A DNA stretch of 64,000 bases from the IMG/VR virus record IMGVR_UViG_3300025133_000092, positions 1-64,000 of that record. One strand, written 5' to 3'. Below the pieces are notes generated by a model, which did no database searches, was not told where the DNA came from, and saw only the letters and a list, made by a program, of their open reading frames with translations. Of this stretch, positions 1-64,000 are shown piece after piece (positions within the stretch are counted from its first letter, which is position 1; every line of letters starts with the position of its first letter). Both the position numbers and the translations under genes were made by a program. Origin of the DNA: a virus.

Positions 1-288
1 CAGGGACAGAGCCTCTCGGTTCTGCACGATCTCGTAGGTGACACCGACCACGCCGATCTGGTCCAGCGTGTCCTCCCGCACCACCGCCTTGTGGGTCTCC
101 ACCTCGATCAGGTTGGTCTCGTCGTCGGGATCCCGGAACAGGAGCGGGCGGCTCGCCGCGGTCCAGTCCAGGTCCGCCATCGTCAGCGCCGCGTCGAGGT
201 CGTCGGCGCCCTGGATGTTGATGGAGGAGGCGTTGTCGGCCTCCCAGGGGAGCACGAGGCTCGCGTACAGCTCGTCGTCGGTCTGCAT
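1..288 (-). CDS. DUF932 (phage/plasmid-like) protein, C-terminal part outside window
   Basis: The first 96 residues are visible and the gene runs off the left edge. The segment LDWTAASRPLLF followed by a stretch ending in VGVTYEIVQNREAL is the typical opening of DUF932 (TIGR03299) proteins, which are common on large phages and plasmids and have no settled biochemical role. The start is one base after the stop of the SWIM-type gene, so the two are co-transcribed. The family call is from recognised motifs; the function is unknown. Confidence 0.75.
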   Translation of the reverse strand, partial: MQTDDELYASLVLPWEADNASSINIQGADDLDAALTMADLDWTAASRPLLFRDPDDETNLIEVETHKAVVREDTLDQIGVVGVTYEIVQNREALSL

Positions 289-289
289 C

Positions 290-820
290 TCACACCTCGC
301 TGGTCGGCCCGCCGCACTTGGGGCACTTGTAGTCGGGGGCCTTGGCGGCGTCACCGTGGAGCAGCTGGTGCCAGTCGCATCGAGACGACTGCACCGTGTT
401 GATGTGGCTGCAGACCGCCCCGCGCTGCTGGAAGTTGGGGCAGGAGCAGACCCACTTGCCGTAGGCCGTGTACTCGACCCGGTACTTCTTGCCGAAGTCC
501 GTGGTGGAGGGGACCTCCGTGCCGAAGGGGCCGACCTGGGCACAGTGGCGCATGGCCATCGGGTCGAAGTCGGGGTCGACGGCGTCGGGAGCGAGGTTGT
601 CCTGCTCCTCCTCGCCGGTGAGGGCTTCGGCAGCTCGAGCGGTGTCCTCCAGGCCCGGGTGGGCGTCGTGCAGAGCGTTGAGGAAGTCGAGCAAGCCGCA
701 AAGCAGCTCCGTGTCCTCGGCGGACACCTTGTTCAGGGCCGAGTCGACGGCCTTCTTCCAGAGGACGACCTGCACGAGGTCGAGGTCAGCCACCACGAGG
801 GGGGCGGTCAGAATCTGCAT
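290..820 (-). CDS. SWIM-type zinc-finger protein
   Basis: A 176-residue acidic protein. Near the C terminus it has the SWIM pattern CxC followed by CxH (WVCSCPNFQQRGAVCSHI, about residues 123-140), and it ends with a further CPKCGG pair. SWIM fingers bind DNA or protein partners in recombination and transposition factors. I chose the ATG at 818-820 because AGGAG lies about 7 bases upstream and the ATG overlaps the previous stop as TGATG; an upstream in-frame ATG at 844 has no such signal. It sits between an unknown gene and DUF932. The finger is clear; the partner is unknown. Confidence 0.7.
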   Translation of the reverse strand: MQILTAPLVVADLDLVQVVLWKKAVDSALNKVSAEDTELLCGLLDFLNALHDAHPGLEDTARAAEALTGEEEQDNLAPDAVDPDFDPMAMRHCAQVGPFGTEVPSTTDFGKKYRVEYTAYGKWVCSCPNFQQRGAVCSHINTVQSSRCDWHQLLHGDAAKAPDYKCPKCGGPTSEV

Positions 821-1566
821 CAGGTTCTCCTGTAGAGCGCCCACTCCCCTCCAGGGGAGGTGACGTGTCCATCGCCTTCACAGCGATCACAGAGGGGGTA
901 GGGGATGTCTCCGACGTTGCCGGAGCACTTCCAGTAGGCCAGGCCCTTCCAACGAAGGGCGTCGGCGAGCATGTTCGGGGGCAGCGCCCCCTTCTCCGAC
1001 CACTCGCCGAGCTGGTCGAGGGTGATGGGCTCCTTGGGTTCGCCGGCGGCGCCGGTCCAGTACTCCAGGCCGCCGTGGCAGATGCAGTCGTGGTCGGTCT
1101 CGGAGTAGATCCCCTGCCCGACCAGATCGTAGGGATCCCCGTCCACCCTCATGGTGGGCGGCCACCGCGTCGCTTGGAAGTGCCCCGAGTTCGGAGCGAA
1201 GGCGCAGAGGTCGACGTCCCACCCCGCGACGTCCTGCAGGCCGAGGTAGTCCAGGTCCGGGCTCTCCCACAGCGCACAGCAGTCGTTGACGAGCGGGTGA
1301 TCCGGAGCAGGGTTCGACCACTCGTGGCCGCCCAGGTCCAGGTCGTAGCCGATCCCCAGCTCCTTGAGCCTCTCCTCGGAGAAGCCCCGGACGATGGCGT
1401 AGTTGGGGTCCTGGTAGGCATAGCGCAGGTCCGAGCTCGTCACCCCCATCAGCAGCTTCTCGACGTCCTCGTGGCTCCGCCGGGCCCCCAACAACTCGGG
1501 AGGGGCCCGGCGGACCAAGGCGAAGGGGTGCGTGCCCGCGGTGAAGCGGTCCAGATCTTCGGTCAT
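820..1566 (-). CDS. Hypothetical protein (248 aa) with C-terminal zinc knuckle
   Basis: No family was recognised. The protein is acidic and rich in Trp, Asp and Pro. Its last 35 residues contain CDRCEGDGH, a small zinc-binding knuckle; earlier cysteines (DHDCICHGG) may add another site. The start ATG at 1564-1566 has GGAGAG upstream, and the stop overlaps the next ATG as TGATG. Part of the accessory minus-strand operon. Confidence 0.6.
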   Translation of the reverse strand: MTEDLDRFTAGTHPFALVRRAPPELLGARRSHEDVEKLLMGVTSSDLRYAYQDPNYAIVRGFSEERLKELGIGYDLDLGGHEWSNPAPDHPLVNDCCALWESPDLDYLGLQDVAGWDVDLCAFAPNSGHFQATRWPPTMRVDGDPYDLVGQGIYSETDHDCICHGGLEYWTGAAGEPKEPITLDQLGEWSEKGALPPNMLADALRWKGLAYWKCSGNVGDIPYPLCDRCEGDGHVTSPGGEWALYRRT

Positions 1567-1577
1567 GTGCTCTCCGT

Positions 1578-2693
1578 CTACAGATTCGACTCGATCAGCT
1601 GGACGCAGAGCTCGTCCAGCTTCTTGCGGTTCGGCCTCTTCGGCAGCGGGGAGGTCTTCACCGCCTCGTCCATCAGCGCCTCCCGGTCCTCGGCCCACTG
1701 GATGAGCTCGTCGTAGGGGAGGTGCCCAGCGCGCACGCTGAGGATGAACTCGGCGTCGATGTCGCCGCGCCAGACGTTGAGCTCCCCCGTCTGGAGCAGC
1801 TCGAGCCCCATGTTCATGAGGCGGACGAGGTGCCCGCCGTGCTTCGTGTCGTAGCCGTACTTCTCCTCCAGGGCAGCGCGAGCCGGGTTCCGGCTGGTCT
1901 TCCAGTTCTGGTACTGCTTCCAGTTGCCCATGGCCGCGCGGTAGCCGCGCTCCCGCTCCAGCAGGTCGATGAAGTTGTCGCTGAGCCCGACAGTGCGCGC
2001 CGCGGCCTGCCACAGCTCCGTGTCTGAGGCGAGCTGCAGCTCGACCATCATCGCCTCCAGCTCTCCCTTCACCGCGAGCCGGTCCGGCTTGTCCAGGACC
2101 TCCAGGTCCACGTCCCACGAGGCCATCCGCTTCTTCACCAGGGACAGCGCCGCCCCTCGCTGATCAGCAGGGATGACGGTGCGCTCGGGCAGACCGAAGT
2201 CGCTCCGGGAGGGCGGCGCCGTCGGAGGGCTGAGTAGCCAGTTCCGGTGCCCACGGATGCGCTTGAGCTGGCTCATCGCGTACCCGCTGAAGGTGTGCTT
2301 GGCCTTCTGGCTGAGGAACCAGTCTCGGCGGTCACGCAGCCACTCGCCGGTGGGGGTCATGAGCCGGACCTCATCGTCGCGACAGAACAGGACGTCCAGG
2401 ATGTTGGGGTTGCAGTCCGACGCCAGCTTCATGAACTTGCGGAGGTCGTAGATCACCCCCTCCAGCCCGTTCACGGAGGCCCGGGCCTCATCGAGGTGGA
2501 GCCTGTGCGCGAAGGCGCCGAAGTGGCTCTTGCCGACGGCTTGGTCGAACTTCTTCAGGAAGCCGTAGGTGTACTCCTTCGGGGGGATGGCGACGCCGGC
2601 CATGTCGACGTCGCTGGTCTCGGTGTGAATACCGTAGGCACGGGAACCTGCAACGGTCAGCAGGTGGGTGTGCTGCCGGAGATTGAAGTCCAT
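1578..2693 (-). CDS. RlaP-like nucleotidyltransferase
   Basis: A 371-residue protein whose N terminus carries the nucleotidyltransferase signature GSRAYG (residues 16-21) followed by SDVD (27-30), the metal-binding Asp pair of the pol-beta-like fold. The spacing and the later NILDVLF fit the YcgL/RlaP family (PF10127), whose members accompany RNA ligases and are thought to act in RNA or nucleotide repair. The ATG at 2691-2693 has GAGGG upstream and opens directly onto the conserved domain. A DNA-ligase-like gene lies at 10.1-12.3 kb but is not adjacent. The fold is well supported; the substrate is unknown. Confidence 0.75.
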   Translation of the reverse strand: MDFNLRQHTHLLTVAGSRAYGIHTETSDVDMAGVAIPPKEYTYGFLKKFDQAVGKSHFGAFAHRLHLDEARASVNGLEGVIYDLRKFMKLASDCNPNILDVLFCRDDEVRLMTPTGEWLRDRRDWFLSQKAKHTFSGYAMSQLKRIRGHRNWLLSPPTAPPSRSDFGLPERTVIPADQRGAALSLVKKRMASWDVDLEVLDKPDRLAVKGELEAMMVELQLASDTELWQAAARTVGLSDNFIDLLERERGYRAAMGNWKQYQNWKTSRNPARAALEEKYGYDTKHGGHLVRLMNMGLELLQTGELNVWRGDIDAEFILSVRAGHLPYDELIQWAEDREALMDEAVKTSPLPKRPNRKKLDELCVQLIESNL

Positions 2694-2986
2694 GGTCTGC
2701 CCTCTCGAAGCTGGATCGCCCGCTCTTGGAGCCAAGCCGTCCAGTCGTTTTGCCCGCGGTCGCAGGCGATGTGCATGTGGAAGCAGAAGCGTTCTTGGTC
2801 GGGGTCCTCGTTGGCGATGCACTCCCGATCCTTCTGGAACTCCCGCTGACGCGCGCTCATCCAGATGATGAACTCGTGCATCGTGGTGGAGCCTTGGAAG
2901 CGCTCGGCGACGCTGGCGCGCTCCTGCTCAGGGGTCAGGCCGAGGGAGTCGCAGTAGGCGATGTACCTCGGATTCCAGTCGGTCAC
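2657..2986 (-). CDS. Hypothetical protein (109 aa)
   Basis: Unrecognised small soluble protein, rich in Trp, Gln and charged residues (FIIWMSARQREF, ERFCFHMHIACD). It starts with GTG overlapping the previous stop (GTGA). Its 3' end overlaps the nucleotidyltransferase start by 37 bases, more than the 1-4 bases usual here, so the last dozen residues may be non-native (indel) or the true boundary may differ. Confidence 0.5.
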   Translation of the reverse strand: MTDWNPRYIAYCDSLGLTPEQERASVAERFQGSTTMHEFIIWMSARQREFQKDRECIANEDPDQERFCFHMHIACDRGQNDWTAWLQERAIQLREGRPWTSISGSTPTC

Positions 2987-3183
2987 TGCGGCACCCTCTC
3001 ACGAAGACCCTCCTCGAACTTCGTGACGATCTGCTCGATGGTGATGTCGCCGTTGGCAAGGGCCTCTTCGATCTTCCCCCGAGGGAGTTCCTCGTCCTCC
3101 TTGCGACCGTAGTAGAGGAAGTCGCGGACGAGGTCGGTGACGGTGGCGAGGATGGTGTCTGGTATAGCCGTGCAGTCTCCCAT
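2983..3183 (-). CDS. Hypothetical protein (66 aa)
   Basis: Small, mostly helical acidic protein (LVRDFLYYGRKEDEEL, ITIEQIVTKFEEGL). No family recognised. It follows the zinc-ribbon gene by 6 bases and overlaps the next start as GTGA, so it is part of the same operon. The ribosome-binding site is weak. Confidence 0.55.
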   Translation of the reverse strand: MGDCTAIPDTILATVTDLVRDFLYYGRKEDEELPRGKIEEALANGDITIEQIVTKFEEGLRERVPQ

Positions 3184-3189
3184 GATCCG

Positions 3190-3486
3190 TCAGGCCTCCT
3201 CGACCTCGATGACCTTCACGGTCTCCGCGACCAGCTGCTGCCCACAGTCGAAGCAGGCAATGGCTCCGTGAACGATGATGAAGCGGTTGGCTGGGCAGGT
3301 CAGGGGCTGCACAACCCCGTGGGTGACCTTCGAGTTGTAGATCGTGATCTTGATGGGGAACTCGCACTCGTACCGAGTGACAACGCCCTCACAGTCGGGG
3401 CAGGACGCACGATCTCCATCGTACTCGGGTGGGGCAGGAGATGCTCCTTGCCAGCTGCAGTTCAGGCACTTCCAGATGTGGTACAT
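3190..3486 (-). CDS. Zinc-ribbon hypothetical protein (98 aa)
   Basis: Contains three Cys pairs: WKCLNCSW near the N terminus, CPDCEG at about residue 33, and CFDCGQ near residue 78. This suggests a double zinc ribbon wrapped around a short beta-rich core. The start has GAGGAG upstream of the ATG. The function is unknown; such ribbons usually bind nucleic acid or RNA polymerase. Confidence 0.6.
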   Translation of the reverse strand: MYHIWKCLNCSWQGASPAPPEYDGDRASCPDCEGVVTRYECEFPIKITIYNSKVTHGVVQPLTCPANRFIIVHGAIACFDCGQQLVAETVKVIEVEEA

Positions 3487-3495
3487 CGGGGCTCC

Positions 3496-4464
3496 TCATG
3501 CGGCGCGTCCGCACCGCTTGTAGGACTTGCGGAGCACGGCCTCGATGGTCGCGTCCGGGTTCTTGGCTCTCCAGGTCTCCACCACATCGGCGAGGGGCTT
3601 CTTCCCGGTGACGAACATGCGGGGGTTCTCGGCCAGGGCAGCTGCCTCGTACTCCAGGAGCTCCAGCCAGAAGTCCGGCAGGGTCTCGCGCACTACCCAG
3701 TACCAGCCCGGGGGCTGGTAGGGGCAGTGGTAGCAGCCGCTCTTGAAGACGTGATCGAAGCCCCAAGGCTCCAAGATCTCGCTCTCGCCGGCCTTGGTGA
3801 TGCCCATCTCCAGAAGGGGGTAGGCCTCGCTGACGTACTGCGCCTCGCTCTCCGCCTCCGCCCGGCTGGCTTCATCCGCGGCGATGCCGATGAGGCTCAG
3901 GTGTGTCGGCCGGGTGCCCTTGCGGACCTGGTGGCCCCAGGAGGCGTTGCTCTTGACGTCGAAGCGCTCACGCGCGAGGTCGGCGATGAGCTTGCGGATG
4001 GGCTGGATCTTGTGGTTGTCGGTGCAGTCTCCCTTGCTGATGGACACCACCGTCTTGCGGCTGCGGTAGTCGTCGATGATGGGCGGGCGCAGGTGGTAGG
4101 CGCCCGAGGCCGCCTTCTCCTCGATAGTCCGCCACTCGCCCTGGGTCCAGGGCTGGAGCAGCTTGCTGATGCCCTGGGACATCTTCTCGTGCAGCCACGG
4201 CTGCCACGCACCCGCGGGCGGCTTCTCCAGCACGATGAAGCGGAGCCCCACGCTCTCGCACAGCTCTCTGATCTGCGGCAGCAAGGCGTAAGTGTGGGGC
4301 CACTCCGCGCCGGTGTTGCTGAAGACGACGACGTCGATGTCCTCCTGCCCCCGCTCCTCGCCGTCCACCACAAGGGCGTCGGCGAGGAGCAACAGCAGCA
4401 TCGCGATGGAGTCGCGGCCGAGCCCCAGGTTCAGGGTCACGATCCGCTCGGCGTTGAGCCTCAC
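3496..4464 (-). CDS. PAPS-reductase / ATP-pyrophosphatase-like enzyme
   Basis: A 322-residue member of the adenine-nucleotide alpha-hydrolase superfamily. The N terminus has the PP-loop variant NLGLGRDSIAML, followed by FSNTGAEWPHT, as in phosphoadenosine-phosphosulfate reductases. Near residue 245, GCYHCPYQ supplies a CxxC-type pair that may bind metal. Phage members of this family are annotated as PAPS reductase or DndC-like (DNA sulfur modification). No other dnd gene is visible, so the substrate is open. It starts at a GTG with GGAGGGAGGG upstream and a GTGA overlap with the preceding small gene. Confidence 0.7.
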   Translation of the reverse strand: MRLNAERIVTLNLGLGRDSIAMLLLLLADALVVDGEERGQEDIDVVVFSNTGAEWPHTYALLPQIRELCESVGLRFIVLEKPPAGAWQPWLHEKMSQGISKLLQPWTQGEWRTIEEKAASGAYHLRPPIIDDYRSRKTVVSISKGDCTDNHKIQPIRKLIADLARERFDVKSNASWGHQVRKGTRPTHLSLIGIAADEASRAEAESEAQYVSEAYPLLEMGITKAGESEILEPWGFDHVFKSGCYHCPYQPPGWYWVVRETLPDFWLELLEYEAAALAENPRMFVTGKKPLADVVETWRAKNPDATIEAVLRKSYKRCGRAA

Positions 4465-4697
4465 CCCTCCCTCCTCGCGTCGTGGGCGAGGTCGCCTTCG
4501 ACCATGCAGTCGTTGCAGTCGGTGACCTCCTTGTCGTGGGGGCACTTCGCCTTGCCGGCGTCGGCGCACCCCTGGCAGTAGATCGTGGAGGACCACTTGC
4601 CGCAGCCCCAGCAGGCGGTCTCCCTGTCCACGTAGTCCTCGGCCCGGAGCGACCGAGAGGTCAGCTCCTTGCTCGAAACGATCCTGGTCTTGGCCAT
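4461..4697 (-). CDS. Small zinc-binding protein (78 aa)
   Basis: Begins MAKTRIVSSK and contains CWGCGKW, CQGCADAGKAKC and CNDC, enough ligands for two zinc sites. The ATG is preceded by GGAGAGGG, and the upstream GIY-YIG frame (after correcting one base) stops exactly as TGATG over this start. Without the correction this reads as an in-frame extension of the GIY-YIG protein. I favour a separate gene because of the ribosome-binding site and the overlap geometry. No function recognised. Confidence 0.6.
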   Translation of the reverse strand: MAKTRIVSSKELTSRSLRAEDYVDRETACWGCGKWSSTIYCQGCADAGKAKCPHDKEVTDCNDCMVEGDLAHDARREG

Positions 4698-5021
4698 CAC
4701 CCTCTCCATCCCAGCTTCTTCAGCATCCGCTTGAACGCGTCGTCTTTTCGGATTCTCCCAGTCCCACTGATCGGGGGACTGGACGTAGATCTGCTTGGCC
4801 AGCCGGCTCAGGCTCTTGAAGGCGATCTCGGCCCTCAGCGCAGTGCTCTTGTCGGGGTACTCCCACGTCGCCACCAGGACGACGGGGAGCTTCCCCTTCA
4901 CGTACTTCGCGCCCTTGCCGGCGTTGTGGGTCTTGACGCGCTGCTCGACGTTCGTCGAGATGCCGGTGTACAGCGGCTTGCCGCGAGCGTTGCACTCCAC
5001 GACGTACAGGAACCAGCTCAC
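4697..5021 (-). pseudogene. GIY-YIG nuclease, apparently frameshifted near its 3' end
   Basis: The product opens with WFLYVVECN and LYTGISTNVEQRVKTHN, the GIY-YIG nuclease core of the UPF0213 type, with a conserved Glu in LRAEIAFK. It starts at GTG (5019-5021) in a GTGA overlap. After WDWENPK the frame runs on without a stop into the next gene. If one A is removed from the AAAA run (TTTT at 4745-4748 on the plus strand) the protein instead ends DDAFKRMLKKLGWRG and its stop overlaps the next start as TGATG. The corrected length is 107 residues, normal for the family. The likely cause is a one-base insertion or a sequencing error. Confidence 0.7.
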
Positions 5022-5287
5022 CCCGCGGCCTGCCTCGCCGCCATCCGCTTCTCGCAGTTCTCCGCGTGAGCGCCGCCGGAGTGGCCGTTCATGCAGACCG
5101 AGCAGGTGCACCCGCAGCACCCCCAGTCCCGCAACTCCTCGCCTTCGAGGAGCTCCATCTCCCCCTTGTCGTCCGACTCGTCATCGCGGCTGGTCAGCTG
5201 CAGCTCCTCCGCGGCCTTCCAGGCGGCATCCTCGTTGTCTGCCTCGATGGTGACGCGCTGTTCGCGCCGGTACTGGTACGTGGGCAT
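5018..5287 (-). CDS. Hypothetical protein (89 aa), Cys-rich C terminus
   Basis: The N-terminal half is a small alpha/beta unit (QYRREQRVTIEADNEDAAWK) resembling several neighbours that combine a strand with an ADxxxAA helix. The C-terminal half has WGCCGCTCSVCMNGH and ENCEK, probably metal-binding. AAGGAG lies about 9 bases before the ATG. The stop overlaps the GIY-YIG GTG start. Confidence 0.55.
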   Translation of the reverse strand: MPTYQYRREQRVTIEADNEDAAWKAAEELQLTSRDDESDDKGEMELLEGEELRDWGCCGCTCSVCMNGHSGGAHAENCEKRMAARQAAG

Positions 5288-5289
5288 CC

Positions 5290-5733
5290 CTAGTTCTCCT
5301 TGAGGGCGGCGTCGCCCTCGAGGGTGTCGTCCACCATCCCCTGGTACTTCCAGACGCGGTCGCCGGACTGGAGGAAGGCGGCCTCGATGGCCGCCTCCTC
5401 GCTGTCCGCGTGCACCTCCTGGAACTGCTTCATGCGGGCCAGCCCCGTCAGCGTGACGAAGTACTTCTTGGCCTCCGCGGGAGCGAGGGGGTGGAAGGTG
5501 ATGGCGGGGTACCCCGTCAGCGTCAGGTCGAGGCTGAAGCCCAGGGCGCGGAAGACCGCGACCACCGTGGGCAGGTGAAGCTGCCGCTGGTGGATGAAGT
5601 CGAGGAGGTGCTCGTAGTCGACACCTTCCTCGACGGCCAGGTCCTCGGCCTTCTTCCCCAGGGCCTCGCAGATCTCCGTCATCTTCTTCAACAGGGCGAG
5701 GTGGAGGATGTTCGTCATCTCGTTGGGGGTCAT
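5290..5733 (-). CDS. Putative HTH protein with small C-terminal alpha/beta domain (147 aa)
   Basis: Residues about 15-65 (EICEALGKKAEDLAVEEG to RALGFSLDLTL) resemble an XRE-type helix-turn-helix: a recognition-helix region followed by a final LG and short strands. The C-terminal 60 residues (FVTLTGLARMKQF, ADSEEAAIEAAF) match the small strand-helix fold seen in adjacent genes. The ATG at 5731-5733 has GGAGAG upstream and overlaps a short upstream frame as ATGA. A regulatory role is inferred only from the HTH-like pattern. Confidence 0.5.
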   Translation of the reverse strand: MTPNEMTNILHLALLKKMTEICEALGKKAEDLAVEEGVDYEHLLDFIHQRQLHLPTVVAVFRALGFSLDLTLTGYPAITFHPLAPAEAKKYFVTLTGLARMKQFQEVHADSEEAAIEAAFLQSGDRVWKYQGMVDDTLEGDAALKEN

Positions 5734-5837
5734 CGTTCTCTCCAGGCCTTGATCTTCATCTTCAACCACAGCCAGCTCGGCTTGGCGAAGGTGATGGTTG
5801 CCACGGCAGCGATAATCTCGTCAGGGCAGATGTGCAT
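5730..5837 (-). CDS. Candidate 35-residue small protein
   Basis: An open frame of 35 codons fills the gap between its neighbours. It starts inside the last codons of the preceding gene and its stop overlaps the next ATG as ATGA, the pattern used throughout this operon. The peptide is hydrophobic in the middle (IIAAVATITFAK, SWLWLKMKIKAW) and basic at the end, so it may touch the membrane. The ribosome-binding site is weak, so it could be chance. Confidence 0.35.
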   Translation of the reverse strand: MHICPDEIIAAVATITFAKPSWLWLKMKIKAWRER

Positions 5838-6096
5838 CAGGCTCGTACCGCTCGCGCAGCCAGTCGTTGATGTGGATGTGGTCCTCAGGCCGGGCCGAGA
5901 CGATCTCGCAGCGCGCCACGAACTCGTCCTTGGGCAGCACCGTCTTCAGTTCGTTCGCCATGTCGGCGTAGGCGCCGTCGACCATGTCCTTGTTGTCGGC
6001 GTAGACGTACCGCTCGACTTCCAGGACGACCCGGACGACTTGGCGGCCCGGGCCCGGCCCGATGTCGGGCGCCTCCATCGCGTTCTCGATGCTCAT
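5821..6096 (-). CDS. Hypothetical protein (91 aa)
   Basis: Small alpha/beta protein with VVRVVLEVERYVYADNK, then a helix and a second strand (FVARCEIVSARPE). It resembles the neighbouring strand-helix small proteins. CTGGAG precedes the ATG. No function recognised. Confidence 0.55.
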   Translation of the reverse strand: MSIENAMEAPDIGPGPGRQVVRVVLEVERYVYADNKDMVDGAYADMANELKTVLPKDEFVARCEIVSARPEDHIHINDWLRERYEPDAHLP

Positions 6097-6097
6097 G

Positions 6098-6163
6098 TCA
6101 GTCTCCAGACAGGCAGCCCAGCAGGACTCCCAGCACTTCGTGGGCAGCCCAGATCATCGGCAT
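6098..6163 (-). CDS. Candidate 21-residue peptide
   Basis: A frame of 21 codons begins on the base after the preceding stop (TAGATG) and ends two bases before the next ATG (6096), exactly filling the gap. The product is hydrophobic (IWAAHEVLGVLLGCL). No clear ribosome-binding site; coupling to the previous gene would be required. Speculative. Confidence 0.2.
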   Translation of the reverse strand: MPMIWAAHEVLGVLLGCLSGD

Positions 6164-6361
6164 CTACTTGTCCTCCGGGGCCAGCACGGCGTCTTGCAGG
6201 ATCGTCTCGCACTGCCCGTACTTGGCGTAGGTGATGCACTCGTCGCTCTCGTCGAGCATCTCCTGTGCGATCTTCGCTGCGTCCGCGGGGCTGCTGGCTT
6301 CGACCGCGATGTACCCCTTCTCGGTCGACTGGCGAACGAAGGGGACTCGGTAATCAGGCAT
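6164..6361 (-). CDS. Hypothetical small alpha/beta protein (65 aa)
   Basis: The pattern YRVPFVRQSTEKGYIAVEAS followed by SPADAAKIAQEML is the strand-turn-strand-helix arrangement of small phage DpnD/PcfM-like proteins. A final strand follows (CETILQDAVLAP). GGAGAA precedes the ATG, and the start overlaps the end of the preceding gene by 8 bases. Role unknown. Confidence 0.55.
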   Translation of the reverse strand: MPDYRVPFVRQSTEKGYIAVEASSPADAAKIAQEMLDESDECITYAKYGQCETILQDAVLAPEDK

Positions 6362-6524
6362 CGTTGTTCTCCCACTTGGCCTTGTTCTCGAGCCACCGCT
6401 TGAAGTGGTCGAGGGGTGCCTCGTCCTCGCGCTTCTGCAGGACGTCGAGGTTGTTGAGGAAGCGGTACACCAGGTCGAGCTTGGTCGCCTCGTTCCAGCC
6501 CTGGCGCTCCGCCACGTCGTTCAT
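6354..6524 (-). CDS. Hypothetical protein (56 aa)
   Basis: Short helical, charged protein (LVYRFLNNLDVLQKRE, HFKRWLENKAKWEN). It starts at the ATG at 6522-6524, 13 bases after the stop restored in the preceding, frameshifted gene. Read without the frameshift it would look like the tail of that gene. No family recognised. Confidence 0.5.
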   Translation of the reverse strand: MNDVAERQGWNEATKLDLVYRFLNNLDVLQKREDEAPLDHFKRWLENKAKWENNDA

Positions 6525-6537
6525 GGTCCGTTCTGCT

Positions 6538-6884
6538 TCACAGCTCAGCCTCCTCGATGTCAGCTCGCAGCTCGTCGATCCGCTCGGCCAGCTCGACCGA
6601 ACGCTCCCCGTGGTCTTGAAGGCGAACTCGAGCTTCCCCAGCTCCTGCTTCATGGGCCAGGCGTCGCCCAGCAGGAACTGCGGGTCCGACCCCTGAGCCT
6701 CCAGCAGGTGCCCCATGTGGGCGGGAGTGACCTCCTCCTCGAAGGTGTCGAGGAACCGGCCGGATCGGGGGCCCTCGTAGGTCATCTCGTGGATGTCCTT
6801 CATGTCGAGAGACTCGTCGATGAGAGACTCGTCTCCGAGGACCTCGATGCGGAACACGGTCCGGTAGAACTTCTTGTCGGTCAT
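6538..6884 (-). pseudogene. Hypothetical protein with apparent one-base deletion
   Basis: Starts MTDKKFYRTVF at a TGATG overlap with the preceding stop. After KLEFAFK the frame continues as Ser/Arg-rich, low-quality sequence. Restoring one G (a missing C near 6615 on the plus strand) gives DHGERSVELAERIDELRAD and a stop at 6538, a natural helical ending. The corrected protein is 115 residues. The local sequence CTTCAAG is not a classical slippery site, so programmed frameshifting is less likely than mutation or sequencing error. Function unknown. Confidence 0.6.
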
Positions 6885-8017
6885 CACCACTCCCAGGTCG
6901 GCAGGTCATCGTGCTTCGGGCCATCCGCGTCGAGCAGCAGCCAGCAGCAGTTGTTGGTCCGCGCCTTGAGGAACAGGGCCTCCAGGTCATCGGGCATCTC
7001 GGGCCAGTCGTCAGGGTTCTCGGGGACGTGGAGCAGGAAGCCTTCGGGGCGCATCATCCCGCGCTGACGCAGGAAGCTGGCCTCGAGCCACTGATCTCGC
7101 GGCACGTGCCCGTGCTGCGTCTTGATCTCGTCGATCCGGGTCCTGCTCGGTCCGGGGACCATGCGCGCGTACTTGGCGCCGGCCTCCAGCCGCCCGCACG
7201 TCTCCGGGGTGATGTGGGCCGTGCTGAACGCCATCAACGACTCCAGCCCGTGCGTGTTGGGTGGGATGCGCAACACCTCCACGTCCATCGGCATCATCGG
7301 CACCGACCCGTCAGCCCTCCATCGTTCGATCTCAGCGGTGAGCTGCTCGATCCACGCCTCGTCCATGGGCACCGGCACGAGGGCCTGAGCGTTGGCCGCA
7401 ACCGCCGGGAGCGGGCTCGGCCGCTCCACGAGCTCGAAACGCTCGATGCCCTCCGTCATGTCCTCCCAGCGCTCGTAGCACTTCTCGTTGGACCACTCCT
7501 TCGGGATGTCGGGGAACTCGTGGCGGTTGTCCGCCACGATGGACGCTCCGACCGCCTCAGCCACCGTCCGAGACGGGTGAACGTCCACGTCGGTGCCGTG
7601 GCGGTGGTGGTAGAGCAGAACCCAGCAGGTGGGCTCTGCGGGCTTCACGGCTCCGATGAGGTGGCCCTGCACGAACCCCAGCACGTCGCTGTACTTCTCG
7701 TAGTCCGCCTCGGTGTGGTCATCGTCGAGGAAGCTCCCGAACACGCCCAGCATGTTCAACGCCGCCTGCAGACCCTTCCCGTCGGCGAACATCGTCTCGC
7801 ACTCCCCGCACCAGGCGCCGGAGCCTTCCACGATGTGGAGCTTCCCACCGCAGAGCTTGCCGCGGTAGCGCATCCAGTCGCACATCTGCACGGGCACGTA
7901 GCTGCCGCACTCGCCTCGGCAGACCAGCTCGGCTTCGCCGTTCTCCTGGTCGGGGCTGATGCCGAGCGTCCCGTTCGTGCACAGAGGGCACTCAGCCTCC
8001 TCTTCGTTGGTGATCAT
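6884..8017 (-). CDS. Two-part hypothetical protein with N-terminal zinc clusters (377 aa)
   Basis: The first 90 residues contain CPLC, CRGECGSY and WCGECE, suggesting zinc ribbons. Residues about 115-205 form an alpha/beta module ending IERFELVERP. After a Pro/Ala linker a second domain begins (MDEAWIEQLTAEIERW) and runs to the end. It may be a fusion of two genes. The start overlaps the previous stop as ATGA. No family recognised. Confidence 0.55.
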   Translation of the reverse strand: MITNEEEAECPLCTNGTLGISPDQENGEAELVCRGECGSYVPVQMCDWMRYRGKLCGGKLHIVEGSGAWCGECETMFADGKGLQAALNMLGVFGSFLDDDHTEADYEKYSDVLGFVQGHLIGAVKPAEPTCWVLLYHHRHGTDVDVHPSRTVAEAVGASIVADNRHEFPDIPKEWSNEKCYERWEDMTEGIERFELVERPSPLPAVAANAQALVPVPMDEAWIEQLTAEIERWRADGSVPMMPMDVEVLRIPPNTHGLESLMAFSTAHITPETCGRLEAGAKYARMVPGPSRTRIDEIKTQHGHVPRDQWLEASFLRQRGMMRPEGFLLHVPENPDDWPEMPDDLEALFLKARTNNCCWLLLDADGPKHDDLPTWEW

Positions 8018-8295
8018 TGGTTCCCCTTCGCCAGCCGCGTGACCAGCCAGGCCGCGGCGTGCTTCTGCTTCTTGAAGCTCTTGAGCGGCATCTGCCAGTT
8101 CTCGTTGTCCAGGAAGACCTCGCCGTCTGCGACCACGTCCACATAGCCGAGGCAGTTCGTGAGCTTGATGTACGCACACGGCGGGTCGAAGGTCCCGATC
8201 GTCCGGGCCTCCTCGATGTTCACGTACGCCACTCGCCAGCCGTTGAGCCTGTTCCTGAGGTCCTCGGTGAGCCTCGGCAGGTTGAGCCGCAGCAT
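8014..8295 (-). CDS. Hypothetical protein (93 aa)
   Basis: Small soluble protein (WRVAYVNIEEARTI, CLGYVDVVADGEVF) with a basic C-terminal helix (FKKQKHAAAWLVTRLAK). It starts at a TGATG overlap and ends at an ATGA overlap, so it is translationally coupled on both sides. No family recognised. Confidence 0.55.
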   Translation of the reverse strand: MLRLNLPRLTEDLRNRLNGWRVAYVNIEEARTIGTFDPPCAYIKLTNCLGYVDVVADGEVFLDNENWQMPLKSFKKQKHAAAWLVTRLAKGNQ

Positions 8296-8684
8296 CAGTG
8301 CTCCGCGGGGTGGGTCCAGAGGATCCAGAGCCCGTCCAGGCCCTCGATCTCCGTGACGCCGAACTTGATCTGGTCGAGGGCACAGACGGAGTCGTACCAC
8401 CCGTCCGGGTCGTGCACGGGGACCCACTCCCCGTCCTTGTCCACGACCTTCAGCCCCATCAGGTGGTGCTGCTTGCCGTTGATGTAGATGCTGCCCCCGA
8501 TGAGGGCCTCCTTCGTGTCCTCGATGACCTCGAAGTGCTTCGAGGTCAGGGTGATGGACGCGCACGGCCTGCTGCCGAGCATGATCTCTTCTTGGGCCAC
8601 GACGGCCTCCTCTTCGCCCACGAGGGCGAGTAGCTTCAGGGCCCAGCGGCCCGTCCAGTTCCAGATGTAATCCAGTGCGGTCAT
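8295..8684 (-). CDS. Hypothetical protein (129 aa)
   Basis: Begins MTALDYIWNWTGRWALKLLALVG, a short amphipathic N terminus, then a beta-rich body (ASITLTSKHFEVIEDT, SIYINGKQHHLMGL, GLWILWTHP). Coupled at both ends by 1-4 base overlaps. Unknown function. Confidence 0.55.
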   Translation of the reverse strand: MTALDYIWNWTGRWALKLLALVGEEEAVVAQEEIMLGSRPCASITLTSKHFEVIEDTKEALIGGSIYINGKQHHLMGLKVVDKDGEWVPVHDPDGWYDSVCALDQIKFGVTEIEGLDGLWILWTHPAEH

Positions 8685-9220
8685 CGTCCTCGGAAACGCC
8701 GGATGCGGCGCCTGCTGCTGGAGCTGTCTCGGGGAGAGGGGCGGAGCTCGCCGCCCGCCCCCACGAATCGGTAGTTGCCCAGGACGAGCTCGTCCTGGTG
8801 CGCCCAGAGTTCCTCAGGAGGGAGTCCGGCGGCCCGGGCATCGACTTGGCCCCGGTACTCGAAGCTCGCCCCCTCGAAGCTCTCCACAGGGCACTCAGAC
8901 CCCTCTACCCACGGCTGCGGCGCGACGTGTCCGTCGTCGTAGGTGATGTGCACCATGAGGAGGGCGCGCGTGCCGTAGGGGTAGCGGTTGTTGTCGAGGT
9001 GGAGCTGGTGGAAGGCGGACTCGATGTCCGCGTCGTAGTAGGGGACGGCCTTGCCGATGGTGTCGCCGCTGGGGCCGACCATCTGCATGTCCCACCCGAC
9101 GCGGTGGTCTCCCCGGCTAAGAGGATCTCCTACTCGGTACCGGACACGTCGCGTGCCGTTCGCCTTCTCAACCAGCTCCAAGAGATCGCCGCGACGTAGG
9201 TCGCGCGCCCATCCGTGCAT
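8681..9220 (-). CDS. Hypothetical protein (179 aa), possible first gene of an operon
   Basis: Beta-rich protein (ALLMVHITYDDGHVAP, DELVLGNYRFVG) with a basic Ser/Arg tail. AGGAGG lies 6 bases before the ATG. It is preceded by a 43-base gap containing a GTAGAGTACT motif that recurs upstream of other minus-strand units, so it may be promoter-proximal. No family recognised. Confidence 0.55.
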   Translation of the reverse strand: MHGWARDLRRGDLLELVEKANGTRRVRYRVGDPLSRGDHRVGWDMQMVGPSGDTIGKAVPYYDADIESAFHQLHLDNNRYPYGTRALLMVHITYDDGHVAPQPWVEGSECPVESFEGASFEYRGQVDARAAGLPPEELWAHQDELVLGNYRFVGAGGELRPSPRDSSSSRRRIRRFRGR

Positions 9221-9263
9221 GCAGCCTCCTGGGGATCAGTACTCTACTCATCCCACAGGAGAT

Positions 9264-10100
9264 CTACGATTTCCTCCAGCGACGGAGCTCGTCCAGGGCG
9301 GCCTGCTTCCGCATGGCGCTCTGCCGCATCTGGTTGGCGTGGCGGCCCACGTGCCGCATCTGCTCCCGGGCATCGTGGCTGCCTGCCGCCGCCCGCTGGT
9401 AGGTCGGGCTCGCCTTCATCCGCCGCACGCGCCGGTGGTACTGCTTGGGCAGCCCCTTCTGCACGATGGAGAGCATGCCCTCTCGGCCGAGGATGCGGTT
9501 CTTCGTGTACGAGAGGATGCCGGGCCCGCCTTCACCGATGAGGTGCGGCATGCCCTGGATGGTGGTCTTGGCGATGTCGCCCAGGCCGGGGATGTCCTTG
9601 CCCTTTCTTCCGCCCCCGCCGCCACCCGACCGCCGAGCTTCTCGGATCTTCGCCAGCTCGAGCTTTCGCTTGTGCATCAGCATCGTCGTCGACGCGTGAT
9701 CGTCCTCGTGCATGACCCAGTGCGAGTCGTGATCGTGCACGTGGTTGTTGTGGTAGGGGTGCCTCCAGCTGCCGAACTGCCGCTGTCCCGATTCCGGCAC
9801 GGCGATGTTGACCGGCACGAAGCCCAGGTGCTTCTCGAGGTCCTGCTTGGTCAGCACGTGCTTCGGGACGGCCACGCGGTACTTGCCTGCCCCGGTGAGC
9901 ACGCCTTCGGTTCGCATGCGTCCGTGGAGGTTCTTGAAGACGCGGTGCGCTCGAGCCTTCTGCCGGCGCTGGGTCCAGTACTCTGAGGGGCCCTCCTTCA
10001 GCTCGCTCTCGCCCGAGGAGGGGGAGGCGCCTTCGGGGGACTCCTCTACGGGAGCGGCGAGCTTGAAGATCTCCTCTGCGAGGGCGTTTCGGATGATCAC
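9264..10100 (-). CDS. Candidate virion-associated protein with FKLAAP leader (278 aa)
   Basis: Starts at GTG and opens with ALAEEIFKLAAPVEESP, a short helix ending in the FKLAAP motif also found at the start of the helicase at 57.1-58.6 kb and, in variant form, in several virion-block proteins. The centre is His-rich (HPYHNNHVHDHDSHW), then Gly-rich, with a basic C terminus. If the leader marks packaged or processed proteins, this is a virion protein encoded outside the main block. No family recognised. Confidence 0.5.
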   Translation of the reverse strand: MIIRNALAEEIFKLAAPVEESPEGASPSSGESELKEGPSEYWTQRRQKARAHRVFKNLHGRMRTEGVLTGAGKYRVAVPKHVLTKQDLEKHLGFVPVNIAVPESGQRQFGSWRHPYHNNHVHDHDSHWVMHEDDHASTTMLMHKRKLELAKIREARRSGGGGGGRKGKDIPGLGDIAKTTIQGMPHLIGEGGPGILSYTKNRILGREGMLSIVQKGLPKQYHRRVRRMKASPTYQRAAAGSHDAREQMRHVGRHANQMRQSAMRKQAALDELRRWRKS

Positions 10101-12304
10101 ACCAGCCTCCTGTACCGGAACCCCGGCTCCTTCACGTGCTTGTGGAAGTGCTTGCCGTGGGACTTCGCCTTCAGCACGCCGGCGTAGGTCTCCGGGGAGA
10201 CCCCGGAGTACCTGTACAGGCCACCCTTGGCGAACTCCACGTGCATCGTCTTCCTGCTGGGGTTGTACGCCACGGTGCCCAGGTTGGTCGAGACCAGGTC
10301 CTCCTTGCCCTTGCGCTTCTCCCAGCTGTCGATGTGCTTCTGCTTCGTCTTGGAGACGACGACGGGCTTGTTGAGTGGGAGCAGGGCGGCCGTCTTCCCG
10401 CGCAGCAGTGCTGAGGCCACCTTTGTGAGGGGCCCGTGCTCTTTGATCTTCCTGTAGCTCTCCCGGTCCGTTTTGAACGTCCCAGCTGCGTAGGCCAAAT
10501 CCTCTAGCGTGGAGGTTCCCCGCTGCCTTGAGCGCTTCGCGACACGGAACAGCCTTCTCACGGGCCCTGTCCCCATGACCAGCCGTTGATCGGCTGCGGC
10601 CAGAGACCTCGGGTGTTGGAGAATCCCCTTGGGGAAACCCTCCAGCAACACTCGCTTCCCTGCCCTGTGGGCCGCAAGTGCCTGCTCATCCTTCTCCTGG
10701 CGAATGCGGTCCCTCGTCTCTTTCGAGGGGCTGCTGTACCCGCCCTTCCCGTCTGGGCTGCCCGTGTCTGTCCCCAGGACCAAGTCGAACTTGCCCCGAT
10801 GCTTCTCGGCCCAAGTGCTCTTGCCTGCTCCCATGCCGCCCGTGAGGATGGTGATGTGCGCCTTCTTCGTGCGGGTCATCTGCTCCAGCGTTACCCCGGC
10901 CTCCTCGAGCTTCTTGAGGTCGTCGGGGTCGTTCTTCTCGGGGTGCAAGCCCTGGAAGGAGGGGATGCGGAGCTTGCCGCTGGGGTACTTGCCCATCGAG
11001 GTGATCTTGGCTGTGCGCCCGATGAGGAGCTCGGGCTTCTCGTGGGCCAGCCGGCGGAAGTCGTCGGTGAAGCCGGTGCCGACACGACTGACGTTGCCCT
11101 TGGGGTCCTTGACCAGCACGCCGCCGACGTGCGTGCCCTCGTACTTGCCCCCCTTGGTCTTGAAGAAGCCGACGATCTCCAGGTCCTCGTCCGGCTTGAA
11201 CTTGTACTTCTTCGGCCTCGTGCCCTCGGCGAGATCCCACTCGACGATGCCCTCATCGGTGAGCGGGTGCTCCTTGCGCCGGATGGCCTCCAGCATCTGG
11301 AGCTTCTCCGACTTCGTCCGGGCCACTGGGGTCCTCTTGAGGCCGGGGAACTCCGCCTGGACCTGCTTCAGCACTCGCAGCTTCTCGGAGTAGGGCGCAG
11401 CCGACATGTCCTTGCCGCGGTACCTGGCGACGTCGAAGGTCATGACCTCGAGCGGACCGTGCTCTTCCTGCCCCTTCCGGGACTTCCAGACCCCTGCGTT
11501 GAGCAGGCCGCTGACTCGCTCAGCAGGGAGAGGTCGCCCTCCTCCATGCGGGCGTGCGAAGATCTCCCCACGGACGATCGTGCCATCCAGGTGAGAGGGG
11601 ACCTTCTTGTCCATCAGGCCGGGGACCTTGTGGGAGTGCTCGATCAGGCCAGTGCGCCGCGCCTTCGCCGGCCTGTGTGAGAAGGCACGGATCGGCCTCC
11701 CCTTCTCCAGCACGAAGACGTTGTGAGACCCGTCCGCCTTCGGCGCCCAGACCTTGCCCTCATCCTCGGGGGTCAGCTGGGCCTCGCGCTTCTCCTCCTT
11801 GTACTTGGGCTTGGGCATGGCGGGTGTGCGCCCCGAGTGCCGAGTCACGTTCTGCAGCAGCCAGTTCTTGTCCTTGGTGCGCCGCAGGATGTACTCGTCG
11901 TGCCCCGAGCCGCGGTAGTGGTTGAACTTGATCTTGTCGGGATCTGCGTGGAAGACCTCCGCCTGGTCCCGCAGATGCCGCTTCACGGTCCCAGCGCCGT
12001 ACCCCGAGGGGATCTTCCCGCGGAAGTCCATGTACTCCAAGGTGTGGTCGCCTTGCTGTACCGCGAGCACGGGGCGCTCCCCGGGGCCGGGGAGCTTCGC
12101 CTTGGGCAACGCCCAGGAGTGCGCGACACCCGTCGAGGGGTCTCCCAACCTAAGATCAAAGTGCCTGCCCGCTCGATGAGCGTCGTGGTCTTGTACTGCC
12201 AGTTCCCAGGTCTGGCGCCCCTTGACCGCAGGGAGACCCCGGGCCCGACCTTTCTCAGGTAGGCCCGGGGCGAACTCCTTCAGCGGTTTGAGATCACGCG
12301 GCAC
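10097..12304 (-). CDS. Multidomain 3'-phosphoesterase / ATP-dependent DNA ligase / P-loop kinase / KTSC protein
   Basis: A 735-residue fusion. Residues about 30-155 match the LigD 3'-phosphoesterase domain (HDAHRAGRHFDLRL, IPSGYGAGTV). KADG at 189-192 is the nucleotidyltransferase Lys motif of an ATP-dependent ligase, with EGIVEWDL and a C-terminal OB-like region to about 450. GGMGAGKST (489-497) begins a zeta-toxin or polynucleotide-kinase-like P-loop domain. The last 65 residues (GTVAYNPSRKTMHVEF, ending FRYRRL) are a KTSC domain. Together these suggest end-cleaning, phosphorylation and sealing of DNA breaks in one chain. It starts at GTG with GAGG upstream. I have not seen this domain order before. 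Confidence 0.8.
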   Translation of the reverse strand: MPRDLKPLKEFAPGLPEKGRARGLPAVKGRQTWELAVQDHDAHRAGRHFDLRLGDPSTGVAHSWALPKAKLPGPGERPVLAVQQGDHTLEYMDFRGKIPSGYGAGTVKRHLRDQAEVFHADPDKIKFNHYRGSGHDEYILRRTKDKNWLLQNVTRHSGRTPAMPKPKYKEEKREAQLTPEDEGKVWAPKADGSHNVFVLEKGRPIRAFSHRPAKARRTGLIEHSHKVPGLMDKKVPSHLDGTIVRGEIFARPHGGGRPLPAERVSGLLNAGVWKSRKGQEEHGPLEVMTFDVARYRGKDMSAAPYSEKLRVLKQVQAEFPGLKRTPVARTKSEKLQMLEAIRRKEHPLTDEGIVEWDLAEGTRPKKYKFKPDEDLEIVGFFKTKGGKYEGTHVGGVLVKDPKGNVSRVGTGFTDDFRRLAHEKPELLIGRTAKITSMGKYPSGKLRIPSFQGLHPEKNDPDDLKKLEEAGVTLEQMTRTKKAHITILTGGMGAGKSTWAEKHRGKFDLVLGTDTGSPDGKGGYSSPSKETRDRIRQEKDEQALAAHRAGKRVLLEGFPKGILQHPRSLAAADQRLVMGTGPVRRLFRVAKRSRQRGTSTLEDLAYAAGTFKTDRESYRKIKEHGPLTKVASALLRGKTAALLPLNKPVVVSKTKQKHIDSWEKRKGKEDLVSTNLGTVAYNPSRKTMHVEFAKGGLYRYSGVSPETYAGVLKAKSHGKHFHKHVKEPGFRYRRLV

Positions 12305-12575
12305 AGCCTCGCGCTCGCTGCCCGAACACCCCGAGCCTCTTGAGGGCTGCCAGGAGCTGGAAGGTCTTGACCTTGTAGGGGAGGTGGTCCTGCAGGACCG
12401 TGTCGGCCTCGTAGCAGTGGTTGATGAGCTGACGCACCACTCCGGTGCGGGGGTAGACCAGCGCGCTGGCGCCCACCAGGATCGTCACGTCGCCTTCGCT
12501 GGCGCTGATGACGGCGGGGTTCGGCTGGAGCTTCCCCTCGCACAGGACGGGGATCTGCACAGACGGATGAGCCAC
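12294..12575 (-). CDS. Hypothetical protein (93 aa)
   Basis: Starts at GTG (12573-12575) with AGGAG 8 bases upstream. Mixed alpha/beta (DVTILVGASALVYP, VVRQLINHCYEAD, FQLLAALKRLGVF). It overlaps the ligase-fusion start by 11 bases and is the first gene after a terminator, so it probably begins that transcript. No family recognised. Confidence 0.55.
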   Translation of the reverse strand: MAHPSVQIPVLCEGKLQPNPAVISASEGDVTILVGASALVYPRTGVVRQLINHCYEADTVLQDHLPYKVKTFQLLAALKRLGVFGQRARGCAA

Positions 12576-12614
12576 CTGGGCTCCTTTCGAGGGAATGGAC
12601 ACTGGGCAGAGTAC

Positions 12615-12649
12615 CGGAGGAAGCGCCGACAGGACCAGCGCTTCCTCCG
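12615..12649 (-). terminator. Stem-loop terminator after the gene at 12656-13126
   Basis: A perfect 12-base inverted repeat (arms 12615-12626 and 12638-12649, arm CGGAGGAAGCGC) with an 11-base loop lies 6 bases past the stop of the upstream minus-strand gene. There is no clear U-tract, as is common in high-GC genomes. Confidence 0.65.
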
Positions 12650-12655
12650 ACGGCC

Positions 12656-13126
12656 TCAGCCCTGCTTGATCGCGGCGATGTCCGCTTCGAGCTCGGGGAT
12701 GATCTGGCTGACCTGCCCCATGATCTGCCACAGCACCGCCTTCGGGTTGCCGCTGTTGACGGCCTGGGCGATGAGGGCGGTGATGTCGAGGCCCGCCAGG
12801 ATGATGTCCTGGGCGAGCTCCACCTCGTCCTCGTCGACCCCGAGGTCGTCGACGAGGCTCTTCAGCATCGGGCTGTGGGCCTCGTCCTCGCCCACCTGCA
12901 GCTTGACGATGGAGGTGACGAGGTCGACCACCTGCGGGGCGGAGTTGTCGCCGAGGACCTCCTTCACGCCGTTCTTGACGGCCTCGTAGCCGTCGACCTG
13001 GGTCTTCAGGACGGAGAAGGTGAAGTCGGCGACGGCCTCACCGTCGCTGTCGAGGACGTCGCCTCGGGTGGTAGCCACGGGAGGACTGTTTCGGATGGTG
13101 ATCGGGCGTCGGCGGAATCGGGGCAT
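12656..13126 (-). CDS. Hypothetical acidic helical protein (156 aa)
   Basis: After a basic N terminus (MPRFRRRPITIRN) the protein is acidic and helical (VDLVTSIVKLQVGEDEA, ELAQDIILAGLDITALI). GGAGAA precedes the ATG. The start lies 89 bases inside the preceding gene, an unusually long overlap. A strong hairpin follows the stop. Function unknown; the pattern could suit a small virion or scaffold-like protein. Confidence 0.5.
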   Translation of the reverse strand: MPRFRRRPITIRNSPPVATTRGDVLDSDGEAVADFTFSVLKTQVDGYEAVKNGVKEVLGDNSAPQVVDLVTSIVKLQVGEDEAHSPMLKSLVDDLGVDEDEVELAQDIILAGLDITALIAQAVNSGNPKAVLWQIMGQVSQIIPELEADIAAIKQG

Positions 13127-13568
13127 CTGGCTGTTCTCCGGGTGGGGCGGGGTCATCCCACCCTCGTCTTCGCGCCTCGTCTCGGATGGCGCCGGGGGTC
13201 GTGAGCATACCGTAGGGGTGCATGGTTCTCCAACGGAGATGATCCGCTCGATACATGCCGAAGGACTCGTAGGTGTCGAGGATGAGGTCAACCAGGATGC
13301 CGGACTCGTGAGCGTGCACCAGCGCGGTCTTCCAGGGGACCGTGACTTCTTCGCGGCCGTATCCCTTCTTCCATCGCCAGATGGAGATGCCCTCGTTGTT
13401 GCCGCACCAGTAGATGTCGCCGTCGTTGCCCGTGACCCACGAGCAGCAGCAGATCATCGTCCTCAGCGCGTCGGTGGTGTTCTTCGCGCGCAGGAGGTTG
13501 AGGGGGGTGGACTTGACTCGGGGCAGCAAATGTCGGAGAGCGAGGTCGAGCTTCGCCTCTACCCCCAC
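13038..13568 (-). CDS. Hypothetical protein (176 aa)
   Basis: Likely starts at GTG 13566-13568 (GAGG upstream). The core has TMICCCSWVTGNDGD, VPWKTALVHAHESGIL and LDTYESFGMYR. The last 60 residues are Pro/Arg-rich and overlap the next gene by 89 bases, so the native C terminus may be shorter. No family recognised. Confidence 0.45.
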   Translation of the reverse strand: MGVEAKLDLALRHLLPRVKSTPLNLLRAKNTTDALRTMICCCSWVTGNDGDIYWCGNNEGISIWRWKKGYGREEVTVPWKTALVHAHESGILVDLILDTYESFGMYRADHLRWRTMHPYGMLTTPGAIRDEARRRGWDDPAPPGEQPDAPIPPTPDHHPKQSSRGYHPRRRPRQRR

Positions 13569-13819
13569 CGCTCCACCTCGGCAGCAGGCAGAGTGCGGCG
13601 GGCCCACTTCGGGGAGTCGGGGGCGGCTCGCTCAGGAGTCGGTCCGCCGTCGGAGCTGACGGGGACCAGGGTCTGGGGATAGCGCAATGTGACCTTCCCT
13701 TCGGAGAGGTTCTCCACCCAGCCTACGACTCGACGTTCACCATCGAAGAACCGGGCGGTGTCGCCCAGCTTCAGGTGAATCCCGCGCTTGTCGCGGAAGG
13801 AGACGTAAGAGGTGGCCAC
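13559..13819 (-). CDS. Hypothetical small beta-rich protein (86 aa)
   Basis: Begins MATSYVSFRDKRGIHLKLGD, followed by RRVVGWVENLSEGKVTLRY, a pattern like a small SH3- or KOW-type barrel. It is the first gene of the minus-strand run reading away from the divergent region at 13.8-13.9 kb. No confident family. Confidence 0.5.
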   Translation of the reverse strand: MATSYVSFRDKRGIHLKLGDTARFFDGERRVVGWVENLSEGKVTLRYPQTLVPVSSDGGPTPERAAPDSPKWARRTLPAAEVERWG

Positions 13820-13939
13820 GGCGCTTATGCCCCAAAATCCGGCTGTTGCCCTGCGAGCTTACCACCACGTACTCTACGAGCGATGTCCGCTCTTCCCCAG
13901 AGCCGCAACAACCGGGGGGCACCCACCATGGAGTAGCCG
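13820..13939. promoter_or_regulatory. Divergent intergenic region with candidate promoters
   Basis: This 120-base gap separates minus-strand and plus-strand units. On the plus strand, TTGCCC and TACTCT about 18 bases apart could serve as -35 and -10 elements. The same GTACTCTAC at 13869-13877 reads GTAGAGTAC on the minus strand, a motif found upstream of other minus-strand units. A 17-codon frame just before the next gene is probably chance. Inference from sequence only. Confidence 0.35.
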
Positions 13940-14842
13940 ATGCTCGGCACACTGGTCCTTGAGATCGTCCTGGCCGCGATGTCCCTGCTCCTGCTGCTGT
14001 CGGGAGTACGATCTCGACAGCTGTCCTCCCCCCGAAGGAAGGCCTACCTCGGCTCAGCAGCCCTGACCTTCCTCGTGGCGATGAGCTTGCAGCTGGAACT
14101 GCTTGGATGGGGGACGGCTTCCGAGGTGACTCGGCTCTTCGCCGCGGCGCTCACGCTGAGCGCCATCGCCGGCATCCGCGTGCTGACGCACCACTACGAG
14201 CAGGAAGAGAACGGCGTCAAGGAGACCGTGCGGGAGGAGCACGAGAAGGCCCGCCGTGATCGCCTCGAGCACAGCGCGGGCCTCGGACAACGACTGGAGA
14301 CTGTCGAGAGGAACCTGAGAGTCGCCCAGGAGCGACTCATCGCGCAAGCGATGGCCGGCAAGGCAACGGTCGAGCGGCTACAGGCCCAGGAACGAGCCAT
14401 CACATCGAGCCCGGAAATCGATGCGGTCCTGGCCTCTCCTCCGCAGCACGCAACCATCAACGGCTGGCTGAAGACGCTGGATCTGATGGACGACTGCCTG
14501 GCGTGGGTGGTGGACGCGGACGGCGTGAACATCCGGGTCGCGGGAGGCGGTGCGCAGAAGTGGTTCGGCTTCGCGTCGGCAGATGCCGTCGGTACTCGGC
14601 TGGTTGACTGGGGAGAGCCCTCGCACATCTCCGCCTTCGACGCCCTCAAGAAGAACCCGTCGGCGCCCCCGATCACGAAGCTGCTGAACTTCAACCACTA
14701 CCCCAACGCAGGCACCTGGCTGACCTGTTTCGGGTCCGTTCTCACGGACGGGGAGTTCGACGGTATGTATGGGGTGGCCCTGCGCGCTCCCGGTATGTGC
14801 CTGAAGTGCGTTGCCCCCCTTCCCTCGCCGCGATCGAGATGA
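13940..14842 (+). CDS. Membrane protein with coiled coil and PAS-like domain (300 aa)
   Basis: Three hydrophobic segments (about residues 2-21, 38-55 and 63-80) place the N terminus in the inner membrane. A charged coiled coil follows (about 84-155). Residues about 178-290 (CLAWVVDADGVNIRVAGGG, then a WFGF helix and closing strands) fit a PAS sensor fold. GGAG lies 7 bases before the ATG. This layout resembles a sensory or signalling membrane protein and is unusual for a phage. It heads a short plus-strand operon of membrane and coiled-coil genes. No kinase or cyclase domain is attached. Confidence 0.6.
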   Translation: MLGTLVLEIVLAAMSLLLLLSGVRSRQLSSPRRKAYLGSAALTFLVAMSLQLELLGWGTASEVTRLFAAALTLSAIAGIRVLTHHYEQEENGVKETVREEHEKARRDRLEHSAGLGQRLETVERNLRVAQERLIAQAMAGKATVERLQAQERAITSSPEIDAVLASPPQHATINGWLKTLDLMDDCLAWVVDADGVNIRVAGGGAQKWFGFASADAVGTRLVDWGEPSHISAFDALKKNPSAPPITKLLNFNHYPNAGTWLTCFGSVLTDGEFDGMYGVALRAPGMCLKCVAPLPSPRSR

Positions 14843-14845
14843 TCC

Positions 14846-15355
14846 ATGTCAGAGCCCGAAGAGCCGGTCGGGGTCTCCCTGGAGATCCCCACACAGGAGG
14901 AGGTAGAGCAGTTTCTCGTAGAGATCTCCCAGGAGTATCCGCGACGGGCTCGACTGCTGCGGGCCTACCTGTTCGCCACCGGGGAAGGGGAAGACCCCGA
15001 GGCCCGCTGGGTGCGGCTGCTCCTCGAGATGAAGAAGGTCGCCGTGCAGTCCCAGCAGGCCAACGAGAGCTTGCTGGCGTGGTTGAGGGGCCAAGCGCCT
15101 GTGCAACGGGAGATCATCGCCCTCCTCAAGGAGGCCGAGGACCAGCGTGAACGGCTGGTGAAGGCCGGGGAGAGGCAGGCCGCTGCCGCGGCCGACAAGG
15201 CGGACCAGAAGAAGGACTTGGCCAGGGACATCCGGGCAGGTGTAGTAGAACTCTGGAACAACAAGCCCTTCCAGTTCTTGTTGATGGGCGGGGTCTACTT
15301 CGTGCTCGACAAGATGGGCGCCGTGGCCTGGGTGCTGAAGAGACTCACCGAGTAG
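14846..15355 (+). CDS. Coiled-coil protein with C-terminal membrane segment (169 aa)
   Basis: Acidic N terminus, a long charged helix with many Gln and Glu (VAVQSQQANESLLAWLR, LLKEAEDQRERLVKAGERQ) and one hydrophobic segment near the end (FQFLLMGGVYFVLD). A tail-anchored inner-membrane protein is likely. Together with the next two genes it could form part of a lysis or envelope complex, but no holin, endolysin or spanin motif is decisive. Confidence 0.5.
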   Translation: MSEPEEPVGVSLEIPTQEEVEQFLVEISQEYPRRARLLRAYLFATGEGEDPEARWVRLLLEMKKVAVQSQQANESLLAWLRGQAPVQREIIALLKEAEDQRERLVKAGERQAAAAADKADQKKDLARDIRAGVVELWNNKPFQFLLMGGVYFVLDKMGAVAWVLKRLTE

Positions 15356-15363
15356 GAGTAGCC

Positions 15364-15648
15364 GTGTCCGACGACAAACCAGTGATGCTTCCTCCGTGGG
15401 TGCGGGGCCTCGGCAAGTACGCGGGAGTCGTCCTCCCGATGGTGTTCGCCGGCTACCTGGCCTTCCACGACCTGCAGCAGGACTTCGTGCTCGAGCAGGC
15501 GAAGGTCGTGGCCCTGACGGAGCGCGTCAAGTCCCTGGAGACCGCGAAGCAGGCCCGAGAGGTACGCGACGCGCGCCTCGACGAGAGCCTGACCTACATC
15601 CGCAAATCCTTGGACGGGCTGACCCTCGCGGTCGCTCAGATCGAGTAG
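15364..15648 (+). CDS. Small membrane protein with coiled coil (94 aa), spanin- or holin-like
   Basis: Starts at GTG 8 bases after the previous stop, with GGAGTAG upstream. One N-terminal membrane segment (YAGVVLPMVFAGYLAF) is followed by a heptad-rich helix (VVALTERVKSLETAKQ). This is the topology of an inner-membrane spanin (Rz-like) or a class III holin. The next gene encodes an exported protein, as expected for a spanin pair, but it lacks a lipobox. Confidence 0.45.
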   Translation: MSDDKPVMLPPWVRGLGKYAGVVLPMVFAGYLAFHDLQQDFVLEQAKVVALTERVKSLETAKQAREVRDARLDESLTYIRKSLDGLTLAVAQIE

Positions 15649-15651
15649 ATC

Positions 15652-16068
15652 ATGCGCAAACTGACCATTCTCCTCGTGCTCGCCCTCGCCCTCATCTGGA
15701 CGGCCGCCTGGGCCCAGTGGCTCGACGACACCTACCGGGAGGGGCCGCCCTTCCTCGTCGTGGATGACGACGACTCGGCCTCCGACGATGACGACTCGGC
15801 TGCTCCGCCCCAGGAGAACGCTCCTCCGCTGATGAAGGTGCAGGAGCGGCTGGAGGCGCAGGAGCAGCAGCTCCAGCAGATGAGCAGCGACATCGACGCG
15901 CTCAACGCCTACTTGGCGGACAAGGCCGCGGTGAAGTGCGGGGAAGCCCCTGAGGGGTTCGAGCAGCCGCCGCTCGAGTTCTACAAGAAGGAGGGGATCA
16001 CGGCTCCGTTGACGAAGGCGCCTTCGGTGCCGGCGGAGACTCCTCCGGCTCCCTCTTCGGAGGAGTGA
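15652..16068 (+). CDS. Secreted protein with Asp-rich linker (138 aa)
   Basis: Has a signal peptide (KLTILLVLALALIWTAAWA, likely cut after AWA) and no lipobox Cys. After it comes VVDDDDSASDDDDSAAPP, a low-complexity acidic linker of a type I associate with Myxococcota exported proteins. A heptad helix (VQERLEAQEQQLQQM) and a Pro-rich tail follow. It may be a periplasmic partner of the preceding membrane protein. Its 3' end overlaps the convergent minus-strand gene by 71 bases. Confidence 0.5.
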   Translation: MRKLTILLVLALALIWTAAWAQWLDDTYREGPPFLVVDDDDSASDDDDSAAPPQENAPPLMKVQERLEAQEQQLQQMSSDIDALNAYLADKAAVKCGEAPEGFEQPPLEFYKKEGITAPLTKAPSVPAETPPAPSSEE

Positions 16069-16378
16069 CCTGGCCGGTCACTCCGTTGATCATCGCCGAG
16101 AAGGGTAGCTTCGTGGCGTAGGCGTCCAGCGCAGCGACGCCACCGAAGATCAAGGCCTCCAGCGCACCCTTGATGACCATGGCCCACCAGAGCTCCTGGG
16201 GGATCTCCAGGGACTTGGCCCCCGCGCCGATGCCCAGCGTCAGCATGCGGTCGTACAGGTACGTCCAAGAGGCGATGGTAGCCATGCCGAACCAGAACTT
16301 CCGGCTGTCCCAGAACCTCTTGTGCTTGGCGTTGTCGATCGCCCTGTCGGCGGCCTGCTGCTGTTCGTCAGTGGCCAC
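15998..16378 (-). CDS. Two-segment membrane protein, holin candidate (126 aa)
   Basis: Starts at GTG in a TAGTG overlap with the preceding stop. It has a basic, Gln-rich N terminus, two hydrophobic segments (FWFGMATIASWTYLY and MVIKGALEALIFGGVAALDAY) joined by a loop, then a Pro/Glu-rich tail. Small two-span proteins of this size are often class II holins. No endolysin is adjacent, so this is only a candidate. Confidence 0.45.
   Translation of the reverse strand: MATDEQQQAADRAIDNAKHKRFWDSRKFWFGMATIASWTYLYDRMLTLGIGAGAKSLEIPQELWWAMVIKGALEALIFGGVAALDAYATKLPFSAMINGVTGQVTPPKREPEESPPAPKAPSSTEP
16039..16066. terminator. Hairpin inside overlapping convergent 3' ends
   Basis: A 9-base perfect inverted repeat (ACTCCTCCG at 16039-16047 and CGGAGGAGT at 16058-16066) with a 10-base loop lies inside the 3' coding ends of both convergent genes. 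It could terminate transcription from both directions. Confidence 0.5.
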
Positions 16379-17097
16379 TACCCGTTGGGGACCGTGATGA
16401 CCTTGAAGGCGGCGCCCACTCTGGGGGTGACGACGCCGGTCAATTCGATGGCGCGCATGTCGATGTCCGACCCGGCAGGGAAGTCCAGACCGCTCATCGG
16501 CCCCAAGCCCATGTCGATGAGGTCCCTCGGTCCCGTGCCGCACGGCCCGTGGTGCCGCAGAGCGAAGGCGTCCGTGGCGGCCAGGCGGCCGTAGACCCTG
16601 GTCTCCACATCCGCGGAGGCGCTCAGCCAGGACTCCGTGCGGATCACGTAGCCTCGGTGGTTCGCCGGCACGGAGAAGACGCCCATGCGGGAGGTGCCCA
16701 GTCCAGCTGCGATCGTCGCAACAACGACTGCTCCCGCGACGATGCGGACCGACACCGCACCGGCGCAGGCATCCAGGGCCTCGACCAACAGAACGCGGTC
16801 GAAGGGGGCGACGAGGGCTTCCGGCGTGCTGCCGTTGGCGCCGTTGGTGGTCTTGGTCTCCGTGACGAGCGCGCCTGCACGGATGCCGGTGACCCGAATG
16901 CGCTTGTTGGTGTCGGCGGCCCCGGCGAGGATCTCCATGGGGTGCGGACCACCGACCAGACTCGCCCAGGGGTAGAGGCCTCCGCTGTCCCAGAGGGTGG
17001 CTTCCGCGGCGCCGGCGGCAGGGAGCCCGGCCAGCAGATGCCACACTCGCCAGCCCAAGGGGAGAGCGAAGTCAGCTAGGGTTCGGATCTCGGACAT
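16378..17097 (-). CDS. Hypothetical protein (239 aa), possible virion protein
   Basis: Ala/Gly/Val-rich, beta-strand-rich protein (RVLLVEALDACAG, VSVRIVAGAVVVATIAAG). GGAG lies 8 bases before the ATG at 17095-17097. Composition and length suit a phage decoration or tail-associated protein, and the following glycosyltransferase-linked unit fits surface structures. No family recognised. Confidence 0.5.
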   Translation of the reverse strand: MSEIRTLADFALPLGWRVWHLLAGLPAAGAAEATLWDSGGLYPWASLVGGPHPMEILAGAADTNKRIRVTGIRAGALVTETKTTNGANGSTPEALVAPFDRVLLVEALDACAGAVSVRIVAGAVVVATIAAGLGTSRMGVFSVPANHRGYVIRTESWLSASADVETRVYGRLAATDAFALRHHGPCGTGPRDLIDMGLGPMSGLDFPAGSDIDMRAIELTGVVTPRVGAAFKVITVPNG

Positions 17098-17416
17098 GTT
17101 GAAGCTCCGGGAAGGTGACCGTGTAGCCGTAGTCACCGTAGTCGTCTGCGGTCTCGAAGTATACGGCACGGCCCTCGGGCAGCACCTGCACCTTTCGCAC
17201 CCGCTGCACGGTTTGGTCAAGGGCAGCCCGCACCATGGCGTCGCGCGCCTCCCCCGTGTAGGAGACCATGATCTCCCTCAGCAGGTCCTGGATCGCGCTG
17301 AGCCGGACGTAGGAGGCGGGGAACTTGTCCTTCCACTCCATCTTGGTGTAGAGCCGCCACGCCCACTGGCGGGGGTCGTTCCCCAGGCCCAGGTCAATGA
17401 TCTCCGCGTCGGACAT
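17072..17416 (-). CDS. Hypothetical protein (114 aa)
   Basis: Small alpha/beta protein (WAWRLYTKMEWKDKFP, MVRAALDQTVQRVRKVQVL, GYTVTFPELQHV). It overlaps the glycosyltransferase upstream by 23 bases and the next gene by 26. No family recognised. Confidence 0.5.
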   Translation of the reverse strand: MSDAEIIDLGLGNDPRQWAWRLYTKMEWKDKFPASYVRLSAIQDLLREIMVSYTGEARDAMVRAALDQTVQRVRKVQVLPEGRAVYFETADDYGDYGYTVTFPELQHVRDPNPS

Positions 17417-18215
17417 GGTCCTCCCTCTCCTTCCCGGCCTGCTGGAGCCGGGCGCTGGCGGACACCGGCCGCCGTAGACCGGGGGGCCGCACCTGCGTCG
17501 CCCCCTTCACCTTGCGTGCCTGCCTCGCCTTCGTCTGCCTGTGGGCAGAGTCGGTGTAGCCGACCGTCCGTCCGTAGATGGCGACCACCTCGTCGCAGGC
17601 CGCACCGTTGAAGCCGGCCTTGATGATGGCCTGGAGCAGCTTGCGATCCTCTCCACGCCCGCTGGGCCACCACACCCCGCTCTTCTCGCCAACGACGCCG
17701 GCGCGGTGCATGAACTCGTCAGGGATGACGGTGCCCCGCACCCAGTGAAGCCCGTTCGGTTCCCCGGGACCGGGCCGCGGCTCCTTGACCAGGCGGGCCA
17801 CAACTCGGCCGTCCAGGTCTGGGTGCCCCACGGTGTGCCGGATGAAGAGGGTGCGCCCCCAGCAGAAGTCGAGCTGGGGGCGGTGCCGCAGGAACTCGAT
17901 GCGTGCTTCGATGGAGCGGTAGGTCAGGACGTCGTCGTCGTCGAGGTACGCGATGTACTCTCCGCGCGCCATCTTCACGGCCTCGTTCCGCTGCAGCCCT
18001 CCGGACAACCCCAGTGGGATGGGGAGTTGCAGCACCCTCAGTCGATCATCCATCCGCAGGAGCTCGTTGAGGACCTCCGCAGTCTGGTCCTGCGAGGCGT
18101 CGTCGACCACGATGACTTCGGTGTCCGAGATCGACTGAGACAACGCGCTGTTGACCGCGCGGGCTAGGGCGGCGTCGCGGTTGCAGGTGGGGATGATGAT
18201 CGAGGCGATCGGCAT
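17394..18215 (-). CDS. Family 2 glycosyltransferase
   Basis: A 273-residue GT-A fold enzyme. ASIIIPTCNRDAALARAV is the N-terminal nucleotide-sugar strand, VIVVDDASQDQT follows, LDDDD (91-95) supplies the metal-binding DXD, and GRGED (186-190) the general-base region typical of GT2. It transfers a sugar from a nucleotide-sugar donor; the acceptor could be phage DNA, a virion protein or the host envelope. The C-terminal 50 residues are basic and variable. It is the first gene of a minus-strand unit reading from the divergent region at 18.2 kb. Confidence 0.85.
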   Translation of the reverse strand: MPIASIIIPTCNRDAALARAVNSALSQSISDTEVIVVDDASQDQTAEVLNELLRMDDRLRVLQLPIPLGLSGGLQRNEAVKMARGEYIAYLDDDDVLTYRSIEARIEFLRHRPQLDFCWGRTLFIRHTVGHPDLDGRVVARLVKEPRPGPGEPNGLHWVRGTVIPDEFMHRAGVVGEKSGVWWPSGRGEDRKLLQAIIKAGFNGAACDEVVAIYGRTVGYTDSAHRQTKARQARKVKGATQVRPPGLRRPVSASARLQQAGKEREDHVRRGDH

Positions 18216-18291
18216 GCGAGAGACTCTACCCCGAAAGAACAGCGGAGATTGCGCAATAAGGATCTCGCCACTCTTACTACCGGAGAGATCC
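18216..18291. promoter_or_regulatory. Divergent promoter region with ATTGCGCAAT palindrome
   Basis: A 76-base gap between the glycosyltransferase unit (minus) and the AAA+ unit (plus). It contains the perfect palindrome ATTGCGCAAT at 18248-18257, a candidate operator or shared -35 (TTGCGC on both strands). GTAGAGTC on the minus strand (18222-18229) is near the glycosyltransferase start. GGAGAGATCC precedes the plus-strand TTG start. Confidence 0.4.
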
Positions 18292-19290
18292 TTGTCTGAT
18301 CAGGCTGCCTACGAGCTGCGCCGCATGCCGCTCGAGTCCTACTTCCAGGCGGAAGTCCCCTACGTCGATTGCACCGGCCTTCTGGGGTTCCTCCGCCAGT
18401 CCACCTTCCACGACCCCCTGCTCGTCGTCGGCCCCACGGGCATGGCGAAGAGCATGTCCGTCTACGCCCTCGCTCAGGAGACGGGGCTGCCCATCATCGA
18501 GTACAGCTGCACCGAAGAGACCCGCGACCTCGACCTCATCGGCGCCTTCGGCCTCGAGGGGGACACCTCGTTCTTCGGGCTCGGAGCCCTCACCACGGCC
18601 ATCGAAGTGGCCAACGAGATGCACGAGCGCTTCGTCGCCAAGACCGAGGCCGGCGACGGTGCCATCCTGCTCATCAACGAGGTCAACGCCCTGCGGCCCC
18701 AGACCCAGAAGACGCTGAACCCGCTCCTGGACTTCCAGGGGACGATCAACGTCCACAAGCTGGGCCGCGCCTTCAGCCTCGACATCGGCGCGAAGCTCTG
18801 GGTCGTGATGACCATGAACCCCAGCGCCTACGGAGGCACCAACGCCCTGAACGACGACTTCAAGCGGCGCGTGCAGCCCATCTTCCTGGACTACCCGCCC
18901 AAGGAGCAAGAGCTGAAGATCCTGATGGGGCTGCGGGCCTCGGCCTGCGACGACGACAAGGCCATCCCGGACGCCGTCTTCGCCGAGAAGGTCGCGGGCG
19001 ACAAGCCCTTCGTCTCGATGCTGCTGGAGCTCGCCGGCGACACCCGGACGGGGACGTTCGAGTACTCGCTGTCCACGTCCGACCTGCACCAGATCTGCCG
19101 CAACGCAGCACTCTGGGGGGTGCCCAAGGCGCTGCTCCTGTCCACCTTCAAGTTCGAGGAAGCGCAGCAGCGCGAGTTCTACGTCAAGAAGGTGCAGGCG
19201 CGCATGGGGGTCGACGTCGCCAGCCTCAACGTGCTGGACGTGCCCAAGGCCAAGCCGAAGCCCAAGAAGCGCCGGAAGGCGACTCCCTGA
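18292..19290 (+). CDS. CobS/MoxR-like AAA+ ATPase
   Basis: A 332-residue protein with GPTGMAKS (47-54), a Walker A of the MoxR/CobS type with Ala in place of the usual Gly; LLINEVN (126-132) as Walker B with Asn replacing the first acidic residue; and MTMNPSAYGG as sensor 1. It starts at TTG with GGAGAG about 4 bases upstream; no ATG or GTG fits the conserved start. MoxR-type ATPases work with VWA-domain partners, and such a partner is encoded at 22312-24159 in the same operon. Large myophages carry cobS/cobT-like pairs of unknown role, probably remodelling a protein or metal centre. Confidence 0.8.
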   Translation: MSDQAAYELRRMPLESYFQAEVPYVDCTGLLGFLRQSTFHDPLLVVGPTGMAKSMSVYALAQETGLPIIEYSCTEETRDLDLIGAFGLEGDTSFFGLGALTTAIEVANEMHERFVAKTEAGDGAILLINEVNALRPQTQKTLNPLLDFQGTINVHKLGRAFSLDIGAKLWVVMTMNPSAYGGTNALNDDFKRRVQPIFLDYPPKEQELKILMGLRASACDDDKAIPDAVFAEKVAGDKPFVSMLLELAGDTRTGTFEYSLSTSDLHQICRNAALWGVPKALLLSTFKFEEAQQREFYVKKVQARMGVDVASLNVLDVPKAKPKPKKRRKATP

Positions 19291-19886
19291 TGTCTGCCCA
19301 GGACGAGGAGTTCCTGGGCATCGTCCGGGACACGCTGACCGGCTACATCGGAAGGTTCAACATCAACGCGGGGTTCCTGGCAGCCCTGCAGGCGAAGCTC
19401 GAGGAGCTTCTTCGCGACCATCAGATGAGGACCGGCCCCCACAACAAGGCACAGGACTGGGCGCTGCTCCAGCTGTGGTTCCGTTCCCAAGGGGCGCGCC
19501 TGGAGGGGGACGGGAGCCTCTACACCGCCGAGGGGTCACGGGTCGGGCGCGTCTGCCCCGACTCCGTGACCCGCGAGGTCACCGTGGAAGTGGACGAGGA
19601 GGACCCGACCAAGATCGTCTACTCCCTCTTTGAGTACGATCTCGTGCTGGAGCACCCCCTCACCACCATCACCATCGACATCACGCTGGGGGGGCCGGAA
19701 CGGGACCTGGAGGAGAATCCCTACACGGCCTACGAGTTCCGAGCTCTCCACGGGAGAGACCCGATCAACGATGATCTGCAGAGGCTCAACTGCCCCACCG
19801 TCGGCACCCCCGGCCACTGGCAGTGCGGCCTCTGCGTCGAACACAACAAGGCCCGCTTCGTGTGCGGGTGCCTCAAGGAGGGCTGA
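19290..19886 (+). CDS. Hypothetical protein (198 aa) with C-terminal Cys cluster
   Basis: Starts as TGATG over the ATPase stop. The N terminus is helical (FLGIVRDTLTGYIGRF), the middle is beta-rich and acidic (VTVEVDEEDPTKIVYSLF), and the end has WQCGLCVEH and VCGC, a probable zinc site. No family recognised. Confidence 0.55.
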   Translation: MSAQDEEFLGIVRDTLTGYIGRFNINAGFLAALQAKLEELLRDHQMRTGPHNKAQDWALLQLWFRSQGARLEGDGSLYTAEGSRVGRVCPDSVTREVTVEVDEEDPTKIVYSLFEYDLVLEHPLTTITIDITLGGPERDLEENPYTAYEFRALHGRDPINDDLQRLNCPTVGTPGHWQCGLCVEHNKARFVCGCLKEG

Positions 19887-20275
19887 TGTCGCTGCCTACC
19901 TTCGGAGAGCCCGAGTTCGGAGAGCCCAACCTGTCCTGGGGCTTCGAGGATGAGGAGAGCGGCGAGGACGGCCCCGCACTGTGGACCCTGTTCCTGGAGA
20001 GCTTCCAGGATCACATCGATGGCATGATGCCGCAGGACTGCCGCTGGCTCGCCACGGTCAAGGACTTCGGCTGGCGAAAGTCGAACGGCCAGAAGGAGTT
20101 CATCGCCGAACACGCCGAGGAGATGCTGCGGCAGATCCTCCCCAAGACCGAGTGCCACTTCAAGATCTGGATCGACATGGCGGGTCAGCAGATCCGCCTG
20201 CAGAACTTCCACCACGACAGCGCAACCGGGGACGAGATCTACATGATCCGCCCCCTCACCGGAGAAGACACATGA
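19886..20275 (+). CDS. Hypothetical acidic protein (129 aa)
   Basis: Acidic N terminus, then WRKSNGQKEFIAEHAEEML and FKIWIDMAGQQIRLQNF. TGATG start overlap and ATGA end overlap show tight coupling. No family recognised. Confidence 0.55.
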   Translation: MSLPTFGEPEFGEPNLSWGFEDEESGEDGPALWTLFLESFQDHIDGMMPQDCRWLATVKDFGWRKSNGQKEFIAEHAEEMLRQILPKTECHFKIWIDMAGQQIRLQNFHHDSATGDEIYMIRPLTGEDT

Positions 20276-20517
20276 AGCTCACCTACTGGCTCGCCAAGGA
20301 CCTGACCGAGTACGAAGAGGACGAGGACGGCAACGTCGAGGAGCCCACCCACGTCCGGGCCAAGAGCCGCAAGGACTGCAAGGCCGAGATCGAGGGCATG
20401 GAGGACAGCTACTCCGTCCCCACGAAGATCGAGGTGGAGTACGCCAACGGCTTCGACCTGCTCGACCAGTGCCTCGCCGGCCTGGACCTCGCCTACTTCG
20501 AGGCCGAGGAGGACTAG
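20272..20517 (+). CDS. Hypothetical small alpha/beta protein (81 aa)
   Basis: Opens with a strand (KLTYWLAKDLTEYEED), then HVRAKSRKDCKAEIEGM and a closing strand (PTKIEVEYANGFDLL). This resembles the small strand-helix-strand proteins of the 5-6.9 kb region. ATGA overlap with the previous stop. Function unknown. Confidence 0.55.
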   Translation: MKLTYWLAKDLTEYEEDEDGNVEEPTHVRAKSRKDCKAEIEGMEDSYSVPTKIEVEYANGFDLLDQCLAGLDLAYFEAEED

Positions 20518-21318
20518 GTGGCGGACTTCGACCCCAAGTACGATCACGACTGGGTCGAGCCGGACGGCGACGGCGCAGTGGTGGCCTACTGCCGCCACTG
20601 CGAGTCGACCGCCGAGGGCACCGTCGACCGGCGGTGTCCGGAGCTGCTCTGGAAGGCTCTGGCGGAGAAGACCTCTCGACGACGCCTCCCGGACAGGCGT
20701 CAGGGCTACACCCAGAAGGCGCGCGTCGCCGGCCACAAGATCTTCCTCAAGACGGGAGAGTACGAGGACGGCACGCTCGGCGAGATCTTCGTCGACATGC
20801 ACAAGGAGGGCGCGGCCTTCCGGTCGCTGATGAACTGCTTCGGCATCGCGGTCTCCCTGGGTCTCCAGCACGGAGTGCCCCTGGAGAAGTTCGTGCACCT
20901 GTTCATCTTCAGCCGGTTCGAGCCGAGCGGGATGGTGACGGGCAACGACCGGATCAAGATGTCGACCTCCGTGGTCGATTACATCTTCCGGGAGCTGGCC
21001 ATCAGCTACCTGGGCATGGCCGACCTCGCGCACACCGACGTCACCGAGGAGAACCTCCGTCCTGACACCCTGGGCCACCCCTCCAAGGAGCTGCTCACTC
21101 CCGTAGAGGGGCCGGCTCCAGAGGCCGTAGCGAAGTTCGATGCCGCAGAGGCGTGGAAGGGCAACCCTCACGCTCCCGCGGTCACGATGTCGCGGGAGAT
21201 TGCGGTGGGGGCCGGCTACACCGGCGACAGCTGCTCCCATTGCGGGAGCATGCGGATGAAGCAGTCCGGCACCTGCGGTGTCTGCGAGGACTGCGGAGCG
21301 ACCAGCGGATGTAGCTGA
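20518..21318 (+). CDS. NrdJb-like class II ribonucleotide reductase C-terminal (TSCPD) protein
   Basis: A 266-residue protein starting at GTG directly after the previous stop. Residues about 65-165 ([50 protein letters not shown]) match the C-terminal TSCPD domain of B12-dependent class II ribonucleotide reductase. The end has CSHCG and CGVCEDCG, the terminal zinc and redox Cys region. Some bacteria split NrdJ into NrdJa and NrdJb; only the NrdJb part is seen here, preceded by an extra Cys-rich N terminus. No catalytic NrdJa lies in the window, so it may partner a subunit encoded elsewhere or by the host. Confidence 0.8.
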
Positions 21319-21365
21319 TGCAGCTGCGTCTTCCTCTTACCCTTCAACCACGAGGAGAACGGCCA

Positions 21366-21722
21366 ATGGGCGAGTGCTTCGCAGCCGTGATCTGGGGGGT
21401 CGCTCCCCCCGAGGAGTTCCCCGTCGAGGGGGGCATGAAGTTCGGCTCTTGGGTCGACAACTGGGACGACTTCTTGGCGACCTGTCCCCCGGAGCTGGAG
21501 AACCTCTCCTTCGAGAGCAGCTCCCCCGACTGCGACGAGAAGTGGATGGGCATCGTGGCCCTGCGCATGCAGCTCGACAGCGTCTGCTGGACGATGCTCG
21601 AGCTGCAGCCGAAGATCAGCCAGGCCCGACGTCTCTGGGGCGTGCTGAGGGATCACGTACAAGAGCACCTCGATGTGCGCCTGCCCGAGGGGCAGATGCT
21701 CATCGTCTTCGACCACACCTGA
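21366..21722 (+). CDS. Hypothetical protein (118 aa)
   Basis: I chose the ATG at 21366 because GAGGAG lies about 9 bases upstream; an in-frame ATG at 21318 would overlap the previous stop. The product is acidic with several Trp (GSWVDNWDDFLATCP, LDSVCWTMLELQ). No family recognised. Confidence 0.5.
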   Translation: MGECFAAVIWGVAPPEEFPVEGGMKFGSWVDNWDDFLATCPPELENLSFESSSPDCDEKWMGIVALRMQLDSVCWTMLELQPKISQARRLWGVLRDHVQEHLDVRLPEGQMLIVFDHT

Positions 21723-21743
21723 CCGAGTAGGTACCCTAGATCC

Positions 21744-22049
21744 ATGTCGGGAGACCTCTCATTCGCTGCACAGGTCCGGGCGTTCCTGGAGTCCCGAAAG
21801 GACAAGGAGCGCCTGGGCCCGGCGCAGCTTCGCTTCCTCGCCAACCCAGAGGCGGACGCTGAGGCCGTGCCCACCCCGATCTTCGACCTACGCCTGGAGG
21901 AGGGACACTGGGAACTCCACATCGAGGGCATCGTGCTCGACGACAGCGGCGACGTGCTCCTGCCCTACGAGGTGGTCCCCGGCGACGACCATGACCCTGA
22001 GGAGCATCCCGCTCGAGTACTCCTCGACGACGACACCCCGCGAGGCTGA
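21744..22049 (+). CDS. Hypothetical acidic protein (101 aa)
   Basis: N-terminal helix (FAAQVRAFLESRKDKERLG), then a beta-rich acidic half (HWELHIEGIVLDDSGDVLL). It is followed one base later by the capsid-fragment gene. No family recognised. Confidence 0.5.
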   Translation: MSGDLSFAAQVRAFLESRKDKERLGPAQLRFLANPEADAEAVPTPIFDLRLEEGHWELHIEGIVLDDSGDVLLPYEVVPGDDHDPEEHPARVLLDDDTPRG

Positions 22050-22050
22050 C

Positions 22051-22302
22051 ATGGCGCGGTACACCATCCCCTTCTTCACCGTCACGTCGCCTGCGGTGGA
22101 CAAACCGGTGAATCGTTGGTCGATCGGGGTCGATTGGGGGGTCTCCTCCCCCGACTACCCGATCACCAAGATCATCGAGGAGCAGTCCATCCGGGACATC
22201 CAGGCCATCGAAGACAGCGCCTTCCTCGAAGCCATGCTCGATGTCCACTACGACGGTGACGCCTTCACCGCTGCTCTGCCCGCAGACACCTACATCTTCT
22301 GA
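22051..22302 (+). CDS. Small protein homologous to a segment of the phage's own major capsid protein (83 aa)
   Basis: Residues 37-55 (PITKIIEEQSIRDIQAIED) align without gaps to capsid-protein residues 125-143 (PITKVIEDNSVKDMQEIED): 12 of 19 identical and the rest mostly conservative. The N terminus (ARY, then FFTVTS) also parallels capsid ARY and FFTISS in the same order. The gene lies between the CobS-like and CobT-like genes, on the opposite strand and 21 kb from the capsid gene, with its own start and stop, so it is not a broken capsid copy. It may bind capsid subunits or mimic the segment as a decoy. The similarity is seen directly; the role is inferred. Confidence 0.7.
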   Translation: MARYTIPFFTVTSPAVDKPVNRWSIGVDWGVSSPDYPITKIIEEQSIRDIQAIEDSAFLEAMLDVHYDGDAFTAALPADTYIF

Positions 22303-22311
22303 GGAGGCCCC

Positions 22312-24159
22312 GTGGCCGACTTCACTCTCCCAGCGTCGCTGCGCGGACCCGCGTGGCAGACGAAGGACGCTTGCTACAAGCTCGTCAACACCACCAGCAA
22401 AGCCCTCGGCCAGCCCATCTGGCTCCGCGACGCTCCCTTCGGCAGCACCGACGGCCGGCAGGTCAACGTGCCTCTCGCCGACCCCGAGGCATGGCTCGTG
22501 GCGGGCCACGAGCTGAGCCACATCGTCTTCGGCTCGAACATCGAGGCGATGCACCACTTCACCACCAAGCTGGCGGACCGGATCATCACGGACTTCCTGG
22601 CCAAGGGAGACCGCACCCTCTCGGGGCAGACGGAGCCCCTGGCCGCCTTCATCCACCACGTCGTGAACATCCTGGACGACAACCGCGTCGCCTACTGGTG
22701 GGGCCAGTTCAACCCGGGGGACTACGACCTCCTGGTGGCGCGGTGGAAGCGGATCGGCCGAGAGCAGACGGAGGGAGCCAAGAAGGACTTCTTCCAGTTC
22801 ATGCTGAGCTGCATGTTCGGCCAGGCGCCCGCTGACGCAGACGCAGACTTCCTGGCCGTGCAACCAGCCATCGAGCAGGCGTACCTGGACTGCGTCTCCT
22901 CGGACTTCACCTCCTGCATGGCTGCGGCGGCCAAGCTGATGTCCAAGCTGACGAAGCTCCTGGGAGACCGCTTCGCGCAGAAGACGGGAGCCGCCGCTCA
23001 GCCTGCCGGGAACGCCCCGAGCGGTGCCGGGGCAGTGGCCACCCTCTTGGGCGACCCGGGGCAGCAGGATCCCGCGGTGACGCAGGCCGTGGCGCTGCGC
23101 CTCATGGCTCTGCTGGGCCAAGGCGACATCGACCTGCTCAAGAGCCAGGGGCACAGCGACACGCCCGTCGAGGGGTACGTCAAGAAGAAGCTGGACGCCC
23201 ACCGCTTTGACCCTGCAGCGCAGGCTCAGGCTGCTGCAGCCATGGGGGGTTCTCAGCACCTGGACAACCCCGACACCCAGGCCGCGGCGGCTGCCGCCAT
23301 GCTGCAGACCATCGCTGATCTGCAGTCGGGGCAGTCCGACGTCCCCGACAAGGACGAGTGGCTGACGGAGGACGCGAAGGCCAAGGTCCAGCTCCACGAC
23401 ATCCAGGACTCGCAGCTCGTGCCGCGGGTGCTGACGGGAGAGGAGTTGGCGATCACCTCGCGGCTGCACTCGAAGTTCGTCAAGATCCGCGGCAAGCAGC
23501 GCACCCACCTGGACTACGAAGGGACGACGGTGGACATCCAGGCCGCCGTGCAGCGCCGCATGACGAAGGAGGGGCCGATCTTCCGGTCTCCCCGACCTCT
23601 GCCGGGCTTCAAGTACCTGCTCCTGCTCGATGGCTCGGGGTCCGTGGTGGGCTCTCTGTTCGAGCAGGAAGCTCGAGCAGCGCTGCAGCTGGCCAAGGCC
23701 CTGAACTTCCCCGGCGTGGAGGGGCAGGTCTGGATCTACTACGGCGGCTGGGATAGCGAAGTGGTCATCCACCGGATGGGGCACCCCATCCGCAAGATGC
23801 CCGCCAACAACGACAACACGATCCTCGGAGGCTCCACCCCATCACACACCGCCATTCGCGTGGCGGCCCGGGAGCTGATGACGAAGACCGGCTTCCGTCA
23901 GCTCATCCACCTGACCGACGGAGCTCCCACCGGATCGGGGGCCAAGACCCACGTCCGCCGCAACATCATGGAGGCCATGCGCGAAGGAATCCGCGTGCAG
24001 ACCCTCTACGTGGGAGGGCAGATCAGCTACGAAGACGCGATGTTCATGTCCCACTCCACCAAGTTCTTCTCCCAGTGCCCTTGCGATTCCGCCGGGCAGG
24101 CGCTCGTGTCGCTCGGGGAGAAGCTCTTCCACCAGTACCTGACAGGAAAAGCCCGATGA
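22312..24159 (+). CDS. CobT-like VWA-domain protein with HExxH motif
   Basis: A 615-residue protein starting at GTG after GAGGAGG. The N-terminal domain has HELSH (66-70), a zincin-type metal motif that may be structural. A Gln/Ala-rich middle follows. The C-terminal von Willebrand A domain has the MIDAS DGSGS at about 440-444, GGSTPSHTA, and LTDGAP near 534. This is the CobT or VWA partner expected for the MoxR/CobS-like ATPase at the head of the operon. Such pairs act as protein-remodelling or metal-insertion machines; in phages the target is unknown. Confidence 0.75.
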   Translation: MADFTLPASLRGPAWQTKDACYKLVNTTSKALGQPIWLRDAPFGSTDGRQVNVPLADPEAWLVAGHELSHIVFGSNIEAMHHFTTKLADRIITDFLAKGDRTLSGQTEPLAAFIHHVVNILDDNRVAYWWGQFNPGDYDLLVARWKRIGREQTEGAKKDFFQFMLSCMFGQAPADADADFLAVQPAIEQAYLDCVSSDFTSCMAAAAKLMSKLTKLLGDRFAQKTGAAAQPAGNAPSGAGAVATLLGDPGQQDPAVTQAVALRLMALLGQGDIDLLKSQGHSDTPVEGYVKKKLDAHRFDPAAQAQAAAAMGGSQHLDNPDTQAAAAAAMLQTIADLQSGQSDVPDKDEWLTEDAKAKVQLHDIQDSQLVPRVLTGEELAITSRLHSKFVKIRGKQRTHLDYEGTTVDIQAAVQRRMTKEGPIFRSPRPLPGFKYLLLLDGSGSVVGSLFEQEARAALQLAKALNFPGVEGQVWIYYGGWDSEVVIHRMGHPIRKMPANNDNTILGGSTPSHTAIRVAARELMTKTGFRQLIHLTDGAPTGSGAKTHVRRNIMEAMREGIRVQTLYVGGQISYEDAMFMSHSTKFFSQCPCDSAGQALVSLGEKLFHQYLTGKAR

Positions 24160-24584
24160 TCGACGACGACCCCACCCGCATGGCCGACATGCCTGACCTC
24201 ACCGACCCCCTCACCATGCAGCAGAAGCTGGAGGAGGCGGCCCAGATCCTCAGCGACGCCGGCCTCTCCTTCTTCCTGGCCGTCACCGGCCCCATCAAGC
24301 AGGACGAGGTGATCAAGCCCCTGTCGATGGCCACGATGTCGGCGCGGCCCCTGCAGAGCCACGCGCTCCTCTCCTCCGTCTGGGCGGGACTGGGCCAGTA
24401 CATGATCACCGAGTACTCCGGGCTGGTCACCGACGACACCGTCGACGCCGTGTTCCGCCTCGGCGCCACCGAGGCGAGCGCCGTCATGGGCATCGCCCTC
24501 TCCCGCTCGCGCGGGGCCGCCGTGATGGAGCGGATGCAGCAGGAGGCGGCGCTGAAGGCGGCCGGGCAGGGGGTGTACGAGTGA
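24156..24584 (+). CDS. Hypothetical protein (142 aa)
   Basis: ATGA overlap with the VWA gene. Mostly helical, Ala/Ser-rich (MQQKLEEAAQILSDAGLS, AVFRLGATEASAVMGIALS). Coupled to the VWA gene, so possibly an accessory to the same complex. No family recognised. Confidence 0.5.
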   Translation: MIDDDPTRMADMPDLTDPLTMQQKLEEAAQILSDAGLSFFLAVTGPIKQDEVIKPLSMATMSARPLQSHALLSSVWAGLGQYMITEYSGLVTDDTVDAVFRLGATEASAVMGIALSRSRGAAVMERMQQEAALKAAGQGVYE

Positions 24585-24826
24585 CCCGGGAGCAGTGGCT
24601 CGCCAAGGCCCACCAGCTCTACATGGCCAAGTTCGACCCTCGGAAGGAGGGGAGGCTGTCCATGGCCCTGTTCGACGGAGGCATGGCGGTCTTCCAGTCC
24701 CTGCGCGACGCGCTGAAGGACGTGGGGCCGTTGGAAGACGAGACGCCGTCGCCCCCGGTCGACGAGGCTGACGAGTTCGATGAGCTCTGTCGAGTCGACG
24801 AGGACTTGGCGTGCCCTCCCGAGTGA
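24581..24826 (+). CDS. Hypothetical protein (81 aa)
   Basis: Starts at GTG in a GTGA overlap. A short helical N half (REQWLAKAHQLYMAKF, MAVFQSLRDALKDVG) is followed by an acidic tail. No family recognised. Confidence 0.5.
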   Translation: MTREQWLAKAHQLYMAKFDPRKEGRLSMALFDGGMAVFQSLRDALKDVGPLEDETPSPPVDEADEFDELCRVDEDLACPPE

Positions 24827-25008
24827 TCAACATGTCCCTCCCCAACTCTCGCCTCGTCGACCGTCTTCGGGCGGAAGCGGAGCGGGAGCGGGGGAGGACT
24901 GTCTCCGTCTCGGAGGTGACCAACGCGCTGCTCGACGACGTCCGGGAGCGCCTGGAGCGCGACGATGTGCTCCTGAACACCAAGACCCTGCTGCCCCAGG
25001 AACCTTGA
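24811..25008 (+). CDS. Putative ribbon-helix-helix protein (65 aa)
   Basis: Begins at GTG 24811 (GAGG upstream) or possibly ATG 24832. The pattern SRLVDRLRAEAERERGRTVS followed by SEVTNALLDDVRERL fits a small CopG/Arc-like ribbon-helix-helix DNA-binding protein. It is the last gene before a strong terminator and sits just upstream of the gasdermin-like gene, so it could regulate this unit. Confidence 0.45.
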   Translation: MPSRVINMSLPNSRLVDRLRAEAERERGRTVSVSEVTNALLDDVRERLERDDVLLNTKTLLPQEP

Positions 25009-25013
25009 CCTGT

Positions 25014-25048
25014 CACGCCCTCCCCGTCACGCTGTCGGGGAGGGCGTG
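25014..25048 (+). terminator. Strong hairpin terminator after the CobS/CobT operon
   Basis: A perfect 13-base stem (CACGCCCTCCCCG at 25014-25026 with its complement at 25036-25048) and a 9-base loop lie 6 bases after the last stop of the operon. It isolates the next gene from read-through. Confidence 0.75.
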
Positions 25049-25131
25049 GGTCTGCAGCTCGGCGTACATCTCTCCTCCTCGCGCTGGGACTGATCCCCCG
25101 GACCCGCCCCTCTCTTAGCTTGAGGTGATCC

Positions 25132-25869
25132 GTGAGCCTGCTTCAGCCCCTGCGACGCTTCCTGAAGAAGCACCGGATCTACCTGCTCCGCCTCCCCAGC
25201 GAGGACATCACCCCTGGCACCCTGCTGAACAACCAGGGCGAGGTGCTGCAGCACCTGGCGGACCTGGACTGCTTCCCCGAGGACCTGAGCATCAGCCCGC
25301 CCCTGCAGTCCTCCGCGCTGCTGGACCACTGGACCCACACCGTGTCGGTGCCGAACGCCGGCCTGAAGGTGGGGGTGCCTCAGATCGCCTCCTTGCGTGC
25401 CGGCCTCTCCGTCGGCAAGCAGGTCCAGGTGCAGGTGGGTCCGCTGACCCAGAAGAAGCTGGTGCACGACGAGCTCAACCGCATCGGCGAGCCGGACTAC
25501 CTGACCGATCTGGACTACCTGCAGATGGTCAACTCCTCGCTGGACTGCGGGGACATGCGGGAGGTGGTGCGGCTGATGAAGTCCAGGCGCGCGGGCTTCC
25601 CCGTCGAGCGGCAAGTCGACATCGTCGAGTCGACGGTCTACGCCGAGTGGCTGAAGTTCTCCTTCTACGGAGAGGGGCGGGTGGAACTCGGCATCGAGCT
25701 GGAGCAGGCCGTCCTGCAGGCTGTCCAGGCCGACGTAGAGGCGGGAGTGGACATCGAGTGGACCTCCGAGGGGTCGCTGCTCTGGAAGACGCAGTCGGCC
25801 CTGCCCCTGGGCTTCACGGCGGTCCGCTACGCCTGGTGGAACAAGCGCTTCATCAGCTCCACCTTCTGA
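25132..25869 (+). CDS. Candidate bacterial-gasdermin-like pore-forming protein (245 aa)
   Basis: Starts at GTG with the near-consensus site GAGGTGATCC. The order of motifs resembles bacterial gasdermins as I remember them: an N-terminal helix then LLRLPSEDITPGTLL (18-32), beta-strands and helices through the middle, an amphipathic segment VELGIELEQAVLQAVQADVE, and a closing strand LGFTAVRY (226-233), compared with PLVFGFQAVRL-type endings. Length fits the pore domain, but only 12 residues follow the last strand, so an autoinhibitory C-terminal peptide may be missing. No N-terminal Cys for palmitoylation is present. The gene is alone between two strong terminators, like a phage moron. No protease gene is adjacent. 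The assignment is from memory of the family and needs a structural check. Confidence 0.45.
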   Translation: MSLLQPLRRFLKKHRIYLLRLPSEDITPGTLLNNQGEVLQHLADLDCFPEDLSISPPLQSSALLDHWTHTVSVPNAGLKVGVPQIASLRAGLSVGKQVQVQVGPLTQKKLVHDELNRIGEPDYLTDLDYLQMVNSSLDCGDMREVVRLMKSRRAGFPVERQVDIVESTVYAEWLKFSFYGEGRVELGIELEQAVLQAVQADVEAGVDIEWTSEGSLLWKTQSALPLGFTAVRYAWWNKRFISSTF

Positions 25870-25874
25870 ACGAC

Positions 25875-25905
25875 GAAGGCCCTCGTGGGTCACACGAGGG
25901 CCTTC
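25875..25905. terminator. Bidirectional terminator between gasdermin-like gene and virion block
   Basis: A perfect 13-base stem (GAAGGCCCTCGTG at 25875-25887, complement 25893-25905) with a 5-base loop lies between convergent genes. The GAAGG/CCTTC base gives short A and T stretches on both strands. Confidence 0.8.
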
Positions 25906-25926
25906 ACCGATCACTCCGCGGAACCG

Positions 25927-26685
25927 CTACCCCGGAGGGAATCCTCCCGAGGGGATGGACCCGGAGGGCAGCATGTCCGCGCCGGGGATCAGCTCATCGA
26001 TGCCGCCGCGGATCAGGGCGACCGCGTTGACGTCGATGGGCATCATCCGCTCGAACTGGATCTGCGCCGACTCCTGGATCACCGTGCCCTGCGAGTCCGA
26101 GGCGAGGTTGATCGCCGGGACGTAGCAGGACTCGAGGTACCCGGCCCCCAGGGTGGCCATGTTGCTGTCGCGGAAGTACAGCAGGATGCCGATGGGCTGG
26201 GCGAACAGGTCCGAGGCCAGGTTCAGGAACACGTTCTCGTAGCCCGGCGGGATGACGACGTCGTGCTTGTTGGCGACGCCGGCGATGCCGGGGTTGTCGA
26301 ACATGGCCGCGAACGAGGCCCCCGTGTCGGGGATCAGGTCCTGGTAGTAGGCGTAGAGCACCCGCATCAGCGAGGACCCGTGGTACATGATGCGCGAGAG
26401 CGACATCTGCCCCATGGTCCGGCCGCTGATGAAGTAGCTGCGCTCCGAGCCGACCTCCCAGAACCGGCTGAACTGCCGGTTGTGGGAGAGGTTGAAGTTC
26501 TGCACCACGCCGATGGGGAAGGCGAACTCGGCCGGGGAGCCGAGATCTCCGTTCCCACCTGCCACCGCCGCCAGACGCGGGGGTCCCGCGGCGATGAGGG
26601 TGAAGGCGGCCGACATGAACCGGCCGTCGATCATGCCGCCCTGCACGTAGCTGTCGTAGGGCGACCATCCAGAAAGCTGGGCCAT
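25927..26685 (-). CDS. Probable tail tube protein
   Basis: A 252-residue beta-rich protein (FNLSHNRQFSRFWEVGSER, GILLYFRDSN, SAQIQFERMMPID) located two genes after the sheath in the virion block, where myophages encode the tube. The Gly/Pro-rich tail and repeated short strands suit a tube-type fold. The assignment rests on position and composition, not on a recognised signature. Confidence 0.5.
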   Translation of the reverse strand: MAQLSGWSPYDSYVQGGMIDGRFMSAAFTLIAAGPPRLAAVAGGNGDLGSPAEFAFPIGVVQNFNLSHNRQFSRFWEVGSERSYFISGRTMGQMSLSRIMYHGSSLMRVLYAYYQDLIPDTGASFAAMFDNPGIAGVANKHDVVIPPGYENVFLNLASDLFAQPIGILLYFRDSNMATLGAGYLESCYVPAINLASDSQGTVIQESAQIQFERMMPIDVNAVALIRGGIDELIPGADMLPSGSIPSGGFPPG

Positions 26686-26698
26686 CAGAGGCTCCTTC

Positions 26699-27511
26699 TC
26701 AGACCGAGGTCTGCCAGTGGAGGACGTCGCCGGCGGCGAAGGGGAGTCCCGACACCACGGTGGCGGAGACGAGCAGGGCTCGGCGGTTGGCGTTCACCTG
26801 CACCCAGCCGTAGGTGGCTGCGTCGACGGCACCGGCTTCGCCCGAGAGAGGCTTGAGCAGGCCGACGCTGGACTCGAGCTGGAGATGCGTCCAGGCCGGG
26901 GCGTTGGTCCACGGCACCGAGCCGACGGGAATGACGTCGCCGGCGGTGAGAGCCGTCACATCGGCCAGCGTCACGGTGTAGGAGCCCTGGCAGCGGCGGA
27001 TGGCCGCAGGCAGCTCGCCCCCGGTCATGAGCGCAGCGGGAGCCGGAACATCCAGGACGTTGATGGTGGACACCATGGCGAGGTTGCCCGCGGCACCCCA
27101 GTTGGTGCGCGGCAGGAAGACCACCTTGTCGGTGTCGACGACAGCCGCATCGACCTCACGGTCCGCGTCACCGTTGATGGCCGCTGCGATCTCCACTGCG
27201 AGGTCAGCGTTCGAGCCGACGCCGCTGACGTCGACGGCGACGGAGCCGGCGGTGACTCCATCCGGCACGGTGTCCAGCTCGTAGATCCGCGACCCGAGGG
27301 TCAGGTCTTCCCCGTCCACGTGGTTGGCGAAGTCGATGACGCGGATGTAGCCGACTCCGCCAGGAGCACGCTCGTCCACGAACTGTCGGGCGATGCCGCG
27401 CCAACGGGCGTCGTGCTTGCGGTGCAGACGACGGTCGCCCCAGGGATCGCCACCTTCGACGGTGACAGAGAGGGGAGCCTGTCCGGGCTCGAGAGGGAAC
27501 TGGTACGTCAT
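26699..27511 (-). CDS. Virion (tail) protein (270 aa) sharing a module with the sheath
   Basis: Contains LAVEIAAAINGDADREV followed by VVFLPRTNWGAAGNLAMV, the same type of surface module (AAxIN, then a strand and NTxG) that occurs in the sheath insertions. It lies between sheath and tube genes; before the endonuclease insertion it would have directly followed the sheath. Probably an additional tail protein. Start ATG with GTGAGA upstream. Confidence 0.55.
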   Translation of the reverse strand: MTYQFPLEPGQAPLSVTVEGGDPWGDRRLHRKHDARWRGIARQFVDERAPGGVGYIRVIDFANHVDGEDLTLGSRIYELDTVPDGVTAGSVAVDVSGVGSNADLAVEIAAAINGDADREVDAAVVDTDKVVFLPRTNWGAAGNLAMVSTINVLDVPAPAALMTGGELPAAIRRCQGSYTVTLADVTALTAGDVIPVGSVPWTNAPAWTHLQLESSVGLLKPLSGEAGAVDAATYGWVQVNANRRALLVSATVVSGLPFAAGDVLHWQTSV

Positions 27512-27644
27512 GGCGATCTCACAGGGTCAAGAGGTGTGGTGAGCAGATCCTCTCGGAGACTGCTTGTGACCTACCCACTGCAGGCCACCATCACGTCCTC
27601 GGTGTGAAGACAGCGTACTCTTCTCCCGGCATCCCTGCCAGGAA

Positions 27645-27674
27645 TCAGACCACCAGGGTCACGCGGATCTGGCC
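27645..27674 (-). repeat. Second copy of the sheath gene 3' end (codes GQIRVTLVV and stop)
   Basis: Read on the minus strand this encodes GQIRVTLVV then TGA, matching the sheath ending NQIRVTLVV then TAG at 28650-28679. Fifteen bases are identical (27658-27672 and 28663-28677) and the remaining codons differ only synonymously. The HNH gene lies between the two copies. This looks like the original sheath 3' end displaced by insertion of the endonuclease gene. Confidence 0.7.
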
Positions 27675-28603
27675 GATTCCCGATCGAGCAGGTCCTGGAG
27701 CCTCTCCAAGTGAGCCTCACCGCCCGTGGTGTTCTTGGTCAAGCGCTCTTCCAGAAGCCCCAGGGCGGCCTCGATGTCGTCCACGGGCTCTGATCCAGGA
27801 GGGTGCGTGGTCCACTGACGCAGCTGCAGGTTCTCCAGGCGGTTGTCGTCCCGCTTCCCATTGATGTGGTGCACGACCTCCTTCGGGCCAAGAAGTCGGT
27901 CGAGATGGGCCTCCATCACCAGACGGTGCTCCAGGACGTTGCCGTACTTGTCGGCGTTGGGGTGCTCCGGCGCGTGCTTGCGGACGTACCCGCCCGAGGT
28001 CCTCCAGCGGGCCTTCCTTCTGGGCCGTCCCCGAGTCTTGTGCTCTCGGAGCTTGTTGCCCTGCTCGTCAATCAGGCCCGCCTGCTCCTGCCTCCGGTGC
28101 TTCTGGCACATGCCGCGCCTCGTCGGCCGGGAGTGGCAGTCTGGGACGGAACAGGCCAGGCCCTCCGCTGACGGGACCCTCTTCAACTCCCGGAGCCGGA
28201 CTCCGTCCTCATCAATGATCCGGCGATAGTACTGCGCGTAGTGGCGACGGCACATCCGGACTCTTCCATTCTCGATCTCCCTGCCGCACCCCTCCAGCCT
28301 GCACACGCCTTCACGGGAGTGGTTGGCGTGGCGCTCTCTCGCCTCCCCCGAAGCGCCCGACATCCGCCGCTGGTAGTGCTTGCTGCACATCCGACGGGCG
28401 ACGATCGGGTCACCGCAGCCATCGACTTCACAGCCGCCGTCCCGGCCCTGCTTCATGGGCCGCAGCGAGGCACCGCGCTCGTCGATGGCGCCGCGACGGA
28501 GCTGCATGTAGTGCGTGCCGCACATCCCTCTGGACTTCGATGGCTTCTCGCAGCCGTCGAGTTTGCAAGGGGGCTTGATCTTCTTGGGCCGTCCACCGGG
28601 CAT
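27659..28603 (-). CDS. HNH homing endonuclease with four zinc-knuckle repeats
   Basis: A 314-residue protein. Four Cys/His repeats span residues about 13-31, 58-76, 101-121 and 151-169, each of the form CxxxxC, then a loop, then MCxxH (for example CEKPSKSRGMCGTHY). The HNH nuclease core follows: EHRLVMEAHL (226-235), VVHHINGKRDDN (243-254) and N258. GGAGG precedes the ATG. It sits between the sheath and tail genes, a normal place for a free-standing homing endonuclease, and its stop region overlaps the displaced sheath 3' end. The knuckles probably recognise the DNA target. Confidence 0.85.
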   Translation of the reverse strand: MPGGRPKKIKPPCKLDGCEKPSKSRGMCGTHYMQLRRGAIDERGASLRPMKQGRDGGCEVDGCGDPIVARRMCSKHYQRRMSGASGEARERHANHSREGVCRLEGCGREIENGRVRMCRRHYAQYYRRIIDEDGVRLRELKRVPSAEGLACSVPDCHSRPTRRGMCQKHRRQEQAGLIDEQGNKLREHKTRGRPRRKARWRTSGGYVRKHAPEHPNADKYGNVLEHRLVMEAHLDRLLGPKEVVHHINGKRDDNRLENLQLRQWTTHPPGSEPVDDIEAALGLLEERLTKNTTGGEAHLERLQDLLDRESARSA

Positions 28604-28649
28604 AGCTACCTCCGAGAGACAGCCTACCACACACCTAGTGGAACTTACG

Positions 28650-31600
28650 CTAGACGACCAAAGTCACGCGGATCTGGTTCGCCGGGTAGAGCGGCGTCAG
28701 GGTCACGTCGACCAGGATGGTGTCGGGGCTCGACTCGTCCTGCAGCACGTTGTTCAGCTGCGCCGCCGCGATGACCTGCAGCCCGTCGGGGCCGAGGAAG
28801 GCCAGCTGGCCCTGGATCACGGTGGCGAGGTTGTTCAGGAACTGCGGGGTGATGTTGAACCGGCCGATCAGGTTCCGCAGCGCGTTCCGCAGGAACTTGG
28901 CCACGAAGTCGACCGCCTTGGTGATGGACAGCTCCCGCTGTTCCACCGAGCTCGTGTCGGTGGAGAGCTGGTGCCGGCACATGACCGCGCCGCCCGACGA
29001 CTGCTGGAAGAGGATGTACACCCCTCCGCCGGCGATCTGGTCGAGCAGGCTCTTCTTGTAGGTGTCGTGCGACCCCTGGACCGCGCTCAGCCCCGAGATG
29101 GGGAAGTTGGTCAGGGGCTGCGCCGGCGGCTGGTGGCCGATCTGCCCCGCCACCGCGGCGGCGGCGTAGTAGGCCGGCACGACGGCGGTGCCGGCGTCGA
29201 GCTCCGCCGACACCGAGTCCGGGAACAGGTAGAACATCCGCCGGTTCAGGTAGTCCGTGGCGGACGCGGCCACCGCGGCGGCACGGGCCGGCAGGTCCGG
29301 GAGGGAGCTGCCGGGGATCAGCAGCTCGTCCCCGCGGATCTTCAGCGCGTAGGCCACGCTGACCAGCGACGAGGTCAGCTGCGTGGTCGTGTAGAAGCCG
29401 TCGTCGTTGTCCGGCGAGGAGAACGAGTTGCGGAACTGCAGCAGCGTCCCGTTGACCAGCGACAGGCTGTAGCGGCGGAAGTCCCCGCCCACGGTCACCT
29501 CGAGGTAGACCCCGTCGTCCGCGTCGAGCGCAGCCGGGTTGAGTCCGGCGGCCACCAGCTGACCCGTGGGGTTCACGTCGATGGTCATCTCGTTGGGGTT
29601 GGCCGTGGAGTCGCCGATGCCCGAGGCCACCGCTGCCGGGAAGGCGCGCGTCGGCGCCTCCGGTGCGATGAGTCCGATGCGCTCGCCCCGCTGCTCCGCC
29701 GCGCTCATGGCGGTGACGTGCGTGTCGAGCACCAGGTGGACCAGCTCGTTCTCCGTCAGCGGAGCCATCGCGTAGACGTCCTTGGCCTCCAGGTAGTCGA
29801 AGGCCCGGGCGTAGCCGTCCAGCGTGCCCTCGGGCTGCGCGGCGCTGACCTCGTCCACCCCGATGCCGGTGATGGCCGTGGTCGGCGAGTTGAGCAGCGC
29901 GAGGTACATGCCCAGGAAGAGCGGGTTCCGCGCGTCGATGGGCTCACCGATGGCCTCGAGGGTCGCCTGGTCCTCGATGGTCAGCAGCTTCTCCACCGCG
30001 GCGGAGGACGAGCTGACATCGAGGCGGAGTGCCTCGTAGGCCACGTACAGACCAGCGGAGGCCGGGACGAACGGGGCGCCGGTCAGGCTGTTGCGCAGGA
30101 TGCCCGCGCCCAGCACCAGGTTGCCGCTGAGGTCCAGGAAGCAGTCCGGGTTCGGGCGGCCCGAGCCGGCGGCCTCGTCGTTCGCCGGCAGGAAGCCGAG
30201 GATCGAGTCCGCCGTCGAAGCCGCGTCCACGTCGATGGACGAGGCCACTCCGCCCAGGGGCGAGGTGAGGCGCATGAAGGTGGTGGAGATCGAGGCGATG
30301 GCCGCCCCGCCGTGGGCGAGGTTGATCGCCGCGACCGCGTCGTCCAGCGAGTCGCTGCCGAAGGTCACCGTGATCGCGTCACCGCCGTCCAGCGAGTGCT
30401 GGAGGGTCGTGCCGCTCAGGGTGCCTGCGCCGGCGACCGGCGCGTTGGTCATGTCCAGGGTGCCGCCACCGCCGGAGTCGTCCGAGACCGCGACGGTGAC
30501 ACCGTCGCCGGACTCGAAGCTGGTGAACACCAGCTCCCCGGTGGCCGCCGCGGGACCGGAGAAGGTGCCGATGCGGATGTTGCCGGCCCAGGCGAGCTGG
30601 TTGGCCTGCAGGTTCAGCTCCGTCGCGAGGTCTGCGAGGGTGGCATCCGCCGCCTCGGCCGCGCCCATGGTGTGGACCTTGGTGAAGGTGCCGCGGCTGT
30701 CCGTCACCACGACCGTCACGGCCGTACCGCTCAGGGTGGCGATGGGCAGGGCGCCGATGGTCCCGCCCGTCTCCGTCGCGGGGGTCCCGTACTCCTGGTC
30801 CTTGCCGGTGTGCGACGTGGCCAGGGCGACCGAGAAGCCCAGCATGGCGTTCGCTGTGCCGGTCGGCAGCACGACGAGGGTCTGGCCGGACCCCGTCTTC
30901 GTGGTCTGCGCGTGGATCCAGACGTTGGCGCCGTCATCGAAGACGTTCCAGGCGTCGATGCCGGGGATGGCGAGGGCGTCCAGGGCCGCCGCGAGCTGCA
31001 CGGTGTTCGCCGCCGTACCCGCGAGGGTGGACGTCACCTGCGTCTGGGAGATCCCGTCGTCGACCAGCTGGGTGATCAGGGTCAGCCCGGCCAGGGCCAG
31101 CGTGCCCGCGAGAGCCGCGCTGGTCAGGCTGCCGTCGCTCTGGACCTCGGCCTTCTGCGCCGCGTTGGCCGCCAGGTTGCCCGTGAGCACGGCGGCCACC
31201 GGGGCGGGGCTCACCGAGCCCCACTGCAGCCCCTGCGCCTCGAACCACACGTTGCGGGGCGCGAAGGGCACCCCGTGGCTCGGCACGTTGACCTCGCGGT
31301 CGTCGTAGAAGCGGGTGGTGGCGTTGCCCTCGTCGTCGAAGGTCGAGAGCGCCGAGTTCAGCTGCGCCATGCGGAAGCGGCTGGCCTGCACCTCGACGAC
31401 CTCCCACCCCGGGTCGACACCGTCGCTCACCATCGCGTCGCCGGCCCGCACCGAGCTGGCCGCCTGCAACGGGATGTCCGCGCCGCCCCCGGTGAAGCTG
31501 AGCAGCGCGGCGTCGGCGTTGGAGATCGTGCCGGCCTCGGTCCAGCGGCCCAGGCCGAGACCCGCGCCTCCCCAGGAACCGGCGACGCCGTTCTGGAACG

Positions 31601-32366
31601 CCTCGCCCTCGAAGAACTCGATCCAGGGGCTGACGAGGTCGCCGTCGGAGTCGTCCTGGGCCCGGTAGCCGGAACCCTCGACCCGGCGGGACTGCGTGTC
31701 GCCGAACATGGCGGTCATGGCGCTGCCGCCCGCCCGGATGTCGATCGAGGAGAGAGCTCCCCAGGTGTTCGAGCGGATCATCACCTCGGAGGCGCCGCCC
31801 ACCACGACGGAGGCCACGTCCTCGCCGACCGCGGCGTTGATGGCCGAGGCCACTTCGGCGGCCGTGGCCACCGGGGCCGCGGCGGAGATGGTGACGGTCA
31901 CGTCCTGGCTGGTGTCCACCGCGCTGGGGCGGTCGAAGGCGAGCACGAGCACATCGCCGTCGGCCAGGGCCCACGGGGTCGTCTCACCGAAGTCGGTGAC
32001 GATGACGGCGCGGCTGGCCACGTTCGAGGCCGCCAGGAAGGCGGAGCCGAAGGGGCTGCCGTCTCCGCGGGGGAGGGCGATGAGGGAGCCGCCGTAGAAG
32101 AGCGACGCCTCGACCGTGTCCTCCTGGATGTCCAGCTCGGAGATGTTGCCACGCGGGTCCGGGAACGAGGACTGGCTCAGGCTGAGGGGGTACTGGCTGT
32201 AGGACGTCGCCAGGGCGTCGGCGCTCAGCAACCCGTCCACCTGCGTCTCGATCACCTGGAAGGCAGGACCGATGATGCACGCCGGCAGCGTCGCGCTGGC
32301 GATGGTGGGGGAGGTGGTCCGGATTTCCTGGATGACGGTGACACCCGGCTGGGGGATGGCAGGCAT
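28650..32366 (-). CDS. Tail sheath protein (very large, 1238 aa)
   Basis: Begins PAIPQPGVTVIQEI, the classic sheath N terminus. The C-terminal third has the family pattern: LYVAYEALRLDV, then NPLFLGMYLALLN, and VVPAYYAAAAVAGQIG before PLTNFPISG. The middle carries several inserted domains (VASAINAAVGEDVASV; AVAAINLAHGGAAIAS) that make it far longer than the usual 400-700 residues and probably form outer sheath decorations. It contracts to drive the tube into the host. The last nine codons are repeated downstream of the HNH gene. SD-like GAGGAGC precedes the ATG. Confidence 0.85.
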   Translation of the reverse strand: MPAIPQPGVTVIQEIRTTSPTIASATLPACIIGPAFQVIETQVDGLLSADALATSYSQYPLSLSQSSFPDPRGNISELDIQEDTVEASLFYGGSLIALPRGDGSPFGSAFLAASNVASRAVIVTDFGETTPWALADGDVLVLAFDRPSAVDTSQDVTVTISAAAPVATAAEVASAINAAVGEDVASVVVGGASEVMIRSNTWGALSSIDIRAGGSAMTAMFGDTQSRRVEGSGYRAQDDSDGDLVSPWIEFFEGEAFQNGVAGSWGGAGLGLGRWTEAGTISNADAALLSFTGGGADIPLQAASSVRAGDAMVSDGVDPGWEVVEVQASRFRMAQLNSALSTFDDEGNATTRFYDDREVNVPSHGVPFAPRNVWFEAQGLQWGSVSPAPVAAVLTGNLAANAAQKAEVQSDGSLTSAALAGTLALAGLTLITQLVDDGISQTQVTSTLAGTAANTVQLAAALDALAIPGIDAWNVFDDGANVWIHAQTTKTGSGQTLVVLPTGTANAMLGFSVALATSHTGKDQEYGTPATETGGTIGALPIATLSGTAVTVVVTDSRGTFTKVHTMGAAEAADATLADLATELNLQANQLAWAGNIRIGTFSGPAAATGELVFTSFESGDGVTVAVSDDSGGGGTLDMTNAPVAGAGTLSGTTLQHSLDGGDAITVTFGSDSLDDAVAAINLAHGGAAIASISTTFMRLTSPLGGVASSIDVDAASTADSILGFLPANDEAAGSGRPNPDCFLDLSGNLVLGAGILRNSLTGAPFVPASAGLYVAYEALRLDVSSSSAAVEKLLTIEDQATLEAIGEPIDARNPLFLGMYLALLNSPTTAITGIGVDEVSAAQPEGTLDGYARAFDYLEAKDVYAMAPLTENELVHLVLDTHVTAMSAAEQRGERIGLIAPEAPTRAFPAAVASGIGDSTANPNEMTIDVNPTGQLVAAGLNPAALDADDGVYLEVTVGGDFRRYSLSLVNGTLLQFRNSFSSPDNDDGFYTTTQLTSSLVSVAYALKIRGDELLIPGSSLPDLPARAAAVAASATDYLNRRMFYLFPDSVSAELDAGTAVVPAYYAAAAVAGQIGHQPPAQPLTNFPISGLSAVQGSHDTYKKSLLDQIAGGGVYILFQQSSGGAVMCRHQLSTDTSSVEQRELSITKAVDFVAKFLRNALRNLIGRFNITPQFLNNLATVIQGQLAFLGPDGLQVIAAAQLNNVLQDESSPDTILVDVTLTPLYPANQIRVTLVV

Positions 32367-32377
32367 GTGTCAGCTCC

Positions 32378-33136
32378 TCATTCGTCGTTCGTGGGCTCGG
32401 GGCCCTTGCGCATTCCAGCAACCTGCAAGTCGCCGGAGGGTGTTACAAAGCCAGTTCTCAGATCATTCAGCCGCACCAGGTGTGGCCTCTCGTAGTCCCG
32501 CGCCCGGTCGGCCTGGATGTAGTCCAGGCTGGTCTGGGTGGGCGGGGCAATCGGCCGGGTGTACCATCCCCACTGCATGTACCAGGGGATGTTGACCGCC
32601 ACCATCCGAGCCCGTTCGTCGGACGCCCCCTGGAAGATCTGCCCTGGAGGAGTGGGCGGCGCTACAGCCAGCTGTTGACCGATCTGATGGAAACTTCCTT
32701 CTGTCTGCAGCAACCTCCGGTGATACCTGATCTGACGGGAAATCCACCCGCCAAGCCTTCTTGCCTCGGTCTCGACCCCGCCCAAGGCGTACACCGTGAG
32801 CGTTCCCGGGACCAGATCAACGTGGAGGCGTTCGCCAGTCAGCTGGTCCTCGGCCCGCAGTTGGTCCATCGCGATGTTAGCGGCCTGGTACTGCCCTACG
32901 TCAACGGCAATCGCCGGCCGGGGGGACACACGGCCGTAGTCCAGCGGCGTCCCGCCGGAGATCCAAATCCCCGAGGTGTTGAGGTCCGGCTCCCAATGCC
33001 ACGCGTGGTCCAGGGGCAACTTGTTGCAGAGGCCCTGCAGGAAGCACACCATCACGTGCCGGGCCCACAGGTCGTGCTCCTCGACTCCCGGGATGACTCG
33101 GCTACCCGAGCTCGGCTTGACCTGCTCGTTGCTCAC
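32378..33136 (-). CDS. Structural protein, possible tail terminator or connector (252 aa)
   Basis: Starts at GTG overlapping the preceding gene by 35 bases. Rich in Trp, Pro and Arg (LDHAWHWEPDLNTSG, IPWYMQWGWYTRPIAPP). Its position just before the sheath is where myophages encode tail completion or head-tail connector proteins. No signature recognised. Confidence 0.45.
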   Translation of the reverse strand: MSNEQVKPSSGSRVIPGVEEHDLWARHVMVCFLQGLCNKLPLDHAWHWEPDLNTSGIWISGGTPLDYGRVSPRPAIAVDVGQYQAANIAMDQLRAEDQLTGERLHVDLVPGTLTVYALGGVETEARRLGGWISRQIRYHRRLLQTEGSFHQIGQQLAVAPPTPPGQIFQGASDERARMVAVNIPWYMQWGWYTRPIAPPTQTSLDYIQADRARDYERPHLVRLNDLRTGFVTPSGDLQVAGMRKGPEPTNDE

Positions 33137-34298
33137 CGGGGACTCCCTGGTTCAGGCGCTGCTTCTTGCGGCGCGACTCACGTCGATCTTGCGCCCTGGC
33201 GACTCGCTTCGCCAGGGACGCCGTCGCGAGGCCGCCTCCTACGAGGACTCCCGCCCCTTGCAGGACCTGCAGCTTCTCGGAGTTCGGCAGGTTCTTGTAG
33301 GCCGGCATCCGCAGGAGGCCCTCATGCACTCCTGCGCCCGCCAGGTAGCCCAGGCCCATGCCCCCGGTGATGCCTGCAGCCTCACGGGTGACCCTCTTCG
33401 CCAACCGCCAGTTGCGCTTGGCGTCCGCGCCGGCCTCCTTGTGGAACCTCTCAGCGTGCTGCCGGTGCGCAGCTTGATAGAGGGGAGCGAGCCGCTCCTT
33501 CCGTCTCCGGAGGAGGCGGTTCCGCAGTGCTCCGGCCCCCGCGCCCAATGTCGCTCCGGCACCCATCAAGATGGGGATGGCCTCGTCGTCGAACATGGGG
33601 TGTTCTTCGTTCAAGATGGCGTCGGCACCGGAGAGCGCAAGCCCTGCCCCTGCTCCGACCAATGCCCCTGCTCCCGATCGTCGCGCCAGGGCTCTCCCGC
33701 CGGTATCCGTCTCCGCCTTCGCCTGCAGCTTCCGCAGCTTCCGGACCGCCTTGGCCTCTCGCTTTGCCGCCCCCCAGTCAACTCCGGCGGCATCGGGGCC
33801 TCCCCGGAAGAAGGCCTCCTTGATGGGGGTCTCGTCCGGGGTCGCAGCGTCGACCAGCTGCTGGATCTTGCCCCGCCGCTTGTAGCCCAGGCGCGCTCCC
33901 ACGGCCCCGGCGGCCAAGTCGGGGCCGAGCAGGTGGGCGAGGTGGGTGGCCCTGCCCGGGCGGGCCCGGTACAGCGCGGTGGTGACCGGGGCGACGGCAG
34001 CACTCGTGAGAGCCCCCAACCCAGCGCCTTCGACGGCTGCTCGGCGACGATCTCCCTTGGCCGCGGCTGCGCCGAAGCCTCCCCCGATGATGCCTCCCCA
34101 GCCCGCCGCGCTCGCCGTCTCTCCGGCGAGGCTGCCTGTCGGCTTGGAGCCCTCCCACTCCTCGCGGAGCTTGTGGCCGGCGAACTGCTTCCAGTTCTTC
34201 GCCGCCTGGCGGAGCCCCGGCTTGAAGTGCGGGTCGGCGCCGGCTTGCTTCGTGAGCGCGATCAGCTCTTCGCGGAAGGCGATGGCTTCCCAGGTCAT
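33102..34298 (-). CDS. Glycine-zipper virion protein (398 aa)
   Basis: N terminus MTWEAIAFREELIALTKQAG resembles the start of the gene at 53380-54588 (MTWNKTAF). The body alternates charged helices with Gly/Ala-rich zippers (GGIIGGGFGAAAAKG, GALVGAGAGLALSGA, GGMGLGYLAGAG) that look membrane-insertable. It belongs to the family of such proteins filling 33-54 kb, likely internal virion proteins ejected with the DNA. Function inferred from composition and position. Confidence 0.5.
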   Translation of the reverse strand: MTWEAIAFREELIALTKQAGADPHFKPGLRQAAKNWKQFAGHKLREEWEGSKPTGSLAGETASAAGWGGIIGGGFGAAAAKGDRRRAAVEGAGLGALTSAAVAPVTTALYRARPGRATHLAHLLGPDLAAGAVGARLGYKRRGKIQQLVDAATPDETPIKEAFFRGGPDAAGVDWGAAKREAKAVRKLRKLQAKAETDTGGRALARRSGAGALVGAGAGLALSGADAILNEEHPMFDDEAIPILMGAGATLGAGAGALRNRLLRRRKERLAPLYQAAHRQHAERFHKEAGADAKRNWRLAKRVTREAAGITGGMGLGYLAGAGVHEGLLRMPAYKNLPNSEKLQVLQGAGVLVGGGLATASLAKRVARAQDRRESRRKKQRLNQGVPGEQRAGQAELG

Positions 34299-35179
34299 GT
34301 CACCCCCAACCGGCTGAAGACGCCGTCGAGTCCGTCAACCACGATCTCGGGGTTCACAGGGTTGTGGAACTGCCTCACCGCCGTAGGATCCAGCGTCGCA
34401 GGGTCCACGTCCAGGGGCAACAGGAACTCCATGTCGCCAGGAGTGATGCGGTGGATCTGGAGCTGCTGCTTGACCGGGGCTCGAGCGCGCTCCGTGTAGA
34501 CCCGGTTGTGCACCAACCAGCGCACGTTCTCGGGCTCCACGATGACGTCGCGAGGATCGACGGGCGGGAAGAAGATCGTCCAGGCCGTCGAGTTCTCGAT
34601 CTGCAGCTCTCCCACGGGCGGGACGTTCTGCGGCGTCTGTGCCGCGGGGGCGATGTTGCAGTAGAACTCGATGGGCCTGTGGTAGCCCCCGGCCCAGCCC
34701 GTGCCGTAGCAGGACATGCACTTCGACTTGACCCGCTGCATCGAGCGAGGGTCCCAGCACTCTGGGCACTTCGCTCCCGACGTGCGGCGCTTGAAGAGCC
34801 AGCACTTCCGGCCCACGAACTCCTTGAGCAGCACCAGCTCCTGCCGCGCCATCTCGAGGGCGTCGAGGGGCGGGGCCGCCCGGAGGCTGACGGGCACGTC
34901 GGGGTAGAACGACTCCTCCCCGGTGGAGCGGCGGACAACCCTGATCCGGTAGTAGAGCTTGGCCCAGTTGTGGAGCAGCCCGGCCTGGGCGTCGACGAAG
35001 ATGTAGGTGTCCACCAGCGCCTGAGGGGAGACGGTGTCCCACTCCCCTCCAGGAGACCCTGCTCGCTGCACGTGGAAGTCGTAGTCGAGGGGACTCTCGG
35101 ACGTGTCGGCGATGTCCCACGAGAGGGTCAGCCTGTCCAGGTCGAGAGATCTGCAAGCTACGTTGATCAGCTCCAGCAC
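34295..35179 (-). CDS. Virion structural protein with zinc site (294 aa)
   Basis: Starts at GTG. The N-terminal 100 residues are beta-rich, like a fibronectin-type module (LDRLTLSWDIADTSESPLD). The centre has KCPECWD and CMSCYGTGW, a four-Cys zinc site. The C-terminal half is again strand-rich. It lies among tail and virion genes, so a baseplate or head-tail protein is possible. No family recognised. Confidence 0.5.
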   Translation of the reverse strand: MLELINVACRSLDLDRLTLSWDIADTSESPLDYDFHVQRAGSPGGEWDTVSPQALVDTYIFVDAQAGLLHNWAKLYYRIRVVRRSTGEESFYPDVPVSLRAAPPLDALEMARQELVLLKEFVGRKCWLFKRRTSGAKCPECWDPRSMQRVKSKCMSCYGTGWAGGYHRPIEFYCNIAPAAQTPQNVPPVGELQIENSTAWTIFFPPVDPRDVIVEPENVRWLVHNRVYTERARAPVKQQLQIHRITPGDMEFLLPLDVDPATLDPTAVRQFHNPVNPEIVVDGLDGVFSRLGVT

Positions 35180-36069
35180 GGCAGACCCCTCAGGATCTCC
35201 TGGGCCGCTGCCTCACCGTCGGCGAGGAGGGCGGCCGTCTTCTCGAAGTCGAGTGCCTCGGTGACCTCGATGAAGGCGAGCTTCGGCCGCATCGGCTGTT
35301 GAGGCTGCTGGGCCGGCTGCGGGGGGTGCTGGCGCAAGGGCGCCTCGTACTGCTGCTTCGCCTTGCGCCGGGCCTTGAGGAGCCGGTGCACTCCGTACCC
35401 CGCCGCCGCGATGCCCGTGCCGGCAGCGAGCTGCTTGCCTGTGGGACGGAACTTCGACCTCGGCTTCGTGAGGGGCGCCTGCGGCCGGTGCATGTGCTCG
35501 AACGACTGTCGAGAGGCGGAGTTGACGCTCAGGCTGTCCTTGTGCGTCGGCGCCATGCCGGAGATGGCCTCCCACTTCTTCTTGCGGTCGAAGAGGGCCT
35601 CCTTCCCCATCGAGCTGATGTGCTGGGCCCGCTCCCCGTAACCCTCCCGCTGTCGCCGATGCGCCCAACGCGTGAGTACGCTCGCCTTCTCCTCCTTCGC
35701 CTGCGAAGCGTCGTGGCGCTCCTGGATCACGGAGTGCAGGTCCTTCAATTCCTCGGGGTGGAAGGCTGCCTGGCCTGACACCAAGCGGTTGTGCACCTCC
35801 TTGCCCCATGCCGAGCCCCCCAGCTGAGGGTCCGTGGTATGCGGCGTGGTGCGCTTCTTCACCCCTTTCCCGTGGATCTCCATCAGTTGGAGCGCGATTC
35901 GGCTCTCTCGGCTCCCGTGGAACTGCGCCACCCGCTTTGCGGCGCCCACCCCCTGCCTCCGAGCGATGCCGTGAAGGCTCCCCCCGTAGAAATCGGACCG
36001 ATCCAAGTGGTCCAGCTTGGCTGTCTTCTCCAGATCGGAGCCGATGCCGTATCGGAGGCCGATGCTCAC
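35167..36069 (-). CDS. Basic virion-block protein with C-terminal EKTA motif (300 aa)
   Basis: Starts at GTG in a GTGA overlap with the previous gene. Contains SDLEKTAKL near the N terminus and FEKTAALLADG near the end, the EKxA motif common to this block. The central part is charged and basic, with one Gly/Ala patch (LAAGTGIAAAGYGVH) next to a basic stretch. Probably a minor virion protein. No family recognised. Confidence 0.45.
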   Translation of the reverse strand: MSIGLRYGIGSDLEKTAKLDHLDRSDFYGGSLHGIARRQGVGAAKRVAQFHGSRESRIALQLMEIHGKGVKKRTTPHTTDPQLGGSAWGKEVHNRLVSGQAAFHPEELKDLHSVIQERHDASQAKEEKASVLTRWAHRRQREGYGERAQHISSMGKEALFDRKKKWEAISGMAPTHKDSLSVNSASRQSFEHMHRPQAPLTKPRSKFRPTGKQLAAGTGIAAAGYGVHRLLKARRKAKQQYEAPLRQHPPQPAQQPQQPMRPKLAFIEVTEALDFEKTAALLADGEAAAQEILRGLPCWS

Positions 36070-38855
36070 AGGTTCGCCGTCGGCTCCATCGCTCGGTACG
36101 CGGCGGCGACGAAGGCGTGCTTCAGGCCGCGGGCGGACAGCGCGGCGTTGATCTCCGCGTCAGCGTCCTCCCACTCCTTCTGCGTGGTCTTCTGGCCCGC
36201 GTGCGACGTCGGGTACTTCGGCTTCGGCGCGTGCGACGTGCTGGACGTCCGCCCACCGGCGGGTCGCTTGCTCTTGGCCCAGTGGCTGTAGGAGCCGTTG
36301 GGGTCGTGGCGCGGTGCCGACTTCGGCTTCGACTTGAAGAGGTCCTCGGCCTTCGACAGGTTCTGGTCCCTCTCGCTCTTCGGAGCAGCGGGGGAGGAGA
36401 CGAAGGGTGCAGGCTGCGGGGACGCCGGTCGCGGCTTCGGGTTGATGATCTCCCCGAAGGCGTTGACCATCTCCTTGCGCTGCTCGTGCTTCCGGATCTC
36501 CTGGCGGATCGCTTCGGCACGCTCCCGCTCCGCCTTCTCTCGGCGGTGCGTGCTGATGGTGCGGTGCATGTGCGCGTCGGCCCGTGCGGGATCGCCCAGG
36601 AGGGACTTCACCCGGTTGCGCTCCGACGTGTCGTAGGCCACCCGCTTGTCAGCGCGAGTGGACCGAGACTTGCGGCCCGCCCGATCACCGAGCGCGGCGC
36701 CACCAGCCACCCCCAGGAGGGTACCCGCAGTCGCGCCCAGACCTCCGTGCCCGAAGTGGTCCCCGATCACTCGGCCCGCGAACATGCCCGGCATGGCTCC
36801 CAGGGTGCCCCCCAAGAAGCGATCTCCCGTGCGGGCACCCGCGACTGCCCTCGAGCGGGTCAGGGGCGCGTGGTCGAGGGTCCCCTTCAGCGCCTTCATG
36901 TAGTGCTCGCGGCGCACATCGAGAGGCACCCGCTCGTCCATCAGGAAGTCGGAGTCGTAGTCGGCGTCCTCGATGTAGGCCTTCTTCGTCCGCCGGTTCT
37001 TCCACGCCTCGGCCAGACGGGCCGGGACGGACTTGACCGCGTCGACGGCCTTGCCGGTCGTCTTCGCCGCAGCGTCGGCCGCCATGTTGCCGCCGACGTC
37101 CTCGACTCGGCTCATCGTGGGATCGACGATGTCGTCCGCGACGGCCTTGCCCCAGTCCTTGACGTAGTTCTTGGTGTGGTGGTCCAGCGACCGCCCCACT
37201 TCCAGGGCTCCCCGTCCCAGGCCGGCTCCGGCGGCGGTACCCGCCACCAGGCCGAGGGTCCGGCGGTTCTTGCGGGCGCGGTGCGTGCCAGCGTCCATGT
37301 GCCCGGTGTCGCGCATCAGCTGGTCGTGGTAGCGCCCCTTGCGCTGCGCCAGGGCGCTGCCGGCCAGTCCCACGGTGCCTCCGCCGATCATCGACAGGGT
37401 GTTCATGGAGAGCGGCTCGGCCTCCTTGTTGCGAAGCACCTCCCGCACCTTCTTCTTGAGGAACTCGGTGGGGACGAAGCCTGCGGCGAGGGAGCCGCCC
37501 GTCGAGGTGATCCGGTCGTGGACCGGCTTGACGGTCTCGTCGATCGTGGGTCCCCAGCTCTTGGCGTAGTCCTTGATGTGGGGATCGACCTCGCGGCCGA
37601 ACTCCAGGGCGCCTCGGCCGACCCCAGCCCCGACACCCGTGCCGACGGCCAGCCCACCGAGCCGCTTGGCCTTGCGCTTCCAGTGGGTCTTCCGGTCCAT
37701 CTGGCCGGTGTCCCGCATCATGCTGTCGTGGTGGGCCGCCCGACGCTGCAAGAGCGCAGTGGTCCCCAGGCCCGCCGCGGCTCCCGCGCCCGTGAAGGCG
37801 TTCTCGATGCTCGCCCGCTTGGCACGGCCGAAGGCTCGACCGGAGCGCGCGTGGTGCTCCACGGCCTGCGCCTGATACCGATCGGAGGCATCCGACAGCC
37901 TCTGCGACCGGATCTTGTTCCGGTTCAACGCCCCGTGGAGAGCCCCGGTGTCACCGGACCTGACCCAGTTGTCCATGGCGCCGTCGACGACGCCGTCGGG
38001 TCGCGCCTTGTGGCGGACCTTGTTCGACAGGCTGAAAGCCCGCTCGCTCTTGTCCGCGGAAGCGCTCATCAGCCTCGACTGACGGCTCCGCAGCGCATGC
38101 CCGGCACCCAGGCCCAGGGCTCCGCCGGCAGCCGCGCCGCCGAGGGCACGACGACGCATCGCCTTGCCGCGCTCCTCCTTCGGCTTCCGGGCCGCGGAGA
38201 GGGCACCGAGCGTCGCACCGACGCCGGCTCCCGCCAAGCCCTCGACGGCAGCGGGGTGGAGCCCCGCCTGCTTCTCAGCTCCGTCGAAAGGGAGACGCTG
38301 CTCATCCTCCAGCGCCTGCGCGAACGCTTCCTTGGCTCGGAGATTGGCCATGAGCCCTGCGGCCTTGACGAACGCCTGCTTCACCTCGCCTCCGCCCGCG
38401 GCTCCCCCCGCGGAGGGGTCAGCTGCCGGCGGTGCTCCGCCTGCGGCAGCCGGGTCCATCTGGGGCGGCTGGCGGGGCTCCTGGCCCGGCGGGAAGGTGG
38501 GGGGCATGTTCGGGTCGGGCTGGTTGGCCTGGGCCGCCTGGTCCTCGAGACCCTGCTGCGCCTGCGCCTCCTCTTCCTGGGCCGCGGCCTCCTCCTCGGC
38601 CATGGCTGCCTGCTCGGCCTCCCGGTCCTTGACGACCTTGAGGGCGGCGCCGACCGCGGCACCGATGTCCTCGGGCGTGGCGCCGGAGCTGCCATCGACC
38701 TTCGGGGGTCCGGGCGGGGTGGGAGCCGTCACCGAGGCGAGCTTCAGCAGCTCGTCGTTCGACATCTCGTGCATGCCCAGGTCGCGGCGGGAGCGGAGAT
38801 CCGCCGCCTGCTTCTCACGCTCCTGGCCGACCTCGAGGAGAAACTTGTCCAGCAT
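36066..38855 (-). CDS. Large glycine-zipper virion protein (929 aa)
   Basis: Acidic Pro/Gln-rich N terminus, then repeated Gly/Ala zippers separated by basic helices (GLAGAGVGATLGALSAARK, GGTVGLAGSALAQRKG, TGVGAGVGRGALEFG, GGTLGAMPGMFAGRVIG). Related sentences recur inside the protein (DSMMRDTGQMDRKTHWKR and DQLMRDTGHMDAGTHRAR), so it grew by internal duplication. KQAF, KEAF, KKAY and KHAF motifs occur through it. Likely an internal capsid or ejection protein. Confidence 0.55.
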   Translation of the reverse strand: MLDKFLLEVGQEREKQAADLRSRRDLGMHEMSNDELLKLASVTAPTPPGPPKVDGSSGATPEDIGAAVGAALKVVKDREAEQAAMAEEEAAAQEEEAQAQQGLEDQAAQANQPDPNMPPTFPPGQEPRQPPQMDPAAAGGAPPAADPSAGGAAGGGEVKQAFVKAAGLMANLRAKEAFAQALEDEQRLPFDGAEKQAGLHPAAVEGLAGAGVGATLGALSAARKPKEERGKAMRRRALGGAAAGGALGLGAGHALRSRQSRLMSASADKSERAFSLSNKVRHKARPDGVVDGAMDNWVRSGDTGALHGALNRNKIRSQRLSDASDRYQAQAVEHHARSGRAFGRAKRASIENAFTGAGAAAGLGTTALLQRRAAHHDSMMRDTGQMDRKTHWKRKAKRLGGLAVGTGVGAGVGRGALEFGREVDPHIKDYAKSWGPTIDETVKPVHDRITSTGGSLAAGFVPTEFLKKKVREVLRNKEAEPLSMNTLSMIGGGTVGLAGSALAQRKGRYHDQLMRDTGHMDAGTHRARKNRRTLGLVAGTAAGAGLGRGALEVGRSLDHHTKNYVKDWGKAVADDIVDPTMSRVEDVGGNMAADAAAKTTGKAVDAVKSVPARLAEAWKNRRTKKAYIEDADYDSDFLMDERVPLDVRREHYMKALKGTLDHAPLTRSRAVAGARTGDRFLGGTLGAMPGMFAGRVIGDHFGHGGLGATAGTLLGVAGGAALGDRAGRKSRSTRADKRVAYDTSERNRVKSLLGDPARADAHMHRTISTHRREKAERERAEAIRQEIRKHEQRKEMVNAFGEIINPKPRPASPQPAPFVSSPAAPKSERDQNLSKAEDLFKSKPKSAPRHDPNGSYSHWAKSKRPAGGRTSSTSHAPKPKYPTSHAGQKTTQKEWEDADAEINAALSARGLKHAFVAAAYRAMEPTANL

Positions 38856-38864
38856 GATCGCTCC

Positions 38865-41432
38865 CTATCCCTTGACTGTTTCTTTGCCGCCGTTGGCGAT
38901 GTGCTTGAGCAACTCCGCGGCACTGTGCCCCGCGCCCGCCCCAGCGAGGGCACCGCCCACGCCTGCCGCGTTGGGGTGCTTCGACGCCTCCTGGCGCATC
39001 TTCGTGATCAGCCGCTGCCGCCGGCTGGAACCTTCGGGAGCGTCGGGCACGTCGCCGAGGCTCTTGGCCTTGCCGCGCGCAGCAAGGCCACCCAGGGCTG
39101 CGCCGGCGACCGGGGCCCCAACACCGAGGACCGAGGCGGCCTCCTTGTTCTGCATCTTCTCGTGCAGCTTCCGGGTCAGCTCCGCCTTGGACGATGCGTC
39201 GGGCTCGGGCAGTTCCTGTCCGCGGGTGATCATGTCGGTCACGCCGTTGGCCGGGTCACTCCCTCCAGCGGAGAGGCCAGCTACCCCGAGAAAAGGGTCG
39301 GGCTCGGCCTCCTTCGACCGCTCCTGCTTGGCCTTGTGGCGCTTGTACAGCGCCCGACCGCCGGCGGCGGCGGCCAGCGTGGGCACAGCGACCGCCGCCG
39401 TGCCGAGAGCGCGGTACTGGTTGTCGGAGAGGCTCTTGGCCGGGAGCTTGGTGACGTGGTCCCCGGACTGGTTGAGGAGCTCCAGCTTCTCACCGAAGGG
39501 AGCCTTCTCATGGATCTTCCGGCCCAGCGCCCGAACGAAGGCCATCTTCGGGGCGTGCATGCCCACGTCGGCCAGGCCCGCCTGGTGGAACTTGCGCGCG
39601 GCCATCGCGGTGGTGCGCTCGACGCCGATGCCCCGTGCCTTGAGCTTCATCGCGGCGGCGGGCGGGAGATCGACGATGGTGTGCTCGCCGGCGATGTCGA
39701 GATCGTAGAACATCGCCTCCTTCTGCTGCATCGGCTGCTGCCGGGCCCGAGCACGTCGGCGCTCGAGGGCCTTGCCGGCCAAGTGCCCGCCGACCCCGCC
39801 GATCACAGCCCCTCCGACGCGCCGAGCAACGCCTCCCGGACCCATGTCGCTGTTCGGCTTGTCCAGCATGCTTCCGCCCACGGCCCCGGCCACCGCACCA
39901 CCCGCAGCCAGGCCCTTGGAGAGGAGCCCGGCCTTCTTGGACTGCCCCAGGACAGGGAACTGCTCGTGATCCTTGCCCCACTTCTTGTGGTCCCAGACCC
40001 TTCCAGGGCCGCCGGTGGCCTGCTGCATGTGACTCATCCACGCCACGTTGTGGTGGAAGGAGTCCTTGTCGAAGCCTCCGTGCGCGTGGTCTTCGAGCAT
40101 GTCCTTCACGTACCCGTGGTCCATGTCGTAGTGCTTGACGTGGTGATCGAACTCGTCAGACGTGAGCCCCACCTTCTTGAGGTTGGCGTCGTGGGAGCTG
40201 GGCGAACCCTCTCCGGTGAGAGGGCCGAGGTTGGCGACGGGCTTCTGCTTCTTCTTTCCGAAGCCGAAGAAGCCAGCCTCCTTCGACCGCTCCTGGTAGC
40301 CCTGGAGCAGCTTGATGAGCTCGGTCCGGGTCGCCTCGTCGCGCTCGGTCAGGTGGTCCGGCGCCGTCGGGAACTCGGCCATCTTCGGCATGCCCATGCC
40401 GGAGTTCTGCATCTCCTCGCGGTGGAAGCTGCGGGCCGCCATCGGAGTGGACCGCTCCACTCCGATGCCTCGGGCCTTGAGCTGCATGGCCGCGGCAGGG
40501 GGCAGGTCGACGATGGTGTGGGTGCCGGAGATGTCCAGGTCGAAGAACATCGCCGTCTTCTGGGCGTCCTCCTTGCGGGCCTTGCGGTCCCGGATCTTCT
40601 CTTGGATCTTCGCCTTCGCGGCGGACAGGTCCTTGCCGGTCTGCTCGAAGCCGTGCTGCCCGACGTGGCCGCCCAGAGCGCCGCCGAGGGTGGATCCGGC
40701 CATGCCGAGAGGGTTCGCGCCCAGCATGCCCCCGGCCAGACTTCCCACAGCTCCGCCTGCGGCCCCGCGAAGTCGCTTCCCCTTGCCCGCGCCGATGGCT
40801 CCGCCGATGGCTCCGCCGACGAAGCCCTGCCGGGTGGTGTCCGTGGGAGGGATGTGCATACCCTCCGTCATGCCCGGGACCCCGGGCATCGTCACGCCAG
40901 GGTGTCGGTACCGGCGGGGGCTGTCGAGCAGCCCACCGATGGCTCCGCCGATGGCTCCGCCGTAGCGACCCCCGCCGACCTTGGCCGTCTTCGCCCGGTA
41001 CTTCTTCTGCGCCTCGGCGCGGCTCTGCGGGATCTTCTCGGGGTCTTCGGCCCGACGGATGATCGACTCGAACTGCTCCTTGAGCCGCTTCGCCGACAGG
41101 TTGGAGGAGTCGAAGTTGGCGCTGGCCTCGTACTCGGCCTCGCGCTTGCTGCGCAGATCCTTGACCGACTTCGGGGTCACGGCATCCTGGGTGCGGTGGA
41201 AGTCGTCGTGGCCCTCCGTCAGCCGGCTCATCAGCTCGGACTGCCGCTTGCGGTTGAAGCTGAGCGCCCGGCCCAACTTCATCTGGGAGTAGAACTCCGA
41301 GGCAGCCAGGGCAAAGCCCATCTCCGCCTCCGCGGTCTTCTGCACCAGCAGGTGCTGCAGATCCGGGGCGTCAGAGAAGCTGGCGTGCGCGGGCGTCATC
41401 AGGTGCCGCGCCAGATTGGTGAGTTCGCTCAT
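38865..41432 (-). CDS. Large glycine-zipper virion protein with duplicated domain (855 aa)
   Basis: Two copies of a 60-residue domain lie at about residues 290-351 and 569-631. Both contain FDLDI or YDLDI, then HTIVDLPPAAAM, LKARGIGVERxT and MAAR. Each is preceded by QKTA or QKEA and followed by PKMA. Gly/Ala zippers (AIGGAIGGLLD, GGAIGGAIGAGKGK, AGGAVAGAVGGSML) separate domains. The repeats suggest a modular virion protein, possibly cut at the KxA sites. No family recognised. Confidence 0.55.
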   Translation of the reverse strand: MSELTNLARHLMTPAHASFSDAPDLQHLLVQKTAEAEMGFALAASEFYSQMKLGRALSFNRKRQSELMSRLTEGHDDFHRTQDAVTPKSVKDLRSKREAEYEASANFDSSNLSAKRLKEQFESIIRRAEDPEKIPQSRAEAQKKYRAKTAKVGGGRYGGAIGGAIGGLLDSPRRYRHPGVTMPGVPGMTEGMHIPPTDTTRQGFVGGAIGGAIGAGKGKRLRGAAGGAVGSLAGGMLGANPLGMAGSTLGGALGGHVGQHGFEQTGKDLSAAKAKIQEKIRDRKARKEDAQKTAMFFDLDISGTHTIVDLPPAAAMQLKARGIGVERSTPMAARSFHREEMQNSGMGMPKMAEFPTAPDHLTERDEATRTELIKLLQGYQERSKEAGFFGFGKKKQKPVANLGPLTGEGSPSSHDANLKKVGLTSDEFDHHVKHYDMDHGYVKDMLEDHAHGGFDKDSFHHNVAWMSHMQQATGGPGRVWDHKKWGKDHEQFPVLGQSKKAGLLSKGLAAGGAVAGAVGGSMLDKPNSDMGPGGVARRVGGAVIGGVGGHLAGKALERRRARARQQPMQQKEAMFYDLDIAGEHTIVDLPPAAAMKLKARGIGVERTTAMAARKFHQAGLADVGMHAPKMAFVRALGRKIHEKAPFGEKLELLNQSGDHVTKLPAKSLSDNQYRALGTAAVAVPTLAAAAGGRALYKRHKAKQERSKEAEPDPFLGVAGLSAGGSDPANGVTDMITRGQELPEPDASSKAELTRKLHEKMQNKEAASVLGVGAPVAGAALGGLAARGKAKSLGDVPDAPEGSSRRQRLITKMRQEASKHPNAAGVGGALAGAGAGHSAAELLKHIANGGKETVKG

Positions 41433-41481
41433 CAGAGTTCCTCCGACAGTCCTACCAGACGGCAGGAGAACAGGTCGACTA

Positions 41482-41844
41482 CTACGTGCCCAGGCCCAAG
41501 TGCCCCATGGCCGCGTTCCCCGCAGCCGTCAGCCCCAAGCCCGTGGACACGGTGCCTGGAATGGGGGCCGCCGCCAGGGGCAGCAGGTGAGGGTTGTCCG
41601 CGAGAGCCATGGTCAGTTTACGCCGCCGGCTGGGGGTCATGAAGGGGAGGCGGGAGGTGCCCGTTCCCGGGATCTTGTAGTTCAGCGTCTTGTAGATGCG
41701 GTAGGCCGCGGCGCGACCGCCCTCCTCGATCTTGTCCCCGGCTCCTTCCAGCCCCGCCTTTCGTGCGAGATCGGCCGAGACGCGGAAACGGGAGGCGAGC
41801 TTCGCTGCCTCGGCGTTGAAGGAGCGGGCGACCTGCGGATCCAT
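41482..41844 (-). CDS. Small virion-block protein (120 aa)
   Basis: Starts at the TGATG overlap at 41844. Helical N half (ARSFNAEAAKLASRFRV, LARKAGLEGAGDKIEEG), then a basic loop and a Gly/Ala/Pro-rich end. Role unknown. Confidence 0.5.
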   Translation of the reverse strand: MDPQVARSFNAEAAKLASRFRVSADLARKAGLEGAGDKIEEGGRAAAYRIYKTLNYKIPGTGTSRLPFMTPSRRRKLTMALADNPHLLPLAAAPIPGTVSTGLGLTAAGNAAMGHLGLGT

Positions 41845-42332
41845 CAGAAGGCTCCGTACCACGCGTTGACGATGTAGTAGTCGCTGTGCACGCCGGCACC
41901 GAAGCCCTGGGAGATGTTCACCGCGGTCTTCAGCCGCAGCTTCTTCTGCTCGTAGTCGCTGGAGAGCATCTGGATCATGCCCTGGATCAACGGCAGGTTG
42001 GCCGTGAAGCTGACGGAGGTGCCTCCGTCCGAGAAGTTGATGTAGTTCCGGGCCCCCAGGATGGCCACGGACTGCAGCAGGCGGATGGTGGCCCCCACGC
42101 GGAGCAGGGACATCGAGGGGAAGGTCTCGATCGTCACCGGGCCGATGAGCGGGGGCGTGGTGTTGTAGTCGTCGAGGGTGTCGAGGAGCGCCCAGGCGAT
42201 CATCCTTGAGGAGGACTCCTCCCCGGCGATGAGCCGGTTCAGGTGCGCGAAGTCACGCATGAAGAGGCGGACCATGGAGATGGCCGCCTGCATGCGCGGG
42301 GTCGCGCCCGGGAGGAATCCTCTGTCAGCCAT
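41844..42332 (-). CDS. Virion structural protein (162 aa)
   Basis: Helical first half (AAISMVRLFMRDFAHLNRL) and strand-rich second half (TSVSFTANLPLIQGMIQML, KLRLKTAVNISQGFG). It precedes the capsid-proximal genes in transcription order by position and is coupled on both sides. Possibly a head-tail joining protein; no family recognised. Confidence 0.45.
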   Translation of the reverse strand: MADRGFLPGATPRMQAAISMVRLFMRDFAHLNRLIAGEESSSRMIAWALLDTLDDYNTTPPLIGPVTIETFPSMSLLRVGATIRLLQSVAILGARNYINFSDGGTSVSFTANLPLIQGMIQMLSSDYEQKKLRLKTAVNISQGFGAGVHSDYYIVNAWYGAF

Positions 42333-42762
42333 CGAGCGTCTCCAGCCAGCTGCTCAGCTCAGCGTGGTCAGCATCGCCCAGGAGCTTCTCCAGCACCAGC
42401 GCTCTGCTCCGGCGGCCCTTGTACGGCCTGCCGACCACCTCCTGGTACGCCTCCCGGAGCTCCGCGGACTTCATGTCGTCCAGGCGGCTCAGGTCCGGCT
42501 CAGGCTCGGGAGGAGCCGGCTCCGGGGCGGGAGCTCGGAGCCTCTCGTACGCCTGCGAGATCTGCAAGGGGATCGCATCCCCCTCCTCCAGGACGAGGAC
42601 ACCTGCCGTGCGGGGTCGCATGTCGGCGACCTGCCGCCCCCTCGGCAGGTTGATCTGCTGGAAGGGATGCGCCTTGCCTGGTTGGATCGGCACGCCACCG
42701 ACCACCACAGCACGGGCGGGCCCGTACTCCGGCAGATCCGTGACGTTGTAGACCCGCAGCAT
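42325..42762 (-). CDS. Head-associated protein with Pro/Glu linker (145 aa)
   Basis: An N-terminal strand-rich domain (AVVVGGVPIQPGKAHPF, GVLVLEEGDAIPL) is joined by a Pro/Glu linker to a short C-terminal helical domain (KSAELREAYQEVVGRPYKG, SRALVLEKLLG) resembling SAP/LEM-like or E2-binding mini-domains. The same architecture occurs in the preceding gene, suggesting paired capsid accessory proteins. Confidence 0.5.
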   Translation of the reverse strand: MLRVYNVTDLPEYGPARAVVVGGVPIQPGKAHPFQQINLPRGRQVADMRPRTAGVLVLEEGDAIPLQISQAYERLRAPAPEPAPPEPEPDLSRLDDMKSAELREAYQEVVGRPYKGRRSRALVLEKLLGDADHAELSSWLETLDG

Positions 42763-43436
42763 CAGCCGTTGACCAGGGCTTCGATGTCCGCCCCCGTCAG
42801 GGAGTCGGCGCTCTCGTCGATGGCGACGAGGATGCGGTCAGCGGTGGTCTGGTTGGAGGCCGCCGGCTGCGCACCGACGAACTCGGCGATCTCGCGCAAC
42901 TTCGCCCGGCCCAACTCCGCCTTGATCAGCCCCTTGGAGTCCTCCAGGCTGAGCTCCTCGGGCTCCTCGGCCACGGGCTCGACAGCCTCCGGCTCTTCGG
43001 GCTCGGGCTCTTCGACGGCCTCCGGCTCCGGCAGGTCAGCGGCAGGAGGGGGCTCAGCAGGGGCCGGCTCTGCGGCGGGCTCGGGCTCCTCATCGACCGC
43101 TTCGGGCTCGTCGACCACCTCCGGTTCGGGCTCGGGCGCGTCGACCTTCGGCGCAGGGCCGGCGATGTCGGCGAGCGTCACGACCTGCAGGGTGTGTCGG
43201 TCGCGGAAGAAGATCAGCCCCAGCTCGTCGAGCGACCGCAAGCGGTCGATGTCCTCGAGGATCTGGGTCTTGCTGATGTTGATCCCGTTGCGATCACCCT
43301 TCAGCACCTGGCCGAGGACGATCATCCTCACTCGCCGGCCGCCCACGGAGCGGCGGTTGTGCATGGCTGGTAGACGCTCCGCGGTCTGCGCGGTCTTGGT
43401 CGAGAAGACCTGGAACAGGGTACCTGGCTGACTCAT
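42762..43436 (-). CDS. Head-associated protein with long acidic Pro/Glu linker (224 aa)
   Basis: GGAGAG precedes the ATG at 43434-43436. Residues 1-90 form a compact domain (GGRRVRMIVLGQVLKGD, LGLIFFRDRHTLQVVTL). Residues about 95-165 are almost entirely Pro, Glu, Ala and Val. A C-terminal helical mini-domain follows (LGRAKLREIAEFVGAQP). It is the gene after the capsid protein and its terminator, so likely a capsid accessory or completion protein. Confidence 0.5.
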   Translation of the reverse strand: MSQPGTLFQVFSTKTAQTAERLPAMHNRRSVGGRRVRMIVLGQVLKGDRNGINISKTQILEDIDRLRSLDELGLIFFRDRHTLQVVTLADIAGPAPKVDAPEPEPEVVDEPEAVDEEPEPAAEPAPAEPPPAADLPEPEAVEEPEPEEPEAVEPVAEEPEELSLEDSKGLIKAELGRAKLREIAEFVGAQPAASNQTTADRILVAIDESADSLTGADIEALVNG

Positions 43437-43457
43437 CTGGCTCTCCGATGCACGAAC

Positions 43458-43488
43458 GCCCCCTCCCCCTACGGGAGGGGAAGGGGGC
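43458..43488 (-). terminator. Hairpin terminator after the major capsid gene
   Basis: An 11-base G/C stem with one bulged base (GCCCCCTCCCC against GGGGAAGGGGGC) lies in the gap following the capsid stop. It could reduce read-through from the highly expressed capsid gene into the tail genes. Confidence 0.6.
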
Positions 43489-43529
43489 ATCCATCGTACC
43501 TCAGCATGTCGGCGAGATCGCCGCGACTG

Positions 43530-44693
43530 CTAGAAGATGAACACCTCGGGGAAGGTGCCACCCGCCGCGACGCGGTTGTTGGTGATCTCGAGCGCATCCT
43601 CGTTCGCCGGCGTCCGGGTCGCGAAGTTCGCGTTGGTGACCGCGTTGGGGGTCACCGAGCCGGAGTACAGCTCGAGCTTGGCGACGGCCGAGATGTTGCC
43701 GAAGCCCATCCCGATGTCTTCCCAGCTCTGCCACATGATCCGGTTCGCGATCTTGTCGATGTAGAACTTGACGTCGTTGAGGATGTAGAAGAACCCGAAG
43801 AACTCCGGCGCGGCGAAGATGTAGATGTTCCCGTCGCGCAGGATGTTGTTCTTGATCGTGCGGATGCACTTCATCCCCAGGAGGATGGAGTACTTGTACC
43901 CGTCGACCAGGGTCTCCGAGGTGATCTGCGAGCCCAGGTCCTCGGCCGTCCACTCCAGGATGGAGGCCCAGTCCGACTCCGTCAGGAGCACGCGCTCCGG
44001 CTGGAGCCGCTTCTGGAGCAGCACCTGGAACAGGCGGACGAAGTCGGGGCGCTGGACGGCGCGGACGATGTAGTCGTCGGCGGCGGCAGCGAGGGCCAGG
44101 GAGCCCTTGATCTTCGACCCGCGGAGGGTGCCGGTGGCGTCGGTGTCGAGGCCGCCCAGGACGGCCGCGGCGTTGACGTTGGTCCGGCTGAAGGCGACGT
44201 CGCCCGCGTTGACCTCGTTCTGGAGGAACTCGACCATGGACTCGAGGTGGAAGCAGAACTCCCGGTCCTCGATCTCCTGCATGTCCTTCACCGAGTTGTC
44301 CTCGATGACCTTGGTGATGGGCATGCGGTAGGCGAGCAGCTCCTGCTCCACCTTCTCGAACTTCTCGCTCGAGATGGTGAAGAAGCCGATCGCGAAGCGG
44401 GGCGCGTCGATGTAGCGCGCCGTGGGCTCGCCACGGAACGACATCGCCATGGCCCGGCTCTGCGGCTCGACCTCTTCGATGCGGATGAGGGTGTCGTGCG
44501 TCAGGCTGACCTGGCACTGCGACGGGTCGATCCCCTTGGCGCCCATCACCTTGCGGGCGAAGGACTCCTCACGGAGGTGATCCCGGATGAACTCGCCGCC
44601 GTAGGCGGCCAGCTTCTCCCGGCCCCCTTCGGTCTGGGCGAGCCCCTGGAAGTTCTCGTTCATGAGCTGCGAAGCAGCGGCGTCGAAGGACAT
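43530..44693 (-). CDS. Major capsid protein
   Basis: A 387-residue protein with the features of an HK97-fold capsid protein of large myophages: a helical N-arm (GGEFIRDHLREESFARKV), then RAMAMSFRGEPTARYID, FFTISSEKFEKVEQELLAY and the long-helix region PITKVIEDNSVKDM, and a strand-rich end (ALEITNNRVAAGGTFP). AAAGGAG is 7 bases before the ATG at 44691-44693, which I prefer to the ATG two codons earlier. It is preceded in the operon by scaffold-like and protease genes and followed by a terminator. Fragments of it recur at 22051-22302 and 61486-61938. Confidence 0.85.
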   Translation of the reverse strand: MSFDAAASQLMNENFQGLAQTEGGREKLAAYGGEFIRDHLREESFARKVMGAKGIDPSQCQVSLTHDTLIRIEEVEPQSRAMAMSFRGEPTARYIDAPRFAIGFFTISSEKFEKVEQELLAYRMPITKVIEDNSVKDMQEIEDREFCFHLESMVEFLQNEVNAGDVAFSRTNVNAAAVLGGLDTDATGTLRGSKIKGSLALAAAADDYIVRAVQRPDFVRLFQVLLQKRLQPERVLLTESDWASILEWTAEDLGSQITSETLVDGYKYSILLGMKCIRTIKNNILRDGNIYIFAAPEFFGFFYILNDVKFYIDKIANRIMWQSWEDIGMGFGNISAVAKLELYSGSVTPNAVTNANFATRTPANEDALEITNNRVAAGGTFPEVFIF

Positions 44694-44720
44694 TCTCATT
44701 CTCCTTTCGGGAGCCGCTGC

Positions 44721-45275
44721 TCAGCGGACCAGGTAGCGGACGGTGGCGTTGCCGGCATCCACGGAGACGACGTACGCCTGCGCGAAGACGGTGCCGATGG
44801 CGGCGACTCGCTCGGCGAGGGCACGCCGGAACGGGCCCGCACCACCGATCTGGATGTCCTGCACGGTGAGCTGGTCGCCCGCCGCGAGGCCACCGAGGGG
44901 GCCGACCATGTCGGTGACCGCCTCGTAGTCGTGGATGCGGACGATGGCGACCTTGCCGGAGCGCTGCGCGCCCGTGGCGGGGTCCCGGCTGCCCGAGATG
45001 ACCGGCTGGTCGGTGCGGCCCCGCTCGGCGAAGATCTGGTACGAGGGCCAGACCGGCTCGTTGGTCCCGCCGACGTACGGGGCGACGTTGCCGTTGCCGT
45101 TGTCGCCGCCGCGGCGCACGGCGCCGAGGCCGTCGTCGTCGAGCCACTCGCCGTCTTCGTAGAAGCGGGCGTCGTTGGGGTCGAGGGGGTTGTGTCCGGC
45201 CGCGTCACTGCCACCAGCAGCCCACGGCATGGACTGCATGTAGCTGTTCGACCAGGGGCTGATGAACGTCAGCAT
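44721..45275 (-). CDS. Capsid accessory or decoration protein candidate (184 aa)
   Basis: Directly precedes the capsid gene. The first half is Gly/Asp/Asn-rich and loop-like; the second half is strand-rich (GKVAIVRIHDYEAVTDMVG, AQAYVVSVDAGNATVRYLV). Position and composition suit a decoration or capsid-stabilising protein. No family recognised. Confidence 0.5.
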   Translation of the reverse strand: MLTFISPWSNSYMQSMPWAAGGSDAAGHNPLDPNDARFYEDGEWLDDDGLGAVRRGGDNGNGNVAPYVGGTNEPVWPSYQIFAERGRTDQPVISGSRDPATGAQRSGKVAIVRIHDYEAVTDMVGPLGGLAAGDQLTVQDIQIGGAGPFRRALAERVAAIGTVFAQAYVVSVDAGNATVRYLVR

Positions 45276-45302
45276 GTCGGTACTCCTGCAGGGGTTGCGG
45301 GC

Positions 45303-45668
45303 CTACTCGGCCTCTCCGTTGAGGAGGAGGCTGTTCAGCCGCCCTCCGGTCTCGCCACGACCGGAGCCGGTTGGCCCGTCCGCAGTCTCCATGTTGAGCC
45401 CATCCCCGGGGGACAGGTCAACAGCCTTCTCGTACACATCGAGCTCCTGGTTGGGGAGCTCCATGAGACTCGCGACCTTCTCAGCGAGGCTCAGCTCGCT
45501 GTTCATGCCCTTGTCGTCCATGGCCACCGCGATCTTCTCGCAGCGGTCCTTCTTCTCGTAGTGGGCCACCTTGGCCTGCAACTCGCGGTTGTCGGTCGCG
45601 AGCTTGCGGAGGGTGCCTCCGGCGTGTCGGAGCACCCGGGAGGCGTCGGCGCTGCTGAGCTTGTTCAC
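45303..45668 (-). CDS. Virion-block coiled-coil protein (121 aa)
   Basis: A heptad-rich helix (NRELQAKVAHYEKKDRCEK) and SLAEKVASLMELP are followed by a Gly/Asp-rich tail. A small scaffold-like or accessory role beside the capsid gene is plausible. AAxGA-type signals before the ATG are weak. No family recognised. Confidence 0.45.
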   Translation of the reverse strand: MNKLSSADASRVLRHAGGTLRKLATDNRELQAKVAHYEKKDRCEKIAVAMDDKGMNSELSLAEKVASLMELPNQELDVYEKAVDLSPGDGLNMETADGPTGSGRGETGGRLNSLLLNGEAE

Positions 45669-45677
45669 GGGGAACTC

Positions 45678-47609
45678 CTAGTAGCCGGGGATGGACGGGG
45701 TGACGCTGTCGACCCCGGTGTCACCGCCGGGCATGCCGACGACGTCGGTGGGGGGCCGGTTCGACTCGCCCTTGTGGCGGGCGGTGAGGTCGAGGGCCTC
45801 GCGGAAGGCGACGGCCTTGTCGTCCGGGGCGGTCGAGCCTCCGCCGGACTCCTGGATGGTCAGGCCCGAGGCGGCGTCGACGTTGCCCTCGCCGCTCATG
45901 GTCCCGCCGCCCTGGTCGGCCATCTTGATCAGCTGGCCGGGATCGATCTCACCGCGGAGGGCGCGGTCCAGCAGCTCGGCGTTGGCGAGGCTGGCGAGCT
46001 TGATCTGCGCCTCGTCGGGGGCGGCCTTCTTCTCGTTGCCGTCCTTCAGGTCCCACTGCTTGTTGGTGGCCTTGCGCAGCTTCTGGTTCAGCTTGGCTGC
46101 GCCCGCACCCACGAGGCCGCCTCCCGCGGCACCGACCGTGCCACCGATCGCCGCGCCACGGCGCATGTCTCCGTCGGTGAGGTAGGCGTGGCCCGCACCC
46201 CCCAGGGCGCCCAAGGTACCGTAGCCGGCGGCTCCGAGCGCTCCCGTCACCTTGGGGTTCTCCGACACGGTGCGGTAGGCCCGCCCCGCCCCGCTGTCGT
46301 GGTTCGCCGCGACGCTGTGGGGCACCATGAGCGCCGTCAGCGCCTTGCCCCCTCGACCGGCCGTCTTCAGGGCCGACTGGCCCTTGCGCTCGGCCATGTT
46401 GCGCCGGTGAGCGTCCAGCAGCTTCCCCTGGTGCTTGGTCCACTTGTTCTCTGCGTGCTGCAGGAGGGCGCCCGTTCCGGCGCCAAGGGCGCCACCGACT
46501 GCGCCCCCCAACCTCTTGCTGCCTCCGCTGACGTGGGCGTCGAGGGCGCCGACTCCGGCACCGATGGCGCCGCCGACCAGCGCTCCCCGGGTCTTCGACT
46601 TGTGCGGCCGGTTGGCCAAGCCCTCCATCGACACACGGCGGCGAGCGTTCCGGTACTGCTTGCCCGAGACGGCCAGCTTGCTGACGCCGCTGGCGCTGAG
46701 GTTCTTGCTGGTGACGTCGTCGTGCTTCTTGCTGAAGGCGGGGTGGCTCAGGACCTTGGCGAGGTCGCCGGCCATGTGCTGCTTGGCCTGCGCCTTCGTG
46801 TACTTGATCGCCGAGGCGCTGGACATGACCTCGGAGGGCTTCGTGCTGCGGGGGCCTTCGCCCCAGGCGTGGGCGCCCTTGGGCTTGCCGAGCGGGCCCT
46901 GGCTCTTGCCGCCCGAGATCTTCGCGGTCTTGTTGCCCTCGTCCTTGGCCGGATCGTGGCTGAACTCGCCCGCGGTCTTCATGATCTTGCCCCAGGCCGT
47001 GACCTTGCTGGCAGCGGACTTGGTGCGGATCGGGCCATCCTCGGGGTAGTTGGCGCCGCCGGGGCGATCGTTGAGGTCGGTGGGCAGCGCGTCGGGGGCG
47101 TGCCCGGGGGCGATCGACGCCACCGACTTCGGGCTGCGGGGGAGCTGGAACTGCGACGGCGCCTTCGCCGTCGCGCGCTGCTGCCGACCGCCCTCACCAC
47201 CGGGGCGGGAGCCGCGGTCGTTGGCCAGGGCCGTCGACGGCGCCTTGCCCGGGATGATGCCCTTGCCCATCGAGGGGCTCTTGGGGAGCTGACCGACCGC
47301 CGCGGCGATCTTCATCTTCAGCTTCGGGTCGGCCTCGACCTGCGCGACGATCTCGTAGGCCTGCTTGACCTGCTCGAGGCTCGTCTCGTCGGAGTCCTCG
47401 TCGGTGAAGTTGCCGGCCTCGATCTCGTCGGCCACGAACTCCAGGGCGGAAGCGAGCTTCTCCCCTTCGTCGGCCAGGCCCAGATCTTCGACCTGACCAC
47501 TGGGAGTTGCCGGCTCCTCCTGGGGAGCCGCGGCGGCGTGCTTGTGCATGAGTGCTCGCGTGTCCGCGAGAACCCCACCGACCATCTTCTCGAGAGAGAA
47601 ACCCTGCAT
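45678..47609 (-). CDS. Glycine-zipper virion protein (643 aa)
   Basis: Starts at ATG 47607-47609 with GAGGAG upstream. Acidic N third (ALEFVADEIEAGNFTDED), a long basic disordered middle, then zippers (GALVGGAIGAGVGALDAH, GGAVGGALGAGTGALL, GGTVGAAGGGLVGAGAA). It contains EKKAA and IKLASLA near the end. It lies among capsid genes, so it may be an internal head protein or part of the scaffold core. Confidence 0.5.
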   Translation of the reverse strand: MQGFSLEKMVGGVLADTRALMHKHAAAAPQEEPATPSGQVEDLGLADEGEKLASALEFVADEIEAGNFTDEDSDETSLEQVKQAYEIVAQVEADPKLKMKIAAAVGQLPKSPSMGKGIIPGKAPSTALANDRGSRPGGEGGRQQRATAKAPSQFQLPRSPKSVASIAPGHAPDALPTDLNDRPGGANYPEDGPIRTKSAASKVTAWGKIMKTAGEFSHDPAKDEGNKTAKISGGKSQGPLGKPKGAHAWGEGPRSTKPSEVMSSASAIKYTKAQAKQHMAGDLAKVLSHPAFSKKHDDVTSKNLSASGVSKLAVSGKQYRNARRRVSMEGLANRPHKSKTRGALVGGAIGAGVGALDAHVSGGSKRLGGAVGGALGAGTGALLQHAENKWTKHQGKLLDAHRRNMAERKGQSALKTAGRGGKALTALMVPHSVAANHDSGAGRAYRTVSENPKVTGALGAAGYGTLGALGGAGHAYLTDGDMRRGAAIGGTVGAAGGGLVGAGAAKLNQKLRKATNKQWDLKDGNEKKAAPDEAQIKLASLANAELLDRALRGEIDPGQLIKMADQGGGTMSGEGNVDAASGLTIQESGGGSTAPDDKAVAFREALDLTARHKGESNRPPTDVVGMPGGDTGVDSVTPSIPGY

Positions 47610-47611
47610 CT

Positions 47612-47899
47612 TCAGCTCCTCACCGCCGGGGGCGGAGTTCCTTGCCCGGAGGCATTCAACCCCGCGGGGCCCGCTGCCGGTGTTGCATTCACCCGGCCAG
47701 GACGCGGAGTCCTGCCCGGCTTGGAGGTAACGGTACCAGTGGGTGCTGCCTTGGTCGACACGCGATTCAGCTCTGGAACGGCGCGCGGGATCTCGATGGA
47801 CTGCGGCACTGGGGCCATCGCCAACTTCGAGATCTCCGAGCAGAAGGAGGACCACGCCACCTTCTCAAGCCCTTCCAGATCAGCACTCAACCGGATCAT
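47612..47899 (-). CDS. Small virion-block protein with SKLAMAP motif (95 aa)
   Basis: AGGAGAG precedes the ATG. The N terminus (LEGLEKVAWSSFCSEISKLAMAP) contains a variant of the FKLAAP leader. The rest is Pro/Thr/Gly-rich and likely disordered. It is separated from the next upstream gene by a hairpin. Unknown role. Confidence 0.45.
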   Translation of the reverse strand: MIRLSADLEGLEKVAWSSFCSEISKLAMAPVPQSIEIPRAVPELNRVSTKAAPTGTVTSKPGRTPRPGRVNATPAAGPAGLNASGQGTPPPAVRS

Positions 47900-47914
47900 C
47901 CGCTCTCCTGGTTG

Positions 47915-47937
47915 AGCGGGCCCGAAGGCCCCGCTCC
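47915..47937 (-). terminator. Hairpin between virion genes
   Basis: A 9-base stem with one bulge (GAGCGGGCC against GGCCCCGCTC) and a CGAA tetraloop lies in the 51-base gap after the gene at 47951-49102. It may act as a partial terminator or an mRNA-stabilising structure. Confidence 0.45.
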
Positions 47938-47950
47938 CCCGGTCAGCTGG

Positions 47951-49102
47951 CTACTGGAGCCAGCCCGCTTCCTTGAGGATCTCCTCGGCCCGCATGTCCG
48001 CGAGCTGGGAGGCGTCGTCCTCGGTGATCTCGCTCAGGTCGATCTCGTCGCCGCCGCCGAACTCCTCGCCGGAGTCCGGGTCGATCCCCGCCTCCTTGAG
48101 GAAGGCGCGGGCGCGATCCATCGCCGCCGACTCGATGATGAAGGCGTTCTTCTCCGCCTTGGCCGCGGCCTCCTCCTGCCGCTTCGCCTGGATCTTCTTG
48201 GCGCCGTAGGCGAGGCCTCCCGCAGCGGCGAGGCCGCCGACGGCCTTGGCCGCGTTCCCCGCGGTCAGGTTGGGCTTCACGCCGTGCTCCCACAGGGCCT
48301 GGCGGCCCGCGGGACCCTCCTTCAGCGCCTGGTAGGTGGCCCTCACGTTGCCCATGGCCTCCTTCTCGATGTAGCCAGCCTCCTTGAGGATCTCCATGGC
48401 CCGCTCGTCGGCGAGCTCGTCGGCCTGGTCCTCGGTGATGTCGGCGAGGTCGAAGTCGTCTCCGACGTCGTAGCCGGCCTCCTTGAGGAAGTTGAGGGCA
48501 CGCTCCTGGGCGGCCTGCTCGATGACGTACGCGTTCTTCTCGGCAGCCTGGGCCTTGCGGGCCTTGTGCTTGGCGAGCAGGGCCTTGCCTCCTCGGTAGG
48601 CGCCGTAGCCGCCCGCGGCGAGCAGACCGGCCTTGCCGACGCCCTTGGCGACATCCATCGGGCCAACGACCATGTCGCCCATCTCGCCCATGTTGATCTT
48701 GTTGGCGTCCACCAGCGCGAGCTTGTCCATCTCGCTGAACATGGAGTGGGCCATGATCTTGCCGACCAGGTCCGCCTCCTTGAACTGCACGAACGCCTGC
48801 TTCTCCTGCTCGGAGCCGAGCGAGTTGAAGTGGTCGACGTCGTCGTCGTCCCAGTTCGGGGGCAGGTCGCCGCCCTCGTCCTGCTGGCCGCCGTCGCCGG
48901 ACTCGTTGATGTAGTGCTGCGACAGCTGCGCGACTTGGTCGTCGTCGAGCTGGTCCGCGTCGATGCCGTCCTCGGCCGCGGCGGCCTTGAAGAGCTCCCA
49001 GAGCTCGGCCTCCTGCGCGTCCTGGGCGGAGGCGATCTTCTCCTGGGAGTGATCGCCGGTGTCGTAGAGGTTGCTGAGCCACTCGTTGGGGGTGGTGCTC
49101 AT
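47951..49102 (-). CDS. Acidic virion-block protein with duplicated EKNA module (383 aa)
   Basis: Two copies of a 60-residue unit lie at about residues 188-245 and 317-383. Each begins EKNA, then a helix ending FLKEAG, an acidic loop, ITEDxAxxLADxRA and EILKEAG. Between and before them are Gly/Ala segments (GLLAAGGYGAYRGGK, GGLAAAGGLAYGAKK). The N third is very acidic. It sits next to the protease gene, where scaffold or core proteins are usual. Confidence 0.5.
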   Translation of the reverse strand: MSTTPNEWLSNLYDTGDHSQEKIASAQDAQEAELWELFKAAAAEDGIDADQLDDDQVAQLSQHYINESGDGGQQDEGGDLPPNWDDDDVDHFNSLGSEQEKQAFVQFKEADLVGKIMAHSMFSEMDKLALVDANKINMGEMGDMVVGPMDVAKGVGKAGLLAAGGYGAYRGGKALLAKHKARKAQAAEKNAYVIEQAAQERALNFLKEAGYDVGDDFDLADITEDQADELADERAMEILKEAGYIEKEAMGNVRATYQALKEGPAGRQALWEHGVKPNLTAGNAAKAVGGLAAAGGLAYGAKKIQAKRQEEAAAKAEKNAFIIESAAMDRARAFLKEAGIDPDSGEEFGGGDEIDLSEITEDDASQLADMRAEEILKEAGWLQ

Positions 49103-49171
49103 GATCAGAGATCTCCTGGTAGCGTCCGTTGACGGGTACGGTGGTCGGCGATCATCGAGGGTGTCTGCCCT

Positions 49172-51436
49172 CTAGGCCAGGTGGCGGGATGCCGCATGCG
49201 CCCCGGCCATGTCGTTCAGCAGCAACTGTCCAGCGCCCATCGCCAGCGCAGCCACCAGCGTCGGATGGTCTGCGATCATGTTCCCCACGATCCCCAGCTT
49301 CTCGCCGCTCTCTTTCCGAGCCTTCAAGTGAGCCGAGTTCAGGTAGACAGCGGGGGCGAGCATTGGAACCAGTTTCAAGGCAGTGGTCAAGTCCGACGAG
49401 ACCGATGCTGTCTTGACTCCGGCACGTACGTCAAGCACGTCCTGAGCAAAGATCGCCTCCTTGATCGTCGGATGCTCCCAGGCAGCCGCCATGAAGGGGG
49501 CTGCGTGCAGCGCCTCCGTGCGGTAATCGAAGTACGCCCGAGACAACTTCTCCATCGTCGGGCCCTGCGCCTGAGCAGGAGTCGGAGCGACCTGCTGAGG
49601 CCGGAACATCATGACGACGCGCCGACGCATGACCGGAGGAGCGATGGATCTGCTTGGGATCATGCTAAGCAAGGTGCTCACCAGCTGCATGACCACGGGC
49701 AGGGGCACCGCGCCCAGCCCGAAGGAGTAGCCCCCGCCCTGCATGGACGGGGCGAACGACAACCCGTAGTTGTCGAGCCGGTCCGCGAGCTCGCCCATGC
49801 CACAGTGGCGCAGCGAAACGCGCTGGAACTCGTGGGGCTTGAGCACCATGCCGCAGGCGGTGGGAGCTGCCAGGGCGGAGCGGAGCGTCGGAGCTTGATC
49901 CGCCAGCTGGTTCAGGCTGTCCGTCGGGATGTTCGGCTCCCGGGCGGCCATGTGGTGGATCAGTTTCCCGCCCTCGAGCCCCGGGACCTCCTTGAGCATC
50001 TCGCTCAGCTTCTCGTAGGCGGCCTTGATGCGGGCCTCCTTGATGTTCTGGTCAGCCCGGTTGGCGGCGATGTACGACTGCTCCTTCTCCTTGTAGTTCC
50101 CGGAGAACGGGTGCGTGAGCCGCTTCAAGCCCTTCTCGGGGTTCCTGTACTGCTTGCGGAACCGTGCCCCGAGACGCACATCTTCCTTCTCGCTGGTGAG
50201 CGGAAGGAGGTGGTCCCGGAAGACCCCAGCGGTCTTGTCCTCGCGATCTGCCTTCCGAGCAGCGAGACGCGCCCGAACCCTCTCTTCCGCCTTGGCGCCG
50301 AGAGCCGCGCCTACTACCGGTCCTCCAAAGGCCGCTGCCATCGATGTTGCCAAGAGTGCGTCGGAGACATAGTGGTCATAGAGCTCCCCAGTAATGATGC
50401 CCACGGGGGTCCCTACCGCGCCGCCTAGCAACGCCCCCGTCGCTGCCCCAATGCGGCGCCCCTTCCCTGCCCCGAGAGCAGCGCCCACAGAAGGGGCCGC
50501 GAACCACACCCCGAGGCGATTGCTCCTCATGGCCGGTGCAAAGGAGCTTGCGGCACCCAGCGCGGCGAGTCCGGCACCCGCGGTCTTGGCCATCTCCCCG
50601 CCGTAGAAGCCCTCACCTCGCTCAGCGGAGGAGGCTCCGAGGCCGGCGCCGAAGAACCAGGCAAGGCCGGAGGCGATCTTCGCCATCACCTTGGCGGTCT
50701 TGTCTGCCCCGATCACCACGAAGCTGTCGTCGAAGAAGCGGGGCTGGTCGTTGTGGACGCAGCACACCCGGCCGTCGGCCAGGACCTTGCCCATGCCGAA
50801 GGCGGGGTTCTGGCCGTTGACGTGCTCGCAGTAGTCGTGGCGCGTCTTGGCCCGGTTGCCGCAGATCGAACAGCGGTCGTCGGGGACCTTGCAGCCCATC
50901 GACGTCGACGGGAACTTGCCCGCGAGGATCTGCTCGATGACCCAGTAGGCGTCCTGCGCTCGGCACTTCTCGTGGTCCAGGTCGAAGAGGACCTCGACCC
51001 GGTGCATCCGGGCGTTCCAGGCCACCATGATGATGCGGCCCAGCGTCTTCTCGGGGTTCTTGTTGACGTGGTGCGTGTAGATCGACGCGGTGTAGAAGGT
51101 CGGGTAGCCGTAGGGGATCGTCTGAGCGACGGCGACCCGGCCCTCGATGTCCGTGCACGGCACGGCGATGAGGGCTTCGTGCCCGTTGAGCAGCGCCTCC
51201 TCCGGGAAGGAGTCGCCGTTGATGTTCGCGCCGTAGTACTCGAAGGAGCCCAGCGCGTTGTTCAAGACGTAGGTGTGGCCCTCTTCGGGCTGCAGCTGCG
51301 AGATGAACGCCTGCATCTCCGGACACAGCGTCTCCCCGTCGGCCGTCTTCTCCAGGGAACCTGGGGAGACGACCTGCAGGAAGGGCTGCCCGGTCACCGG
51401 GTCTGCGCCCGGGTAGTGCAGGAGCTTCTCCATCAT
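49172..51436 (-). CDS. Capsid maturation (prohead) protease fused to glycine-zipper region
   Basis: Residues 1-210 resemble a phage prohead protease: EYYGANINGDSFPEEAL (67-82) matches the NxxGDxxP opening, THHVNKNPEKTLGRI (121-134) holds a candidate catalytic His, and FPSTSMGCKV (175-183) holds the SxSxG-type Ser motif, followed by zinc-like CSICG and YCEH. The remaining 540 residues carry zippers (GAATGALLGGAVGTPVG, GPVVGAALGAKAEER) and several EKTA/DKTA sites, perhaps a scaffold or self-cleaved part. The position two genes before TerL-side genes and upstream of the capsid gene fits maturation. Confidence 0.65.
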   Translation of the reverse strand: MMEKLLHYPGADPVTGQPFLQVVSPGSLEKTADGETLCPEMQAFISQLQPEEGHTYVLNNALGSFEYYGANINGDSFPEEALLNGHEALIAVPCTDIEGRVAVAQTIPYGYPTFYTASIYTHHVNKNPEKTLGRIIMVAWNARMHRVEVLFDLDHEKCRAQDAYWVIEQILAGKFPSTSMGCKVPDDRCSICGNRAKTRHDYCEHVNGQNPAFGMGKVLADGRVCCVHNDQPRFFDDSFVVIGADKTAKVMAKIASGLAWFFGAGLGASSAERGEGFYGGEMAKTAGAGLAALGAASSFAPAMRSNRLGVWFAAPSVGAALGAGKGRRIGAATGALLGGAVGTPVGIITGELYDHYVSDALLATSMAAAFGGPVVGAALGAKAEERVRARLAARKADREDKTAGVFRDHLLPLTSEKEDVRLGARFRKQYRNPEKGLKRLTHPFSGNYKEKEQSYIAANRADQNIKEARIKAAYEKLSEMLKEVPGLEGGKLIHHMAAREPNIPTDSLNQLADQAPTLRSALAAPTACGMVLKPHEFQRVSLRHCGMGELADRLDNYGLSFAPSMQGGGYSFGLGAVPLPVVMQLVSTLLSMIPSRSIAPPVMRRRVVMMFRPQQVAPTPAQAQGPTMEKLSRAYFDYRTEALHAAPFMAAAWEHPTIKEAIFAQDVLDVRAGVKTASVSSDLTTALKLVPMLAPAVYLNSAHLKARKESGEKLGIVGNMIADHPTLVAALAMGAGQLLLNDMAGAHAASRHLA

Positions 51437-52599
51437 CGGCGGAACTTCTCCGCGAAGGCGGCCTTGGCCGAACTGCGCTGTCGGCCGGCACGCATCAGGT
51501 CGAGCTGCGCCCGCTTCACCGGCATCTTGTCCATGATCTTCTGCACCCGCCGACCTTCAGATCGAGCCCACGTATCCGCCTCCAGAGTCGCCTGCAAAGG
51601 GGCCATGCCCTTTTCTTCCAGGTTCTTCTGCCTCTGCAGCTGCCGCTGAGGCAGCTGCTCCTGGCGCTGGAGCAACGAGTCCCAGGTGTCGGCGCTGCGG
51701 AGCACGTTGCCTTCCGCCCCCTGGCGCAACTTCCGGTCCTCGATGCCGCCCCTGCCGTAGCGGAGCAGCTCGGTCGCGCGCTGACGCAGCCGGTCGCTGT
51801 GCTGCGACTTCTGCTCGGCGATCTCACGCTGCTCGCGGCGCCGGTCCATGCGCGTCTGGTGCTGGTGCTTGTCGGCCTCCCGCTGCGCCCGCGCCTTGTC
51901 CCACTTGTGGGAGGTGCGCTTGCGGGCGGAGTCGGCAGACCGGCGGTCATCCTCACGCTGGTCTCGGCGGTCCTTGCGATCCCGCCGCTTCTCCTCGGCA
52001 CGAAGGGAGCCGCCCACCCCGCTCTCGCCCAGCTCGAAGTCGTGCTTCTCCTGCCGGCGCGTGGCGTCCCGGCCGAGAGCCCCGCCGCCCTCGCCCCTGA
52101 GATCGAAGTCGTGGCGCTCCTGCTTCCGGCGCTCGTCGGCCGACGAGCGCATGCTCTGTCCCAGCTCCCGACCGAAGGTCTGGGCCACTTGATCGATGGC
52201 CTGAGGAGCCTGAGGCATGCCCCGCTGGACGCCGACCAGAGTGCTGATCTGCTCCGGCGTGGTCAGCTCGTTGTAGTTCATCACCCGGTTGACGAAGCCG
52301 TGGGCCGACATCGGGTCCGACGCCATCGCCGGCGAGAACTTGTGCAGGGTGCGGAAGGCTCGCCGGGCCGTCGGGGTGTCCTCCAGGTCCGGGTACTCCT
52401 CACGCAACTTCGAGTAGCGGCGGTTGCGGAGGAAGGGCTCGGCGACGTGCTTTCCCCCGCGGTAGACGCCTGTCCCCAGAGCAGTCGCTCCTGCGATGGC
52501 CAGGGCCGGGACAGCCGCACCTATCGCGTGATCCCGCACGTTGCCCCAGTCGACCGGGGCCGCCTCCTTCTGGAACTCCTTGATCTTCAGCTTCTTCAT
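51433..52599 (-). CDS. Basic coiled-coil virion-block protein (388 aa)
   Basis: N terminus MKKLKIKEFQKEAAPVDWG has the KxAAP leader, then one hydrophobic segment (AIGAAVPALAIAGATALG). Residues about 160-300 are extremely charged (EEKRRDRKDRRDQREDDRR), likely a long nucleic-acid-contacting coiled coil. It is coupled to the protease gene by ATGA. Probably an internal virion or DNA-contacting protein. Confidence 0.5.
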   Translation of the reverse strand: MKKLKIKEFQKEAAPVDWGNVRDHAIGAAVPALAIAGATALGTGVYRGGKHVAEPFLRNRRYSKLREEYPDLEDTPTARRAFRTLHKFSPAMASDPMSAHGFVNRVMNYNELTTPEQISTLVGVQRGMPQAPQAIDQVAQTFGRELGQSMRSSADERRKQERHDFDLRGEGGGALGRDATRRQEKHDFELGESGVGGSLRAEEKRRDRKDRRDQREDDRRSADSARKRTSHKWDKARAQREADKHQHQTRMDRRREQREIAEQKSQHSDRLRQRATELLRYGRGGIEDRKLRQGAEGNVLRSADTWDSLLQRQEQLPQRQLQRQKNLEEKGMAPLQATLEADTWARSEGRRVQKIMDKMPVKRAQLDLMRAGRQRSSAKAAFAEKFRR

Positions 52600-53375
52600 C
52601 AGTAGCTCCCGGTCTGTGAGATCCGTGCGGGGTTCGGTCGGCGCTGCTTGGCTCCCATGTACCCGGCCTGGGTCGGGGCCTGATGCGCGTTCTGGGCGCT
52701 CTGGATGTCTCCACGAGCCGCACGCATGGTGCCGATCCCGCCCTTGATCGTGCCGTAGGTGCCAACGGCACCGTACACCTTGCCCACCGTGGCGATGGGC
52801 CGCTCCACCACGGACTTGCCGAAGCGCTTCGCGCCACCGACCACGGCGGAACCGGCCGCCCCGGCGGCCGGGCGAATGATCTCGCCAGCCTGCTTGTGGA
52901 GCCCGCGCCAGTACTTCAGCTGCTCCGAACGAGGCAGATGACGCACCCCGCGCTGCATGGCATCCGCCCGATCACCCGCCGGGTAACCGATCTGCTCATT
53001 CCACTGCTGCTGCTCCAGAGGGGAGTCTTCGTACCCCACACCGTGCAGCTTCTGGCTGAGCCGATCCTTTTCCTGGTCTTCCCACTTCCACCGGGCTGAA
53101 CGAATCTGGGGGTCGAAGTGCTCTCGATCCTGCCGCGCCTCTCGCTGCTTCGTCACGGCGCGGTGGCCGTCTTGCAGTCCGCCTACTCCAGCGCCGGCCA
53201 AGAGGCCGGCGCTCAACGCCCCCGCTCCCGCGGTGAGGGCCGCCGCTCCTCGGTGAGAGCTCACCGACTTGGCGAGATCATGACCGCCGTAGCCGCCCAG
53301 CAGGGCTCCCACTGCTGCTGCGGGCCGGGAGAAGGACCCCGCCGTCTTCTCCCACTGGGAGAAGCAGTGCCTCAT
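52599..53375 (-). CDS. Glycine-zipper virion protein (258 aa)
   Basis: Start taken at the ATG 53373-53375 (GGTGAG upstream) rather than five codons earlier. WEKTAGSFSRP at the N terminus carries EKTA. Zippers AAALTAGAGALSAGLLAG and AAGAAGSAVVGGA flank a charged middle. Same family style as its neighbours. Confidence 0.5.
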   Translation of the reverse strand: MRHCFSQWEKTAGSFSRPAAAVGALLGGYGGHDLAKSVSSHRGAAALTAGAGALSAGLLAGAGVGGLQDGHRAVTKQREARQDREHFDPQIRSARWKWEDQEKDRLSQKLHGVGYEDSPLEQQQWNEQIGYPAGDRADAMQRGVRHLPRSEQLKYWRGLHKQAGEIIRPAAGAAGSAVVGGAKRFGKSVVERPIATVGKVYGAVGTYGTIKGGIGTMRAARGDIQSAQNAHQAPTQAGYMGAKQRRPNPARISQTGSY

Positions 53376-53379
53376 CCAC

Positions 53380-54588
53380 TCACCCGGCATCGGACTGGTT
53401 CTTCTTGGCCTTGCGCCGTGCCACCAACTTCTTCACCCCTTCTTCGCCCGCGTGGCCAAGAAGTCCTCCGGCCAGTCCCCCTCGCCCGATTCGCAGCGTC
53501 TTCTCTCCAAACGACTTGGCCCCCGAACGCCGGGCATCCGTCAGGCCCAGGGGGGTCCCGATGGTGGCCCCCAGAAGCACTCCATGCGCACCCGCCTCCT
53601 TCTCCTGCAGCATCCCCACCAGCTGCTGGCGCTGCTCGTCGAGGATGGCGCAGACCCGGGCATGCGAGACCTTGGCGACCGCCAGCTTCTCGCGGAGCTC
53701 GGCGTGGGAGGCGAAGCCCTGGTAGAGGGGCGAGGACGTGTTGGCCTCCTTGACCATCAGGCGCTGGGTCAGCTCCTGGTCGAAGGCGAGCTTGATCTGT
53801 CCGTGCCGGTGCTCGGGCACCGCGGCTTCGATGGCGGAGACGAGCAGGCGGGAGGCGTGCTTGATGCCGTCGTCGGAGCCGTCCGCCTGCCCGAAGACGA
53901 CGAGCAGCTCCTCCGGAGCGTGCCCCTCCTTGAGGGCCTGGGCCATCTTGGAGACCAGGGCGCTCTCGGTGCTGGCGAGGGACAGCTCGTACTGGCCCGC
54001 CCGCGAGGCGATCTCGTCGCGCACCGCGGAGAGCTTCGTGCGCTGCTCCATCGCCTTCGCCATCGGGAAGGCCGGCGGGGTGAGGTTGGCCGGGCGCTCC
54101 TCGTTGGAGATCGAGGCCGCCTTCTCCATCGCCTGCGCGCCGCGGCTGCGGTGGAAGGGCTTGGGCGGGCGGCGGTAGTCGTCGAGGTTGTGGACCGCCG
54201 CGACCTTGCTCATCGAGGGGCCGCGGGCGGGGGCCGCGACGGACGCCGTCTTCTCCGTCGGCCCGTTGCCCAGGCGGTCCCACACCGCGGAGGCGTCAGC
54301 GACCTCGAAGTCGGGAGCGCGGAAGTCGCCGGCCATCTTGGCGAAGAGGCCGTTGAAGGTCGTGTGGTTGGCTGTCTCGCACATCCGCTGGATGTGCTCT
54401 CGCTCGGCGCCTTCCAGGGAGGAGGCCTCCTTCACGAGGGAGTCGTTCAGCGGGATCTGGTGATCGATGAACTGCTGGGCGGCCCGGCGACCGGCCATCG
54501 CCAGCTTCTCCACCTGGAAACCGTCGGCCTTCCGGCCGCCCTGAAGAAGAGCCTCGAAGGGGCCGAACGCCGTCTTGTTCCAGGTCAT
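53380..54588 (-). CDS. Virion-block protein rich in KxA motifs (402 aa)
   Basis: GGAGGCGAC precedes the ATG at 54586-54588. The protein is mostly helical with a zipper near the end (GVLLGATIGTPLGLTD, GGLAGGLLGHAG). KTAF, EKLAM, VKEAS, AKMAG, EKTAS, SKVAA and EKAAS occur in the first 180 residues, the highest density in the window, consistent with multiple processing sites. It is the first gene of the virion block beside a divergent regulator. Function unknown. Confidence 0.5.
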   Translation of the reverse strand: MTWNKTAFGPFEALLQGGRKADGFQVEKLAMAGRRAAQQFIDHQIPLNDSLVKEASSLEGAEREHIQRMCETANHTTFNGLFAKMAGDFRAPDFEVADASAVWDRLGNGPTEKTASVAAPARGPSMSKVAAVHNLDDYRRPPKPFHRSRGAQAMEKAASISNEERPANLTPPAFPMAKAMEQRTKLSAVRDEIASRAGQYELSLASTESALVSKMAQALKEGHAPEELLVVFGQADGSDDGIKHASRLLVSAIEAAVPEHRHGQIKLAFDQELTQRLMVKEANTSSPLYQGFASHAELREKLAVAKVSHARVCAILDEQRQQLVGMLQEKEAGAHGVLLGATIGTPLGLTDARRSGAKSFGEKTLRIGRGGLAGGLLGHAGEEGVKKLVARRKAKKNQSDAG

Positions 54589-54611
54589 GTCGCCTCCGGT
54601 GGCGGGGGGGA

Positions 54612-55331
54612 ATGCTCCGAGCCAGTATAGTGAGGCTCGTGGACAGCACCCTAGTCGATAAGCGCGAAGCGGCGCGGATCCTCTCTCGAGGATGCCGCAC
54701 GGTGGAGGGTTACGCCAACCAGGGATTGCTGTCCAGGGTGACGAAGGGGCGCCGGGTCTTCTACCTCCGAGAGGAGGTGGAGCGGCTCCGAGATGCTCGT
54801 GAGAAGCGGAAGACCTCTCCTGCCAGCCTGCTACAGCTCGACATGCGCGTGCAGAAGCTGGAGTCGGAGGTAGCGCTTCTGCTCCGGGTCCACGATCTCC
54901 GGCCACACTCCCTGCTCACCCCAGAGGAGCTCCTCAAGCGCTTCCCCACAGCCGTCCACGCACTCCGCAAGGACAAGTGGTCCATCGACGAGGGGTTGAC
55001 CTGGTACCAGGTCTTCGTGGGGGTCACAGACGAGGACCTGCGGTTCCTCCAGCAGTTGCTGGAGGATCAACAGTGGACGGGCGAGCCGGCTTGGGCGGTG
55101 TTCCACTTCTTGTGCTCGCGGATGGTCAGCTACTTCAGGGGGCATCGCAACTTCAGCTCCAGGCTCGATCTTCAGCGGACGCATGCTCTGCTGGTTCAGG
55201 CCCGAAGGCAACTCCGGGGGCAGATCATGGTCGCTTTCGGTCCCGAGATGGAGAAGAGGGCGCGGGACTTCGAGGCCCTGTTCGCCGAGAGGCCGTCGCT
55301 TCGCGCGGAGCTGTTGGCGCGGATCAGCTAA
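54612..55331 (+). CDS. MerR-like HTH regulator (239 aa)
   Basis: Residues about 15-60 (VDKREAARILSRGCRTVEG, GLLSRVTKGRRVFYLREEV) form a MerR/excisionase-type winged helix that recognises DNA. A coiled-coil (MRVQKLESEVALLLRV) and a helical C-terminal domain follow. It reads divergently from the virion block, and a TATAGT element at about 54624-54630 sits between them, so it may control virion genes. The start is uncertain: ATG 54612 or GTG 54639 (GAGG upstream). Confidence 0.65.
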   Translation: MLRASIVRLVDSTLVDKREAARILSRGCRTVEGYANQGLLSRVTKGRRVFYLREEVERLRDAREKRKTSPASLLQLDMRVQKLESEVALLLRVHDLRPHSLLTPEELLKRFPTAVHALRKDKWSIDEGLTWYQVFVGVTDEDLRFLQQLLEDQQWTGEPAWAVFHFLCSRMVSYFRGHRNFSSRLDLQRTHALLVQARRQLRGQIMVAFGPEMEKRARDFEALFAERPSLRAELLARIS

Positions 55332-57091
55332 GCCGCTTCCTTCTTCGGGAAGATGACGTCCGGGCGCGGACGCTCGAGCATGGACACCAGGAAGCAGTAG
55401 AGCATCGAGTGGAAGGCGTCATCCGTGGCGCCCGGGGACTTCTTGAACTCGTCCATGCGCCGCTTCTCGTTGTACTCGCTGAAGATGCTCAGGAAGTCCT
55501 TGCCGTGGGGGTCCTCCCACTCGTCGAACTTCGGGAAGCGGAAAACGGTGCGGCGCTTGATCGCGTTGAAGACGTCGGCCATCACCTCCTGGCGGTTCAC
55601 GATCCAGCGACGGAGGTGGTCCTCGTAGCTCACCTTCTTCAGGGGCGCGAGGTACTGGTACTTGTGGACTCGCTCGGGGCCGAAGGCACGGGTCAGCGCG
55701 TCGTTCTGGAAGAAGCCACCGCCGTAGTCACAGCCGATGAGGCGCACCCGCCAGGCCCGGCACAACTCCTTGATCAGCTTGAGCTGAACGTCCGGCTCCG
55801 TCTCCACGCCCTTGAAGCGGTGCATGTAGAAGATCGTGAAGCGGTTGTCGAGGTACGCGCCCAGGGTGAGCACGGTGTAGCTCTGCTCGCCGGTGCCCCA
55901 GTCGATGCCGGCGTAGATGGGGGTGACCCTGCTGTCGACCACCTGCTTCAGCTGCCGCAGGAAGGGGCCGTCCTGCATGCTGACCAGCGGGTCGCTGTTG
56001 TCGATCAGGTCCTGCTTGGTGAGCGGGCGCGTGCCTGAGTCGTACGACTTGCCCAGCACCTCGTTGTAGAACTGGGCCTTCGGGTAGCTGGTGTACTTGT
56101 CGAGGATCTCGTTCCAGCGGATCCAGGGCACCATCAGCTGCGGGATGCGGTAGCCCTCGTAGGGCTCCGAGAGCCTGTTGGCGACGCCCGGGTTCATCGA
56201 CGCCCACTGCGACATCGGGTGCATCGGGTTGATCGGCTTGCAGCATCGGTCGCAGGACAGCCCGGCCTTCTGGATGTTCCGCTCGCCCAGGACGTTCCAG
56301 TGCCAGCTGCCCGGATCCTTCGGGGTGCCGTGGCGCTCGCAGGGCACGACCCACTCGTTCTGCGTCGACTCCTCCGACCAGTAGTACTCGATGGTGTTGT
56401 CGATCGACTTCGGCGTGCCGGAGAAGCGGTAGATCTTGTACGGGGAGTGAGAGGCGCACTCGAGGATGACCGGGATGTGGTCGATGTAGATGTCCTGGAT
56501 CTCGTCCAGGACGATCAGGTCCGCGGGGATGCCGCGGGTCCGGTCGGCGTTGTGGAAGGCGTAGCGCAGGGTGATGACGCTGCGGTTGATGAACTGCTTG
56601 CGCTCGATGGAGTCGGACAGGGCCAAGTCCGACCAGGCGCGCAGCACATCGCTGGTCTCCATCGGCTCCTTCAGCCTGTCTCGGCTGAAGGTGCGGGTCT
56701 GGTCCCGGGAGGGCGAGACGAAGAGGGACTGGAAGCCTGGGAGGATGCAGGAGTACGCCAACAGGATGTTGCCGAGCGATGTCGACTTCTCGACCTGACG
56801 GCCGCACATCATCAGCACCCGGCGGCTGCCCGTGTTGTAGACCTGCCGGAGGTAGCGCCGCTCGTCGAAGGAGAACTTCTCCATCCGCGGCGGCTTGTTC
56901 TCCTCGACGACCCGAACGGTGACAGCGAAGCGGACGAAGTCGGTGGGGGCCGCGTCCTGGTACTGGATGTCGCCCAGGATCTCGTCCATGGCGAAGGCGC
57001 TGTCCAGGGGCTGCCCGTACGGCAGCGTCTGCTGGGGCGCCATCCAGCCGTTGAGCGGCGGGGCCGCGGCCATGGGGAGGGGGGCGATCAC
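55328..57091 (-). CDS. Terminase large subunit
   Basis: A 587-residue packaging motor. GRQVEKST (97-104) is the Walker A region, with Glu where Gly normally precedes Lys; LIVLDEIQDI is Walker B; RFSGTPKS is the coupling motif. A Cys insertion (CERHG, CDRCCKPIN) may bind zinc. The nuclease half has YAGIDWGTGEQS, GCDYGGGF and TDDAFHSML, supplying the acidic metal ligands. It starts at GTG in a GTGA overlap with the helicase gene. It cuts and pumps DNA into proheads through the portal. Confidence 0.9.
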   Translation of the reverse strand: MIAPLPMAAAPPLNGWMAPQQTLPYGQPLDSAFAMDEILGDIQYQDAAPTDFVRFAVTVRVVEENKPPRMEKFSFDERRYLRQVYNTGSRRVLMMCGRQVEKSTSLGNILLAYSCILPGFQSLFVSPSRDQTRTFSRDRLKEPMETSDVLRAWSDLALSDSIERKQFINRSVITLRYAFHNADRTRGIPADLIVLDEIQDIYIDHIPVILECASHSPYKIYRFSGTPKSIDNTIEYYWSEESTQNEWVVPCERHGTPKDPGSWHWNVLGERNIQKAGLSCDRCCKPINPMHPMSQWASMNPGVANRLSEPYEGYRIPQLMVPWIRWNEILDKYTSYPKAQFYNEVLGKSYDSGTRPLTKQDLIDNSDPLVSMQDGPFLRQLKQVVDSRVTPIYAGIDWGTGEQSYTVLTLGAYLDNRFTIFYMHRFKGVETEPDVQLKLIKELCRAWRVRLIGCDYGGGFFQNDALTRAFGPERVHKYQYLAPLKKVSYEDHLRRWIVNRQEVMADVFNAIKRRTVFRFPKFDEWEDPHGKDFLSIFSEYNEKRRMDEFKKSPGATDDAFHSMLYCFLVSMLERPRPDVIFPKKEAA

Positions 57092-58599
57092 CCGTCGCTG
57101 GCCCGCTGGATCACCGCCTTGAACTGCTTCGACAGCTCCGACTTCTCATCGGATCGCGCCTGCAGCCACCGCTCGGCGGCATGCGGGTTCTTCATGCGCA
57201 GGGCGCGAGCGATGGTGCCCTGGGGCCGCGTGGAGTAGTAGCGCTGCACCTTCACCCGGCGCTCCTCGTCAGGCAGGTGGGCGTGGCTCTTGTAGCGGAT
57301 CCCCCGGCCGATCACCTGCTCGATCTTGGAATTGTTCCAGTGGGGCTCCGCCACCTGCATCAGCTTGGTGCCCTTGAGGTCCAGGCCCTCGGTGCCGGAC
57401 GAGCTGACCAGCAGCACCTTCTTCCGGCCGGCGTTGTAGTCCTCCACCATCTGCTTCTTCTCCTTGCGGCTGACGCCGCCGTGGAAGACGTGGTGGTCGA
57501 TGCCCTTGGCCTTGAGCTGCCGGGAGATCGGCATGAGGCCGGAGCTGATGTAGTTGGAGTAGACGACGCCCCGGAAGTTGGGGTCGGCCTTGTGGTGCTT
57601 GTGGACCTCGTCGACCATCCGCTTGATCTTCGGGGTCTGCGCGTCCTCCTCCTCGTCGGTCATGCCCTTGACGTAGGGGCGGTGGGAGAGGGAGCTCTGC
57701 CTCACCCCAGACATGAAGGCGTTGAGGTCCTTGGACTCCGCCTTGCTCGGTGGCAGCCCGGCCTTGATCTTCCGGCGGACATGGAAGGGGATCTGCCCCT
57801 CGTGATACTGGTAGACCTTGGTCTGCTCCTTGCCCATCGGGACGTCGATGTGCTCGTCCTCTCGATGAGGGAAGTGCTCTCCGCCACCCTCATGCAGGTC
57901 GACGTGCCCCTTCAGGGCCTCGTAGAGCATCTTGTCGTTGTGGAGCTTCTTGACGATGCCGGGCTTCACCCCGACCATCCGGTTGATCAGGCCGGGCCGA
58001 ACCTGATGCTCCCGCACGAACTTCCGCTCGAAGTCGGTCTGGCTCTCGGGCAGCCGGGCCTCGCCGGCGGCGATGTTGGCGGAGACCGCCAGGTCGCTGG
58101 GCTTGTTGTAGATCGGGGTGCCGGTCAGCAGCAACCGCTTCTTGGCCTCCCGCGCCTTCAGGGCGATGTGCTTGTGGCGGGCGGTGCCGGGGTTGCGCAG
58201 CCGGTGCGCTTCGTCGAGCACGACCAGGGCGTCCTGGTTCAGGTTGCCTTTGCGCAGCTGGGAGTCGCGGGTGAGCTTCGTGTACGAGCTGACGCGACGT
58301 GGCAACTGTCCCTTGACGTGCTTCTTCACCTCCTTCTCGTAGTTCTCCACCAGCGGGGCCGGGGCGACCACCTCCATGGGGAGATCGCCCTTGGCTCCGG
58401 CCGCGATCGAGGTGAAGGTCTTGCCACTGCCCAGGCCGTGCATCACCAGCACGCCGTGGCTCTTCTTGAGCTTGTCCAGGACGCGCTGCTGGTGGGGCTG
58501 GAGCTCGGACTTCAGGGTAGCGTTGGGCTTCCCCGTCGCGGGAAGGGCCAGCGGGGCCGCCAGCTTGAAGGATCGCCACATGGACTCGAGCGACGACAT
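57088..58599 (-). CDS. SNF2-family DEAH helicase
   Basis: A 503-residue SF2 helicase. HGLGSGKT (motif I, about 50-57), VVLDEAHRL (motif II), LLLTGTPIYN (motif III), then SSSGTEGLDLKG and QVIGRGIRY (motifs V and VI). The start is set at the ATG 58597-58599 with GGAGAGGG upstream. The first 20 residues (MWRSFKLAAPLALP) carry the same FKLAAP leader as a candidate virion protein at 9264-10100, suggesting packaging or processing. It precedes TerL in the operon; a role in DNA remodelling or early ejection is inferred. Confidence 0.85.
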   Translation of the reverse strand: MSSLESMWRSFKLAAPLALPATGKPNATLKSELQPHQQRVLDKLKKSHGVLVMHGLGSGKTFTSIAAGAKGDLPMEVVAPAPLVENYEKEVKKHVKGQLPRRVSSYTKLTRDSQLRKGNLNQDALVVLDEAHRLRNPGTARHKHIALKAREAKKRLLLTGTPIYNKPSDLAVSANIAAGEARLPESQTDFERKFVREHQVRPGLINRMVGVKPGIVKKLHNDKMLYEALKGHVDLHEGGGEHFPHREDEHIDVPMGKEQTKVYQYHEGQIPFHVRRKIKAGLPPSKAESKDLNAFMSGVRQSSLSHRPYVKGMTDEEEDAQTPKIKRMVDEVHKHHKADPNFRGVVYSNYISSGLMPISRQLKAKGIDHHVFHGGVSRKEKKQMVEDYNAGRKKVLLVSSSGTEGLDLKGTKLMQVAEPHWNNSKIEQVIGRGIRYKSHAHLPDEERRVKVQRYYSTRPQGTIARALRMKNPHAAERWLQARSDEKSELSKQFKAVIQRASDG

Positions 58600-58648
58600 G
58601 CCCTCTCCTACTCCTGCGCCTCCTGCGCCGTCGGCCCGGTTGCAGTGG

Positions 58649-58990
58649 ATGTCCAGCATGCTCCGGGAACTCCTTCTTCTCTCCAGCGTCTGGGCGGGTG
58701 CCCGGCTGGAGGATACCGCTGACCCGCTGAAGAAGCGCTTCGTGCTCTCAACGCGCCGCCTCCTGGGGTACGAGGAGTGGAAGGCGCTCAAGCGAATCTA
58801 CACGATCTGGGCAGAGCAGAACGACTGCATCTTCAAGGACATTCGGCGGTACAAGAAAGGTGTAGTCGCGGATCTGTACATCAAGTACGAGAACCGCCCC
58901 GGCGTCTGCGACTTCAGCCCTCACGAAGAGCTCCCTCGCCGCGAAGCGCGCTGGAGGAAGCTCAACCGTTTAGCTGATCAGGAGAAGTGA
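58649..58990 (+). CDS. Hypothetical protein (113 aa)
   Basis: Basic helical protein (LKKRFVLSTRRLLGYEEWK, NDCIFKDIRRYKKGVV). Start uncertain: ATG 58649 or 58658, with no strong ribosome-binding site, and leaderless translation is possible since it lies just past the divergent helicase start. TGATG coupling to the next gene. No family recognised. Confidence 0.45.
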   Translation: MSSMLRELLLLSSVWAGARLEDTADPLKKRFVLSTRRLLGYEEWKALKRIYTIWAEQNDCIFKDIRRYKKGVVADLYIKYENRPGVCDFSPHEELPRREARWRKLNRLADQEK

Positions 58991-59373
58991 TGCCCGAGAA
59001 GGACGAGATGGTCCGCAGACGAGAGCTCGCTCAAAAGTTCCTGGCCTGTGGAGGCGACCGTACCGACGTCGCCATGGCCGGGGCCCACGCGGTCTACCTG
59101 CGGGACGAGAGGATCAAGGAGCTGGAGGAACAGCTCATCGAGGCCTGGAAGGAGCCGCTGGGCCGGGTGCTGGCCGACAAGGCACGCGGCGACCTGGGGC
59201 CCTCCTTCGTGAGCCGGGTCCTCCCGATCCACGGATCCTCCTACCAGGGGCGCGTGGAGCGGGGGGAGGACTGCGACGGCGGGTGCGGTTGCGGAACCCA
59301 GTGCTGCGGCCGTCTCGGCCACCCAGACACCCACTTCTGCGAGATTCACCCTGCCTGCGGAGCTACCGAATGA
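58990..59373 (+). CDS. Hypothetical protein (127 aa) with Cys-rich C terminus
   Basis: AGGAG precedes the ATG. A charged helical first half (VYLRDERIKELEEQLIEAWK) is followed by a Cys/Gly-rich end (CDGGCGCGTQCCGRLGH, FCEIHPACG) that could bind two metals. It directly precedes and overlaps the DNA methyltransferase (ATGA). No family recognised. Confidence 0.5.
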   Translation: MPEKDEMVRRRELAQKFLACGGDRTDVAMAGAHAVYLRDERIKELEEQLIEAWKEPLGRVLADKARGDLGPSFVSRVLPIHGSSYQGRVERGEDCDGGCGCGTQCCGRLGHPDTHFCEIHPACGATE

Positions 59374-60875
59374 GCTACCCCATGGGACGTGAGATCACGT
59401 CCATCGACCTCTTCGCTGGCGCCGGCGGAGCCAGCCAGGGCATCCTCGAGGCCACAGGCTCCAGCCCCATCCTCGCGATCAACCACTGCCCACACGCCAT
59501 CGAGATCCACGAGCGCAACCACCCCTTCGCTCTGCACCTGAACATGGGCGTGGAGCAGACGGATTGCCTCGCGGCCGTCCGGGGCAAGCACGTCGACCTC
59601 GCCTGGTTCAGCCCGGACTGCACCCACTTCTCCAAGGCCAAGGGCGGCAAGCCCCTCGACCTCAAGATCCGCTCCCTCGCGTGGGAGGTCCCCTTCTGGG
59701 GCGAGTCGCTCCGCCCGGACGTCATCTGCCTGGAGAACGTGCCCGAGTTCGTGACCTGGGGGCCGCTGCACCCGCTCGAGGACTGCACCTGCGGCAGCAA
59801 GTCGCTCGACCCCAAGGACCACCCCAAGTGCCTGTACAGCCGGCCGATCAAGGCGAGGAAGGGCGAGACGTTCAAGAAGTGGGTCCGGGCCATGCGCGCC
59901 CTGGGCTACGACATGCAGTGGAAGAAGCTGGTCGCCTGCGACTACGGGGCTCCGACATCGAGGAAGCGCCTCTTCGTCGTCGCCCGCTCCGACGGTCGAG
60001 CCATCCGGTGGCCCCGCAAGACCCACGGCCCCGGACGCGAGTTCCCCTGGCGCACGGCGGCCGAGTGCATCGACTGGTCGATCCCCACGCTGTCCATCTT
60101 CGCCACCAAGGAGGAGTGCAAGCAGTTCCGTCGAGACGGCCACAGCGACGGGACCCCCAACCGCCCGCTCGCCGAGGCGACCCAGGCCCGCATCGCTGAG
60201 GGCATGCGCCGCTTCGTCTTCGGCGAGGAGACCCCGTACCTGGCGTACATGGGCCCCAAGCTGGTCGCCCCCACCATGATCCAGACCGGCTTCGGTGAGC
60301 GGAAGGTGGGCAAGCCTCAGCGCCCCCGCTACCTCGACCTGCACAAGCCCCTGGGCACCATCGTCTCGGGAGGGAGCAAGCACGGTCTCATCACGGCCTT
60401 CCTGTCCAAGCACTACGGCGGCCCCAACGGCAACTCGGGCGGCCCCGGCCTCTCGATGCGGCAGCCCATGGGCGCCGTCACCAGTAGGGACTCCACTGGG
60501 CTCACCACGGTCTCCGTCGGCGGGGACCCCAACCGGGCCAAGCTCGTCGCGGCCTTCATCACGAAGTACTACGGCCAGGGCGGCCGGTGGTCGGGTCTCG
60601 GCGAGCCGATGCACACCATCGTCACCAAGGCTCGGATGGGGCTCGTCACGATCACCCTCGAGGGAGAGGAGTACGCCATCACCGACATCGGGATGCGGAT
60701 GCTCCAGCCTCGAGAGCTGGCCCGTGCCCAGGGCTTCTCGGACGACTACGTGATCACCGGGACCAAGTCCCAGCAGATCGCGCGCATCGGGAACAGCGTG
60801 CCTCCGCCGGTCGTGAAGGCGATCGTCGAGGCGCAGTTCGCCACCAACTACAACCAGATCAGGAGGGTCGGCTGA
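59370..60875 (+). CDS. DNA cytosine-5 methyltransferase
   Basis: A 501-residue enzyme. FAGAGG (15-20) is motif I; FSPDCTHFS (about 79-87) is motif IV with the catalytic Cys, the usual PPC replaced by SPDC; LENV (motif VI); PTSRKRLF (motif VIII); GNSVPPP (motif X). Residues about 230-440 form the target-recognition region with repeated G-rich strands (GTIVSGGSKHG, GAVTSRDSTG, HTIVTKARMG). It methylates C5 of cytosine, probably protecting phage DNA from restriction. No partner restriction enzyme is seen. Start ATG in ATGA overlap. Confidence 0.9.
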   Translation: MSYPMGREITSIDLFAGAGGASQGILEATGSSPILAINHCPHAIEIHERNHPFALHLNMGVEQTDCLAAVRGKHVDLAWFSPDCTHFSKAKGGKPLDLKIRSLAWEVPFWGESLRPDVICLENVPEFVTWGPLHPLEDCTCGSKSLDPKDHPKCLYSRPIKARKGETFKKWVRAMRALGYDMQWKKLVACDYGAPTSRKRLFVVARSDGRAIRWPRKTHGPGREFPWRTAAECIDWSIPTLSIFATKEECKQFRRDGHSDGTPNRPLAEATQARIAEGMRRFVFGEETPYLAYMGPKLVAPTMIQTGFGERKVGKPQRPRYLDLHKPLGTIVSGGSKHGLITAFLSKHYGGPNGNSGGPGLSMRQPMGAVTSRDSTGLTTVSVGGDPNRAKLVAAFITKYYGQGGRWSGLGEPMHTIVTKARMGLVTITLEGEEYAITDIGMRMLQPRELARAQGFSDDYVITGTKSQQIARIGNSVPPPVVKAIVEAQFATNYNQIRRVG

Positions 60876-61054
60876 TGGGCCAGAGACAGCAGGAGACCAA
60901 GAGGTGCCCGCACTGCGGGAACCCCTTCATCGTCAGCAGCCACCGCGGGGAGTTCGACCGGCACGTCAAGAACTGCCGAGGCAAGACCCCGCCCGGCCCG
61001 CTGAAGCGGCGCGACGCACCCAACAAGAAGAAGGACAAGAGGGGACATCGATGA
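60875..61054 (+). CDS. C2HC zinc-finger protein (59 aa)
   Basis: RCPHCGNPF, then FDRHVKNC forms a single CCHC finger of the C2HC type, followed by a basic tail (PLKRRDAPNKKKDKRG). Coupled to the methyltransferase by TGATG and to the next gene by ATGA. Likely nucleic-acid binding. Confidence 0.6.
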   Translation: MGQRQQETKRCPHCGNPFIVSSHRGEFDRHVKNCRGKTPPGPLKRRDAPNKKKDKRGHR

Positions 61055-61275
61055 GCGACTCCATCTGGACCGAGGTCACCCGCAAGGTAAGCAACAGCGG
61101 GACTTGGCACTACGAGGTGGGTCCCGACGCCGACCACCTGAACATCGAGATCCGCTACCGCGAGGAGGTGAACGGCGAGTTCAAGACCCGCACCTGCATC
61201 ACGATCGACCCCGACCTCATCCCCAAGTTGACCGACGCGCTGAAGAAAGCCGTCAAGGAGCTGGAGCCCGGATGA
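61051..61275 (+). CDS. Hypothetical protein (74 aa)
   Basis: Strand-rich (HLNIEIRYREEVNGEFKT, TCITIDPDLIPKL) with a C-terminal helix (TDALKKAVKELEPG). ATGA overlaps at both ends. No family recognised. Confidence 0.5.
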   Translation: MSDSIWTEVTRKVSNSGTWHYEVGPDADHLNIEIRYREEVNGEFKTRTCITIDPDLIPKLTDALKKAVKELEPG

Positions 61276-61493
61276 CCGCCAAAGAAGATCTGCAGCGGCT
61301 GTGGGCCCGCACCTGGCCCGGGGCCGCGGAGATGCAGAAGAAGCTGAGCAACCTGCCCGACCTCCGCCAGGAGTACCAAGGCAGCTGGGACAGCCTGGAG
61401 AAGATCATCGAGGGCCACCAAGCAACCTGCGAGAAGTGCCGGCGCGGCCGGCACTGCCACAAGTACAACGAGATGCGAGGGCTTCATGACTGA
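61272..61493 (+). CDS. Hypothetical protein (73 aa)
   Basis: Trp-containing helical protein (LQRLWARTWPGAAEMQKKL) ending in CEKCRRGRHCHKY, a possible zinc site. Overlaps the next gene by 8 bases. No family recognised. Confidence 0.5.
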   Translation: MTAKEDLQRLWARTWPGAAEMQKKLSNLPDLRQEYQGSWDSLEKIIEGHQATCEKCRRGRHCHKYNEMRGLHD

Positions 61494-61938
61494 TCCCATC
61501 GACCTATCTGAGGAGGCGAAGCACTTCAACCAGCGGGTGCTCGCCGGCCTGGGCGTCCCTGCGGAGTTCCTCTCCGGAGACAGCAACCACGCGACGTCCC
61601 ACGCCTCGCCCTACGCGAAGACCGTCAAGACGGCGCAGCGTCTCGGGGCCTCACCGCCTCGGCGGATGAAGCGGAAGCCCTACCGGAAGAACGTCACCAA
61701 GAACGCGAAGAAGCAGCACCGGAAGGACCTGAAGACCTACCTGAAGCGCACCCGCTTCGCGCGGTACTCCGCGCGCTTCATCCGAGCGAAGCTCGGGGAG
61801 GAGAGCTTCGCCCGACAGATCTTCCGAGTCGACCCGCCTCTGCCTCCGGAGCCGCGGTTCCCTCGGACAGCGCGCGAGCGCCGCTGGTGGAAGTACCACC
61901 CCAACACCTTCTACCCCTGGGAGAAGACCGATGGGTGA
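61486..61938 (+). CDS. Basic protein containing a capsid N-arm-like segment (150 aa)
   Basis: Residues 98-110 (FIRAKLGEESFAR) match capsid-protein residues 35-47 (FIRDHLREESFAR) at 10 of 13 positions, and hydrophobic residues continue (QIF versus KVM). The remaining N-terminal 90 residues are basic and low-complexity (MKRKPYRKNVTKNAKKQHRK), and the end is Trp/Pro-rich. It lies in the methyltransferase operon, far from virion genes. It may bind capsid subunits or act as a decoy. The match is direct; the role is inferred. Confidence 0.6.
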   Translation: MTDPIDLSEEAKHFNQRVLAGLGVPAEFLSGDSNHATSHASPYAKTVKTAQRLGASPPRRMKRKPYRKNVTKNAKKQHRKDLKTYLKRTRFARYSARFIRAKLGEESFARQIFRVDPPLPPEPRFPRTARERRWWKYHPNTFYPWEKTDG

Positions 61939-62266
61939 GCGCTGCACCAAGATCGTGATGGGCTGCTACGTCCACGATGCCCCCGACTGCCCTCACGAGG
62001 ACGGCTGGGTCGAGTGGGCCCTCACCCACCCGCAGGTGGAGTCCGGTTTCGGTCCCTTCGCGCGGGACGTCAAACTGGACACCAGCTACGAGTCCGAGCC
62101 GGACTGGCTCGGCTTCAGGGTGGTCCTTCTGGAGTACGGAGAGACCTGGATCCTCTGGCAGAACACCTCTCCCGCCATCGACGCATGGGAGGCGTTGCGG
62201 CGCCTGGCTCTCAAGGCAGGTGGATCCTTGCCTCGAGCACAGCTGATCGTGGCGAACGACAAGTGA
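61931..62266 (+). CDS. Hypothetical protein (111 aa)
   Basis: Contains a Cys/His-rich start (CTKIVMGCYVHDAPDCPH), then a mixed fold (WLGFRVVLLEYGETWILW). Overlaps the previous gene by 8 bases and the RNase HII start as GTGA. No family recognised. Confidence 0.5.
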   Translation: MGERCTKIVMGCYVHDAPDCPHEDGWVEWALTHPQVESGFGPFARDVKLDTSYESEPDWLGFRVVLLEYGETWILWQNTSPAIDAWEALRRLALKAGGSLPRAQLIVANDK

Positions 62267-62889
62267 GGCAGCGTCGCCGGCAGCTGAGGAAACCGTCCTA
62301 CACCTCCCTCAATTCCCTGCCACCCGAGACCGTGGTGGTCGGCGTCGACGAAGTCGGCGTCGGCCCCCTCGCCGGGCCCATGATGGCCTGCGCGGTCGCC
62401 TTCCGGGCGGGGCACGTCCCCATCCCCCAGGTGACGGACAGCAAGAAGCTGACGGAGAAGACGAGGGAGCGGCTGCGGCACTACATCCTGGACCAGTGCC
62501 TGGACGTGGGCATGGGCTGGGTGGACGCGGACGAGTACGACAGCATCGGTGCGTCAGAATCCCGACGCCAAGTCCTCATCCGAGCCGTCAACGACTTGAC
62601 GATTGAGGCAGGCCACATCTACGTCGACGGCGACCTCTACATCAGGGAGTTGGCCCACGCTGAGCTCGTGGTGAAGGGAGACGAGAAGATCTGGATCGTC
62701 GGAGCTGCGTCCATCGTCGCCAAGCAGGAGCAGTGCGCTGCCATGGCGCAGTTCCACGCGAGGTGGCCGCAGTACGACTTCATCAAGCACCACGGGTACG
62801 GCACGCGAGTTCACATGAGTGCGCTGGCCGAGCACGGCCCGTGTCCCGTCCACCGGAGGAGCATGAAGCCCGTGAAGGCCGCCATGTAG
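62263..62889 (+). CDS. RNase HII-like protein with altered catalytic residues
   Basis: A 208-residue protein starting at GTG. VVGVDEVGVGPLAGP (26-39) matches the RNase HII opening, but GRG is GVG. TDSKKL, then VDGDL supply conserved positions. AASIVAKQEQCAAM aligns to the KVTRD region, with the fourth catalytic Asp replaced by Cys, and KHHGYGT matches KHKGYGT. RNase HII removes ribonucleotides from DNA; here activity or metal use may differ. Its stop lies inside a terminator hairpin. Confidence 0.8.
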   Translation: MRQRRRQLRKPSYTSLNSLPPETVVVGVDEVGVGPLAGPMMACAVAFRAGHVPIPQVTDSKKLTEKTRERLRHYILDQCLDVGMGWVDADEYDSIGASESRRQVLIRAVNDLTIEAGHIYVDGDLYIRELAHAELVVKGDEKIWIVGAASIVAKQEQCAAMAQFHARWPQYDFIKHHGYGTRVHMSALAEHGPCPVHRRSMKPVKAAM

Positions 62890-62898
62890 GCGGCCTTC
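62874..62898. terminator. Bidirectional terminator at convergent 3' ends
   Basis: A perfect 10-base stem (GAAGGCCGCC and GGCGGCCTTC) with an ATGTA loop spans the last codons and stop of the RNase HII gene and ends 4 bases before the convergent minus-strand stop. Confidence 0.75.
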
Positions 62899-62901
62899 CG
62901 C

Positions 62902-63387
62902 TTAGCTTGCGAAGATCGCGCTGATCGCCTGGACGAGCGGACCCGTCAGCTTGTCGTGGGCAGCCTCGACCGGGGCGTAGCCGATGGCGCGCAGAGCCCA
63001 GCTCTTCACGAAGCGCTGCCGGCCCCGAGGGGTGATCTGCTGCATGAACTCGACGGGGCCGGTGACGACCTCGTTCTTGGCCGGGTTCCAGACGCCCGCG
63101 ATGTCCGAGCTGAAGGACGCCTCGAAGCGTTCGGGGGCACCCATCACCTCTTCGACGGCGTCACCCAGCTTGTCGGCGAAGTCGGCCGGGAAGTCGGCGT
63201 GCCAGAGGTGGAAGATGACGTCCTCGTCCCGACGGCCCACCTCGACGATGAGGCCGTTGACCACCTCCACGGGAGGGGCCCACGCCGGGGCCTTCATCTG
63301 GATCTTCTTGTTCAGCACGGTGCCCACGGCAGGCTTGTCGCCTGCCACGGCCGTCGCCAGTTCCTGCACTCCCTGTCCCCAGCTCAT
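62902..63387 (-). CDS. Hypothetical protein (161 aa)
   Basis: Starts at ATG 63385-63387 (GGAGCG upstream). Strand-rich N half (VEVVNGLIVEVGRRDEDVIF), then helices (WALRAIGYAPVEAAHDKL). It follows the partial gene to its right in the same operon. Possibly virion-associated; no family recognised. Confidence 0.45.
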   Translation of the reverse strand: MSWGQGVQELATAVAGDKPAVGTVLNKKIQMKAPAWAPPVEVVNGLIVEVGRRDEDVIFHLWHADFPADFADKLGDAVEEVMGAPERFEASFSSDIAGVWNPAKNEVVTGPVEFMQQITPRGRQRFVKSWALRAIGYAPVEAAHDKLTGPLVQAISAIFAS

Positions 63388-64000
63388 TCGCTCGCTCCAT
63401 CCGGCTCTTGTCGTACGCCCGATCCAGTGTAGCTGCCCGCGGTCGCGAGATCTGCGATGGCGGGAACATCTTTCCCTCCACCCGTCTTCATCACGAACCG
63501 CTCGAACTCCTTCATGTGCTTGCCCAGGCTGTCGCCGGCGGCACGGCGGGAGTCCGCCAAGGCCCGGATCTCCCGAGAGGTCTCGGTCATCATCCGGATG
63601 TTCGCCTGGTTGGTGCCTCGTCCGTCGATCTCCTGGAAGCGGAGGAAGAGGGACTGCTGCATCCGCGAGAGCATCCCCTCGCTCTCCAGCTCCAGCTTCA
63701 TCCCCAGGCGGTGCAGAGCCACGTCGGGGCCTCCGCGCAGCACAGCGAGTCGGCGGTCGCCGCTCTCGCCCAGGTCCCGGAGACAGACCGCCCACTCCGA
63801 CAGGGACATGACGCCGGGGTCGAAGTAGAAGTGGCGGTAGGTGCTGATCGCCTCCGCCCCGAGGTCCGCCGTGCCGTACTTGTCGGACAGGAGGACTGCG
63901 ATCTGCGCAGGAGGCACGTGGCCCAGCAGCCCGGTCTCGACGTCCTCCCGAGCGTGCCCGGCCCCGAGCAGGCTCGTGGCGTGGGCCGTCTCGTCTTCGG
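63384..64000 (-). CDS. Hypothetical helical protein, N terminus outside window
   Basis: The frame is open to the right edge (TAHATSLLGAGHARED at the limit) and ends at 63384. It contains VPPAQIAVLLSDKYG, which has an HTH-like helix-turn pattern, then a Tyr/Phe-rich YRHFYFDPGVM and long charged helices. A DNA-binding accessory of packaging or replication is possible, but no family is recognised. Confidence 0.5.
   Translation of the reverse strand, partial: EDETAHATSLLGAGHAREDVETGLLGHVPPAQIAVLLSDKYGTADLGAEAISTYRHFYFDPGVMSLSEWAVCLRDLGESGDRRLAVLRGGPDVALHRLGMKLELESEGMLSRMQQSLFLRFQEIDGRGTNQANIRMMTETSREIRALADSRRAAGDSLGKHMKEFERFVMKTGGGKDVPAIADLATAGSYTGSGVRQEPDGASE

Follow-up and report, generated by a model that had tools for sequence, protein, structure and literature searches.

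A small phage gene made of a capsid E-loop and spine-helix fragment, with similar genes in its nearest relatives

Comparison at the sequence level showed that a small gene, P0001, encodes by itself part of an HK97-type capsid protein, namely the E-loop strand and the start of the spine helix. The gene lies in a window of 64,000 nucleotides (positions 1 to 64,000 of the IMG/VR virus record IMGVR_UViG_3300025133_000092), the window being the whole stretch of DNA that we analysed. The same comparisons demonstrate that the clade of this phage repeatedly puts capsid pieces, chiefly the spine-helix segment also present in P0001, in small genes that lie apart from the structural block. In one relative, G002, this segment was recently copied, with the register kept, from that phage's own capsid gene.

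When the window was searched in six frames with P0001, the sole significant match outside the gene was the capsid ORF at 43533-44720 on the minus strand. As aligned by blastp (E 2e-8), the two proteins are identical at 24 of 65 positions, with 11 gap positions, and phmmer gave the same pairing (E 3e-5, and E 1.2e-5 in a separate genome search). Against a profile built from 67 capsids, P0001 reached E 5e-14; the same profile found nothing below E 1.7 in the reversed window, and the reversed and shuffled controls rule out chance similarity. The match covers only profile positions 86-154 and consists of the E-loop strand (RYTIPFFTVTS) and the spine helix (PITKIIEEQSIRDIQAIED..F). The near-invariant capsid linker EKFEKxEQELLAYEM is gone, and in its place stands unrelated sequence, 8 residues longer than in every capsid seen. 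Conserved capsid positions are retained at 17 of 21 sites in strand and helix and at 1 of 12 linker sites (Fisher p 1e-4; the linker, however, may have been exchanged in a single event). A frameshifted capsid linker was considered as the origin of this sequence and rejected, since the other two frames contain no EQELLAY-like sequence. The initial annotation had described a stand-alone gene for a long-helix capsid fragment, diverged rather than recently copied, and had named profile alignment to capsid families as a check; for P0001 all of this was borne out. The match is wider than the ungapped 19-residue block that it gave, as strand and helix are both matched around the replaced linker.

The P0001 frame carries the codon bias of the phage (LLR +31.5, with codon statistics trained on the phage's own genes), and a Shine-Dalgarno-like GAGG lies just 5' of its ATG at 22051. 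The protein may nevertheless be 103 aa long, because a sliding codon score switches from the frame of the upstream gene to that of P0001 at about 21970-21990, and a start at ATG 21991 lengthens the protein by 20 residues and improves the match with the capsid profile by 4.4 bits. This longer form overlaps the 3' end of the upstream gene, and no good Shine-Dalgarno motif was found at ATG 21991. One long fusion with the upstream gene was also considered and discarded, as the fused frames gave no longer capsid match. Predicted alone, P0001 has a poor fold, with one helix and a pLDDT of 50.

The CobS/CobT-like setting given in the initial annotation was confirmed, with an AAA+ ATPase at the head of the cluster and a weakly matching VWA protein downstream (Table 1). 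Only 9 bases separate the P0001 stop from the start of the VWA gene, and this position directly upstream would suit a partner of the MoxR/VWA pair, P0001 serving as an adaptor, or as a tag marking the substrate, by which the chaperone is guided to the capsid protein. However, the two similar genes described below, G025-B and G002-B, do not lie beside any detected relative of the VWA gene, for which those records contain no match, and we regard this role as very improbable. The same cluster encodes a gasdermin-like protein (25132-25869, plus strand; PADLOC bGSDM E 3e-11), whose product gave weak phmmer matches to the solved bacterial gasdermins 8sl0 and 7n51 (E 0.35-0.49); a gasdermin encoded by a phage would be unusual. 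A separate gene at 20518-21318 on the plus strand encodes a TSCPD domain (E 4e-10), and its product also matches the C-terminal end of a phage ribonucleotide reductase large-subunit family (PHROG 84, 7e-14).

Table 1. Features of the window and of the related records G025 and G002
Feature	Location	Strand	Basis or remarks
CobS/MoxR-like AAA+ ATPase, head of the P0001 gene cluster	18325..19290	+	Pfam AAA_5 1.4e-14; PHROG 249 4e-17
Upstream small gene, 101 aa, without known family	21744..22049	+	
P0001, longer alternative form, 103 aa	21991..22302	+	MTLRSIPLEYSSTTTPREAD + P0001; would add E-loop strand 1
P0001, stand-alone capsid-fragment gene, 83 aa	22051..22302	+	Open ORF, capsid homology, codon bias
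Parts of P0001			E-loop strand 2 (aa 3-13); replaced linker, +8 residues; N-terminal half of spine helix (aa 37-58); short C-terminal tail
VWA (CobT-like) protein, 615 aa	22312..24159	+	Pfam VWA E 0.011, below cut-off
Major capsid protein, HK97 fold, 389 aa	43530..44699	-	PHROG 2522 major head protein E 4e-12
Capsid segment matching P0001 (E-loop strand, linker, spine-helix start)	44235..44405	-	Model helix 128-164
Second capsid-fragment gene, 150 aa	61486..61938	+	Capsid N-arm piece aa 80-113; weaker portal-like piece aa 7-39
G025-B, 78 aa	L068:12809-13045	+	...EDLRHYRFDIIKIIEDQCIADIQRIEDQRFFDILEAL; capsid profile E 1e-7
G002-B, 160 aa	L062:5460-5942		Contains RMPITKVIESSSMKDWFGLEEEHFF; capsid profile E 1e-4
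Gene A of G002	L062:4930-5463	+	LIKWQSWEYVGIE and GNLAAIKKLELK, weakly like another capsid stretch

The capsid gene of the phage lies 21 kb from P0001 on the opposite strand, and the AF2 model of its product (mean pLDDT 70) matched HK97 entries in Foldseek at E about 1e-9. The phage's own capsid, which had been named as the source of the fragment, is one of two candidate sources. P0001 is slightly closer to capsids of other clades (L093/L094-type) than to its own, at 48% versus 37% identity, but a tree test does not reject its placement next to the phage's own capsid clade (p-AU 0.14). The data are compatible with either source, and proof at the nucleotide level of copying from a phage's own capsid gene comes only from G002. 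Replacement and silent changes in P0001 amount to 6.4 and 2.9 codons, compared with 4.3 and 5.8 between capsids at the same distance. This raised replacement-to-silent ratio suggests that P0001 is under altered or relaxed, and in any case weak, constraint.

In order to place P0001 among related phages, 28 IMG/VR capsid relatives were compared, all of them metagenomic contigs. P0001 matched one capsid in each of the 28 records except G025, where the match (12947-13033) is a stand-alone gene. We then scanned 3,659 ORFs from the window and seven related records with the capsid profile. Six non-capsid hits were found at E<0.05, all in the window, G025 or G002; reversed ORFs gave 0 hits and three shuffles gave 1 hit at E<=0.5. 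The capsids of G025 and G002 are the nearest to the phage's own (78-80%), so that the search for a similar small gene in related phages, suggested in the initial annotation, found one in each of the two nearest relatives and extended its claim to G025-B and G002-B. Both match within capsid profile positions 123-157, a region that P0001 also covers. At one helix position Asn stands in 65 of the 67 motif-bearing sequences, and the sole Gln among the 67 is that of P0001; G025-B also has Gln there. Outside the helix the three proteins have little in common, and the remainder of each could not be aligned. All three fit a proposed stand-alone spine-helix family, defined as a small gene outside the structural operon with an in-register match within about 123-157.

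Homologues of a further gene, gene A, precede both G025-B and G002-B. G025-B adjoins its gene-A homologue, near RNase HII, and G002-B is placed after a 675-aa ORF that we read as a DNA polymerase. Together with the AAA+ and VWA genes of the window, these neighbours indicate that the setting of the three genes is non-structural. In gene A of G002, WQSWEYVG and GNLAAIKKLELK resemble the capsid sequence ITWQSWEDIG-MGIGNIAAVAKLELY, split by about 80 residues; gene A in G025 ends AIKKLELK. The G025-B product starts with a twin-arginine signal-like SRREFLK (Pfam TAT_signal E 0.001, below cut-off).

No stand-alone spine-helix gene was found in two larger records that belong to other clades (G024, G027). 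Of 335 IMG/VR matches to P0001, the best 80 were all capsid ORFs, some cut by contig ends, and 46 further records each gave one match, the capsid. The whole-record searches of these 46 records and of the 28 capsid relatives are less sensitive than the ORF scan, and that of the 28 missed G002-B. Searches of INPHARED and PLSDB gave no convincing match. A codon-level pattern scan recovered G025-B and four matches without a recognisable relative. On these searches we rejected a widespread family. A bacterial or satellite source was likewise rejected, as three genome-contig matches were all capsid ORFs in MAGs.

The second capsid-fragment gene of the window matches the N-arm of the capsid profile at E 1e-4 to 3e-4; its match to a portal protein is less certain (portal profile E 0.005; PHROG 9232 portal E 0.008). 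Like G025-B, it lies near RNase HII. It is this gene, taken together with P0001, G025-B and G002-B, that points to repeated capture of capsid pieces into small genes by the clade.

Other possible structural fragments were also seen. The product of 6884-8017 (minus strand; 377 aa) has a DUF5983 domain (5e-14) and, weakly, a portal-like stretch, EIERWRADGSVPMMPM; a larger portal profile raised the E-value of the portal match from 0.014 to 0.73, and this match is not claimed. Residues 235-272 of the product of 9264-10100 (minus strand) partially match (E 7e-4) residues 50-87 of the family of the structural-block gene 53380-54588, and may be another captured fragment. In G012, a gene shortly after the capsid gene (L070:15767-16654, plus strand) encodes a Cys-rich protein of 295 aa that looks HNH-like to the eye but is not recognised as such by Pfam; its C-terminus is a portal piece (portal profile 134-177, E 7e-8, and 212-240). 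This fusion of a portal fragment to a possible homing endonuclease suggests one way in which structural pieces spread. The portal ORFs G006:C1:73700-78574 (1634 aa) and G027:C1:72514-75738 (1098 aa) show a match interrupted near profile position 321, and in G006 also near 396; the interruptions are probably inteins. In the window, an HNH endonuclease gene (27659-28603, minus strand; HNH_3, 3e-7) adjoins a large ORF on the same strand, 28650-32366, read as a tail sheath.

Evidence for recent copying came from G002 and its sister genome G076, which are 99.5-99.6% identical on both flanks of gene B. Gene B itself reads GACCGCATGCCGATCACCAAGGTGATCGAGTCTTCG in G002 and GACCGCAAGCTGGTCACAGGGCACTGGGTCGAGAAGACCCAG in G076. 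The G002 allele contains 29 nt, ACCGCATGCCGATCACCAAGGTGATCGAG, that match G002's own capsid gene exactly, in the same frame and with the helix register kept; G076 lacks this capsid-identical stretch. It is the only dispersed exact repeat of at least 22 nt in the G002 contig (105,937 bases). Among 73 polymorphic patches between the two genomes, only the capsid patch has a long dispersed donor, and short-patch copying was accordingly rejected as a general habit; a second patch is a local duplication. L221, a contig from another IMG/VR assembly, carries the same G002-type gene B and could derive from the same sample; the records G002 and G075 may be two assemblies of one sample. Replacement has also affected the C-terminal portion of gene B (G002 45739-45916 versus G076 37684-37726), and two such changes between near-identical genomes indicate that gene B is a local hot spot of change.

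The G002-B patch has a short shared sequence at each of its ends (ACCGCA and TCGAG). This would fit a process in which illegitimate recombination or template switching places short pieces of the capsid gene in small genes, where they drift until lost, with no benefit to the phage. The weak constraint on P0001 relative to silent change and the differing remainder of each carrier protein are also in line with such non-adaptive capture. Against it, the pieces come from the capsid and perhaps the portal but none from terminase, sheath or protease (93 families, with antisense families, contig-edge pieces and repeat-like structural paralogues excluded by eye), the three carriers hold the same segment in the sense frame, and P0001 retains codon bias, a start signal and the conserved strand and helix positions. 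We consider capture without function somewhat unlikely.

Our tentative preference is that P0001 acts by molecular mimicry as a non-activating decoy, whose likeliest partner would be a host protein that senses capsids in the manner of CapRel or Thoeris. Capsid protein as a trigger of host defence is familiar from Lit with the T4 Gol peptide. The P0001 peptide would show the strand and spine-helix surface before or beside the real capsid and would occupy a partner that recognises this surface, most likely such a sensor, which would be held without being triggered; early expression, sensor binding and non-activation are all steps that we infer. This reading is supported by the homology and its controls, G025-B and G002-B, the shared Gln, the 29-nt in-register copy, the retained strand and helix positions, and the non-structural setting. 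It gains some plausibility from published sensors that use P0001's part of the capsid: the antitoxin domain of CapRel contacts the P-domain beta-sheet and spine helix (PMC9712102), and E-loop or P-loop changes in the phage head protein abolish activation of Thoeris (PMC11312562). However, Thoeris is thought to sense the capsid hexamer (PMC11312562), which a fragment cannot form, and the decoy reading is further weakened by the poor predicted fold of P0001 alone, its weak constraint, and the little that the three spine-helix genes share outside the helix. Moreover, Gp57, the capsid that triggers CapRel, could not be aligned to the phage's capsid by profile. Owing to this failed alignment and to the apparent hexamer sensing by Thoeris, we hold interference with assembly and non-adaptive capture at nearly equal weight.

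Interference with assembly would have the strand and helix of P0001 enter the P-domain/E-loop contacts between subunits, delaying the phage's own assembly or poisoning that of a co-infecting relative. P0001 does carry the E-loop and spine elements of these contacts, and it is by the E- and P-loops that the hexamer is held together (PMC11312562). Some satellites and prophages are known to interfere with the assembly of virions (PMC10884400), and the slightly greater likeness of P0001 to capsids of other clades would suit a poison against rivals. The G002 patch, in contrast, copies that phage's own capsid and fits such a poison poorly, and loss of the linker, with 1 of 12 conserved positions kept, should hurt domain swapping. 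On balance an assembly modulator appears unlikely.

Returning to the decoy reading, it can be widened to the whole large-phage clade, which would keep spine-helix-mimic genes and refresh them with short copies taken from its own capsid gene; the peptide decoy would then track the capsid and blind capsid-sensing hosts. This broader proposal is speculative, and we think it unlikely. Bacterial immune proteins that read the capsid are a recent discovery, and against them phages would have to shield an essential, conserved protein. Our literature search found no phage-encoded capsid-fragment decoy. P0001, made of what may be the capsid element that sensors read, with similar genes in the clade and a fresh copy from the capsid gene in G002, is a concrete candidate for such counter-defence. 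Should P0001 prove to be an assembly poison or a captured scrap instead, it would provide a clear example of small phage genes arising from structural genes.

In comparison with known proteins, P0001 shows sequence homology to HK97-fold major capsid proteins (MCPs; the PHROG 2522 group, IMG/VR relatives and, distantly, Salmonella phage Arash) over the E-loop strand and the start of the spine helix, with up to 48% identity (tblastn). It represents about 50-60 of about 380 MCP residues; the P-domain sheet, A-domain and E-loop-to-helix linker are missing or replaced, and at 83-103 aa it lacks the complete N-arm, P-domain and A-domain for shell formation. As described in the publications on CapRel-SJ46 (PMC9712102) and Thoeris ThsB1/B2 (PMC11312562), sensing by these systems involves the capsid region that P0001 represents, with strand, spine helix and E-loop. 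CapRel-SJ46, Thoeris and Lit are host sensors of the whole capsid protein, whereas P0001 is a fragment encoded by the phage. Phage ICP1 encodes a chimeric nuclease (PMC8263062). As in P0001, part of a protein of another element has been captured and made into a phage gene, but the captured piece targets a nuclease, and P0001 has no effector domain. The domain in the ICP1 enzyme was reportedly taken from its satellite. The satellite capsid-size redirectors (PLE, SaPI rcm) and the prophage tail-assembly blocker Tab are also small proteins that act on virion assembly, and we know of no derivation from capsid sequence for any of them. PLE and SaPI rcm are encoded by satellites, whereas P0001 is derived from a capsid and encoded by the phage.

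Follow-up and report, generated by a model that had tools for sequence, protein, structure and literature searches.

A gene at 25132-25869 on the forward strand of a phage genome encodes a 245-residue protein that we consider, with a probability of roughly 0.87, to be truly homologous to the domain with which bacterial gasdermins (bGSDMs) form pores. The gene lies in a window of 64,000 nucleotides, the whole stretch of DNA analysed here, which is part of a 66,739-bp linear IMG/VR record. Bacterial gasdermins are host anti-phage suicide effectors that are silenced by a C-terminal peptide. The phage protein, judged from its sequence, is a divergent homologue of their pore-forming domain, recognized on profile evidence and scoring under the NCBIfam cut-off, and it does not make up a canonical bGSDM defence system, since the tail, the protease partner and the N-terminal cysteine are all absent. 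No report of a phage-encoded gasdermin, or of a tail-less prokaryotic one, was found in the open-access literature searched. Features of the locus are given below by position in the window.

18205-19290 (+): gene for a CobS-like AAA ATPase
22312-24159 (+): gene for a CobT-like protein with an HExxH motif and a VWA domain, a conserved neighbour that is not gasdermin-specific
25014-25048 (+): hairpin 5' of the gasdermin gene with one mismatch, terminator-like, lacking a T run (z = -5.0)
25117-25131 (+): ribosome-binding region TAGCTTGAGGTGATCC, including the in-frame TGA at 25126-25128, from the sequence
25132-25869 (+): gene encoding the 245-aa gasdermin-like protein without a tail (PADLOC bGSDM, NCBIfam NF051890 and custom profiles)
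25153-25230 (+): N-terminal signature, the basic first helix LRRFLKKHR followed by LLRLPSEDITPGTLL (alignments)
25606-25866 (+): C-terminal half of the pore-forming domain, tail-less, ending 17 residues past the (G/A)F motif (PADLOC stretch and tail count)
25875-25905 (strand not specified): perfect 13-bp hairpin just past the stop codon, between convergent genes, a possible two-way terminator lacking a T run (z = -4.6)
25927-26685 (-): convergent gene for a conserved structural (tail) protein, the anchor for 41 related phage loci

Homology to the gasdermin pore-forming domain

The open reading frame is a genuine gene. Read from the sequence, it starts with GTG at 25132 and stops at 25867-25869, the in-frame TGA two codons 5' of the GTG means that the start cannot lie further upstream, and GC content at the three codon positions (0.67/0.38/0.95) reveals strong coding bias. 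The sequence AGGTGATCC 5' of the frame is similar to the complement of the 16S anti-Shine-Dalgarno, in keeping with the near-consensus ribosome-binding site proposed in the first-pass annotation, and a spurious frame was dismissed given the codon bias and start context. All three motifs from which that annotation had suggested a gasdermin, including LGFTAVRY, are present in the translated protein.

The suggested identity is now backed by three independent profiles. The PADLOC bGSDM profile (PDLC02986) matched two stretches of the protein (E = 3.4e-11, 41 bits), the stronger at residues 159-241, and NCBIfam prok_gasdermin (NF051890) was the top match at 20.3 bits (E = 3.6e-4), confined to residues 11-46 and far below its curated cut-off of 100 bits. 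The proposed search against gasdermin families thus gave a PADLOC match and the first NCBIfam rank, and missed the NCBIfam threshold. Custom profiles were built from 21 bacterial bGSDMs (one from a Gloeothece plasmid, one from an Acidobacteria MAG and the others from the phylum of that MAG), to which were added segments taken from three solved chains, 7n50, 7n51 and 7n52. With profiles of 5, 8 and 24 sequences, the phage protein ranked first at 15.8, 23.6 and 24.5 bits, while the best among 5,239 decoys, comprising shuffles and phage ORFs, reached 5.9, 6.4 and 6.6 bits. A six-sequence profile that included the phage protein recovered every solved bGSDM, and gasdermin D marginally. Pairwise comparisons were weaker: phmmer against the PDB placed the bGSDM chains 8sl0 and 7n51 best, both non-significantly, a single-sequence hhalign comparison reached a probability of 13.6, and searches of the protein against Pfam and PHROGs gave nothing meaningful.

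At 14-18% identity to its bGSDM relatives, the protein is matched at both the N- and C-terminal stretches of the pore-forming domain, in order, indicating homology to known bGSDMs (PDLC02986, NF051890; 7n50, 7n51, 7n52; pore forms 8sl0 and 9v2s) across the whole of that domain. It shares with them the LPxxxIxP motif of the N terminus and, towards the C terminus, the (G/A)F strand; it differs in being phage-encoded and tail-less and in having neither an N-terminal cysteine nor a protease partner. The motif follows the first helix as LLRLPSEDITPGTLL, and its proline P22 is invariant in 25 of 25 aligned sequences. The beta-minus-alpha hydrophobic moment also tracks the family mean (r = 0.38, against 0.31-0.62 for family members left out one at a time). 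With realignment, this value was also reached by 2 of 150 unrelated ORFs and by 2 of 100 shuffles, so that the amphipathic-strand pattern gives modest, indirect support for a gasdermin fold. The alignment further places a 15-residue insertion in the middle of the phage domain. Queries of phages, plasmids, IMG/VR and GTDB contigs with the phage protein found no close relatives, and alignment-based pattern scans of IMG/VR likewise recovered none, the insensitivity of such scans making this weak evidence of absence.

Among the other sequences surveyed, an Acidobacteria locus (L064:3379-5473) carries a bacterial bGSDM-protease pair, in which a subtilase gene comes after that of the bGSDM, and at a further locus (L067) a bGSDM adjoins a caspase-like (CHAT-type) protein assigned by motif only. 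Faint bGSDM matches in two genomes (G008, locus L019; G051, locus L061) covered 31 and 30 profile positions and were judged to be chance, the former sitting in an unrelated-looking ORF.

Absence of the inhibitory tail, the lipid-anchor cysteine and the protease

The chain of the phage protein extends 17 residues beyond the (G/A)F motif, the last conserved one, compared with 45-77 in all 21 bacterial bGSDMs and, by arithmetic from chain lengths and alignments, about 22 and 25 in the pore-form constructs 8sl0 and 9v2s. Since this is fewer than in the solved pore-form constructs, the inhibitory peptide is absent, as the first-pass annotation had supposed. The end of the protein is natural and hides no frameshifted tail, because a hairpin begins 5 nt past the stop codon; a frameshifted or truncated tail was ruled out on this ground, the read-through match extending into hairpin sequence. 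As the whole pore-forming domain is covered before the frame stops, the gene would encode a natural counterpart of the cleaved, active domain, and we infer that the protein could work like it. Known bGSDMs deprived of the C-terminal peptide become growth-arresting (PMC10989679).

The phage protein contains no cysteine before C47, while an N-terminal cysteine occurs in 12 of the 21 relatives, for some of which the start codon was chosen by hand. In bGSDMs that possess a palmitoyl cysteine, its removal reduces pore formation. Most bGSDMs are palmitoylated at this position (PMC9612521), and the very basic first helix LRRFLKKHR of the phage protein suggests that it could stand in for the lipid anchor.

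The absence of a protease neighbour, also claimed earlier, holds: no protease family is encoded nearby, and the CobT-like HExxH protein encoded upstream is not gasdermin-specific. This protein was rejected as an activating protease, since it is conserved in relatives where no gasdermin was detected and is thus not a dedicated gasdermin protease.

Phage genome, gene neighbourhood and transcription unit

The phage setting in which the gene had been placed is confirmed by a large terminase (phrog_675, E = 2.8e-56), a major head protein, a head maturation protease, a helicase and a tail sheath in the record, and a bacterial chimera was rejected because phage genes conserved in relatives flank the gene on both sides. 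Related phages were gathered through the terminase (at most 87% identity) and the adjacent structural protein (41 loci, at most 65%). Named isolates among them, Salmonella phage Arash and Vibrio phages D69, D148 and D181, are distant and about 180-187 kb in size, within a range of about 170-200 kb for relatives, so that the record is probably about one third of a genome. Homologues of the CobS-like and CobT-like genes each occupy the same place in 12 related loci and, where the gene order was read, face the tail gene convergently; the junction was compared in 8 loci. The gasdermin gene sits exactly at this junction between the CobS/CobT-like cluster and the convergent tail genes. Profile and sequence searches of 55 records of related phages, many of which are fragmentary, detected no gasdermin, and the closest relative by terminase may not span the locus. 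The gasdermin gene is therefore an accessory gene between conserved blocks. The small gene at 24811-25008 is comparable with the CobT-adjacent small gene of relatives by position only, its proposed homology having been dropped because shuffled sequences scored as high.

The two perfect hairpin terminators described earlier are in part upheld. The downstream stem-loop, GAAGGCCCTCGTG-GGTCA-CACGAGGGCCTTC, is perfect, while the upstream one has a mismatch; a T run is absent after both and neither was reported by the terminator scan, so that their designation as terminators is only a tentative one. A promoter scan of the 83-nt leader found no sigma-70-like promoter. The gene is likely its own transcription unit. 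Its accessory placement and its insulation by hairpins would fit a moron, and would also fit a toxic product kept under tight control. The suggestion of a moron gains from the accessory position between conserved genes and the failure to detect the gene in the 55 records (many fragmentary).

Several other genes of this phage can be noted. The CobS-like/CobT-like pair looks like a core and unexplained module of the phage group. Among the tail genes, that for the tail sheath protein (28650-32366, reverse strand; 1238 aa) encodes a product of which the last 180 residues match the tail sheath family and more than half is extra sequence, and the gene at 27659-28630 (reverse strand) encodes an HNH endonuclease with repeated cysteine-rich motifs, absent from this place in most relatives and probably a homing gene. 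A single protein encoded at 10097-12304 (reverse strand) fuses a LigD 3'-phosphoesterase domain, an ATP-dependent DNA ligase and a KTSC domain; an RlaP-like nucleotidyltransferase of the RNA repair type is encoded at 1578-2822 (reverse strand) and a DNA methyltransferase (phrog_116, E = 7.8e-90) at 59283-60875 (forward strand).

Possible roles in the infected cell

The role that we consider the best explanation, at a little short of even odds, is that of a natively active gasdermin domain serving as a holin-like lysis or killing effector, which would open holes in the inner membrane late in infection. Given that the protein ends about where a protease-activated bGSDM ends, it should need no cleavage. 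Produced late from its own insulated unit, it could use the basic first helix, in place of the palmitate of other bGSDMs, to attach to the inner leaflet of the cytoplasmic membrane of the host, and then oligomerise into wide pores, resulting in holin-like lysis or killing by the phage. A 2022 essay drew a functional analogy between bacterial gasdermins and phage holins, and pointed out that gasdermins act from the cytoplasm, the same side as holins, and that active Bax/Bak can substitute for a phage holin (PMC9612521). The proposed shared job is to open the cytoplasmic membrane from within by a protein of the phage; unlike holins, the phage gasdermin has no transmembrane-like windows and no match to a holin family, and a beta-barrel pore would be expected. 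Counting against a holin-like function are the 14-18% identity, the absent palmitoyl cysteine and the lack of an identified late promoter, together with the orientation of the gene, which is co-directional with the non-structural cluster and not with the structural genes. The more specific scenario, in which the phage acquired a gasdermin of bacterial origin, discarded the inhibitory peptide and now employs the remaining domain as its holin, is put forward tentatively; if correct, it would define a gasdermin-class lysis protein directly linking phage lysis to pyroptosis-type pores.

The main rival, in our estimate an unlikely one, is that the protein counters the defence by host gasdermins as a dominant-negative blocker. 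The captured domain would co-assemble with and poison the pores of host gasdermins, or occupy their protease, and thereby block abortive infection; its divergence and missing palmitoyl cysteine would suit such a function, and protease exosites have been suggested in the N-terminal domain of bacterial gasdermins (PMC9612521). A viral precedent exists in poxvirus A47, which dampens inflammatory caspases and pyroptosis, and vaccinia A47 is also a gasdermin gene captured by a virus (PMC10715236), but it is homologous to the regulatory C-terminal domain, the opposite half, whereas the phage protein matches the pore-forming domain only. A protease decoy, moreover, needs the cleaved region that the phage protein lacks, and in a sample of 396 genomes from one phylum only 4 carried bGSDMs. 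Loss of pore formation, with the domain either degenerate or turned to another use in the virion or in membrane binding, appears quite unlikely: low identity, a score far under the NCBIfam cut-off, the want of close relatives and the mid-domain insertion would accord with it, but the frame is open and strongly coding-biased with a good start context, the amphipathic-strand pattern tracks the family (r = 0.38), and the match takes in the second half of the domain, beyond the N-terminal motif.

Improbable in our view, too, is a moron that kills on superinfection or kills competitors, harmless until another phage or a partner subunit appears, in the manner of the fungal RCD-1 pair. TrichoGSDM and Neurospora RCD-1 likewise consist of the gasdermin N-terminal domain alone, of about 250 residues with no cleavable repressor, and such gasdermins are under partner- or dimer-based control in Neurospora and Trichoplax (PMC12547243). 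The moron-like gene position and the cysteines C47 and C139, which could permit a disulfide dimer, would allow for something similar. These proteins are, however, eukaryotic and controlled by disulfide dimers or allelic partners, and no such control is known for the phage protein; the record contains no partner, sensor or second gasdermin gene and no sign of a temperate phage.

A phage gasdermin would add either a new class to the lysis proteins of phages or a new type to their means of anti-defence, and a phage with the pore-forming half alone makes the gasdermin-holin analogy directly testable. Being a minimal gasdermin that occurs in nature, it would also reveal which elements are enough to form pores when palmitate and cleavage are dispensed with.

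As to other lysis genes, the scan of window proteins found no recognizable holin or endolysin, which speaks for the holin-like role; against it, a normal lysis cassette may sit elsewhere, since the record probably lacks about two thirds of the genome. Four consecutive small genes of membrane or coiled-coil character at 13940-16068 (forward strand) could form a lysis or envelope cassette, and a weak Rz-spanin match at 13940-14842 hints at a normal lysis cassette.
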